From Thermoflexales bacterium (GTDB taxonomy: Bacteria; Chloroflexota; Anaerolineae; J036; Brachytrichaceae): DNA of 35,903 bases. Under the pieces are notes generated by a model. The model saw nothing but the letters and a program-made list of their open reading frames with translations, was not told the origin of the DNA and did no database searches. Made by a program: the position numbers and the translations under genes. The stretch spans positions 1 to 35,903 of the forward strand of contig JANWVF010000076.1 in NCBI GenBank assembly GCA_025056965.1. Direction: 5' to 3'. Of the stretch, positions 1-35,903 are shown piece after piece (the first letter of the stretch is position 1; each line of letters opens with the position of its first letter).

Positions 1-94
1 CGGCGCATGCAGCCAAGGCTGCAGCACCGCCGGCGACGGCCGAAGCCTTAAGAAACTGACGGCGGGTGAACTTCCTGTTCGCAAACGGTGACAT
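1..94 (-). CDS. Start of a Tat-exported lipoprotein (partial, cut by window edge)
   Basis: Only the first 31 codons are inside the window, read from the ATG at 94 towards base 1. They encode a twin-arginine signal (TRRQFLKA, about residues 10-17), a hydrophobic Ala/Gly stretch, and a lipobox ending LAAC, so the mature protein is probably a lipoprotein exported folded by the Tat system. A strong ribosome site (AGGAGGT at 101-107) lies 6 nt upstream and fixes the start. In Chloroflexota this signal type is very common on solute-binding proteins of ABC transporters, but the mature part is not visible, so the substrate or even the family cannot be told. It is transcribed away from dnaE. Confidence 0.75.
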   Translation of the reverse strand, partial: MSPFANRKFTRRQFLKASAVAGGAAALAACA

Positions 95-100
95 GTCGAA

Positions 101-107
101 ACCTCCT
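101..107 (-). promoter_or_regulatory. Shine-Dalgarno site of the Tat lipoprotein
   Basis: On the minus strand the sequence reads AGGAGGT, then a 6-nt spacer, then ATG. This is a near-perfect anti-16S match and decides the start of the partial lipoprotein. Confidence 0.8.
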
Positions 108-227
108 GGATAAAGTGATCCGGTCTTCTCAGATGGACGCACAGGTCTCACCTGGTGATTGCAGCGTCCTAAAAGCGGCAAATTGCTCTCGATGCCAACG
201 ATGTTGAGCGACGCCGGTAACGCAAGT

Positions 228-255
228 ATTCTAGTGACGCCCGCAAGATTGTCAA
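228..255 (-). promoter_or_regulatory. Sigma70-type promoter for the Tat lipoprotein, with a long leader
   Basis: The minus strand carries a perfect TTGACA (-35, 255-250), a 16-nt spacer, and TAGAAT (-10, 233-228). Transcription would begin near 221 and leave a leader of about 125 nt before the ATG at 94. I recognise no riboswitch in that leader. The rest of the gap between this gene and dnaE (about 95-411) holds no convincing gene. Confidence 0.55.
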
Positions 256-384
256 AGCACAAGGCTGAGACGCTGTGCTGAACCCTGAACGACCTGAACC
301 GTTCGCAGGCGTTTGACGCGCTCTCCCTGCCTTCGCAAGCTTGCAACTTGCCGAAGAACGTCGGCTCGCTGAGGCAACCTGTGC

Positions 385-390
385 TATCCT
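385..390 (+). promoter_or_regulatory. Possible -10 element for dnaE
   Basis: TATCCT lies 21 nt before the dnaE ATG in the context GCTATCCTCTCAG, which resembles the GCTATACTCA context seen before the tRNA and the 22229 lipoprotein gene. No good -35 hexamer is present at 16-18 nt, so this is tentative. Confidence 0.3.
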
Positions 391-411
391 CTCAGCGCAC
401 CTCCGCAGGCC

Positions 412-3400
412 ATGAGCTTCGTTCACTTACACGTGCATTCCGAGTATTCGCTGCTGGATGGCTTCGGCAACATCAAGAAGCTGGTGCGGCGTGCCAAAGA
501 GTTGGACATGCCGGCATTGGCGCTGACCGACCACGGCGCGATGTATGGGGCCATCGAGTTCTTCGATGTGTGCAGCGAGCTGGGCATCAAGCCCATCATC
601 GGCATCGAGCTATACCTGTGTAAGCGCGGGCGGCGGATGCAGGACAAGGACGCCAACTTCGACCGCAGCCCGCACCACCTGCTCCTGCTGGCGATGAATA
701 ACGCGGGCTACAAGAACCTCATGCGGCTCTCGTCGCTGGCGCAGCTGGAGGGCTACTATTACAAGCCGCGCATTGATCATGAGACGCTGGCGCAATACCA
801 CGACGGCCTCATTTGCACTTCTGGCTGTCCGTCGGCAGAGATCCCCCGCCTCATCCAACAAGGCCAGTTCGAGCAGGCGCGCCGGGTGACCCAGTGGTAT
901 CTCGACCTGTTCGGCGATCGCTTCTACTTTGAGCTGCAGGATCATGACCTGCCCGAACTCAAGCTGATCAACGAGACGCTCATCGCCTGGTCGAAGGAGA
1001 TGGGCGTGCCGCTGATCGCAACGAATGACGTGCACTACGTGCTGCGCGAAGATGCGCCGTCGCACGACCTGATGCTATGCATCCAGACCGACGCGCTGTT
1101 GAGCGACAAGGACCGGATGCGCTTCAACAACGACTCTTACTATCTGAAAAGTGCTGCCGAGATGGCCGAGCTATTCGGCCAGATCGCGCCGGAAGCGCTG
1201 ACCAACACGTTGGCCGTCGCCGAGCGTTGCACTGTCGCCCTAAAGTCAAAGACCTTTCACTTGCCCCATTTCCAATTGCCGGAGGGCTTCGCGTCGGATG
1301 CCGACTATCTGCGCCACTTGTGCTATCGAGGATTCGAGGAGAAATATGGCATTCCGGCCGTTCCGCCGCCCAACGATTCCGGTCAACCGCCGTCCGATGA
1401 GCCGATAGATCTCACCAGCCGCTCGCCGCTGGCGCTGCCCGAATCGCGCGGTAACCCCGCGCTCCGCCCTAGCGCACTACGTCAGCGGCTGGAATATGAA
1501 CTCAGCGTAATTATCGAGATGGGGTTCGCCACGTATTTCCTCATCGTGTGGGACCTTATTCGTTTCGCGCGCGAGGCCGGCATTTGGTGGAACGTGCGCG
1601 GCAGTGCCGCCGGCAGCATGGTGTCGTATGTGCTCGGCTTGAGCTACATCGAGCCGGTCAGCAACGATTTGTTGTTCGAGCGCTTCCTCAACCCCGGCCG
1701 CGTGTCTATGCCGGACATTGACATGGACTTCCCCGACGATCAACGTAGCCGATTGGTGGATTACACCATCGAGAAGTACGGGCGAGAAAACGTCGCGCAG
1801 ATCATCACCTTCGGCACGCTGGCCGCGCGCGCCGCGCTTAAGGATGTGGGGCGCGTGCTGGACATTCCTCTCAGCGAGGTATCGCGCATCACGTCGCTCG
1901 TGCCGGCCATCCCTGGCAAGCCGATCACGCTGACGCAGGCGTTGGAGCAAGTGCCCGAACTCAAACAGCTCTACGAGACCCAGCCCTACGTGCGCGAGTT
2001 ATACGACCGCGCCATCAAAGTCGAAGGCACGGTGCGCAACGCCGGCACGCATGCCGCCGGCGTGGTGATCGCCGATCGCCCACTAGTCGAGTATGCGCCG
2101 CTGAACAGGCTGACCGGCACGCCGCTCACGCCGCAGCTCAACGCGGTCACTCAGTTCGAGATGACGCACCTGGAGGCCATCGGCCTGCTGAAGATGGACT
2201 ACCTGGGGCTATCCACGCTCACCATTATGCGCAAGGCCTGCGAGCTGATCGAGCGACGGCATGGCGTCAAGCTCGACCTGACGAATATCCCGATCCACGA
2301 CCGGCGAGTCTATGACCTCTTGTCGCGCGGCGACGTGCAGGGCATATTCCAGGTGGAAGGCACCGGCATGCGCAACCTCATGATGCAGATGAAGCCGACG
2401 CGCTTCCAGCACGTCGTCGCGGCGCTAGCGCTCTTCCGACCTGGGCCGATGGAATACATCCCCACCTACATCCGCCGGATGCACGGCCAAGAGCCGGTGG
2501 AGTATCGCCACCCTGACTTAGCGCCGGCCCTGGGTGAGACATATGGCATTTGCATCACCGGCGACGCCATGCTGTTCGACCCTATCACCGGTCGGCGTTG
2601 CCGCATGGACGAGGCACAGCACATCTCTGATCTTCATCTACAAGGGGTCGCGGATGATCTTTCGCCGGTGGTTGGTCGCGTCATCCGTTGGATATACAAC
2701 GGAAAGAAACCCGTATATCGGGTGACGCTGCGCAACGGCGCCAGCATCAAGATGACATCCGACCATCGCCTGCTGACCGAAGATGGCTGGATGCCACTCA
2801 GCGCGCTCAAGTGTGGGGATTTCATCGCCACGCCGCGACAATTGCTAGGACCGAACCGCGACTATGACCGAGACCGGCTGCGTGTGCTGGCATACCTGAT
2901 TGCCGATGGCGATTTGGGCAATCTCGCTGCCGTGAACTTCGTCTCCAAAGACCCGGCGCTGCTCGATGAGTACCGACGCTGCCTGCGCGCGTTTCCCAAT
3001 GTGCGCGAGACGATGGTGCAACAAGCGCGCCAAGTCTGGCGCGTCGGCACTGCCAAAGCGCAGGTAACGGTGTATCACGAACCGAACACGTTGTTAGCCT
3101 GGCTGCGCGAATTGGGGCTGAAACACGCGCCCGGTGCTGAAAGAGGGGGATGCAGAAGCGATGAGAAGTTCGTGCCAGACTTCGTGTTCGGTCTAAGCGA
3201 GGAGGCGATTGCTTTCTTTCTGGCTTCGCTGTGGGACTGCGATGGCTACGTTGGGCACAAGCTGTGTCACTACCGCACGATCTCCGCTCGGCTCGCCTAT
3301 GACATCCAAACGCTGTTGCTGCGGCTGGGCATTCGCTCTGTTATTTACTCGAACGACTATTACACCCCCAAACGAGGCACCCGAACCGCTTATCAGGTAA

Positions 3401-5631
3401 CAGTCTATGAGGCTGCGCAACTCATGGCAAAGCTCGCGCCGTTCATGCTCACCGAGAAGCGAACGGTCGCATGCAACAGTCGTGACGGTCACACGATTCG
3501 CCGCGCCGACTTCGTCGCTGAGGTCAACACAGCGTTATCGCTTTCATATAGAGCCATACAGCGCGACTTCGGCCTGAGCGCCCAGCATTTCTACCCCCGC
3601 GCGCTTCGCCGCCCGCGCATCAGCGCACACGTCGTTGAGCAGTTGGCGCAGGCAGCGCCTCTCCCCGAAACGCTCAAGCGGCTGAGCGTAGTTTGGGAAG
3701 AGATTGTCAGGATCGAGCCGGCCGGGGTAGAGGACGTCTATGACCTAACCGTTGAGGGATTCCACAATTTCGTCGCCAACAACATCATCGTCCACAATTG
3801 CGTCTACCAAGAGCAAATCATGCGCCTGGCGCGCGACATCGCCGGCTACTCGGTGGGCGAGGCCGACACCATCCGCAAAGCCGTCGCCAAAAAGAATGCC
3901 GAACAACTGCTGAAGCACAAGACCAAGTTCCGCGAAGGCGCGGTGAAGAAAGGCTACAGCGCGGAACTGGCTGATGCCATCTTCGGCGACATCGAATACT
4001 TTGCGCGCTACGGCTTTCCCAAGGCCCACGCCGCCGACTATGCTGCCATCACCTGCCAGACGGCCTGGCTGAAGGCGACCTATCCGCTTGAATACATCTG
4101 CGCGCTGCTTACCTGCGAGAGCGGCAATACCGAGAAGATCACTGCGCTCATCGCCGACGCCAAGCTACACGGCATCAAGATCTTGCCGCCGAGCGTGAAT
4201 GCCAGCGACGCCGATTTCACCATCGAAACGCCGCCCGGCTTCAAATCCAAAGACAGCATCGGCTCGATTCGCTTCGGCCTCATGGCGATCAAAGGGGTGG
4301 GCGAGGGACCGGTGAAAGCCATCGTCGAGGCGCGCAAGAGCGGCGGGCGCTTCAGGTCACTCGATGACTTCTGCCGGCGCGTGGACATGACCGCGCTGAA
4401 CAAGCGCGCCCTCGAGGCGCTGATCAAGGCCGGGGCGTTTGACGAGTTCGGCTCGCGCGCGCAGTTGCTGGCCGTCGTGGACCAAATGATCGGCGTGGCT
4501 ACTACCGCACGTCGCGCTGCCGAGCGCGGCCAGGGCATGCTATTCGGCGGGCTGGAGAGCGCCGACGAGGCCTTGATCGTGCTGCCGAAGCAGGTGCGCG
4601 AGATCCCCCGCAAGCAACTGCTGCAAGACGAGAAGGAACTGCTCGGCACCTACGTCTCGGCGCATCCGCTCCAAGCGCAACTTGACGCGCTCCAGCAGCA
4701 GATCACGCACACCAGCGCCACGCTGAACGAAGGCGACAACGGTCAGAAGGTCGTCGTCGCCGGCGTTGTCAGCTCCATCCGCCCGCATACCACCAAGGCC
4801 GGCCAAGCTATGGCCTTCGGTGAGCTAGAGGACATGTATGGCCGGTTGGAGCTCACCATCTTCCCCAAGACCTGGGAGAAGTACCGAGACAAGTTCCAGA
4901 AGGACAAAGTGCTGCTGGTGTGGGGCAAAGCCGAGGTGCCAGCGGGTGGCACGCCGAAGATCCTGGTCGAGAAGGTCAGCGACTCGTTTGAGATCGCCCG
5001 TAGCGCCGATGATGATCGCACCCGCTTCTACTACTACGATGCGCTAAGTGCCGAGCCGGGTCACGGCGTCTCCGAGGAGGCGATCAACGCTTACTTCAAC
5101 TCGTTATCGGCCGATCCGGCCTACGCCCCCCTGCCCGATCTATCGGATGACCTGGCGGCGCTGGACGAGATCAGCTTTACCGACGACGGAGCAGTCGTTG
5201 CCGACGCGCCGGATGCAGGAAGTGGACTAATCGCCGCCAAGGACGACGCGAATGCGCCGTTCGACGTATCGCGCGACGAAGAGCGGCCTGCGTTCGTCGG
5301 AGAGGAGACGACTGTGCCGGAGGCATCGAGCGAGTCGGCGGCGGTCGAGAATCCCCATCCGGCTGCCCAGGACTTGCCCCCCCTCTTCGCCGCCCGTCAA
5401 CCCCTGCGCATCGTCATCCAACGTAACGGCGATCCGCGCAGCGACATCGCCAAGCTGGAGGCCGTGTTGCAGACGCTGCGTAAATATCGAGGCGATCACC
5501 CGTTCTGCCTGACGCTGCGCCAGGCGAACGGCAGGGCTGTGACGCTGGACTTCCCCAACGACACGACGAGGGATTGTCCGGAGCTACGCCAGGAGTTAGC
5601 AGCCCTGCTGGGCGCGTGCTGCGTCGAGTGA
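412..5631 (+). CDS. dnaE: DNA polymerase III alpha subunit with an in-frame intein
   Basis: This is the replicative polymerase catalytic subunit, 1739 residues as translated and 1323 after removal of the intein (residues 714-1129). The N-terminal PHP domain opens with [13 protein letters not shown]. The polymerase palm has PDIDMD (D435, D437) and KMDYLGL (D596), matching the three catalytic aspartates of C-family polymerases. A helix-hairpin-helix region and an OB fold (about 1440-1530) follow. QGMLF at 1374-1378 sits where the internal sliding-clamp motif of DnaE usually lies. Two parts exceed the usual family length: a Pro/Ser-rich linker (about 316-352) between PHP and palm, and an acidic Asp/Ala/Glu linker (about 1545-1660) before a C-terminal domain. 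The start at 412 lacks a strong ribosome site but matches the family N-terminus. The Cys after the intein (C1130) replaces the hydrophobic residue usual before VYQEQ. Confidence 0.97.
2551..3798 (+). mobile_element. DnaE intein with LAGLIDADG homing endonuclease
   Basis: The 416-residue insert splits the conserved extein motif [13 protein letters not shown]. All splicing positions are present: Cys first residue (C714), block B TSDH (T782, H785), a C-terminal block ending [16 protein letters not shown] with penultimate His1128 and Asn1129, and Cys1130 as the +1 nucleophile. Two dodecapeptide motifs mark the homing endonuclease: LAYLIADG (D832) and LASLWDCDG (D944), both retaining the metal-binding Asp. 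The element therefore looks able both to splice and to cut. By eye it is less GC-rich than the flanking dnaE exteins, as expected of a horizontally moving element. Confidence 0.95.
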
Positions 5632-5662
5632 GTGATCGCTCAACCCGGGAACTTCCTTGTCG

Positions 5663-5884
5663 TCAACTCGACGCCTGCGCGTCGTCGTTCGCCTCCCAGC
5701 CGATGATCCACACGCACAGGCCGGCCAGCCCGATGGTGGCCAAGATGAGGAATAGCCATTGGTTCCACAGCAGGCCGACATCTCGCGCTGCGATGATGAG
5801 GATGACTACCATGCCGGCCGCCAGTGCAATCCACGCCGCCAACCGAGGATGCTTCTCCGCAAACGCCTTCAATCTCGTCAGCAT
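5663..5884 (-). CDS. Small two-TM membrane protein
   Basis: This 73-residue protein has a short basic N-terminus (LTRLKAFAEKH), two hydrophobic helices (about residues 15-33 and 42-62), and an acidic tail ending NDDAQASS. It is probably an inner-membrane hairpin protein. It starts 19 nt after the stop of the SPFH-like gene and is likely the last gene of the long signalling operon. A weak TAGAAT just before the ATG (5896-5891) could allow separate, nearly leaderless transcription. I recognise no family. Its end faces the end of dnaE across 31 nt. Confidence 0.6.
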   Translation of the reverse strand: MLTRLKAFAEKHPRLAAWIALAAGMVVILIIAARDVGLLWNQWLFLILATIGLAGLCVWIIGWEANDDAQASS

Positions 5885-5903
5885 AAGTGGATTCTAACCC
5901 GGC

Positions 5904-6752
5904 TTATGGTCTCAGCCGGCTGCGCGGGCGCTTCTTGGGCGGCGACGGTCGGTCGTCATTGTCGGCACGATCCGCCAGCGACGGTGCGCTGCTCGGGACA
6001 TCGCGCGGCGTGGCGTCAATCACCGGCGAAGGTGCGACGTCTATCGGGTTAGACGGGAACTCGGCATATTGCCTGTAGGGCGACATGCGGCTCAGCGCCT
6101 CGATGATGTAGGCCTGCATCACGCGGCTCAGCTCGTTCGGCGTGTATTGGGCGAGGTCATGCGCGTGTATCCGGCGCCGGGAGACCTCGGCATAGCAGGC
6201 GTGCACCTCGGGTGGTGGCGTCAGGGACGACAGATACAGCCCGGTCGGCTTGAGCCCGAGGCCGTTCACGAGTTCCTTCAGGTGTGTCAAGGTATGTTGC
6301 TCGATCTCCTGGATCAGTGCGCCGCGGCACACCGCATCTATGGTCAGCCGAGCGAGCACCCGCTGCAGTGCGACGCGCGCACGCCAGCACAGTATGTCGC
6401 GCCGTTCTTCTTGCGTCCATCGTACCACCAGGTGAACAAGCTCAGGGTGAGCCTGCTCTGGAACGAACTCGAAGATCAGTTCCAGCTCAAGATCCACCGG
6501 CAGGCCGTCGCGCGTCTGGATGCCACGGAAGGGGACGCGAATCGCATCGGGCGCGACGTTGACGAAGCAGCGAATCGTCTGCGTCAATGGGTCAATGTCG
6601 AAGAAGGCAGGGCCGCGATGCAAGGAATGGAACCGTTCGTTCTCATACACCACGGCGACTTCGTCTTCGTCCACCCAATATCTGCCGAATAGACGGCCGA
6701 GCGCACGCTCCAACCGATGAAAGAGAGGGGGATGTCGCTTAGACGGTTTCAT
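5904..6752 (-). CDS. SPFH/band-7-like protein
   Basis: This 282-residue soluble protein has a band-7-like core: the segment around FRGIQTRDGLPVDLELEL (about residues 75-91) corresponds to the typical SPFH strand pair, and the following helical part (VLARLTIDAVC...LKELVNGLGL) matches the second half of the fold. It has no N-terminal membrane anchor, unlike most stomatin/flotillin homologues, and ends in a Pro/Arg-rich basic tail. I chose the ATG at 6752 because it forms an ATGA overlap with the stop of the upstream ATPase gene; an ATG five codons earlier (6767) is possible. SPFH proteins usually form membrane-associated rings. Here it could be an assembly platform for the ATPases, which is inference from context. 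Confidence 0.7.
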   Translation of the reverse strand: MKPSKRHPPLFHRLERALGRLFGRYWVDEDEVAVVYENERFHSLHRGPAFFDIDPLTQTIRCFVNVAPDAIRVPFRGIQTRDGLPVDLELELIFEFVPEQAHPELVHLVVRWTQEERRDILCWRARVALQRVLARLTIDAVCRGALIQEIEQHTLTHLKELVNGLGLKPTGLYLSSLTPPPEVHACYAEVSRRRIHAHDLAQYTPNELSRVMQAYIIEALSRMSPYRQYAEFPSNPIDVAPSPVIDATPRDVPSSAPSLADRADNDDRPSPPKKRPRSRLRP

Positions 6753-8110
6753 AGCACGAGTTGACAAGAACCTGTCGGATCAATCCGCAGGCAACCAGGT
6801 TTCACCGAGTCAAGCCGACGTTGTAGGCTAAGCAAGTACTGCGCTAATCGCGCCTCTGGGTTGCCACTATATGGTCGCGGCGATGATTCGTGCTCGAGCA
6901 TCTCGGCGAGCAGCTCGGTGCGGGTGGCCGGCCGTGGATGGCGCTCGCGGATGCGCCGCAGCAGGTGCCGCTCAACCGGGCTCAGGCCGCTGATGACATG
7001 ACCGTTGATCTGCACTGCGTCGCGCGTCGGGTCGAACTCGAAAGGGCGTCTGGCCGGCAGCGATTGAGATGCAACGAACGCAGCGAAGATCGGCGAACGG
7101 ATCACGTAGCGCCCCGACGGCTTGTGAATCACCCCCTTGGCCTCTAGTGGACGGAGAGCGTCGCCCTCGGCGGGCAGTCCACGAGCGAGTGCGGCAAGCA
7201 CGGCCTGCTCCTCCACCTCTAGGCTCTCCCAGATGCGCTCGCATTCGGGCAAAACATCAACATTATTAGACTGCAGCCGGCTCAGTGCGTTCGGTGCACC
7301 TAAGTAGAGGCTCGGATCGTGGCGCAGAGCCGTCATCGCGGCGCGCAACAAGCCGGGATGGTTACCCGACCACGCAAGCAGCGCCTCGACCGCAGCCTGT
7401 GACACCCCTCGGATACCCCACTGGGCGCTCAGCTCCTGCACCAGCGATCGAGCATCATCGTCGGCGTACGGACCGATGGCGATGGTGTGCGAGGCCATGA
7501 GCTCGTAAAGCTCTTGAAACTCAGCCTCCTCGCGCAGATAGGCTAGCTCCCGCCGAGTAAAGGTGACATACATCAGCCTGCGCTTGTGGTCATCGCGGAA
7601 CGATCGCAAGCTATTGAGCGTGGCTGATGGCGCATGCTGCACCACATGGTCGAAGTCGTCTAGCAGGATGAAGAGCTGGTCGAAGCCAGCGCGAAAGATC
7701 TCGGCGAAGGCATCCTTAAGGTTGATCCGCGCGCGCGCTGCCGATGCAATGGCTTGATCGCGCAGATCGGTCACCGTCGTCGTGAGGGGGTAAGGCGAAT
7801 GGGGCGCGTCACGCAAGGCGCGCAACAGGGCGTCGAGCATCAAGGTGTGTAGGGCAGCCGGTGTGTATTCGGCTAGATCGGTGCAGTTGACCAGGACGCT
7901 CAGACAGGCTGCAGCGGCCGGGCCGAGATGGTAGGCAAGTACGTCGTGCCGCGCCATGTGACGGGCGATGTTCGACTTGCCGGAGCTGCCCACGCCGACA
8001 AGCGAGCACGACTCGCCGGATCGCAGCACGTCCAGCGCCCGCCGGATCAGATCGCTGCAAAAGCTCAACCGACGCTTGCCGCGTGAGAGTTCATGCGTCC
8101 TTTCTTCCAT
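6749..8110 (-). CDS. P-loop (AAA/STAND-like) ATPase with C-terminal degenerate winged helix
   Basis: The product has 453 residues from the ATG at 8110, which has a GGAGG site 8 nt upstream; an ATG at 8128 would add six residues. Numbered from 8128, Walker A is GVGSSGKS (45-52) and Walker B is LFILLDDFD (152-160). A GNHPGL motif later in the sequence fits the GxP signature typical of STAND ATPases. The last ~100 residues (PTRDAVQINGHVISGLSPVERHLLRRI...) align in layout with the PhoB/OmpR-type winged helix of the next gene upstream but are divergent, lacking the clear recognition-helix and RGKGY wing. It overlaps the stop of its paralogue by 20 nt and its own stop overlaps the SPFH start. It is probably a nucleotide-switched DNA-binding or scaffold protein; the target is unknown. 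Confidence 0.8.
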   Translation of the reverse strand: MEERTHELSRGKRRLSFCSDLIRRALDVLRSGESCSLVGVGSSGKSNIARHMARHDVLAYHLGPAAAACLSVLVNCTDLAEYTPAALHTLMLDALLRALRDAPHSPYPLTTTVTDLRDQAIASAARARINLKDAFAEIFRAGFDQLFILLDDFDHVVQHAPSATLNSLRSFRDDHKRRLMYVTFTRRELAYLREEAEFQELYELMASHTIAIGPYADDDARSLVQELSAQWGIRGVSQAAVEALLAWSGNHPGLLRAAMTALRHDPSLYLGAPNALSRLQSNNVDVLPECERIWESLEVEEQAVLAALARGLPAEGDALRPLEAKGVIHKPSGRYVIRSPIFAAFVASQSLPARRPFEFDPTRDAVQINGHVISGLSPVERHLLRRIRERHPRPATRTELLAEMLEHESSPRPYSGNPEARLAQYLLSLQRRLDSVKPGCLRIDPTGSCQLVL

Positions 8111-9428
8111 CGCTCCTGCCTCCTTCATCTCCGGTTATCAGCTTATAGCCCTTGCCGCGCACGGTGACTAAGTAACGAGGCCGGTCGGCTACTGGCTCAA
8201 TCTTCTTGCGGACGCGCTTCACCAGAGCATCCACTGCGTTGTGATGCAGTGCCTCGAAGTGCTCGCCGGGATGGAGCGCCTCGAGGATCTCCTGACGGCC
8301 GTGCACCCTTCCTGGCGTGCGGGCCAGGATGGCCAGCAGGTCGAACTCGCGGGCGGTCAGGTCGGCGCGCGCCTGACCGTTCACCCACACGGTGCGGGTA
8401 TGCTCGTCCACCACCAGCCGGCCGTTGGTCGCCGGCGCGCCATAGGCGCAGACATACTGCGCGAAGATCGGGCTGAACGGTTGCCCATTTCGCACCACGC
8501 CCTTGAGCGCGAGCCCTTCAATTGCGCAGGCATCGGGCGACGGCTGACCGCGTGCCAGCCGATATAGGGCGATCTGCTCGTCGGGCGGCAGACTCATCCA
8601 CAGCTTGCGGCACTCCTCATGGACGGCATCGCCCGGCGTCGCCCGACCTTCCGTCAGCTCGTCGAACATGGCCACGATCAGTCCGGGATGCCCGCCGCTC
8701 TCCTCAATCAGAGCAGCGCGCGCCTGCGGCGCGAGCCGCCGGCCGCGGCGCGCTTCGATCTGTTCAATCACTGCGTAGGCATCGCTGCGGCTGTAGGGGG
8801 GCAGGCCGATCACCGAGCGCGAGAACAGCTCGTAGAAGCCCTCGCACTCGGCCGGCGGGCGGATGCGCTTCGGATGGTCGCGCACCACGAGCAGGTAACT
8901 GAGCCAGGCTTTGTTGTCGTCGCGCAGCGCCCGCAAGTTAGCCAGCGCCAGCGGCGGCAATGCGCGATAGGCCTCATCGAACTCGTCGAGGATGACGCAT
9001 AGCCGAAAACCGCGCTCGCGGCACAGCATCAGCGCCGCCAGCTCGACATGCCGCCGGGCCAGCAGGGCATTGCCGCTGCTGATGATCACTTCCCGGCGCA
9101 GGGCGTTCAACTCGTTGCGCAGGCCGTGCAAGTCGGCATGCTGGCCGCACGCTTCAACCATCGCGGTGAGGATCAGCTCGAAGAATCCCCACTCCGAGAT
9201 TTCGGCCAGACGATTGCAATCGCAATAGGCGAACAAGGTGACGTCGGCCTGCTCGCGCAGGTAGTGGGCGCGCGTCTCCGCTTCCAGCAAGAAGCGCAGC
9301 AGGCGCGACTTGCCCATGCTGGCGCAGCCAACGATGGCGCACGACTCGCGTGCGCGGATTAGCTCGAACAGCGGACCGAGGATCTCGGCGCGATACGTCG
9401 GATTCATCGCGGCCATGGCGAATTTCAC
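8091..9428 (-). CDS. P-loop (AAA/STAND-like) ATPase fused to a PhoB-type winged helix
   Basis: This 445-residue protein has Walker A GCASMGKS (34-41), Walker B CVILDEFD (144-151), and a GGHPGL motif (245-250) typical of STAND/AAA-like ATPases. Residues about 336-432 form an OmpR/PhoB DNA-binding domain: LTAREFDLLAILARTPGRV, a recognition helix around NAVDALVKRVRKKI, and the wing YLVTVRGKGYKL. It has no receiver domain, so the ATPase takes the place of the phospho-switch, with nucleotide state probably controlling DNA binding. The GTG start at 9428 overlaps the preceding stop as GTGA; ATGs at 9416 or 9407 are alternatives. The preceding gene does carry a receiver, so the two may act together. 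Confidence 0.85.
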   Translation of the reverse strand: MKFAMAAMNPTYRAEILGPLFELIRARESCAIVGCASMGKSRLLRFLLEAETRAHYLREQADVTLFAYCDCNRLAEISEWGFFELILTAMVEACGQHADLHGLRNELNALRREVIISSGNALLARRHVELAALMLCRERGFRLCVILDEFDEAYRALPPLALANLRALRDDNKAWLSYLLVVRDHPKRIRPPAECEGFYELFSRSVIGLPPYSRSDAYAVIEQIEARRGRRLAPQARAALIEESGGHPGLIVAMFDELTEGRATPGDAVHEECRKLWMSLPPDEQIALYRLARGQPSPDACAIEGLALKGVVRNGQPFSPIFAQYVCAYGAPATNGRLVVDEHTRTVWVNGQARADLTAREFDLLAILARTPGRVHGRQEILEALHPGEHFEALHHNAVDALVKRVRKKIEPVADRPRYLVTVRGKGYKLITGDEGGRSDGRKDA

Positions 9429-11188
9429 TCCTCACCGACTCTGACCGGCAGGATGGCCTCCGTGCGCGCCGGCAGCGCCTCCGGCTGTGGCCAGTCTTGC
9501 GGCGGCCAGTCGCCACCCCAGGCAGCCAGGCGCTCGGCGATGAGCGCGGCGCTCAGCAGGGCACGCGAACGCGCGGCGTTCCGCGCGCTTGCGTCCGCGT
9601 CGGAATACTTGCGCAGCAGCGAGATCAGCGTCTCCATCAGCAGCGCCCAGTAATACTGCTTCAACTCGTCGGGTTCGCCGGTCAGCCCGCAGAACAACCG
9701 GCGCAGCGTGGAAATGGCGTCGAACGCCTTTTGCAGTTCGCCGCGCAGGCGGGGGGATAGGTCGGGCAAATTGTCCCAGTCCGGCGGGGCGAGCCGGTCG
9801 TTTCCTGCGACCGGCGCGAGCAACGCCAGATCGAGGGCATAGGCGAGACGCAGCTGATCGCGTGGAATCGGCGTCAGCCGCAGCTGGATGTCGGTCTCCA
9901 GCTCGGCGAAGTCGCGCAGGATGTATCCTGAGCCGGAGCGCTCGTAGTCCAACACGTATGTCTTGCAGTCCTGGTCCACGAAGATGTTGCCGCTGTGGAG
10001 GTCGCCATGGGTTGCCGCTTCCCATCGCGAGCGGAAGGAGGATTGCAGACGATGCCGATACGCCCAACTCACGGGGTTGCGCAACATAAGCGCCCTTCCA
10101 ACCAGTGATGCTGCGTCGAACCGCTCGCTGTTTTGATTACAGTAATCCAGAATGCGGCGCTCAAAATCGGGTGTGAACATGTGGGCGACGTAATAGCTGT
10201 AGACTGATTGCACGTCTACACTGCCGCGCTCTTTGTAAAGCGGGCGCAGCGTGACGTTGAACAGGTCTTCTAGCGCTCGCCGCACCTGTTCGCCAGATGC
10301 GCGGGGATACCAGCTGCGGAACAATCGGCGATCCTCGCGGGCGATGTTGGTGTAACGGATTGCGCCGATGTGCCACAATGTGACGCTGTGCCCCTGATCC
10401 TCAATGCGCGCGCAACGTTCGGGGAGCAGCAAGCCCTTGATCCACTGTCTGTAGTTGCTTACTTCGCTCTTGATTTTCTCCGCGGCAGCCACTTTCACGA
10501 CCTCACGCTGCAACGCGACGCGATCGGCACGGATAGGTTCCGCAATGTAGACGCCGGCGCGCGCGGGCGCGCTGCTCGACATCTGAGACGTGGAGGGCGG
10601 GTCGGGCGTGACCAAATGTACCTTGGCGATGCTCGGGCTTTCCCCGCGATAGAGCCGCACTAGGGCGCAGCGGATTTCCTCCTCGCTCGCCTCCGGGTTG
10701 TCTTTGAGCGTTTTGCTGCGCAGTTCATCGCAGCCCGGGCCACTGATCTGAAGGTTACACGGGCAGAACTGCTCGAATGCGCACTTGACTCTACCTAGGA
10801 GCTCGTCCGGATCTTCGCCTTTCTCGAGGACAAAGCTACCGTGGGCGTTCGCCCGATTCGTGAGCTGGATAGTAGCGTAGGCAGTTACGATAATGCAGGC
10901 CGTTGGCTTCAAATCCTTGGCCAGGTGCAAGCCCGCTTCATCTGTGCCTGGTCCGAACAGCGCTAAGTCCACAATCGCCACGCGGCAGCCATATGCCCGC
11001 GACTTCGTCTTGGCGTCTGCGATCAGCGCCTCACCTTGACCTTCGGCGATGATCGGCTCATAGCCCTGCGTCCTGAGATCGCAGGCGTGATCCTGGGCAG
11101 TCTGCACATCATCATCCACGACCAACACGCGCCGGGAAGCGTTGCAAGACCAACTCAGATTGTCTGAGTCTTCTCCCACTCGGTTCAT
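9425..11188 (-). CDS. Response-regulator receiver fused to an APH-like kinase domain
   Basis: The 587 residues begin with a complete receiver: D25-D27 acidic pocket, phospho-acceptor D74, T102 and K123. From about residue 185 a protein-kinase/aminoglycoside-phosphotransferase-like fold follows, with VVKV (K232) and E242 in the N-lobe, the Brenner motif HGDLHSGN (H394, D396, N401), and the metal-binding D414 in YVLDYERS. All catalytic residues of that fold are present, so a phosphotransferase acting on a protein or small molecule is likely, switched by phosphorylation of the receiver. A GAGGAA ribosome site lies 8 nt before the ATG. The gene starts 24 nt after the five-GAF kinase and couples by GTGA to the ATPase gene. 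Resistance to aminoglycosides is unlikely given the context. Confidence 0.85.
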   Translation of the reverse strand: MNRVGEDSDNLSWSCNASRRVLVVDDDVQTAQDHACDLRTQGYEPIIAEGQGEALIADAKTKSRAYGCRVAIVDLALFGPGTDEAGLHLAKDLKPTACIIVTAYATIQLTNRANAHGSFVLEKGEDPDELLGRVKCAFEQFCPCNLQISGPGCDELRSKTLKDNPEASEEEIRCALVRLYRGESPSIAKVHLVTPDPPSTSQMSSSAPARAGVYIAEPIRADRVALQREVVKVAAAEKIKSEVSNYRQWIKGLLLPERCARIEDQGHSVTLWHIGAIRYTNIAREDRRLFRSWYPRASGEQVRRALEDLFNVTLRPLYKERGSVDVQSVYSYYVAHMFTPDFERRILDYCNQNSERFDAASLVGRALMLRNPVSWAYRHRLQSSFRSRWEAATHGDLHSGNIFVDQDCKTYVLDYERSGSGYILRDFAELETDIQLRLTPIPRDQLRLAYALDLALLAPVAGNDRLAPPDWDNLPDLSPRLRGELQKAFDAISTLRRLFCGLTGEPDELKQYYWALLMETLISLLRKYSDADASARNAARSRALLSAALIAERLAAWGGDWPPQDWPQPEALPARTEAILPVRVGEE

Positions 11189-11212
11189 CGCAACTTCCTC
11201 AGATCAACATGG

Positions 11213-14200
11213 TCACCTCGCGCCCACATGAGGCGGCGCGACGGGCAGGAGGATGATGAAGGCGGCGCCTTGAGGCGGCTGTTCATCGGCCAGGCGCACG
11301 ATGCCTCCCATCGCCTCGATGTACTGGCGGACGCGAAGCAAGCCAATCCCATGCCCTAGGCTGTTGTCAATCTTCTCGCGGAAGAGACGCAGGCGCAATT
11401 CCGGAAGCACGCCCGGCCCGTCATCCTCGACGCGCACCTCGACCCAGCGGCCGGCACGCAGCCGGGTGTTCACGGTGAGACGGCTGCCCTGCTTCCCATT
11501 GGACATGGCCGCCACGGCGTTGCCCACTAGGTGGCCGAGCGCCCAGCGCAACCCTTTGGGATTGACGCGCACCCGCACGTCGCCACAATTTAGGACGGGA
11601 TCGAGCGCCAGCGCCGCCGTCGGACGTTGCCGCCAGGCCTCCTGGACGAACTCGCGAACCAGCGTGTCGCAGGGCACGTCACGATACTCGGGCTGCTTCT
11701 CGTTATCGCTCCCCAGTGCTTTCTTAAAGGCCAGCCACAAGCGCGCCACGCCTTCGCCTATCTCTGTGACCCACCTGCGACCCTGTTCAGAAAGGCCAAT
11801 CGAATCATGCAGCAACCATCTAACGCGCCGTCGAATGCTGAGAAACTCTCTGCCTGCGCCGTGCGCGAAGTCCACGAAGCCACCGGTCGCCACCGCCAGC
11901 GCCGTTTGATAGCGCAATCGGTCGGTCAGTTCGTCGCGCTCCATCACCAGGCCGATCTGGCGGGCGATGCCGCGCATCTGCTCCTCGTCATCCTCGTTGA
12001 ACGCCTGCAGGTTTGGGCTCTCCAGGATTAGCACGCCAAGCAGGTCGCCGCTGCTGCTCATCAGCGAGGCGCAAAGCTCAGGGCGCATGCCCGCGCAGCC
12101 CGGCAAGAAGTAAGGATCTGCGCTCGCGTCCGGGCAGTTGTAGACCTCAAGCTCGCGCGTTTCAAGTGCCAAGCGCGCCACATGGCCGGCGATGCTGCGA
12201 TCGCCAACCGGTAGCGTGCCGGTCTCACTCACGTCGTCGAAGGGGTAGAAATCGAGCGAAGCCGGTGCTACCTTCAACGCGCTCTCCGCAGGGGCGTATG
12301 TGTAAATCGCGACTTTGGCGTGCGGGTAGTGCTTCTTAAGCAATACCATGATGCGGCGTAGCGCTTCGTCTTTGCTGAAGGTAGTGGCAGCCAACTCGGT
12401 CACTTGCAGGGCAAGGTCACGCTGATCACGCTGTTTCTCGGCGAACTCCAGCAGAATCGAGTCGCGAATGCTGCCGGCGGCGAGATCGGCCAACACCTTG
12501 AAGAGGAAGCGCTCCTCCGCGGTGAAGACGTGCGGATGCCGATAGTTCAGGAACATGACGCCGACGGTTTCACCCCCGGCGCGCAGCGGCAGAATGGCGA
12601 CCGAGCGGATGCCCTCGCGCCGAACGAAGTCCTTGCTGAAGTCGTCCCTGCCGGTATGCTCGATGAAGCGCGGCGCCTCCAAGTCGAAGCCACGCTGGAC
12701 GACGCCGCCCGCGGTTGCGCGCTCTGCGTAGAGCGCGTCTAGGTCGCGCACGCCGAAATGCGTTCCGAGTATCAGATCTTTGGTTCCCCAAACCAGATGC
12801 CAAAGGGTCAAGGCCGACAGATCACGGGCAACCTCGCGCATGACTCGCTTGATCTCGTCCAAGGTATCGGCCAGGTTGATCGGCGCGGCGATCCGGCGCG
12901 CCACCTCCAGCACGCGTCGTCGGTCGGCTAGGCAACGCGCATTGTCGAGCGCCAGCGCGGCCACGTCGGCCAGGTCCTCCAGCGCCCGGGCATGTGCCTC
13001 GTTGAAGGCGTTCGGGAAGGGGGACTCGACGTTGAGCGCGCCGAGAATCGCCGCCGGATTCGGCTCATCGCCGCGCCGGATCGGCGCGACTAACTGGCTG
13101 CGCGTCCCGCGCCCGTGAACGTCATAGAAGTGCGCCTGCCACTCTGAGGCCGTCACGTCCGCCGCTCGCTGAGTCTGACCGGTGCGCAGCGCAAGCCCAG
13201 TGATGCCGCGGAACGGGTCGGCCTCCCGATTGCACCGGAGTGCGCCGCCGGCGTCTAGAAAGTATTCGCGGCGGATCTCGCGGGGTTCGGGGTCTACCGG
13301 TTCATCGGCGCGCTCCCAGTCGCGCAGGTTGACCTCGACGACGGCCTGCGGCAGGTTGATGATCTCGCGGGCAGCATCCAGAAGGGCGCGCACTACGTCT
13401 TCTAAGCAGGCGTCCGGCTGCAGAGCCGCGTCCATCACGCGCTGGTGACTGGCCAGCTCCCGAGCGCGCGCCTCCCGCTCTGCTGCGGCAGCGTCGCGCG
13501 TCCGCTGCGCTGCCCGCCAATTCTGGATCGCTACGGCGGCCAGCCTGGTGAACATCTTAGCCTGAGTCAGCTCGGGATGGCCGAACATCTGGGGGGATCG
13601 CCAGTACAAGCGCAGCGCGCCGAGCGTCTCGCCTGTCTCCACCGACCGCACTGGCGCGCAGATCAGCGCGCGGACGCCCTCTTCGCTCAGCACGGGGTGC
13701 GTTTCGATCAGCCGCCGCAGGTCAGGCGATCCAGGCTCGTCCGTGTCGGGAACCGCCAGCATCCCCTCGCGCAAGGCCTTAGCGGTCAGGCCGTCCGGGC
13801 GCGGCATGCGGATCGGGTCAGGCACCTTCTGCCAGCCGGCATGGCCAGCCTGCTCGATGTCGTAGGTGACCCGCGTGCCGTCTGCAGTAGCTGGCACAAT
13901 CGAAGCGCAATCTACGCCGACCACCTCGCGCGTAACCTGGCAAATCTCGGCCAGGGTGTCCTTCAAGGATGGCCGGTCAGCATGCGCAAGGATGTCGCAG
14001 GTGAGCGCGTTCAGCCGCGTCTGGCGCTCATAGCGCCAGGCCCGCGCCAGCACGGTGGACGCCTCGCGGCAGAACTTGCGCAGCAGCCGGAGCTGCTCAG
14101 GCACGATCTCGCGCGGCCGGATGACATTGTCGAGCGCAAGCAGGCCAACCGAATGCCCCTCAGCTTGCAACGGCGCAAGCAGCCATTCGCCAACCGGCGC

Positions 14201-14920
14201 ACAACGACCTTGAGCCGACTCCTGGCAGGTGAGGCAATCCGGCCCAAGCTCTTCACCACGGAAGCGCATGATCTCGGCGGGGGACGTCAGGGCGCGGGCG
14301 GCGTAAGGCGATTGGGCGACGGGGATATGGTGCTGCTGCATCTCGGCCGATGCGCAGTCGCCGGCGGCTGCCAGCCCGATCAGGATTTGCGGCATGCCAT
14401 CACGCGCCGACGTCCCGGCGGCTGCGTCCACCCACCACAGCCGTGCGCGCTCGAAGCCCATCTGCAGGCCGCTCCGGACGATGACTTCGGCAGCCTCCCG
14501 GAGCGATTCAGCGCGGTCGGCCCGACGCATCGCCTCGTCCAGTGCGCGCAGGCCGTTCAATTGGCGCAAGCGCCAGGTCAACTCGGGGATTAGGACATCC
14601 CCTTTCGGGAGATAGCACCACGCACCGGCCTGCAGCGCGCGATAGCCGACTTCGGGATCGTCGAAGCCGGTGAAGATGATCGCCTCGGCATTCGGCTGCA
14701 GGCGCATCAAATCTTCCATCGCGGCGATGCCGTCTTTGCCGGGGCCTAGCCGCTCATCAATCAGGAAGACGTCGAATGGCTGCGCCTCCTCTTCTGCGAT
14801 CCGCACAGCTTCCTCCGGCCTCTGCGCCGTGGCCACTTGGATCGGCAACTCGTATCGCAATCGCTTGGCCATTTGATCCGTGAATAGCGGATCGTCATCT
14901 AGGATCAGCGCGCGAATCAT
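11213..14920 (-). CDS. Hybrid histidine kinase: receiver, five GAF domains, HATPase
   Basis: I chose the ATG at 14920 because GGAGGGG lies 6 nt upstream and the receiver begins at once (MIRALILDDD). An upstream ATG at 15067, 9 nt after the previous stop, would add 49 featureless residues. The 1235-residue product has a receiver with D55, T84 and K106. Five GAF-type sensor modules follow (roughly 130-295, 305-490, 510-690, 700-860, 870-1030), then an H-box-like helix (DFAHGAGREF, His near 1018) and a C-terminal HATPase (GHLVGNAVAAM, DDGPGV, GHGIGL). No membrane helix is seen, so it is a cytosolic sensor. GAF1 holds a Cys cluster (DCLTCQESAQGRC, about 226-238) that could bind a metal or sense redox. 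It likely phosphorylates itself and neighbouring receivers. Confidence 0.88.
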   Translation of the reverse strand: MIRALILDDDPLFTDQMAKRLRYELPIQVATAQRPEEAVRIAEEEAQPFDVFLIDERLGPGKDGIAAMEDLMRLQPNAEAIIFTGFDDPEVGYRALQAGAWCYLPKGDVLIPELTWRLRQLNGLRALDEAMRRADRAESLREAAEVIVRSGLQMGFERARLWWVDAAAGTSARDGMPQILIGLAAAGDCASAEMQQHHIPVAQSPYAARALTSPAEIMRFRGEELGPDCLTCQESAQGRCAPVGEWLLAPLQAEGHSVGLLALDNVIRPREIVPEQLRLLRKFCREASTVLARAWRYERQTRLNALTCDILAHADRPSLKDTLAEICQVTREVVGVDCASIVPATADGTRVTYDIEQAGHAGWQKVPDPIRMPRPDGLTAKALREGMLAVPDTDEPGSPDLRRLIETHPVLSEEGVRALICAPVRSVETGETLGALRLYWRSPQMFGHPELTQAKMFTRLAAVAIQNWRAAQRTRDAAAAEREARARELASHQRVMDAALQPDACLEDVVRALLDAAREIINLPQAVVEVNLRDWERADEPVDPEPREIRREYFLDAGGALRCNREADPFRGITGLALRTGQTQRAADVTASEWQAHFYDVHGRGTRSQLVAPIRRGDEPNPAAILGALNVESPFPNAFNEAHARALEDLADVAALALDNARCLADRRRVLEVARRIAAPINLADTLDEIKRVMREVARDLSALTLWHLVWGTKDLILGTHFGVRDLDALYAERATAGGVVQRGFDLEAPRFIEHTGRDDFSKDFVRREGIRSVAILPLRAGGETVGVMFLNYRHPHVFTAEERFLFKVLADLAAGSIRDSILLEFAEKQRDQRDLALQVTELAATTFSKDEALRRIMVLLKKHYPHAKVAIYTYAPAESALKVAPASLDFYPFDDVSETGTLPVGDRSIAGHVARLALETRELEVYNCPDASADPYFLPGCAGMRPELCASLMSSSGDLLGVLILESPNLQAFNEDDEEQMRGIARQIGLVMERDELTDRLRYQTALAVATGGFVDFAHGAGREFLSIRRRVRWLLHDSIGLSEQGRRWVTEIGEGVARLWLAFKKALGSDNEKQPEYRDVPCDTLVREFVQEAWRQRPTAALALDPVLNCGDVRVRVNPKGLRWALGHLVGNAVAAMSNGKQGSRLTVNTRLRAGRWVEVRVEDDGPGVLPELRLRLFREKIDNSLGHGIGLLRVRQYIEAMGGIVRLADEQPPQGAAFIILLPVAPPHVGAR

Positions 14921-15076
14921 CTGCTTCCCCTCCACGGCGAACATGTGATCATCCCCCTTCGTGAAATCCAATCCGCTCACGAGCCGCACGCGCACCGCAA
15001 TTGCCCCCATGCGCGTAGGCCCCGCGTGAGCTCGAATCGCGCGTTGTGGCAGCGTATGCTCCTTCATTAAACACCG

Positions 15077-17323
15077 CTAGACCCCTCCCGGCAACTCCAC
15101 AACTATGCGGGTGCCCCACAACATGGCGCTCTCGGCGACGTAGATGCGGCCGTGCATCGCCTCCATGAGATGGCGCGCGACGTATAGCCCCAGCCCGCTG
15201 CCACCGTCGCTGCGCGTGGTGAAGCCTAAGTCGAAGATGCGTTGCCGATCGCGCAGGTGGATACCCGGCCCGTCGTCCTCCACGCTTACGATGACGACCG
15301 GTCCGGCGCGCCGCTGCCGCTCCTCGATGCGCACGCGCACGCGCCCCACGTGGCCTTCCCGATGCTCCTTCCTAGACCGCAGCAAGGCAATCTGCTGCAC
15401 CGCGTTGAGCATCACGTTGAGCAGGACGTGCTGCAGATGGACCGGGTTGGCACGCGCGATCACCATGCGCTCGGGCATCTCCACCTGGACATCCACGCCG
15501 GCGCGGTCGGCCTCGTCGCGCAGCATCTGAACCGCTTCCTGAGCTTCGTGCTCCACCCGCACGGCGTGAACGCTCGATTGCGTCGCGAAGCGCCGGAACA
15601 GCTCGTTCATGCGCGACAGCGACGCAACGCTCTCCAGCGCATGCGCAAGCATGCCCTGAGCGCAGCGCAGCGAATCCTGTGCCGACGCCGGCGCGATGGC
15701 CAGCGCGCGCTCGACCTCGCCGAGCTGCCGCTCCAATGATTTCAATGCCTCCTTGGCTGCAGGGATGCGGTTGTTCATCTCATGCACTAGGCCGCGATTC
15801 AACTGGCCGAGCAACATATCGCGCTGAAGCGTCACGATGCGGGCGACCATCTCACGGCGATCCAGCGCCGCGCCGACGGCTAGCGCGCCGGCGCGCGCCT
15901 GTTCACGGCGCGCCTCGTCGAAGACGGTAGGCCGGTCGTAGAAGAAGAAAAGGGCGTAGCGTGTCGTCGCATCCACGGGCACCGGCACGCCTAGACACGC
16001 TTGGAAGTGAAGCAGCGGCAGCAAGTAGCGCACCCTAGCAGCAGCCGCTTCGACGTTCTCAATGACACAAAACTCGCGGTCCTCGGCTACGTCCCGCACC
16101 GGACTATGAATCAAATTGGCTGCCGTCTGAATTGCCAGCCGCTCGTCATCGCGAGGAAGCTCGATCTCCACCTTGCGGGCCTCTCGATCGAGCTTGAACA
16201 GCACGGCTAGCGAGGCGCGGGTCAGGCGCTGGGCGCGCAACACGGCCTGGGCCAACAGCCGCTGCGGCTCTGCGTAGGCAGCAGCCGGCGCCTGCCATTC
16301 ATGCGCAGCGGCCGGCCTCGTCAATTCGCTGGTCTGCGAGGCCAGGAGCACATCGAGCAGATCTTCAGCCTCGAAGGGCTTCGGCAAGATCTTCACACCG
16401 CGCGCCAGCAGCTGCTCCAGTGCCGGATTCGCCTTGCCGGTGAGGCAGCCCCAATCGCCGGAGGTCAGCACACCGTGCATCTGCGGCGCAACGTCCAGCA
16501 TGCGAGCCAGCGCCTCCAAGCCCGATATGCCCGGCAGATGCACGTCCATAATCACCAGGTCGAAGGCCGCCCCGGAGGCCAGGCGCGCAAGGGCTTCTTC
16601 GGCCGATGCAGCGCCGTCGGCGTGTTGGCCGGCGCTGCGCAGCCATCGCACCCAGCATTCCCGATGCTTGTCGTCGTTATCCACGATCAGCACGACACAT
16701 GGGCGCGGCAGACCGGCCAGCTGCAGCGGTAATCGCACTCCCCGTTTTGAAGTGACGGGGATGCCAGAACGCAATTCGTCCCGCATCCTGTCGTTCAAGC
16801 GCGCGTCGTCGTCCGACCAGCGCACGGCGCGAATGTCACGCATAGTTAGGGCAATCCGCCGCTGACCGATGTCAACATGCTGCACGACTGCCTTCACCGC
16901 GTCACCGATCCAGAACACATCTTCGATCGGTCGCTTGCACCAAGTCGGCAGATTTGATTGGTGTAGGAGTCCGGCGACGCCTGGCCGTAGCTCGACGAAG
17001 ACGCCATAGGGCTGCACGGCAGTGACGATGCCCTCGACCAGTTGCCCAGGGGAGAGCCAGTCGCCGACGGTGAGCCACGGGTCATCCTGGGCCAGGCGAA
17101 CGCTCAACTCCAGAGACTCGCCGTTCCGTTCGCCCAGCATCACTGCCTGGACTTTGACGCCCGGCCGATAAGTCTGCTGCCAGTTTCGCCGCTCCTCGGC
17201 CGTCCAGGCCAGCTCGCGCTCACGAATGATGGCCTTCCGACCATCCTCCAGCTTGACGAGCAGGCCAAAGGGCATGATCCGGATCACCTCACAGGTGAAG
17301 AGCGTGGTCATCGTGGTGGACAT
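15077..17323 (-). CDS. Histidine kinase with two S1 RNA-binding domains, receiver and GAF
   Basis: This 748-residue protein has an unusual domain order. Two S1 (OB-fold) domains come first: about 6-77 and about 92-163, the second with GQLVEGIVTAVQPYGVFVEL and IGQRRIALTMRDI, typical of ribosomal protein S1 and Tex/PNPase-type modules. A complete receiver follows (208-330; acidic D215/D217, acceptor D260, T287, K315), then a GAF-like domain (about 350-490), an H-box GLVHEMNN (H514), and an HATPase (NVMLNAVQ, DDGPGI, GGSGLGLYVARHL). All kinase motifs are intact. S1 domains bind single-stranded RNA, so RNA sensing or ribosome association is a reasonable inference. This is the first gene of the minus-strand signalling run; the ATG at 17323 or the one at 17311 may be used. 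Confidence 0.88.
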   Translation of the reverse strand: MSTTMTTLFTCEVIRIMPFGLLVKLEDGRKAIIRERELAWTAEERRNWQQTYRPGVKVQAVMLGERNGESLELSVRLAQDDPWLTVGDWLSPGQLVEGIVTAVQPYGVFVELRPGVAGLLHQSNLPTWCKRPIEDVFWIGDAVKAVVQHVDIGQRRIALTMRDIRAVRWSDDDARLNDRMRDELRSGIPVTSKRGVRLPLQLAGLPRPCVVLIVDNDDKHRECWVRWLRSAGQHADGAASAEEALARLASGAAFDLVIMDVHLPGISGLEALARMLDVAPQMHGVLTSGDWGCLTGKANPALEQLLARGVKILPKPFEAEDLLDVLLASQTSELTRPAAAHEWQAPAAAYAEPQRLLAQAVLRAQRLTRASLAVLFKLDREARKVEIELPRDDERLAIQTAANLIHSPVRDVAEDREFCVIENVEAAAARVRYLLPLLHFQACLGVPVPVDATTRYALFFFYDRPTVFDEARREQARAGALAVGAALDRREMVARIVTLQRDMLLGQLNRGLVHEMNNRIPAAKEALKSLERQLGEVERALAIAPASAQDSLRCAQGMLAHALESVASLSRMNELFRRFATQSSVHAVRVEHEAQEAVQMLRDEADRAGVDVQVEMPERMVIARANPVHLQHVLLNVMLNAVQQIALLRSRKEHREGHVGRVRVRIEERQRRAGPVVIVSVEDDGPGIHLRDRQRIFDLGFTTRSDGGSGLGLYVARHLMEAMHGRIYVAESAMLWGTRIVVELPGGV

Positions 17324-17334
17324 GCTGCTGATGT

Positions 17335-17346
17335 CATGCTAGCATG
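17335..17346. promoter_or_regulatory. 12-bp perfect palindrome before the S1-kinase gene
   Basis: CATGCTAGCATG is its own reverse complement and lies 11 nt upstream of the kinase ATG. It contains a possible minus-strand -10 (TAGCAT). It may be an operator for the signalling operon. Confidence 0.35.
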
Positions 17347-17353
17347 CGAACGG

Positions 17354-17401
17354 CTGTCAGAAACGTTCAAATTCTCAGCACTTTCATGACTTTTCTGACA
17401 G
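17354..17401. repeat. 48-bp dyad (10-bp perfect arms) between prfB and the signalling operon
   Basis: CTGTCAGAAA at 17354-17363 is exactly repeated inverted as TTTCTGACAG at 17392-17401, with 28 nt between. It lies in the 242-nt divergent gap between the S1-kinase gene and prfB. Spaced inverted half-sites in such a place suggest a regulator binding site with looping or two dimers; a transcript hairpin is the alternative. Confidence 0.45.
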
Positions 17402-17565
17402 TGAGGTGTTCATCCTTATTGCGCTGCAGGATGCCCGGTTCTTCACTGCGCTTAACCGGTTACCTAAGGCGCGACTTATGCGGCGGTCGGGCCAAGCGAA
17501 GACGGCCAATCGAAGAGCACCGGCATAGCTTGCTCCCCCGGATGTTTGTTATCATCTAGATTGCC

Positions 17566-18679
17566 ATGCTAGAAGCGCTAAGCCCACTGAAAGACAGGCT
17601 GGCCGATGCTCAAGCACGCATCGCCGACCTGCGGGAGCGTCTTTGACATCGCTGCGAAAGCAAAGCGCATCAGCGAGCTTGAGGTGCTGGCATCGGACGC
17701 GAACTTTTGGAACGACTCTAGCCGCGCACAGGCGCTAATGCGGGAGATGGGGACGCTGAAGGCGAGCGTAGATGCCTATGACCAGCTGCTGCGGCGCGCC
17801 TCGGATGCAGCCGTGATGATCGAGCTGGCCAACGAGAGCGGCGATGAAGCAGCCGTGCGCGAGGCCGAGCACGAAGTGCTTGCAGTGGAAGCCGCGCTTG
17901 CGCGCGCCGAGCGTGAGCTGATGTTCTCCGGCAAACACGACCGCGCCGACGCGATTCTCTCGATCCAGCCGGGCGCCGGCGGCGTGGACGCCCAAGATTG
18001 GGCCGAGATGCTGTACCGAATGTATCTGCGCTGGGCCGAGCGACACGGCTTCAAAGTGAGCGAACTGGACTACACGACCGCTGAAGTGGCCGGCATCAAA
18101 AACGTTACCCTGCAGATCTCCGGCGAGTATGCCTTTGGCTACTTGCGCAGCGAGCGTGGCGTGCATCGCCTGGTGCGCTTATCGCCGTTCAACGCGGGCA
18201 ATACGCGTGAGACGTCGTTTGCCCGTGTGGACGTGTATCCTGACATCCAAGACAGCGAGATTCGCATCGAGATCAACCCGAACGACCTAGAGATTGACAC
18301 ATATCGCTCGCAAGGCGCCGGCGGGCAGAACGTTCAGAAGAACGAGAGTGCCGTGCGCATCAGGCACATTCCGACCGGCATCGTCGTCACCTGCCAGGAT
18401 CAACGCAGCCAGACCCAGAACCGAGAGCGCGCCATGCATATCCTGAAGGTGCGGCTTCAGGAGCTCGAGGAACGCAGGCGCGAGGCAGAGCTGCGCCAGC
18501 TGCGCGGTGAGCACGTGGAGGCGGAGTTCGGCAACCAGATCCGCAGCTATGTGTTGCATCCCTACCGGCTGGTGAAGGACATGCGCACCGGCTACGAAAC
18601 CAGCCAGACCGACGAGGTGCTGGATGGCGACTTGGACGCCTTCATGGAAGCCTACTTGAAATTGGGCATTCAGCGTTGA
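17566..18679 (+). CDS. prfB: Peptide chain release factor 2 with programmed +1 frameshift
   Basis: RF2 ends translation at UGA and UAA. The reading starts at ATG 17566 and runs 26 codons to CTT TGA C at 17641-17647. There the ribosome must slip +1, reading CTT then GAC (17645) and skipping the T at 17644, to give about 370 residues, the normal family length. GGGAG three nucleotides before CTT (17633-17637) mimics the internal Shine-Dalgarno that stimulates the shift in Escherichia coli. The second frame carries the RF2 codon-recognition tripeptide SPF (in RLSPFNAGN) and the catalytic GGQ (in GAGGQNVQKNES). Expression is thus autoregulated: low RF2 slows termination at the in-frame TGA and favours the shift. 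The TGA is a control element, not damage. Confidence 0.95.
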
Positions 18680-18737
18680 GCATCAAACGCGCGTTCCGCC
18701 TTCCAACCCTTTGCCTAACTCTTCGGCTACGCCTCGT

Positions 18738-19355
18738 ATGAAGATACTGGCCGTGAGCGATGAGATCGTCTCCTGGATTCATAGTCCCCAGCTCGCCGAG
18801 CGCTGCCGGGATGTGGACATCGTGCTGAGCTGCGGCGACTTGCCCAACGACTACCTCGAATACATCGCGACGATGCTGGGCAAACCGTGCTTCTACGTGC
18901 ACGGCAATCACGACTGCAGCGACCGGCGCGGGCCGGAGGGGTGGATTAACCTAGATCTGCAACGCTACCGGCTGGGCACTTGGCGTCTGGCCGGCTTGGA
19001 AGGGAGCCCGCGCTACAAGCCGGGCGCACCCTTCCAATACACCCAGAGCGACCAATGGCTGCGCGCGTTCTGGCTGGCGCGCAAGATGGCGCAAGGGCTG
19101 GCGCGTTGGGGGCGCGGCGCGGACATCGTCATCAGCCATGCGCCGCTGCGCGGCATCCACGATGGCAGCGATCCAGCGCATGTTGGCTTCGATGCGTTCA
19201 ACTGGTTGGCCAAAGCCTTCAAGCCGCGGCTGTGGCTGCACGGCCACCAACATCGCAACTATGCGCCGATGCAAGCGCGGGAGACCTACTTAGGCGAAAC
19301 GCTAGTCGTGAACGTGCATCCGTATCGGCTGCTGGAACTACCCGACCGGGCATGA
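18738..19355 (+). CDS. Calcineurin-like metallophosphoesterase
   Basis: The ATG at 18738 gives 205 residues starting directly at the first strand (MKILAVSDE). Motifs of the metallophosphoesterase fold are present: CGDLPNDY (D34), GNHD (N57, H58, D59), SHAPLRG (H134) and GHQH (H170, H172). The first motif reads SDE where the family usually has D-x-H, so one metal ligand is changed to Glu or lost (E9). It would hydrolyse phosphoesters using two metal ions; the substrate is not deducible. It lies 58 nt after prfB and overlaps the next gene by ATGA. Confidence 0.85.
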   Translation: MKILAVSDEIVSWIHSPQLAERCRDVDIVLSCGDLPNDYLEYIATMLGKPCFYVHGNHDCSDRRGPEGWINLDLQRYRLGTWRLAGLEGSPRYKPGAPFQYTQSDQWLRAFWLARKMAQGLARWGRGADIVISHAPLRGIHDGSDPAHVGFDAFNWLAKAFKPRLWLHGHQHRNYAPMQARETYLGETLVVNVHPYRLLELPDRA

Positions 19356-20014
19356 CGCAAATTGCGCGCACGTTCTCCAAGCGCATCACGCGCCGGCTGA
19401 GCCTTGATTACCTGCTGCACCTGCCGGCGAACCATTCTCGGCGCAGCCGCCTGCCGCTCATCCTGTTCTTGCACGGCTCGGGCGAACGGGGCTCGAACCT
19501 GGAGATTGTGAAGCGGGAGGGCATCCCGCGGCTGGTGGAGCAGTGGCCTGAATTTCCATTCATCGTTGTCTCGCCCCAGTGTCCGGAACACACGACTTGG
19601 ACGATGCAGGCCGACGCGCTGTTGTTGCTCTTGGACGACGTGGTGAAGCGATACGCCGCGGATGCGACGCGCATCTATCTGACCGGCTTGAGCATGGGGG
19701 GATATGGGGCTTGGTATCTGGGCAGCGAGTATCCCGAACGGTTCGCGGCCGTCGTGCCGGTCTGCGGCGGATTCAACCCATTGTTGGGCTTTCCTGAGCG
19801 CGTTTGCGGCTTGCGCTATACGCCGGTGTGGGCGTTCCACGGCGCCAAGGACAAGATCGTGCCGCCGAGCGAGTCGCGCCTGCTGGCGCGCACGCTGCGC
19901 CGTTGCGGCGGGAACGTCCGGCTAACGGTTTATCCGGACGCCGGGCACGACTGCTGGACGCGCGCGTATGCCGACCCCAAGCTCTACGACTGGCTCGCGC
20001 GACAGCGGCGCTGA
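19352..20014 (+). CDS. Alpha/beta-hydrolase, esterase/phospholipase type
   Basis: The ATG at 19352 overlaps the stop of the phosphoesterase (ATGA) and gives 220 residues. The serine hydrolase triad is visible: nucleophile S114 in GLSMGGYG, D167 in HGAKDKIVP, H199 in DAGHDCW. LHGSGERG (about 40-47) is the oxyanion-hole strand typical of carboxylesterases and polyhydroxybutyrate-depolymerase-like enzymes. No signal peptide is present, so it is cytosolic. Coupled translation with the phosphoesterase suggests a joint hydrolytic step on some phosphorylated ester, which is speculative. Confidence 0.88.
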   Translation: MTQIARTFSKRITRRLSLDYLLHLPANHSRRSRLPLILFLHGSGERGSNLEIVKREGIPRLVEQWPEFPFIVVSPQCPEHTTWTMQADALLLLLDDVVKRYAADATRIYLTGLSMGGYGAWYLGSEYPERFAAVVPVCGGFNPLLGFPERVCGLRYTPVWAFHGAKDKIVPPSESRLLARTLRRCGGNVRLTVYPDAGHDCWTRAYADPKLYDWLARQRR

Positions 20015-20051
20015 CCGTTTGATTCGCCCTAATGCCGGCAGCTGCGCAGAT

Positions 20052-20960
20052 TCAACCCGCGGCGCTATCGCCGGCCTGTCGGTGCTGCGACGGCACCAGC
20101 CGCATCGCCAGCCAGCGCTTAAGCGGGCCGTAGTGCTTGCGATAGTAGCGCTGTCGGCTGCGCCACTTCAGCCGCTCGGCGCGCTCGCTGACCTGGCCGC
20201 TACTTGCGCCGCCGTAGTGCGTGACGACCGCCTGCGGCACGCACCAGATCTCCCATCCGGCTTTGTGCATGCGCATCGCCCAGTCCACCTCCTCGGCGTA
20301 CATCTCAAAGCCTTCGTCGAGCAGGCCCACCTGCCGGATCGCTTCGACGCGCGCGAACATTGCCGCGCCCAAGGGATGCCCGACGCGGAAAGGCGGTCCT
20401 TCATATTGCGCCGCAGCGTAGCGCCCATCCAGCCAGGTGTCGCGAAACCGCCACAACACCGGCTGCGTCTCGAGCGCGAGTTGCACTAAGCCGGGCAGCG
20501 CAAACGCGCCGTGTTGCAGGCTGCCGTCAGGGTTAAGCAGCTTCGGCCCGCACAGGCCACACCGCGGATGCGCTTCCATGAAATCCAGCAGCGCCTTGGC
20601 TGCGCCGCGGTGGACGACCGTATCGGGATTCAGAAGCCAGGCAAACCGAAACGAGGCGCAAGCGAGGCGCGCAGGTTGAGCTACAGCTTGCCCTACTTTT
20701 CCTGCGATCCCCAGATGCGTCAGCGCGAGGTTGTTGCCTTTGACGTAACCGATGTTGTCATCGCAGGCGATCAGCTCGACGGCGGGGAACTCGGCGCGCA
20801 CCATTGCCGGTGTCTCGTCGGTTGAAGCACTGTCCACCACAACGATGCAGCTCGGGATGCCGGAAGCCTCTAGATCCGCGAGGAGCGAATCCAGGCAAGT
20901 GCGCAGCAGGTCGCGCACGTTCCACGAGACGATGACGACGGCCAGCATGACCATAGGCAT
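20052..20960 (-). CDS. Family-2 glycosyltransferase (rhamnosyltransferase-like)
   Basis: This 302-residue GT-A enzyme starts VVIVSWNVRD, followed by VVVDSASTDETP, NIGYVKGNN, LLNPDTVV (DxD-like sugar-nucleotide/metal motif), and the acceptor-side motif LLDEGFEMYAEEVDWAMRM with the catalytic acidic residues. These match the WbbL/rhamnosyltransferase group that transfers sugars from nucleotide donors to cell-surface glycans. There is no C-terminal membrane span; the tail is basic and likely membrane-peripheral. It starts 6 nt after the stop of the lipoprotein gene and is co-transcribed with it. It converges with the esterase gene across 37 nt. Confidence 0.9.
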   Translation of the reverse strand: MPMVMLAVVIVSWNVRDLLRTCLDSLLADLEASGIPSCIVVVDSASTDETPAMVRAEFPAVELIACDDNIGYVKGNNLALTHLGIAGKVGQAVAQPARLACASFRFAWLLNPDTVVHRGAAKALLDFMEAHPRCGLCGPKLLNPDGSLQHGAFALPGLVQLALETQPVLWRFRDTWLDGRYAAAQYEGPPFRVGHPLGAAMFARVEAIRQVGLLDEGFEMYAEEVDWAMRMHKAGWEIWCVPQAVVTHYGGASSGQVSERAERLKWRSRQRYYRKHYGPLKRWLAMRLVPSQHRQAGDSAAG

Positions 20961-20966
20961 CCGGCG

Positions 20967-22229
20967 TCACGGCTCAACCAGCGTGACGAGGATTGGCGTG
21001 ACCCGGCTGTTGATCGGCGCGATCTCAACTTGCTCTTGGATCAACGCGCCCCAGACGCGAAAGGGATTGCGCACCGGCACGCGGTTAAGCACGATGCAGC
21101 CGCGCACGACGACCTGTCTGCCGGGCGGCAGGTAGTACAGCTTCACGCCGTCGCGCTCCACGATCTGCAAATCGTCGAGCGTACCCACCCCCCAGCGCCA
21201 AGGATGGTCCTCGCCGGTGTTGGTCTCGAAGTCCACGCCCACGCGCCACACGCCCGGCTCTTCGGCGAAGCCTTTGGTGTAGCGGTTGGTGTCCATGGTG
21301 TAACAGTCATTCGGGTCGAACGGACCAGCGGTGCGGATGGGCGTGCTGCTGGCGTTGCGGATGGTTGTGGTGAAGTACAGCGTGTCGCCCAGCCGCATTG
21401 TCAATTCCGGCGTAGCGCCCACCCCCGACCACTGAATGCCGTTGCCGTTGGGTTGGAGCACGATCTCAGCCATCGGCCGCCCGCTGTCGGCGATCGTGAG
21501 GGGTGCAGTAACAACATCGCGCTGGCCGATTAAGTCTTCGGCCTCGGCGACGATGACGTATTGGCCATCGGGCGGCGGGTCGGCGCCCAGGTCTATACCG
21601 CCGTCGTAGTCGTAAAAGTAGCGTCCGGCGGGCAGCACCTCGTCCACCGGCAAACGCTGTAGAAGACCTTCCTGACGCGGCACGTCGTAACGAAAGTTGT
21701 CCGGCCCGATCACGTAGACGCGCAGCTTGGCCGGCTGCGCGATGAAGACATTAATGTAAACGTGGTCATCTATCGCGTCGCGGTTCGGCGTGATGATGTT
21801 GGTCGAGACGGTGAATTCTTCGATCTTTGGGAAGGGCACATCGGCGCCTGTGATCGTGAGCGTGCCGGTATGCGTCGCCGTTCGACCATCGGTCGTCGTC
21901 GCCTCTAGCGTCCACGTGTATTCTCCATCGGGTAACAGGCGACCGTCCTCGACGATGCCGTTGAAGAGGTATTCGTAGGGACGCGGGATGGCCGGCCTGG
22001 GTACGTCACGACGAATGTCATAACGTCGCCCGGTGCGATCGGTTAGATAGATTGAGATGCGCGCCGGCGCATGCACGCGATAGCTGATGCGAGCTAGGTC
22101 GTCCTTACCGTCCGCATTTGGGCTGATCACGTCCGGCGCGACTCGCACGTCGCTCACCGGCTGTGGCGCGAAGGCGCAGGCCACCAATGCCCCCGCCAGC
22201 GCGAATAGCGCCCCCACACGTCGCATCAT
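20967..22229 (-). CDS. Lipoprotein with FlgD-Ig-like repeats
   Basis: The 420 residues begin with a lipoprotein signal (GALFALAGALVAC, lipid-bearing C18). The mature part opens with SPNADGKDD, a motif typical of FlgD-like Ig domains in which a strand-turn binds Ca2+ or stabilises the fold. A second divergent copy reads TPNRDAIDD. Between and after them are DGEYTWTLEATT-like and DGQYVIVAEAED-like strands of the same domain type. The C-terminal ~130 residues (from about GNGIQWSGVG) form another beta-rich unit with a Cys pair. It is a surface-anchored beta protein of unknown ligand. The ATG at 22229 lies 7 nt from a TATACT box, so the mRNA may be leaderless; a TTG one codon earlier is possible. 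Confidence 0.85.
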   Translation of the reverse strand: MMRRVGALFALAGALVACAFAPQPVSDVRVAPDVISPNADGKDDLARISYRVHAPARISIYLTDRTGRRYDIRRDVPRPAIPRPYEYLFNGIVEDGRLLPDGEYTWTLEATTTDGRTATHTGTLTITGADVPFPKIEEFTVSTNIITPNRDAIDDHVYINVFIAQPAKLRVYVIGPDNFRYDVPRQEGLLQRLPVDEVLPAGRYFYDYDGGIDLGADPPPDGQYVIVAEAEDLIGQRDVVTAPLTIADSGRPMAEIVLQPNGNGIQWSGVGATPELTMRLGDTLYFTTTIRNASSTPIRTAGPFDPNDCYTMDTNRYTKGFAEEPGVWRVGVDFETNTGEDHPWRWGVGTLDDLQIVERDGVKLYYLPPGRQVVVRGCIVLNRVPVRNPFRVWGALIQEQVEIAPINSRVTPILVTLVEP

Positions 22230-22236
22230 CAAGGTG

Positions 22237-22242
22237 AGTATA
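22237..22242 (-). promoter_or_regulatory. -10 box for the FlgD-Ig lipoprotein (leaderless)
   Basis: TATACT on the minus strand ends 7 nt before the ATG at 22229, placing the start of transcription at or next to the start codon. The -35 is weak. Confidence 0.45.
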
Positions 22243-22519
22243 GCAGCCGCCTGCGTGCCATTTTGCGTCAGCAGCGCCTAAGATCGCGCCGAGCTTGTTC
22301 GGCAAATCCGGCGCCATACGTCATTGACATGTGCCTTTCTGCCTGTGTGAACGCCTATCGTCCGTTGTCCGCTACTGTGCGCGGATTGGCTTTGACGGTC
22401 GCGACGCGGATGGCGCTTGTGAGCCGGTCGCCAAGCGCGCATCCGACCCCTGAGAGTATTGCGCAACCGTACGGTGATCGCGGTGATCGAGCCGTGCGGA
22501 ACGAGATAGTCGAGGCCTA

Positions 22520-22603
22520 TGCCGAAGGTGGGAGTCGAACCCACACTCCCGTAAGGGAACACGATTTTGAGTCGTGCGCGTCTGCCAGTTCCGCCACTTC
22601 GGC
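22520..22603 (-). tRNA. tRNA-Leu (anticodon CAA)
   Basis: The minus strand folds as a class II tRNA: acceptor arms GCCGAAG/CTTCGGC with discriminator A, anticodon stem CACGA/TCGTG enclosing the loop CTCAAAA (anticodon CAA, reads UUG), a long variable arm (TTCCCTTACGGGAGTG), and the T-arm GTGGGTTCGACTCCCAC. The 3' CCA is not encoded and would be added after transcription. Length is 84 nt. Confidence 0.96.
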
Positions 22604-22618
22604 GTGCTGTAGGCGCTG

Positions 22619-22624
22619 AGTATA
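22619..22624 (-). promoter_or_regulatory. -10 box for tRNA-Leu
   Basis: TATACT lies 15 nt upstream of the mature tRNA 5' end, in the context GCTATACTCAGC. No clear -35 is visible. Confidence 0.45.
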
Positions 22625-22743
22625 GCACTATGGCATAGGTAGAGGGAGTGCCGGAACGCCTTAAATTCACCAAGTATGCGCGCAGTCCTGCGGATAGCAC
22701 AGGCAACTAGGGTGGTCCACACCGCCTGATGGAAGTGCTAGAT

Positions 22744-22774
22744 GCCGACGTGGATCAGGATGCGATCCGTCGGC
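22744..22774. repeat. Stem-loop in the gap between tRNA-Leu and the Lys-rich protein gene
   Basis: GCCGACG (22744-22750) pairs with CGTCGGC (22768-22774), and GATC pairs with GATC inside. Apart from this and the promoter at 22851, the gap from 22625 to 22916 shows nothing I can support as a gene. Confidence 0.35.
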
Positions 22775-22850
22775 GCGCGATCAAGGATGGCCATAGCGTG
22801 CCGAGCGACGGCCTAAGCCTGGGAATTGCGTTCGACCGGGCGAAGCCCGA

Positions 22851-22878
22851 TTGACATTCATCGGCCCTGCGCTAGAGT
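22851..22878 (+). promoter_or_regulatory. Sigma70-type promoter for the Lys-rich small protein
   Basis: A perfect TTGACA (22851-22856) is followed by a 16-nt spacer and TAGAGT (22873-22878). The predicted leader is about 32 nt and includes the strong ribosome site AGGAGG. The architecture matches the promoter at 228-255. Confidence 0.6.
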
Positions 22879-22916
22879 AATGCGCGATGCGCATCATCTG
22901 CTGAGGAGGAAGGGCC

Positions 22917-23081
22917 ATGGCCACAACTAGCAAGCCCAAGGCAACCAAGAAGACGACTAAGAAGGCGACGACCCAGAAAACGACCAGGAAGGCTACCTCA
23001 ATGAAGAAGCAGGCGCCTACTCCGAAAGAGCCCGCGCCCGTGCCGGTCGAGGTCGTGCCCGAACCCGAGCCGGTGGGATAA
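22917..23081 (+). CDS. Small Lys/Thr/Ala-rich basic protein, histone-H1-tail-like
   Basis: A 54-residue gene not resembling a shadow: it has its own promoter, AGGAGG (22904-22909) 7 nt before the ATG, and a hairpin just after the stop. The first ~35 residues are almost only Lys, Thr and Ala with repeated KKTTKKATT-like units, resembling bacterial H1/HctB-type or AlgP-like tails that bind nucleic acid. The last ~20 are Pro, Glu and Val (APVPVEVVPEPEPVG), giving a basic head and an acidic tail. It is probably disordered. Role in nucleoid compaction is inference from composition only. Confidence 0.75.
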   Translation: MATTSKPKATKKTTKKATTQKTTRKATSMKKQAPTPKEPAPVPVEVVPEPEPVG

Positions 23082-23112
23082 AGCCTCTCGCGATGACGAA
23101 GCAGTAGGGAAG

Positions 23113-23141
23113 GCCCGGCACGCAAGATAGCCGTGCCGGGC
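23113..23141 (+). terminator. Hairpin after the Lys-rich protein gene
   Basis: Perfect 10-bp arms GCCCGGCACG and CGTGCCGGGC enclose a 9-nt loop, 31 nt after the stop. There is no U-tract, so it may be a weak intrinsic terminator or an mRNA-end stabiliser. Confidence 0.55.
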
Positions 23142-23249
23142 ACTTCGCCGTCCCCGACAATCGTACCCCGTACTCATAAAGGGCGCCGCCGCTTCGCGCG
23201 CCTGGTTCCGCTGGCGCCGCTTGTTGCCGGGATGCTCTCAGAGCGAGGC

Positions 23250-23299
23250 GCAGGTTTAGCGGGCACTGGCCAGGTAGACCCTCCACCTGCTAAACCTGC
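23250..23299. repeat. 50-bp dyad (11-bp perfect arms) upstream of the winged-helix regulator
   Basis: GCAGGTTTAGC (23250-23260) is repeated inverted as GCTAAACCTGC (23289-23299) around a 28-nt middle that contains the alternative pair CAGGT/ACCTG. It ends 30 nt before the -35 of the regulator gene. Otherwise the gap 23142-23328 shows no gene. Confidence 0.5.
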
Positions 23300-23328
23300 T
23301 TCCGTGGCTGGAGCAAACAAACTGCCCA

Positions 23329-23357
23329 TTGACAAAACCGAAGAGAGTCGTTATCAT
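23329..23357 (+). promoter_or_regulatory. Promoter of the winged-helix regulator / CPBP operon
   Basis: TTGACA (23329-23334), an exact 17-nt spacer, then TATCAT (23352-23357). The -10 lies inside the palindrome at 23349-23368, so a bound repressor would block RNA polymerase. Confidence 0.75.
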
Positions 23358-23368
23358 ATTTGATAACG
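23349..23368. promoter_or_regulatory. Operator palindrome on the -10, with an extra half-site
   Basis: CGTTATCA-TATT-TGATAACG is a perfect 8-4-8 palindrome overlapping the -10. A further half-site TGATAACC lies at 23379-23386, just before the regulator ATG at 23390. This layout is typical of autoregulation by a winged-helix dimer. Confidence 0.7.
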
Positions 23369-23389
23369 ATACTGAATCTGATAACCATC

Positions 23390-23941
23390 ATGTCGCTGAA
23401 GAATTTCGCCGTCATCAATCATCCTGTGCGCATGCGGGTCTTCCAGGCGCTCCACGCTGAGGAGCTTTCTATCAACCAACTGGCGACGCGGCTGCCGGAC
23501 GTCCCGAAGCCCTCACTCTATCGGTATGTCCATCAGATGCTCGAGGCAGGCGTGATCGAGGTGACGCGCACGCGCCAAGTCAACGGCATCGAAGAGCGTT
23601 TCTTCGCGGCGGTCAAAGAGTTGATTGATCCGGCGGACATAGACCGGCCCGGCGGCCTAGAAGAATTCGCCGACCACGTGCAGTTGTACGGCACAGGCGC
23701 GATACAGGAACTGACGCGCTACATCCTGCTGAGCGAAGACCCTTACGACGAGAACATCGCCGTCCGCGACCACGTCTTCTACGCCACAGAGCAGGAGTTC
23801 GTGCAGACGCGCGAAGCGATTTATGCCTTGCTCAAGCGTTTAGAAGCGGCGCCACCCACGCCCGAACGGCGCAAGTACCGCATGTTCATCGTTGGGCATC
23901 CGGTCGGTCTTCACGAAGCAGACACGTCGGCATCGAAGTAG
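23390..23941 (+). CDS. ArsR-like winged-helix transcriptional regulator
   Basis: The 183 residues begin MSLKNFAVINHPVRMRVFQAL, the usual opening of ArsR/HTH_20-type regulators (NHPxRxxIL). The helix-turn-helix is ELSINQLATRLPDVPKPSLYRYVHQMLEAG (about 26-55), followed by the wing GVIEVTRTRQVNGIEERFF. No metal-binding cysteines are seen. The C-terminal ~100 residues (EEFADHVQLYGTGAIQELTRYIL...) form a helical effector or dimer domain. It probably represses its own operon through the palindrome at 23349 and thereby controls the two CPBP proteases downstream, 56 nt away. No clear ribosome site precedes the ATG; an upstream TTG (23360) would lie within the operator and is unlikely. Confidence 0.85.
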   Translation: MSLKNFAVINHPVRMRVFQALHAEELSINQLATRLPDVPKPSLYRYVHQMLEAGVIEVTRTRQVNGIEERFFAAVKELIDPADIDRPGGLEEFADHVQLYGTGAIQELTRYILLSEDPYDENIAVRDHVFYATEQEFVQTREAIYALLKRLEAAPPTPERRKYRMFIVGHPVGLHEADTSASK

Positions 23942-23997
23942 GTCGGGGGCGTCCCTATGGTTTCTCAACCTCCAACTTGCCTGCTGATTTTTGTCCT

Positions 23998-24849
23998 ATG
24001 AACGAGAAGATGACTTTTAACCCGGTGCGCGATTTCTTCGCCTTCTTGCGGCGGCCCAACGCAGAGAGGGTCGTGGCCTCGCTCGGGCAGAAGCTCCTCA
24101 TCTTGGCCGCGCTGGTCGCCGTGGACATCTTGTTCGGCTTCGTTGCCAACCTACTCTCGACTGCCGTCGAATCGCTCATTCCGCTGACGGAAAGTGAGCA
24201 CGTGATGGTGGAAGAGCCGGAGCTGCTGCGCTTCATGCAGACGGCCGGGATTCTGATCATCCCCCTACTCGAAGAGCTCGGATTCCGGCTCTGGTTGGCG
24301 CCGAATGTGCTCTTCCTTTTCATTTCTTTCTTCTTGGTCACCATCCAGTTCGCGCCGTTGCCGTTTGCGGATCTACTGGTTGCTGCCAACCTGACCAATG
24401 CTGCGCCGCTGGTCAAGATTGCCTTCTACGGATTGATCGGCGCCGGGATCGCGCTCTTCTTCTGGGTGCGCGAGCGGCGGGGGCATCCTTACGCGGATTT
24501 CTTCCGTCGCTACGTCGGGGTTTATTACTACTTCTCGTCGCTGTTGTTCGGCTTCATCCACCTGACGAACTACACCAGTCTGGGTGCATGGTGGTATGCC
24601 CCGATCCTCATCCTGCCGCAGATCATCGGTGGATTCGTCTTCGGCTATGTCCGAATCCGCTTGGGGTTTTGGTATGCGGTGTTAGCGCACATCGCCGCTA
24701 ATCTGCTCTTCACCTTTGGCGACTTCATGAACGGATGGTTCGGCACGGCCGGCGGCGTTGTGTGGCTGGCCGTCCTCATCCTCTCCTCGCTCGCTTTGAT
24801 CGTGCTGATCTCCAGGCGACGTCTCATCTCGATCCAGATCGCGCCGTAG
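23998..24849 (+). CDS. CPBP-family intramembrane glutamic endopeptidase
   Basis: This 283-residue multi-pass membrane protein carries the three CPBP (Abi/CAAX-protease) motifs: EELGFR (E92, E93, R97), FGFIH in a middle helix, and AHIAANLLF near the C-terminus. These supply the catalytic Glu and His residues of Rce1-like proteases. About seven hydrophobic helices are visible. Prokaryotic relatives act in bacteriocin maturation or immunity, and in regulated membrane proteolysis. The ATG at 23998 is chosen; one at 24010 is also possible. It sits in an operon with the winged-helix regulator and a second CPBP protein. Confidence 0.85.
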   Translation: MNEKMTFNPVRDFFAFLRRPNAERVVASLGQKLLILAALVAVDILFGFVANLLSTAVESLIPLTESEHVMVEEPELLRFMQTAGILIIPLLEELGFRLWLAPNVLFLFISFFLVTIQFAPLPFADLLVAANLTNAAPLVKIAFYGLIGAGIALFFWVRERRGHPYADFFRRYVGVYYYFSSLLFGFIHLTNYTSLGAWWYAPILILPQIIGGFVFGYVRIRLGFWYAVLAHIAANLLFTFGDFMNGWFGTAGGVVWLAVLILSSLALIVLISRRRLISIQIAP

Positions 24850-24907
24850 GAGTGCAGCTGTGATGGCTTCTGCAAAAAACTTTGTGGACAAAGGAGTGTG
24901 ACTCGCT

Positions 24908-25831
24908 ATGCAAAATCTCTTCCTCGCTCAAACGCAAACCGGCAAAAATGCCTGGTGGCGCTACGTCGTTGCCATTCCGCTCATCATCATCATCTGGCAG
25001 ATCGGCGGATTCATCGCTGGCGCCACGACGGCGATCCTTTCCGGCGGCAGACCGCCTGAGTCTGCCTCGCTCGGCATGTTCGTCCTAATGTTGTCCGGCT
25101 TCGCCTTCCTGTTGCTCGGCACATGGGTTGTCAACCGTTGGATGCACGGCCGTTCGGTCAAGAGTCTGACCACGCCGTTTGCTCGGCTGAGCTGGAAGCG
25201 GATTCTCGTGCCGGCCGGTCTGTGGCTGATTGCCATGGGGATCGTCGCGATTGTCGAGGCAGCGCTTCACCCGGGCCGCTACGTAGCCAACCCGAACCCG
25301 GCCAGCGTGCTGCCGTACTTGCTGATCGGCCTGCTGCTCATCTCGCTGCAGACCAGCGCGGAGGAGTATTTCTTCCGCGCCTATCTGCTGCAGGCTACCG
25401 GTCGGCTGTTCAGTCAGCCGATCGCGCTGTCCGTGTTGAACGGTCTCATCTTCGCCATACCGCACTTGGCCAACCCGGAGGTCACGAAGGTCGGCTTGCC
25501 GCTTGCGGTGGTGTTGTATGGGTTAATGGGCTTCATCTTTGCCTACGCTACGCTGCGCACCCAGACCCTCGAAATGGCGCTGGGGATACACGCTGCTAAC
25601 AATCTCTTCACTGGCATCGTTGCCAACTACGAGACGACTGCGCTGCCGACGGAGTCATTCTTCTTCATCCAAACGATCGACCCGATCTATGGGCTGGTCT
25701 CGTTGGCGGTGGTCGTCGTCGTCTTCGTCGGCCTGCTTTCAACTCGCTGGTTCAAGAAGCTGATGGACTTGGAGGATGAACGACCTGTCGAGCAGCCTTT
25801 GACTTCGTCGGTGACGGCGAAGGCTAGCTAG
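24908..25831 (+). CDS. CPBP-family intramembrane glutamic endopeptidase (second copy)
   Basis: The 307 residues show the CPBP motifs AEEYFFR, FAIPHLAN and GIHAANNLF, each in a hydrophobic helix, with about eight helices overall and a polar tail. It is a distant paralogue of the protein before it: the motif order is the same but little else is. AAGGAG (24891-24896) lies 11 nt before the ATG. The operon ends at the terminator at 25845. Two different proteases under one repressor suggest either paired substrates or a heteromeric membrane enzyme. Confidence 0.87.
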   Translation: MQNLFLAQTQTGKNAWWRYVVAIPLIIIIWQIGGFIAGATTAILSGGRPPESASLGMFVLMLSGFAFLLLGTWVVNRWMHGRSVKSLTTPFARLSWKRILVPAGLWLIAMGIVAIVEAALHPGRYVANPNPASVLPYLLIGLLLISLQTSAEEYFFRAYLLQATGRLFSQPIALSVLNGLIFAIPHLANPEVTKVGLPLAVVLYGLMGFIFAYATLRTQTLEMALGIHAANNLFTGIVANYETTALPTESFFFIQTIDPIYGLVSLAVVVVVFVGLLSTRWFKKLMDLEDERPVEQPLTSSVTAKAS

Positions 25832-25844
25832 GGGCTTTTGGAGC

Positions 25845-25878
25845 GCAAGGCCATCCCTGGATGGCCTTGCACTCTTTT
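25845..25878 (+). terminator. Intrinsic terminator of the CPBP operon
   Basis: GCAAGGCCAT (25845-25854) pairs with ATGGCCTTGC (25861-25870) around a 6-nt loop, followed by ACTCTTTT. It lies 13 nt after the second CPBP stop and also separates this operon from the convergent menG. Confidence 0.8.
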
Positions 25879-25887
25879 CCGGGGTGA

Positions 25888-26583
25888 TCACGCCTCACCT
25901 ATGTGAATCGCCATGGTGCCCATGCCCAGCAGCCGATAGCGCACGTTGCGATAGCCGGCTTCTTGCATGATGCGCTTGAGCGGCTCGGCCGGCGGAAAGC
26001 GGGTGAGCGAGTTCGGCAAGTAGCTATACGCTTGAGGGTCACCGGCGATGATCCCCCCGATGATGGGCACCAGCTTGTAGAAGTACAGGGCGAATGCTTG
26101 CTTGAAGATCGGCGTCTGCGGATGGGTAATCTCCATGCACACGATGCGCCCTCCCGGCTTCACCACGCGGCGCATCTCGCGCAGGCACAGCGGCAAATCC
26201 ACCACGTTGCGGATCAGAAAGGCGTTCGTGCAGCCGTCGAAGGTCGCGTCCGCAAAGGGCAGGGCTAGTGCGTCACCCACCCCCCACACGATATTGGGCT
26301 CGCCGCGCAGGCGTGCCTTGCGCACCCCCTCTCGCAAGATAGTCTCGGAGAAATCCATTGCGACGACGCGCGCGCCGGGATAGGCCGCGCGCACTGCGAA
26401 GGCGAGGTCGCCGGTGCCGGTTGCCAAGTCCAGGATTAGCTCATTCCCTTTCAGTGCCAGCTCCCGGGCGGCGATGCGTCGCCAGGCCTGATCGCGCCCG
26501 CCGGTCATCACACGGTTCATCAGGTCGTAGCGCCGCGTGATGCGGGAGAACATCGCCTGTACGCGTTTCGACTGCTCGTTCAT
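25888..26583 (-). CDS. menG: Demethylmenaquinone methyltransferase
   Basis: The 231-residue SAM-dependent enzyme shows the UbiE/MenG hallmarks: the N-terminal signature FSRITRRYDLMNRVMTGG, the SAM-binding loop LILDLATGTGDLAF, the acidic VVAMDFSE, and LREMRRVVKPGGR followed by the conserved CMEITHP and YSYLPNSLTRFP. It methylates demethylmenaquinone in the last step of menaquinone synthesis. Its start overlaps the menA stop as ATGA, so the last two steps of the pathway are translationally coupled. No ubiquinone genes are seen, so a menaquinone role is favoured. Confidence 0.94.
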   Translation of the reverse strand: MNEQSKRVQAMFSRITRRYDLMNRVMTGGRDQAWRRIAARELALKGNELILDLATGTGDLAFAVRAAYPGARVVAMDFSETILREGVRKARLRGEPNIVWGVGDALALPFADATFDGCTNAFLIRNVVDLPLCLREMRRVVKPGGRIVCMEITHPQTPIFKQAFALYFYKLVPIIGGIIAGDPQAYSYLPNSLTRFPPAEPLKRIMQEAGYRNVRYRLLGMGTMAIHIGEA

Positions 26584-27467
26584 CGGAGCACCCAGCCGGC
26601 TGCGAACAACAGCGAGAAGATCAAGTTGAGCTGCGTCGTGCGCGCCAAGATGGGGTTGAGCGCAGCGCTACGCTGCGCGCGCCATAGATCGCGCGCCAGC
26701 ATGAAGGCCGCCGGCGCGCTGGCCCACGGCAGCAGCCAGCCCCAGCCTTGGAGCGCGCCGACGGCGCGCAGGATTAGCGGAATCAGATAGGCGCCGGCCA
26801 GCATGAGGGTGTACTCGATGCGCGTGGCGCGATCGCCGATGCGCACCGCTAGCGTGCGTTTGCCGGACTCTCGGTCAGCATCCATGTCGCGCAGGTTATT
26901 GACGACGATCGTCGCGGTGGCGAACATGGCATTCGGCAACGAGGCGACGAACGAAGCCAGCGTAAAGCGACCGGCCTGTAGGAAGTAGGTTCCCATCACG
27001 GCGACGACGCCGAAGAAGATGAACGCGAATAAGTCGCCCAAGCCGCGATAGGCCAGCGGGAACGGGCCGGCCGTGTATGCCACCGCGCAGATGATGGAGA
27101 GGACGCCGATGAGCAGGATCGGCCAACCGCCGATAGACACTAGATAGACGCCGATCAGCGCCGCTGCGCCGAACACGACGGCCGTTCCCGCCAGCATTTG
27201 CCGCGGGGTAAGCAGGCCGCTCTGCGTGACGCGCAGCGGCCCATGCCGCACCCGATCGGCGCCCTTGAGATAGTCGAACACATCGTTGGCGTAGTTGGCG
27301 CCAACCTGCAACAGGACCGCCGTCGCCAAGGTAGCGAGGAAGATCAGCGGGTTGAACTCGCCTTCGCGCAGCCCTAGCGCCGTCCCGACGATCACCGGCG
27401 CAATGGATGCCGGCAACGTTCGCGGCCGCGCCGCGAGGAGCCAGGGGTTCGGACGCGCGACGACCAC
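26580..27467 (-). CDS. menA: 1,4-dihydroxy-2-naphthoate polyprenyltransferase
   Basis: This 295-residue integral membrane prenyltransferase carries both aspartate-rich motifs of the UbiA superfamily: NYANDVFDYLKGAD and NLRDMDADRESGKRT, which hold Mg2+ and the polyprenyl diphosphate. About eight hydrophobic helices are present, and the opening PNPWLLAARPRTLPASIAPV is typical of MenA. It attaches the isoprenoid tail to dihydroxynaphthoate, giving demethylmenaquinone for the next gene. The GTG at 27467 lies 14 nt after the uracil-DNA glycosylase stop and has no clear ribosome site, so the exact start is uncertain. Confidence 0.93.
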   Translation of the reverse strand: MVVARPNPWLLAARPRTLPASIAPVIVGTALGLREGEFNPLIFLATLATAVLLQVGANYANDVFDYLKGADRVRHGPLRVTQSGLLTPRQMLAGTAVVFGAAALIGVYLVSIGGWPILLIGVLSIICAVAYTAGPFPLAYRGLGDLFAFIFFGVVAVMGTYFLQAGRFTLASFVASLPNAMFATATIVVNNLRDMDADRESGKRTLAVRIGDRATRIEYTLMLAGAYLIPLILRAVGALQGWGWLLPWASAPAAFMLARDLWRAQRSAALNPILARTTQLNLIFSLLFAAGWVLR

Positions 27468-27481
27468 GAAATCTGCGGCGT

Positions 27482-28096
27482 TCAGAACAGGCTGAGCTGT
27501 TCGCCTGCGCCATCGGACGGTTTGGACGCCGGGCGCTCTTCTTCCGGCTGCGCCGATTTGACGATTTCGGGCAGCCTGCGGAAGTCTTCCTCGATCAGGC
27601 TGCGCAGCGATTGCTGGTGCAAGGCCGCTGCCGGGTGGAACATGGCGACGACTACGCGACCGTCAATGCGCTTGGCTTTGCCGTGGATGGCGGAGATCTT
27701 TTGGCCGGGGAACCACTTGGCCATCGAGAACCGCCCCAGCGTGATGATGACCTTTGGGTTGATCAACGCGATTTGGCGGTCGAGATAGCGCGAACAAGCC
27801 TGGATTTCCTCGGGCAATGGATCGCGGTTGCCCGGCGGGCGGCACTTCACCACGTTTGTGATGAACACGTCCTCGCGCCGGTAACCGGCGCTGGCCAGCA
27901 ACTCGGTCAAGAATTGCCCTGACGGCCCGACGAACGGTCGTCCTTGTTGATCTTCGTGGAAGCCCGGTCCTTCGCCGATCAGCATGACCTCGGCGCGGGA
28001 CGGACCTTCACCGGGGACGGCATTCTTACGGCCGGCGGACAGGCCGCATAGCGTGCAAGCGCGCACTTCAGCAGCAACTCGGGAGAGGTCGTCCAT
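27482..28096 (-). CDS. Uracil-DNA glycosylase, family 4 (Fe-S), with C-terminal clamp motif
   Basis: The 204 residues carry the four Fe-S cysteines (C14, C17, C85, C101), motif A GEGPGFHEDQQGRPFVGPSG, and motif B FHPAAAL (153-159). These define family-4 uracil-DNA glycosylases, which remove uracil left by cytosine deamination and are common in thermophiles. The tail is disordered and Pro/Glu-rich and ends exactly in QLSLF (200-204), the consensus pentapeptide for the beta sliding clamp, so the enzyme is probably tethered to replication forks. It is the first gene of the operon with menA and menG; there is no functional link other than co-transcription. Confidence 0.93.
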   Translation of the reverse strand: MDDLSRVAAEVRACTLCGLSAGRKNAVPGEGPSRAEVMLIGEGPGFHEDQQGRPFVGPSGQFLTELLASAGYRREDVFITNVVKCRPPGNRDPLPEEIQACSRYLDRQIALINPKVIITLGRFSMAKWFPGQKISAIHGKAKRIDGRVVVAMFHPAAALHQQSLRSLIEEDFRRLPEIVKSAQPEEERPASKPSDGAGEQLSLF

Positions 28097-28104
28097 GCAG
28101 CAGG

Positions 28105-28133
28105 ATTATATGTGCCTGAATCTTCGCTGTTGT
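28105..28133 (-). promoter_or_regulatory. Promoter of the glycosylase-menA-menG operon (leaderless)
   Basis: A perfect TATAAT (28110-28105) lies 17 nt from ACAACA (28133-28128). Transcription would begin within about 3 nt of the ATG at 28096, giving a leaderless mRNA. It separates this operon from the STAND gene that ends at 28143. Confidence 0.6.
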
Positions 28134-28142
28134 GTTCAGGGG

Positions 28143-31100
28143 TCACTGCGCCAGTTTCTGCGCCAGCGGCAGCAGGTCCTCCAGCCGGTAGATCAGCACC
28201 AGCGCCGTGCCATCCGCGGCGGCAGTGACGACGTAGCGGCCATCCGGCGAGAGTGCCACACCTAGCACGCGATCGGCGTGGAGCGTAAAGCTGGCCAGCG
28301 GACGGCCAGTTTCGGCATCCCAAAGGCGCACCGAGCGATCCGAGCCGGCGGTTGCGATGATGCGCCCATCCGGCGAGAAGGCGGCGCCGTTCACGCCGGA
28401 GGTGTGACCCGTGATGATGAGCAGCTCCCTGCCGCTCGCCACCTCCCAGATGCGCGCCGTGCCGTCTTCGCCTGCCGAGACAATCCGTTCACCGTCGGGT
28501 GAGAATGCGACGCTCCACACCGTGCCGGCATGTCCACTCAGGACGCCTGCCGGCTCGCCGGCTTCGCCCCAGAGGCGTATGCTCCCGTCGGCGCTCGCCG
28601 AAGCCAGCAGGCGGCCATCGGGTGAGAATGCGACGCTTTCAACCTTGTCGGCGTGGCCCTCGAGCGTATAGATCGGCGCGCCGTTCGCCGCGTCCCATAT
28701 GCGGCACGTGCGATCCTCGCTGCCCGTGGCCACGCGCTTCCCATCGGGCGAAAGCGCCACGCTCAACACTGGGCCGCCATGTCCGATGAGCCGAATCGTC
28801 GCTCCTGTGCCTTGCACGTCGGCGACAAGAGCCATCCCGTTTAGGCTTGCTAGGGCCACGCGCCGCCCGTCGGCTGAGAATCGCGCTTCGTTGATCGCTG
28901 CGGGCGGGTCGTCGAGCAATGCGACGCGCCGGGTGAGTGTCGCGACGACCTGCCCGTTAAGATCCCAGATGCGCGCCGTGCCATCGTCGCTGGCCGTCAG
29001 GATGAGATCACCCTGCGGGGAGAAGTGGGCGCTGTTCACGCTGCCGATGTGCCCTTCGAGTGCGGCAAGCACAACACCCGGTCGCAAGTTCCACACCAAC
29101 ACAACGCCATCAGCATCGGCTGTGACGATGCTGCTCCCGTCGGGCGAAAAGTGCGCTCCGAACACCGCGCTCCGATGTTCGCGCAGCACCAAGGCCGGCC
29201 GCGAAGTCTCGACGCTCCACTGAGGCTGCTGCGCCAGCGCCCTTTGTTGGACGAGCACACCTTGTAACAACTCGATGTTCCAGACGCGCACTGCGCCGTC
29301 GTCGCCTGCTGTGACGATCCGCCTGCCGTCGGGCGAGAACTCGGCGCTGCGGATGGTCAGTTCATGTCCGCGCAACTCGGCGATCGGTTGGCCGGCGAAG
29401 GGCGACGCATCGGTGAAGGGCGTCGCAAGCCACAGCCGGCCGATGCCGTCTTCGCCGGCGGTCAAGATGAAGGCGCCATCGGGCGAGAAGCGCGCGACCT
29501 TGAGCGGCGGGCCGCCGAGCCCGCCTAACGTGGGCTGAAGCGACTCGCCGGAACGCGCATCCCAGATGCGCGCCGTGCCGTCGTCGCTGGCGGTGACGAT
29601 GTACAGGCCGTCTGGCGAGAAGTCAGCCGTGTTGATCGCCGCGCTGTGGCCGCCACGCAGCGAAGTAACGACCTGACCACTGCGCACATCCCAGATGCGC
29701 GCTTCCTGATCCACACCGGTTGTGACCACGTAAGCACCGTCCGGCGAGAAAGCGGCGCTGTTGAGCGGCCCGTCTGTGCTCTGCAACGTCGTGATCGGTT
29801 GGCCGGCATTCACCTGCCGCGCGTCCCAGATGCGCGCTGCGCCCTTGTCGTCGGCGGTCAGGATGAAAGCCCCATCCGCTGAGAATTGCAGGCTGCTGAT
29901 CAGCGCCGCATCAGCGGCTAGCTCGGCGCGCAGCACGCCGCTCGACCGATCCCAGATGCGCACGATCCCGTCGGCGCCGGCCGTCGCGATCGAGCTGCCG
30001 TCGGGTGAGAACCGGACGGCGACGACCGGCCCGCCGTGTCCGGTCAGCCGAAGCCTCGGCAGGGGTTGTTCCATCACCCGGCGCAGCGCATCTATCGCGT
30101 CCTGAGGCGTCTCTTCGGGCGGCGTAGTCGTGACCGCCGCGATCGCGACGCGCAGACTCTCGATCGCGCTGACGTCGAGCAGTGCGTTTGCTTCTGCTGC
30201 CAAGCGGCGTGATTCGGCGATGCGCTCGGCCGATTGGGCGAGCGCCGCGGCGGCATCAGCAGTCGCCTTGAGATCGAGTGCTTCCTCGGCCGCCATTTCG
30301 GCCTGCATCTGGTTGACTTCGGCCAATGCTTTGGCTGCCTGCGCCGTGCTTTTGGCGGCCTGGGCAGTGGCGTTGGCTCGCAGGGCGTTGTTGGCCTCGG
30401 CCTGAGCGGTGGCTTGCTGCGACACGGCCTGCGTACTTGCGATGTTGGCTTGGGTCGCGTTGATGACGGCTTGCTGCGCCGATAGCCAGGCGATGACCGC
30501 CAGCGCTGTGCTCAGCGCCAGCGCGCCTACCAGCAAGATAGCGCGCTGGCGCAGCCGAGCGTTGGCGCGCCGCTGTTCTTCTGCCCGCAAGCGCTCGGCT
30601 TCGGCCAGCGCGCGCGCCTGTTCGATCTCCCGAAGGCGGGCTTCCTCCTTGGCGCGCTCTTCGGCCAGCGCGGCGTCACGGCTGGCCTGCACGAACTCGC
30701 GCTCTTCCGCGCTCAGGTCGGAATATGCTTCCGCCTCTTCCAGCAATCGCCCACGCAGAAGAAGGCTGGCGTCTCGTTCGCCGCCCGGCGCATTGGCGCT
30801 GGCGATCCATTCGCGCGCTGCCTGCGTCAGTGCGAAGCGCCTGCGCAGCGCCACGCGCGCCTCGTCAAGCCAGGCCGCCAAGCGTGGCCAGTTGCGCACC
30901 AGCGCCTCGTGCGCTACCTCGATCTGCGGCACTTCGCCCGCAGGCCCGCGACGGTTTGCCAGCTCGGCCAGCGACACGCTCGGATCGGCTGAGTCCACGC
31001 CGCTCAGTTTCACCAGCCGCTGCTCGAAGATCAGTCGGCGCAGCACCTCCTCGACGCGATCCTTCGGTTCGCCCATCTGGAAGACGCTGGCGAGCGGGAT

Positions 31101-32387
31101 GCGGTTGCTGGTGAACTCGCGCCCGCCTTCCAACACCGGGCGCACCATCTTCATCAGGATCAGCTTGGCCGTGACCTGATTCTGGTAGATCAGCCCCTCG
31201 TAGAAGGCCTCGGCACTGCGGCTGAGCGCTTGGCGCGGATCGCCGACTTCGCGATACACATCGGCGGTGATGCGATTGCGCTTGCGTCTTTCCCACAATT
31301 TGAGCAGGGTGAATTGCAGCAGGGGTAGCCCGGCCTGTTCGCCCAGGATGGTCTCGATCAAGTTGCTGACGATGCCGGCGTCGAACTTTAAGCCGACCTT
31401 CTCGGCGGGCTTTTCGATGGCGGCGCGCAGTTCCTCGATGCCCATCGCGCGCACGTCCACCTGCGCGCGGTCGAACAGCGGTTGGAAGGCCGGCAGGCGG
31501 GCGATGCCGTCCACGAAATCGGTGCGCATGGTGAGGATGACGCGATGGGGCAGGTCGCTCGCCTGGATCAAGCCGATCAACTGATCGGCGAACGCCTGGC
31601 GCGTCTCGTGGTCGGTGCATAAGGTGAAGATCTCCTCGAACTGATCCACGATGAGCGCGATCGGCGTGTCTCCTGTCTTGCGCGCGAGGTCGGCTAGATA
31701 ATTCGGGTCGCGTCGAAGGCTATCTTCGATGAGGGCGATCTGCGATTGGATGGCCTGGTCGGCGTCGTCTGCTTGTGCGCGGGTGAGGAGTGCGCCGACC
31801 GCACGCGCCAAGTTCGCCAGCGGGTCTTCGCCGGGCACCATGACCAGGTAGCGCCAGTTTGCCCCCATGCCCTGCTTAAGCCGGGGCAACAGGCCGCCGA
31901 ATACGATCGAGGATTTGCCGCTGCCCGAAGACCCCACCAGCGCCAACAGGCGCTCGTGGCGCAGATGGTCTAACAGCTCCTCCACTAGGCGTTCGCGACC
32001 GAAGAAGAACGCGCTGTTGGCCTCGCGGAAAGCGTCTAGGCCGCGGTATGGGCACGGTTCGTCCGGCAGCTCGGGCGCAAGCGAGAAGTCGAAGTCGGCC
32101 AACGTCGGATCAGGCATCTCGATCCGGACGCCCGAAAGCCTTGTTTCGCGATAGAGGGTGTTGGCCCAGAAGTCAAGCAGGCTCTGGACGCCGCGCCGAT
32201 CGTCTTCGTCGTCAATGTAGGCGCCGGTCGCTGCACCGCGCCGGATGAACTCGGCGACCTGTTGCAGGAATTCAGGCGCCTTGTCCTCGCCATAGCGCGA
32301 CCGCTCGGCGAGCAGGCGCGCATGTTCGGCGTGCAGCTCCGGCAGCGTCGCATAGGGGGTGATTGAGGGAGTCGGCTGAGCAGTCAT
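28143..32387 (-). CDS. STAND NTPase with TM helix and 14 WD40 repeats
   Basis: The 1414 residues begin with a small helical module (about 10-82; LHAEHARLLAERSRYG, FIRRGAATGAYID, LLDFWANTLYRE) seen at the N-terminus of many such proteins. An nSTAND1-type ATPase follows: PYRGLDAFREANSAFFFGRE, Walker A GSSGSGKS (152-159), Walker B IALIVDQFEE (243-252). Next come helical repeats with a superstructure-forming arm, a charged coiled coil, one TM helix (about 614-634), and an Ala/Gln/Thr-rich coiled coil. From about 777 there are 14 WD40 repeats (FSPDG...GxxRIWD), enough for two seven-bladed propellers. The propellers are the likely sensor, and the ATPase the switch. Upstream neighbours carry an adaptor-like domain and a kinase, so this is probably the hub of a signalling or defence set. 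Confidence 0.93.
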   Translation of the reverse strand: MTAQPTPSITPYATLPELHAEHARLLAERSRYGEDKAPEFLQQVAEFIRRGAATGAYIDDEDDRRGVQSLLDFWANTLYRETRLSGVRIEMPDPTLADFDFSLAPELPDEPCPYRGLDAFREANSAFFFGRERLVEELLDHLRHERLLALVGSSGSGKSSIVFGGLLPRLKQGMGANWRYLVMVPGEDPLANLARAVGALLTRAQADDADQAIQSQIALIEDSLRRDPNYLADLARKTGDTPIALIVDQFEEIFTLCTDHETRQAFADQLIGLIQASDLPHRVILTMRTDFVDGIARLPAFQPLFDRAQVDVRAMGIEELRAAIEKPAEKVGLKFDAGIVSNLIETILGEQAGLPLLQFTLLKLWERRKRNRITADVYREVGDPRQALSRSAEAFYEGLIYQNQVTAKLILMKMVRPVLEGGREFTSNRIPLASVFQMGEPKDRVEEVLRRLIFEQRLVKLSGVDSADPSVSLAELANRRGPAGEVPQIEVAHEALVRNWPRLAAWLDEARVALRRRFALTQAAREWIASANAPGGERDASLLLRGRLLEEAEAYSDLSAEEREFVQASRDAALAEERAKEEARLREIEQARALAEAERLRAEEQRRANARLRQRAILLVGALALSTALAVIAWLSAQQAVINATQANIASTQAVSQQATAQAEANNALRANATAQAAKSTAQAAKALAEVNQMQAEMAAEEALDLKATADAAAALAQSAERIAESRRLAAEANALLDVSAIESLRVAIAAVTTTPPEETPQDAIDALRRVMEQPLPRLRLTGHGGPVVAVRFSPDGSSIATAGADGIVRIWDRSSGVLRAELAADAALISSLQFSADGAFILTADDKGAARIWDARQVNAGQPITTLQSTDGPLNSAAFSPDGAYVVTTGVDQEARIWDVRSGQVVTSLRGGHSAAINTADFSPDGLYIVTASDDGTARIWDARSGESLQPTLGGLGGPPLKVARFSPDGAFILTAGEDGIGRLWLATPFTDASPFAGQPIAELRGHELTIRSAEFSPDGRRIVTAGDDGAVRVWNIELLQGVLVQQRALAQQPQWSVETSRPALVLREHRSAVFGAHFSPDGSSIVTADADGVVLVWNLRPGVVLAALEGHIGSVNSAHFSPQGDLILTASDDGTARIWDLNGQVVATLTRRVALLDDPPAAINEARFSADGRRVALASLNGMALVADVQGTGATIRLIGHGGPVLSVALSPDGKRVATGSEDRTCRIWDAANGAPIYTLEGHADKVESVAFSPDGRLLASASADGSIRLWGEAGEPAGVLSGHAGTVWSVAFSPDGERIVSAGEDGTARIWEVASGRELLIITGHTSGVNGAAFSPDGRIIATAGSDRSVRLWDAETGRPLASFTLHADRVLGVALSPDGRYVVTAAADGTALVLIYRLEDLLPLAQKLAQ

Positions 32388-32441
32388 TGTGGGTTAAGGC
32401 ATTCGAGTGGGAAGCCCAACACTCGGCGTTTCCCGTCTGCG

Positions 32442-33728
32442 TCATAGGAGTTCTCTTAAGAAGCGTTGCAGGCTATCGCCGATCTTCTGGAGTTCCACCA
32501 CCACCTTCAGCAGATCGTCATCCACGATCCTGAAGCGATTGCTCACGCGACTTTGGAACTGGTAGAAGAGCGGCCGGGCGCGCGGCGCGTCATCGGCTGC
32601 CAGTCGCTCCTGGATGCGCGCGTCGAGCGTCAGGATCGCGCTCGCCCAGTCCTCTTGTAGCCCATCGAGCATCTCGTGCACCAAGCTGCTCACGAAAGGC
32701 CAGCTCTGCGCCAGCACGTCTGGGCTGCGGCCGATGTTGCTTGCGATGGGGTTCAGCTCATCCTCGATGCGCTGCCAGCGGTCATGCTCGGTCACCAGCA
32801 TTTGAAGGCGATCGCGCAACCCTTTGAGCGATTCGATGCCGCGCGCGAATTCATCCAAGCTGAGGGGATCTACCTGCTGCTGCGCCAATGCCTCGCGCAG
32901 CTCGACCAGCGGCGGAATTACGCTGCGTTGCAACATCGCGCGCACGACCTCAAAGATCTTAGCGTTGACCAGCGACGGCTCGCGCTCGAGCAAGCGTCGC
33001 ATCACCGGCAAGATCTCGGTCAGAGGCTTGACCGTCTGCGTCTCCAGCGCGTCGCACACGCGCTGCTGTATCTGTGCCATGCGCGTCGCCCATGCGGTGT
33101 CGCCCGGGGCGAAGCTCGGCCGCTTGGCGATTGCCAACATCCGGCTGATGATGCCGTCCCATTGGGTGAGATATTCGGCCAGCGTGTTCCAGGCCGTCTC
33201 ATCGGTTTCCGCGTTGCGGCAGTCGCGCTCGATCACGCTGTAACGCACTTGCAGCTCTTGGAATTCGTCATGGAGGCGTTTGTAATCGCTCAGCCGAGCG
33301 ATGTAATCGCTGGCATCTTGCAGGTCGTCGCGGATGCGCAGGATCAGCGGTCGGGCGTTAGGATCGCGCGCCAAACGCTCCAGCGCGCCGAGGCCGCGCT
33401 GAATATCGCGATACGCGCTGCTCGCGGCGCCTTCTCCCGCGGCGGCCGCGTCGAGTCGCGCCAGCGCCTGACGATGCGCCTCGGCCAACTGTCCCCAGGG
33501 GAGATGAGGGCGCTCCTTCGCGCAGTAGGCAGCTAGTTCATCCAGCCGTCCGCGGCGCTGGAAATAGGTGATGATCTCCAGCGCCCATAGCTCGATGCCG
33601 CCGTCGTATTGTGGGATGCTCTCCGGGTTCACCCCGAGATCGCTGAGCGCAACTTTCAGCTCGGCTAAGCTGAAGGCCGATGCAAGCGCTTCACGCAACG
33701 TGGGTGTGACCGTAGTGGCGTCTGGCAT
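32442..33728 (-). CDS. Effector-associated-domain-like protein with long helical C-terminus
   Basis: Residues 10-80 (LREALASAFSLAELKVALSD, LGVNPESIPQYDGG, LEIITYFQRRGRLDELAAYC) match the layout of EAD1-type effector-associated domains, small death-like helical modules that couple effectors to STAND NTPases. The rest (about 100-428) is almost all helical, with coiled-coil character and no catalytic motif I recognise. The start abuts the preceding stop (TGA-ATG, no gap), so it is translated with the secreted two-copy protein; it ends 54 nt before the STAND gene. It may be the adaptor or structural partner of that NTPase. Function is inferred from context. Confidence 0.75.
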   Translation of the reverse strand: MPDATTVTPTLREALASAFSLAELKVALSDLGVNPESIPQYDGGIELWALEIITYFQRRGRLDELAAYCAKERPHLPWGQLAEAHRQALARLDAAAAGEGAASSAYRDIQRGLGALERLARDPNARPLILRIRDDLQDASDYIARLSDYKRLHDEFQELQVRYSVIERDCRNAETDETAWNTLAEYLTQWDGIISRMLAIAKRPSFAPGDTAWATRMAQIQQRVCDALETQTVKPLTEILPVMRRLLEREPSLVNAKIFEVVRAMLQRSVIPPLVELREALAQQQVDPLSLDEFARGIESLKGLRDRLQMLVTEHDRWQRIEDELNPIASNIGRSPDVLAQSWPFVSSLVHEMLDGLQEDWASAILTLDARIQERLAADDAPRARPLFYQFQSRVSNRFRIVDDDLLKVVVELQKIGDSLQRFLRELL

Positions 33729-34493
33729 TCACTTGAGGCAGGCGTCTGGCTTCGCTGCGCCGCTGCGCCAGCCGCAGAACGCAAATTTGCCGTCGAAGTT
33801 GCCTTGGAACTGCCGGGCGTCGAACCCCATCAAGTATGCCTTAAATAGGCCGCCGCGGCGCGCGGTGCTCCATTTACCGTTCAACACCGGCAGGCCGTCC
33901 ACAAACGTCACCGAACCGGTGAGCCGGCCGCTGGCCAGCCTGGTGCTGTAGCTGCCGAAGACCGACATGCCGGTTTGTATGATCGTGGCGGTGCCGCTGC
34001 CGCCCCCGTTCAGCTCGATTGTCCAGACGCCGGAGAAGGCGCAGCCCGGCGGCAAGGGCCTGCCCAATCGCGCGCCGCACCAGATGCCGTATCCGCTGGC
34101 CGCTCCGGTGAACGTCTCGTGGTGAGCATCCAATGTTAAATCCGAGAAGGTTCCGCGCCGATTGCCCAAGCGCCATACGCCGCTGAGGCTGCCGTCGTTG
34201 GACAAGGTAGCCGTGACAATGCCGAGCGCGCGAGGCGCGCCGATGTCGGTCATCACGCCGGTAAAGCGGATGCCCGTGTCGTCGCTGGCGCGCAGCTCAA
34301 GCATGCCGAAGTTGGTGTGCCAGACGCCATCGAAACCCGCGAACACCGCGGCGACGTGGCTGGCGGGCGCGCTCGATGCCGCGCTGCCTTCAGCCGTCGG
34401 CAGAGCGAGGGCAAGCCCAAGCAGGCCAAGCCCCATCAGCAGCCGCAACGTCCAATTGAGCCGCGCGAGCGTGTTCATCGCTTCGGTCGCCAT
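33729..34493 (-). CDS. Secreted protein with a duplicated Cys-containing domain
   Basis: The 254 residues start with a signal peptide (hydrophobic core LLMGLGLLGLALAL, cleavage probably near residue 40). The mature protein is two tandem copies of about 98 residues: copy 1 (54-151) runs from FDGVWHTN to WCGARLGRPLPPGC, and copy 2 (153-252) from FSGVWTIE to FCGWRSGAAKPDAC. Both end in C-G-x-R with the second Cys 12 residues on (C139/C151, C240/C252), probably a disulfide in each. Both are Gly/Thr/Ser-rich and beta-like. I do not recognise the family. An export signal in the midst of intracellular signalling genes suggests an external ligand or sensor part. Confidence 0.8.
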   Translation of the reverse strand: MATEAMNTLARLNWTLRLLMGLGLLGLALALPTAEGSAASSAPASHVAAVFAGFDGVWHTNFGMLELRASDDTGIRFTGVMTDIGAPRALGIVTATLSNDGSLSGVWRLGNRRGTFSDLTLDAHHETFTGAASGYGIWCGARLGRPLPPGCAFSGVWTIELNGGGSGTATIIQTGMSVFGSYSTRLASGRLTGSVTFVDGLPVLNGKWSTARRGGLFKAYLMGFDARQFQGNFDGKFAFCGWRSGAAKPDACLK

Positions 34494-34543
34494 ATTCCTC
34501 TCGTCGAAGCACCGTGCGGGCGGCGAAAATGCCTTCGCAGGTG

Positions 34544-34549
34544 AGTATA
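34544..34549 (-). promoter_or_regulatory. -10 box before the secreted-protein gene
   Basis: TATACT in the context CTATACTCACC, 50 nt upstream of the ATG at 34493. It could start a transcript for the secreted protein, adaptor and STAND genes separately from the kinase. The -35 is weak. Confidence 0.35.
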
Positions 34550-34595
34550 GACCGAACCTTAAAAACTGCCTGGGAAAGCACGCCGACCCGCGCGT

Positions 34596-35903
34596 TTACG
34601 GCGCCGTCGTGACCAGGACGACGCCCGGGGTGGGCAAGGGCGACTCGGCTGACGGGGGCGGGGGGAGCGCTGTCGGCGATGGAGGCAGCACAGTCGGGGG
34701 TGGCGGCGTCGCGTCGGAGGTAATCGGCGCGAGTGGGGTGATCGGCGCGCGCGTTGCAGGCACACCGCGCGTCGGCTTGGGCGAGGGGATGACGATGGGC
34801 GGCGTCGCCGTCGCGAGCGGCGCCGGAAAGGCAGGCACGGTTGGCTGTTGCGGCGTCGGCGCCAAGGTTGGCGGCGGCGCAACGGTTGGTGTCTCAGTCT
34901 GCTCAACGGTGAAGATTTGCAACATCGGACGCGCCGCGGTCGGCGTCGCGCGCGTAGGTGCAGCTTGGGGAGCGGACCGGTTCGTGGTCAGCGCCAGGAT
35001 CACAGTGGCCAGCACGGCTAAGCAGGCCAGGGTGACCGTCCCGGCCAGGACGGCCAGCAACCACGGCGGCGTGCGCCCACGTCGCTCGATCCACTCGTCC
35101 ACACTTGCCGGCGCACCGACGGCAGCCGCGGGCGGCTGAGCAGTTTGTCGAGGTGGCTGTCGAGATGGCGGCAGGTTAGGCTGGATCGGCGTAGGCGCGT
35201 TCAGCGCGGCGGCGAAGCTGCGCGCGAATGCGCCGGCCGACGCCGGCCGCTGCGACGGAGCCTTCTGCAACGCCCACAGCACAACGTCGCCGACGGCGCG
35301 CGGAATGCCGGGGCGCAGATCGCTGACGTGACGGGGCGGCGCTTCGATGTGCTGACGCGCAATCGCCACGTCGCTGCCGGCCTCAAAAGGCGCATGGCCG
35401 GTCAGCGCGTAATAGGCCGTCGCGCCGAGCGAGTAAATATCCGACGCCGGCGTGATCTCGAACGCGCCGGCTGCCTGCTCGGGCGACATGAAGAACACCG
35501 ATCCGACGCGCGCTAACGTGGCCGTATAGGCCGTGATGCCTGCCATCTTGGCAACCCCGAAGTCGGCCAACGTGGCGCCGCCATCGGCTCGGACGATGAC
35601 GTTGCTGGGCTTGACGTCGCGGTGAATCACCCCGCGCGCGTGCGCATAATCGAGGGCGCGCCCGACGTCGAGTAAGATGCGCGCCAGGGACTCCGGCGCG
35701 AGCGGGCCACTGCGCATGACCAGCCGGTCAAGCGATTCTCCCGCCACATACTCCATCTCGATGTAGGGGGTGCCATCTATTACGCCCGACCGGTTGACGC
35801 GCACGATATTCGGGTGGTCTAGGCCTAAGTTGCTCTCCTGCACGAAGCGCGCGCGCAGGGTGGCGTCGGCGGCCAAGTACGGCGGCAGTAGTTTGAGCGC
35901 GAC
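34596..35903 (-). CDS. Membrane Ser/Thr protein kinase (partial, N-terminus beyond window)
   Basis: The reading frame is open to the right edge and enters the window at VALK, whose Lys is the ATP-binding residue of strand beta-3. It therefore lacks only the glycine loop and what precedes it. The rest of a Hanks-type kinase is complete: HPNIVRV, IHRDVKPSN (catalytic loop), LADFGVAK, MSPEQA and SDIYSLGATAYYALTG. A juxtamembrane linker, one TM helix (WLLAVLAGTVTLACLAVLAT), and an extracellular Pro/Thr/Ala-rich tail of about 130 residues follow, with no PASTA repeat. It phosphorylates Ser/Thr on partner proteins, perhaps the EAD or STAND proteins downstream. Its stop is 102 nt before the next gene. 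Confidence 0.92.
   Translation of the reverse strand, partial: VALKLLPPYLAADATLRARFVQESNLGLDHPNIVRVNRSGVIDGTPYIEMEYVAGESLDRLVMRSGPLAPESLARILLDVGRALDYAHARGVIHRDVKPSNVIVRADGGATLADFGVAKMAGITAYTATLARVGSVFFMSPEQAAGAFEITPASDIYSLGATAYYALTGHAPFEAGSDVAIARQHIEAPPRHVSDLRPGIPRAVGDVVLWALQKAPSQRPASAGAFARSFAAALNAPTPIQPNLPPSRQPPRQTAQPPAAAVGAPASVDEWIERRGRTPPWLLAVLAGTVTLACLAVLATVILALTTNRSAPQAAPTRATPTAARPMLQIFTVEQTETPTVAPPPTLAPTPQQPTVPAFPAPLATATPPIVIPSPKPTRGVPATRAPITPLAPITSDATPPPPTVLPPSPTALPPPPSAESPLPTPGVVLVTTAP

What the first reader, a model, noticed from the sequence alone, without database searches (positions are those of the whole stretch)
5663..17323. Seven-gene coupled signalling operon: RNA-binding histidine kinase, GAF kinase, receiver-kinase fusion, twin ATPase-winged-helix proteins, SPFH
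Seen: seven minus-strand genes run with overlaps or gaps below about 25 nt (or 156 nt if the later start at 14920 is used), including GTGA and ATGA junctions. Together they hold three receivers, two histidine kinases, one APH-like phosphotransferase, two STAND-like ATPases with DNA-binding tails, and a band-7 protein, but no classical output operon. Family knowledge: each part is a known fold. Inference: a phosphorelay from two cytosolic kinases to a receiver-gated phosphotransferase that in turn acts on nucleotide-switched DNA-binding ATPases, perhaps held at the membrane by the SPFH ring and the two-TM protein. I know of no named system with this set.
Basis: partly seen in the sequence, partly recalled or inferred. 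Interest (0 to 1): 0.8.

Follow-up and report, generated by a model that had tools for sequence, protein, structure and literature searches.

The report
Phosphorelay feeding a kinase hub
A block of six neighbouring genes in a Chloroflexota bacterium looks like a self-contained alarm circuit, in which two sensor kinases switch on a third, unusual kinase that controls DNA-binding ATPases; in related bacteria that third protein is fused to cell-suicide or antiviral domains, so this is probably an undescribed defence-type or stress-response system.

Summary
The run is real, but it is a six-gene island, not seven. The 73-aa two-TM gene is a core gene in 25 of 28 family genomes and remains where the island is absent. 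Core: S1-S1-REC-GAF-kinase, REC-GAF-kinase, and a REC-APH hub (Pfam TCAD9, active motifs). Added here: two AAA+/STAND-like ATPases with winged-helix tails and an SPFH protein. All 33 hub loci with the S1-kinase also have the GAF-kinase. In two sister genomes purQ and the two-TM gene lie 88-89 nt apart; in others the island sits between them.

New results: (1) In 27 S1-linked loci the hub kinase is intact (24 keep an ATPase gene). In 6 others, one clade, the hub is a pseudokinase fused to its own winged helix, with no ATPase. So kinase catalysis probably serves the ATPase. (2) Six other hubs carry TIR, CHAT, caspase or SIR2 domains. (3) A CTGTCAGAA-N30-TTCTGACAG inverted repeat precedes the S1-kinase, once per genome, in 5/5 genus genomes with the island and 0/4 without: a probable operator, so the first output may be the circuit's own promoter.

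Best reading: a phosphorelay-gated kinase/ATPase switch, probably for defence or programmed death. Biochemistry and role are inferred.

The parts
17354..17401 (.). Operator-like inverted repeat CTGTCAGAA-N30-TTCTGACAG just upstream of the S1-kinase
   Evidence: Only site within 3 mismatches in the 3.1 Mb genome; exact, once each, in 5/5 genus genomes with the island and 0/4 without; arms 18/18 invariant against 15/30 spacer positions
15077..17323 (-). S1-S1-REC-GAF histidine kinase (748 aa)
   Evidence: Pfam S1 6e-19 (2 stretches), Response_reg 2e-14, GAF_2 4e-7, HATPase_c 2e-20; H514, N, G boxes and receiver D260/K315 invariant in 8 homologues
11213..14920 (-). REC-multi-GAF histidine kinase; ORF open from 15067, start at 14920 favoured
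   Evidence: Pfam Response_reg, GAF x5, HATPase_c; orthologue starts; H-box His in 51/51 homologues
9425..11188 (-). REC-APH (TCAD9) kinase hub (587 aa), catalytic residues intact
   Evidence: TCAD9 3e-22, APH 1e-6; K232, E242, HGDxxxxN, D414 intact; AlphaFold pLDDT 88, receiver plus APH/MTR-kinase fold
8091..9428 (-). AAA+/STAND-like ATPase 1 with OmpR/VicR-type winged helix
   Evidence: Trans_reg_C 4e-19, AAA_16 1.5e-6; model pLDDT 91, ORC/MNS-like ATPase fold and VicR winged helix
6749..8128 (-). AAA+/STAND-like ATPase 2 with cryptic winged-helix tail
   Evidence: AAA_16 1e-7; tail matches ATPase 1 tail, hhalign probability 96.9
5904..6752 (-). SPFH/Band 7 protein, no fused effector; facultative partner
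   Evidence: Band_7 1.8e-9; last gene of the island before the two-TM core gene in G218, G303, G197
5663..5884 (-). 73-aa two-TM protein: neighbouring core gene, NOT part of the system
   Evidence: In 25/28 family genomes with or without the island; dN/dS 0.06-0.08; next to purQ in empty sites

Best explanation
This is one gain/loss unit of six genes plus its promoter: a Chloroflexota phosphorelay that gates a kinase hub. Proposed working: the S1-REC-GAF kinase and the REC-GAF kinase autophosphorylate on a signal sensed through GAF domains, with the S1 domains possibly sensing RNA or the translation machinery. They pass phosphate to the receiver of the REC-APH hub, which releases the APH-fold kinase. 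The kinase acts on, or through, the AAA+/STAND-like ATPase(s). In this genus the ATPases carry OmpR/VicR-type winged helices that bind the CTGTCAG inverted repeat and control the system's own promoter, so the first output is autoregulation, probably positive amplification. In relatives the hub's C-terminus carries TIR, CHAT, caspase or SIR2 effectors, or a winged helix on a dead kinase. The circuit is therefore a general switch with exchangeable outputs, most likely used for defence or programmed cell death. Shown: gene content, linkage, boundaries, residue conservation, effector fusions, operator conservation. Inferred: every phosphotransfer step, the kinase substrate, which protein binds the operator, and the biological role.
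For: Linkage: 33/33 hub loci with an S1-kinase within 9 kb also have the GAF-kinase; of 20 S1-kinase genomes, 19 show the GAF-kinase next door and one is cut by a contig end. Catalytic residues kept. Active hubs 24/27 with an ATPase gene against 0/6 pseudokinase hubs, all 6 with a fused Trans_reg_C (Fisher p 8e-5, but the six are one clade). Effectors on hubs: TIR_2 2e-23 and 9e-17, CHAT 9e-11 and 6e-20, Peptidase_C14 9e-20, SIR2_2 1e-7, plus a stand-alone TIR gene in the L045 operon, 3e-25. PADLOC defence models agree for TIR, CHAT and caspase (ThsB 1e-19, chat 9e-18, caspase 4e-13). The caspase-fused hub L050 is the sister of the window genus in the hub tree. Operator. Empty site between purQ and the two-TM gene.
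Against: The window's hub has no fused effector and the island has no recognised effector gene, so the defence role is by association only. The pseudokinase/ATPase exclusion is one evolutionary event. Active hubs without a nearby ATPase exist (L044 and L065 among S1-linked loci, with L076 cut by a contig end, and 19 others without the S1-kinase). The operator is seen only in this genus; no equivalent was found upstream in other lineages. PADLOC gives no credible match for the window's island proteins: only marginal SduA matches in receiver regions. No hub match in phages or viral contigs and no S1-kinase match in plasmids. TIR, CHAT and caspase domains also occur outside phage defence.
Confidence: 0.55

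Rival explanations
1. An ordinary physiological stress or metabolic regulatory system. The two cytosolic kinases sense redox, ligand or translation state; the hub kinase modifies a small metabolite or the ATPases, and the winged-helix ATPases regulate genes. The effector fusions in relatives are side branches, not the main use.
For: The window version has no effector domain; six hubs end in a plain winged helix; about 58 of the 64 hubs in the tree lack a recognised effector domain; the APH fold is closest to small-molecule kinases; the island sits beside housekeeping genes.
Against: Repeated fusion to TIR, CHAT, caspase and SIR2, at least two origins for TIR, and patchy presence in about 7% of class genomes and in 5 of 9 genus genomes are unusual for a housekeeping regulator.
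Confidence: 0.27
2. The hub kinase does not modify the ATPases; it makes or modifies a small molecule that the STAND-like ATPases or effectors sense, so the coupling is by second messenger.
For: APH and methylthioribose-kinase fold; Kaur et al. [quoted passage not shown] STAND-type ATPases commonly sense ligands.
Against: No substrate-site evidence; the ATPase is lost together with the catalysis, which direct protein phosphorylation also explains.
Confidence: 0.3
3. The conserved repeat is bound by a regulator encoded elsewhere and the ATPase tails regulate other genes.
For: No binding data; OmpR-type proteins usually bind direct repeats; the operator is not found outside the genus although winged-helix ATPases are.
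Against: The repeat is absent from the four genus genomes that lack the island and occurs once per genome where the island is present.
Confidence: 0.3

Closest known systems
Detocs (defensive two-component system, three genes)
   Same: A two-component phosphorelay whose receiver-bearing protein is joined to an effector domain; here TIR/CHAT/caspase/SIR2 fusions in relatives. A review describes Detocs as a 3-gene defence family that degrades ATP (PMC11249213); finer gene details are from memory.
   Different: Two kinases with S1, REC and GAF domains; an APH-fold kinase between receiver and effector; AAA+/STAND-like ATPases, SPFH and an own-promoter operator. No PNP effector seen here.
vWA-MoxR ternary and related conflict systems (Kaur et al. 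2020, 2021); the TCAD and EAD domain names belong to this work (from memory)
   Same: APH-like kinase, receivers, STAND NTPases and TIR/caspase effectors, found among others in Chloroflexi (PMC7159879, PMC8195603).
   Different: No MoxR, vWA or VMAP hit in the island. Those papers report receivers without histidine kinases and no histidine kinase among vWA-associated effectors; here two kinases are part of the unit.
Multi-step two-component phosphorelays with REC-controlled histidine kinases
   Same: Receivers on both kinases plus a separate receiver output protein with conserved Asp and Lys.
   Different: The output is an APH-fold kinase rather than a DNA-binding domain, and it occurs with an ATPase pair.
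STAND / MNS-clade and ORC/Cdc6-like AAA+ ATPases
   Same: P-loop, Walker B, SGGHPG motif; fold matches 2QEN, 2FNA and ORC2.
   Different: An OmpR/VicR-type response-regulator winged helix as C-terminal tail, twin copies, and genetic coupling to a kinase hub.

Membership tests
Two-component phosphorelay | Histidine kinase with H, N, G1 and G2 boxes | tested here: met
   S1-kinase H514, N636/N640, D683/G685/G687 invariant in 8 homologues; GAF-kinase His in 51/51, N, G1 and G2 boxes mostly kept.
Two-component phosphorelay | Receiver with phospho-accepting Asp and Lys on the output protein | tested here: met
   Hub D74 and K123 in nearly all homologues, also in pseudokinase hubs; receiver fold matches.
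Two-component phosphorelay | Phosphate actually transferred between the parts | not testable with these tools
   Needs biochemistry.
Detocs | Three-gene set with receiver-effector protein such as PNP | tested here: not met
   Six genes of other architecture; no PNP domain among Pfam hits of the island or of the ten homologous hubs scanned.
vWA-MoxR ternary conflict system | MoxR ATPase plus vWA protein plus third component in one operon | tested here: not met
   No MoxR, vWA or VMAP hit among the island proteins or the neighbouring homologue genes scanned.
TCAD9 / APH-fold kinase | Sequence match to PF19974 above its cut-off | tested here: met
   79.7 bits against a cut-off of 40.
TCAD9 / APH-fold kinase | Catalytic residues of an active APH-type kinase | tested here: met
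   K232, E242, HGDxxxxN and D414 intact in the window; lost in 6/6 hubs that carry a winged helix.
STAND NTPase | P-loop, Walker B, GxP-type motif and winged helix in a STAND-type ATPase | tested here: inconclusive
   Walker A/B and SGGHPG conserved, MNS/ORC-like fold; Pfam nSTAND1 only weak (0.0066): STAND-like, not proven.
Anti-phage defence system | Experimental phage restriction | not testable with these tools
   Only association with effector domains in homologues.
Anti-phage defence system | Match of the window's island proteins to known defence models | tested here: not met
   PADLOC: only marginal SduA matches in receiver regions.

The most novel reading that the evidence does not exclude
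A new class of bacterial immune or suicide circuit: a true histidine-aspartate phosphorelay that switches on an APH-fold kinase, which licenses STAND-like ATPases or fused TIR/CHAT/caspase/SIR2 effectors, with RNA- or translation-sensing S1 domains at its entry and autoamplification through a dedicated operator.
Probability: 0.3. Interest if true: 0.88.

Novelty: new variant of a known kind. Interest (0 to 1): 0.68.

Why it matters
It links three things usually kept apart: two-component signalling, APH-fold kinases and STAND-like/effector conflict machinery. The clade in which the hub kinase has died, gained its own winged helix and lost the ATPase is a natural experiment that predicts the kinase's partner. 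A single dedicated operator gives an immediate DNA-binding test. If the defence reading holds, histidine kinases with S1 domains would be a new kind of infection or stress sensor in Chloroflexota.

Tried and rejected
Two-TM gene as a member or effector: rejected, core gene. Search for the operator elsewhere in the own genome (up to 3 mismatches) and in island-free genus members (up to 2): none. Search for a comparable repeat upstream of homologous operons in other lineages: nothing consistent. Mobile carriage: no S1-kinase homologue in PLSDB plasmids and no hub homologue in phage records or IMG/VR contigs. Larger hub alignment A3 was too diverse for the collection scans; a four-member one worked. 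PADLOC gave no credible system for the window's island proteins. Literature searches found no report of this set; the Detocs primary paper is not in the library. I first took G248 to carry the island elsewhere; its flanks are consistent with the same site split over two contigs.
Full report
What is there. The window is a whole 35.9 kb contig of a 3.1 Mb draft genome. On the minus strand, between the end of dnaE and divergent prfB, lie an S1-S1-REC-GAF-kinase (15077-17323), a REC-GAF-kinase (11213-14920 by orthologue starts; ORF open from 15067), a REC-APH hub (9425-11188), two AAA_16 ATPases with winged-helix tails (8091-9428 and 6749-8128), an SPFH protein (5904-6752) and a 73-aa two-TM ORF (5663-5884). 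The hub's APH region is Pfam TCAD9 (E 3e-22). Its AlphaFold model (pLDDT 88) matches receivers and the APH(3')-Ia and methylthioribose kinase folds. ATPase 1 (pLDDT 91) matches ORC/Cdc6-like and MNS-type P-loop ATPases and, in its tail, the VicR/YycF DNA-binding domain. The second tail, invisible to Pfam, matches the first by profile comparison (probability 96.9).

Boundaries. The two-TM gene is present in 25 of 28 family genomes, with or without the rest. In G041 and G304, purQ and the two-TM gene are 88-89 nt apart. In G218, G303 and G197 the whole island lies between them; in G248 purQ precedes the S1-kinase on one contig and the two-TM gene opens another. So the unit that comes and goes is the six genes plus the promoter. 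In the window prfB, not purQ, lies on that side. Within the genus dN/dS is 0.16-0.36 for the six genes and 0.06-0.08 for the two-TM gene.

Conservation. The hub was found in 21 of 298 class genomes and the S1-kinase in 20 of 298. Wherever contigs allow, an S1-kinase has the GAF-kinase beside it; 33 of 33 hub loci with an S1-kinase within 9 kb also have the GAF-kinase. A scan of one genome per species gave 47 loci (some of them the same genomes as), nearly all Chloroflexota, with one Gemmatales hub-ATPase pair and a few distant hub-only matches in other phyla. Gene order S1-kinase, GAF-kinase, hub, ATPase recurs; many Anaerolineales loci add an SPFH gene and an unknown ~370-aa gene upstream. 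An ATPase-SPFH gene pair like that of the window recurs in L043, L045 and L046, and with a small gap in L040. The hub also occurs with the GAF-kinase but without the S1-kinase, so GAF-kinase plus hub is the widest core.

Mechanism from comparison. Kinase H, N and G boxes, receiver Asp/Lys and APH catalytic residues are kept. In six loci, one clade with 100/100 support, the APH domain has lost the ATP-binding lysine, the catalytic Asp and, in all but one, the Asn; the hub carries a Trans_reg_C tail (1e-19 to 9e-6), keeps the receiver Asp and Lys, and has no ATPase gene nearby. Among S1-linked loci, active hubs have an ATPase gene in 24 of 27 and pseudokinase hubs in 0 of 6 (Fisher p 8e-5, but this is one event on the tree). 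Of the three exceptions, L065 has TIR on the hub, L076 ends at the contig, and L044 is unexplained. The simplest inference is that hub catalysis works on or through the ATPase. About 20 ATPases stop near residue 350 without a winged helix, so DNA binding is an exchangeable output.

Effectors. C-terminal domains on homologous hubs: TIR (L026/L065, the same genome, 2e-23; L085, 9e-17), CHAT (L083, 6e-20; L038, 9e-11, followed by a TIR start), caspase (L050, 9e-20) and SIR2_2 (L081, 1e-7). L045 has a stand-alone TIR gene in the operon (3e-25). PADLOC defence models match the TIR, CHAT and caspase parts. TIR needs two origins, and L050 is the closest relative of the window genus in the hub tree. 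The window itself has no such domain, so the conflict role is by association.

Operator. CTGTCAGAA-N30-TTCTGACAG lies upstream of the S1-kinase, exactly once in each of five genus genomes with the island and in none of four without. It is the only site within three mismatches in the own genome. Arms are invariant (18/18) against 15/30 spacer positions. The right arm ends about 12 bp upstream of a conserved extended -10-like TGCTANNAT, a layout known from activator sites of PhoB-type regulators (from memory). The tail is RstA/VicR/PhoB-like and the half-site resembles the Pho box CTGTCAT (from memory). I infer autoregulation, more likely positive. The binding protein is unproven, and no equivalent was found outside the genus.

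Comparison with the known. The nearest working analogue is Detocs. The nearest domain relatives are the ternary conflict systems. The defining parts of both are missing here (membership table). Kaur et al. 2020 and 2021 report receivers without histidine kinases in those systems, so a kinase-driven version with an active APH hub looks undescribed in the open literature I could search. I rate it a new variant of a known kind.

Limits. No biochemistry, expression or phage data. The genomes are mostly draft MAGs. ORFs in homologous loci were called mechanically with first possible starts. Linkage statistics count loci, not independent events.

Noticed in passing
412-5631 +: dnaE carries an intein: Intein_splicing 1.9e-21 (residues 757-1129) and LAGLIDADG_3 3.7e-14; the G218 orthologue shows an insert in the same sequence context.
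   Followed up: partly
28143-33728 -: A second conflict-type module: nSTAND1-WD40 protein (28143-32387, 4e-105) preceded by an EAD7 protein (32442-33728, 1e-8), with a Ser/Thr kinase at 34596-35876.
   Followed up: no
L064 2859-3977 and equivalents in L053, L057, L061, L062, L067, L071, L074, L077, L078, L079, L084: An unknown ~370-aa protein family, no Pfam match in the two members tested, next to an SPFH gene where tested and upstream of the S1-kinase in most of these loci.
   Followed up: partly
L048 3508-4800; L054 765-2132: In a variant locus type, an alanyl-tRNA-synthetase-like gene (tRNA-synt_2c 1e-57 in L048) precedes a GAF-kinase, stand-alone receivers and a hub.
   Followed up: no
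L038 9589-14343: The hub-CHAT-TIR gene appears broken: the hub ORF ends within a TIR domain, then comes a 556-aa ORF that looks like a transposase by eye, then a short ORF that looks like the rest of a TIR domain by eye.
   Followed up: partly
11213-14920 -: The GAF-kinase is shorter here (1284-aa ORF, 5 GAF stretches) than in genus member G303 (1677 aa, 7 GAF stretches): GAF number varies within the genus.
   Followed up: no
L083 58-4254: A Gemmatales (Planctomycetota) contig encodes a hub-CHAT protein and a winged-helix ATPase, a possible transfer outside Chloroflexota.
   Followed up: partly

Follow-up and report, generated by a model that had tools for sequence, protein, structure and literature searches.

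Histidine kinases are among the main signalling proteins of bacteria, yet RNA is not known to have an established place among the inputs that they receive. The window, by which we mean the whole 35,903-nucleotide stretch of Thermoflexales DNA analysed here, holds a gene that raises the question of what two S1 domains do at the head of such a kinase. A first-pass annotation had described a 748-residue chain in which two S1 domains precede a receiver, a GAF domain and a kinase core, and had left its strand unstated. Pfam and alignment bear out this architecture in an open frame on the minus strand; frame 1 of the plus strand across 15077-17323 contains several stops and is not open. The gene, here called the S1-kinase, and its parts are as follows.

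15077..17323, minus strand: S1-S1-REC-GAF-histidine kinase, 748 aa, open frame, by Pfam and alignment
17099..17302, minus strand: S1 domain 1 (S1-1, residues 8-75), F19 kept, family-specific invariant R36/E37, no H/D/R face
17075..17083, minus strand: DPW linker motif between the S1 domains (residues 81-83), as in bS1
16838..17050, minus strand: S1 domain 2 (S1-2, residues 92-162), full bS1-type RNA-contact set (Y106, F109, H121, D151, R156)
16349..16693, minus strand: receiver domain (residues 211-325), D260 and K315 invariant
15860..16270, minus strand: GAF domain (residues 352-488), by Pfam
15734..15823, minus strand: DHp H-box (residues 501-530, GLVHEMNNR, H514), by alignment
15089..15448, minus strand: HATPase_c (residues 626-745), N640, DDGPGI and GSGLGL boxes

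Together the two S1 domains score 68.6 bits in Pfam against a cut-off of 22, with single-domain scores of 54.9 and 22.5 bits; the first domain by itself is weak yet above the cut-off (PF00575, 22.5 bits, E 4e-4). They are followed by matches to Response_reg (54.1 bits, residues 211-325), GAF_2 (30.8 bits against a cut-off of 28.6, residues 352-488) and HATPase_c (73.7 bits, residues 626-745). No Pfam HisKA match was found at E 0.1, and some NCBIfam kinase models align across that region. The linker from the second S1 domain to the receiver is variable and was modelled with low confidence. Chance or artefact is ruled out as the source of this architecture, which recurs in relatives at 27-77% identity. 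Because H514, N640, G685/G687 and G710/G712, as well as the receiver phospho-acceptor D260 and K315, are invariant in the alignment of 21 relatives, the family does not owe its form to lost signalling chemistry. The protein has the H-box, the N, G1 and G2 boxes and the receiver Asp/Lys in common with hybrid sensor histidine kinases built from REC, GAF and HK domains, but it differs from them in carrying an S1 pair as N-terminal input, in placing the receiver ahead of the GAF and kinase domains, and in the missing Pfam HisKA match.

Because a fold search with the whole-protein model returned mostly receiver structures, we modelled the N-terminus alone, using AlphaFold2 on residues 1-170 and five family sequences (mean pLDDT 85). 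The five-strand S1 barrel anticipated for this region was found in both copies, with strands at residues 8-17, 20-25, 30-34, 57-65 and 71-74 in S1-1 and at 95-104, 107-113, 116-121, 142-151 and 156-161 in S1-2. The best structural match of the model is the NMR structure of bS1 domains 3-4 (7a05, Z 15.0, rmsd 4.3, 158 residues), followed by bS1 in two 30S mRNA delivery complexes (9gut, Z 14.8, rmsd 3.0, 157 residues; 9guv, Z 14.3, rmsd 3.2, 157 residues); matches within 1 Z count as tied, and single-domain matches come next at Z of about 13.5 and lower. In a sequence search of residues 1-167 against solved structures, bS1 was again the top match (E 1.5e-32), and NCBIfam bS1 models match the N-terminus with 101.6 bits, aligned over their middle domains. 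A non-S1 N-terminus is thus ruled out by Pfam, the bS1 models and the fold search. As judged from sequence and model, the S1 pair is of the bS1 domain 3-4 type, from the mRNA-binding half of bS1. With those domains it has in common the tandem S1 folds, the DPW linker, the RNA-contact residues of the second domain and the fold of the whole pair. Unlike bS1, it is without the ribosome-binding domains 1-2 and is fused to a kinase, and the face of its first domain is replaced by the invariant R36/E37. The S1-kinase is not ribosomal bS1 itself, a possibility ruled out by its 101.6 bits against a family cut-off of 648 and by the presence of a D3-D4-like pair only.

The RNA sites of the mycobacterial RpsA protein, MtRpsA, are F307, F310, H322, D352 and R357 (PMC6205349), and they map with identical spacing to Y106, F109, H121, D151 and R156 of S1-2. 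The aromatic/basic RNA face, whose loss, like a non-S1 fold, the first-pass annotation had named as refuting it, is therefore intact in the window. In S1-1, F19 is kept, L22 follows, R34 stands where His is expected and the D/R pair is missing, so that the RNA-contact set is absent. RNA sensing by the S1-kinase is a plausible hypothesis, and because homology to bS1 domains 3-4 is combined with identifiable contact residues, it is directly testable by point mutants. The S1 pair could instead dock to the ribosome or to a protein, or be an RNA-binding output under the adjacent receiver.

The first-pass annotation overlooked that the S1-kinase is the first of six tightly packed minus-strand genes, which are separated by 9, 24, -4, -38 and -19 bp. 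Its five partners are the following.

11213..15067, minus strand: REC-GAFn-HATPase protein, 1284 aa, second gene, 9-bp gap after the S1-kinase
9425..11188, minus strand: REC-TCAD9 protein, 587 aa, small-molecule-kinase fold with the APH-like kinase loop HGDLHSGN...LDYE intact
8091..9428, minus strand: STAND-like AAA_16 ATPase, 445 aa, with an OmpR-type winged helix at its C-terminus, by Pfam
6749..8128, minus strand: second STAND-like AAA_16 ATPase, 459 aa
5904..6767, minus strand: SPFH/Band-7 protein, 287 aa, final operon gene, by Pfam

In the REC-GAFn-HATPase partner, the H-box position is occupied by His in each of the 20 homologues aligned, and TCAD9 (PF19974) scores 79.7 bits in the third gene against a gathering score of 40. 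The window operon itself has no caspase, TIR or CHAT domain. MoxR, vWA and VMAP are likewise missing from its six genes by Pfam, and a vWA-MoxR ternary conflict system is ruled out because the operon has no MoxR or vWA gene. PADLOC matched no system model among the window proteins, giving only weak receiver-region matches to the SduA model, and promoter and terminator scans returned nothing that clearly exceeded shuffled sequence.

Outside the window, the partner is fixed and the effector varies. A REC-GAFn-HATPase gene adjoins the S1-kinase as the next gene in all 23 loci examined, which come from two Chloroflexota classes. Of the 19 loci long enough to include a third gene, 17 encode there REC-TCAD9 or, in the winged-helix group, a receiver protein that shares its middle region; three of the winged-helix assignments were made by alignment alone, and the assignment in L170 by BLAST. 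The two exceptions are L065, where the third gene encodes EAD7-REC-CHAT, and L072, where it is a short receiver gene. At its C-terminus, the third protein carries TIR in L073, CHAT and a weak TIR match in L059, a caspase in L169, and a winged helix in L063, L066, L067, L069, L071 and L074. All 12 aligned third proteins that lack a winged helix retain an intact APH-like loop, HGDLHxxN, while the loop is degenerate in all six that have one; as the sequences are related, this is a pattern rather than a test.

A search for TCAD9 and the inspection of 20 additional neighbourhoods revealed operons without the S1 gene. Here REC-TCAD9 lies mostly beside a GAF-rich kinase and STAND-like ATPases, sometimes with SPFH. 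The upstream slot is occupied by STAND-like ATPases in L207, L209 and L211 and by a PocR-HATPase kinase in L217, where the same GAF-kinase and TCAD9 genes stand beside it and a 158-aa receiver-like ORF lies between. Because other occupants fill this slot, we take S1-S1 to be an input module that can be exchanged for others, and the operon family suggests a modular phosphorelay of the conflict type in which S1-S1 takes the place of the sensor. Peptidase_M29-like genes adjoin the STAND-like ATPases in two of these operons (L207, 15276-16667; L209, 16034-17401).

We tentatively favour the reading that the S1-kinase is the sensor kinase heading a six-gene conflict-type phosphorelay operon, serving immunity or cell suicide, with an S1 pair that binds RNA. 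The bS1 D3-D4-like pair would bind RNA in single-stranded form or an mRNA/ribosome state, chiefly through S1-2, and such binding together with a GAF ligand may gate autophosphorylation at H514, within the conserved set of kinase residues. The phosphate, we infer, would pass to the receivers of the S1-kinase and of its GAF-rich partner, and from there to the receiver of REC-TCAD9, a direction suggested by the operon and the receiver Asp. In the window organism the probable output is the small-molecule kinase activity of REC-TCAD9 and the STAND ATPase with the winged helix; in relatives, the TIR, CHAT, caspase or winged helix fused to the third protein would presumably act in their stead. In view of the operon, the suggestion that the kinase reads a transcript gives way to the likelier one of a front end to a conflict-type phosphorelay. 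The S1 fold, the bS1 domain 3-4 type, the S1-2 face and the PocR sensory kinase in the corresponding slot of L217 speak for the earlier proposal, whereas the absence of the H/D/R face from S1-1 and the Pro or Arg found at the H121 position in 13 of 21 relatives speak against it. A more specific version, which we consider doubtful, is a prokaryotic RNA alarm in which an RNA clamp derived from bS1 would detect stalled ribosomes or RNA that is foreign or damaged, and would signal through kinase and receiver to TCAD9-linked effectors, in relatives caspase, TIR or CHAT. If this were true, two-component signalling would trigger RNA-sensing cell suicide.

The main rival takes the S1 pair as the output, with phosphorylation of the receiver altering RNA binding by S1 and so regulating translation or RNA decay directly. 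ANTAR response regulators also join two-component signalling to an RNA-binding domain, ANTAR being an output domain unrelated to S1. An ANTAR-like arrangement would agree with the position of S1-S1 immediately ahead of a receiver that retains its Asp and with the complete RNA face of S1-2, but a module ahead of REC-GAF-kinase occupies the usual place of a sensor, the operon already supplies REC-TCAD9 outputs, and in L217 a PocR-kinase stands in the place of the S1-kinase. We regard this rival as unlikely.

The sensor reading also has to be weighed against the contact residues across the family. At the five contact columns, 70 bS1-like segments, each the best-matching domain of its protein and not always domain 4, have F/Y in 68, F in 68, H in 68, D in 62 and R/K in 68. 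The corresponding counts for the S1-kinase family are F/Y 10/21, F 17/21, H 8/21, D 19/21 and R/K 15/21, with position 106 non-aromatic in about half of the 21 relatives and the H121 column occupied by Pro in 12 and by Arg in one. The S1-2 face is complete in the window clade, near-complete in L169 and L170 of another class and eroded in most of the remaining relatives; about half of the family shows an eroded face on a retained fold. In S1-1, R36 and E37 are invariant in 21/21, and R36 is absent from the bS1 segments. Both the invariant R36 and E37 of S1-1, of which R36 is not bS1-like, and the erosion of S1-2 with its fold kept would suit a docking or dimerisation module for the ribosome, RNA polymerase or a partner protein, with no RNA sensing and the signal entering by GAF. 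Against such docking stands the retention of most of the RNA face in the window clade and in the other-class loci, and we hold it to be improbable.

The distribution of the S1-kinase is patchy. Five of the nine genus members carry it at full length or nearly so, as do 22 genomes in a class-wide sample of 396, and it is missing from the other 19 genomes of the taxonomic family; it was also found in two genomes of another class, so that it spans two Chloroflexota classes. In a pattern-based GTDB scan, the long proteins among the matches listed were all from Chloroflexota and the remainder were S1-only. REC-TCAD9 is likewise missing from all four genus members that have no S1-kinase (in G020, the contig stops before the site), so the cassette comes and goes as a unit. 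It lies near dnaE in three sister genomes, as it does in the window; within the genus it therefore shows no obvious mobility, and the proposal of a recent insertion between dnaE and prfB is weakened. Searches by tblastn returned no phage match (E 1e-15) and no plasmid match (E 1e-30) for the S1-kinase, nor was a relative found in viral contigs, and a phage or plasmid origin is ruled out on these searches. In genome G113, the locus L171 (8377-9147) encodes a 256-aa fragment made up of S1-S1 and no more than the beginning of a receiver, possibly a decayed S1-kinase.

An ordinary environmental two-component system ending in transcription, with sporadic TIR, CHAT and caspase fusions and no conflict role in the window organism, is the least probable alternative, since the OmpR-type winged helix on an ATPase among the window outputs and the six third proteins that pair a degenerate kinase loop with a fused winged helix are outweighed by the TIR, CHAT and caspase domains at one same position in different loci, by EAD7-REC-CHAT in L065 and the STAND ATPases of the operon, and by presence in only five of nine genus members.

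A conflict-type phosphorelay headed by an S1 pair would be built from familiar components. According to the sections of PMC7159879 and PMC8195603 considered here, TCAD9, APH-like kinases, receivers, TIR, caspase-like domains, Band-7, EADs, STAND NTPases and S1 all occur in the conflict network. The same sections report no histidine kinases among vWA-associated effectors (Kaur et al. 2020, PMC7159879), describe receiver domains without histidine kinases in conflict networks (PMC7159879; the Death/TRADD-N paper of 2021, PMC8195603), and contain no description of an S1-headed kinase. The window operon family has TCAD9, receivers, APH-like kinases, TIR, caspase-like domains, Band-7, EADs, STAND NTPases and S1 in common with the NTP-dependent conflict systems as presented there, but the window operon differs in having its own kinases and in being without MoxR, vWA and VMAP. 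The operon family therefore supplies kinases beside a TCAD9 receiver protein, where the conflict papers note receivers without them. A full-text search of the open-licence literature found no S1-headed histidine kinase, and while the constituent parts have already been described, this suggests that an S1 pair as kinase sensor is distinctly unusual and apparently unreported in that literature.

Elsewhere in the window, the minus strand holds another conflict-type cluster of a different kind at 28143-33728, with an EAD7 protein (428 aa) followed by an nSTAND1-WD40 protein (1414 aa), and accompanied by a Ser/Thr kinase at 34596-35876, also on the minus strand. In L065, EAD7 recurs next to the S1-kinase, there as a fusion with REC-CHAT. 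The prfB gene for release factor 2 (17567-18679, plus strand) seems, as read by eye, to have kept its programmed frameshift: an upstream frame that opens at ATG 17567 runs to CTT TGA C, where the long frame takes over. By Pfam, an intein with a LAGLIDADG domain sits in the gene for DNA polymerase III alpha (412-5631, plus strand, 1739 aa), whose open frames are shorter in several sister genomes, at about 1306-1416 aa.
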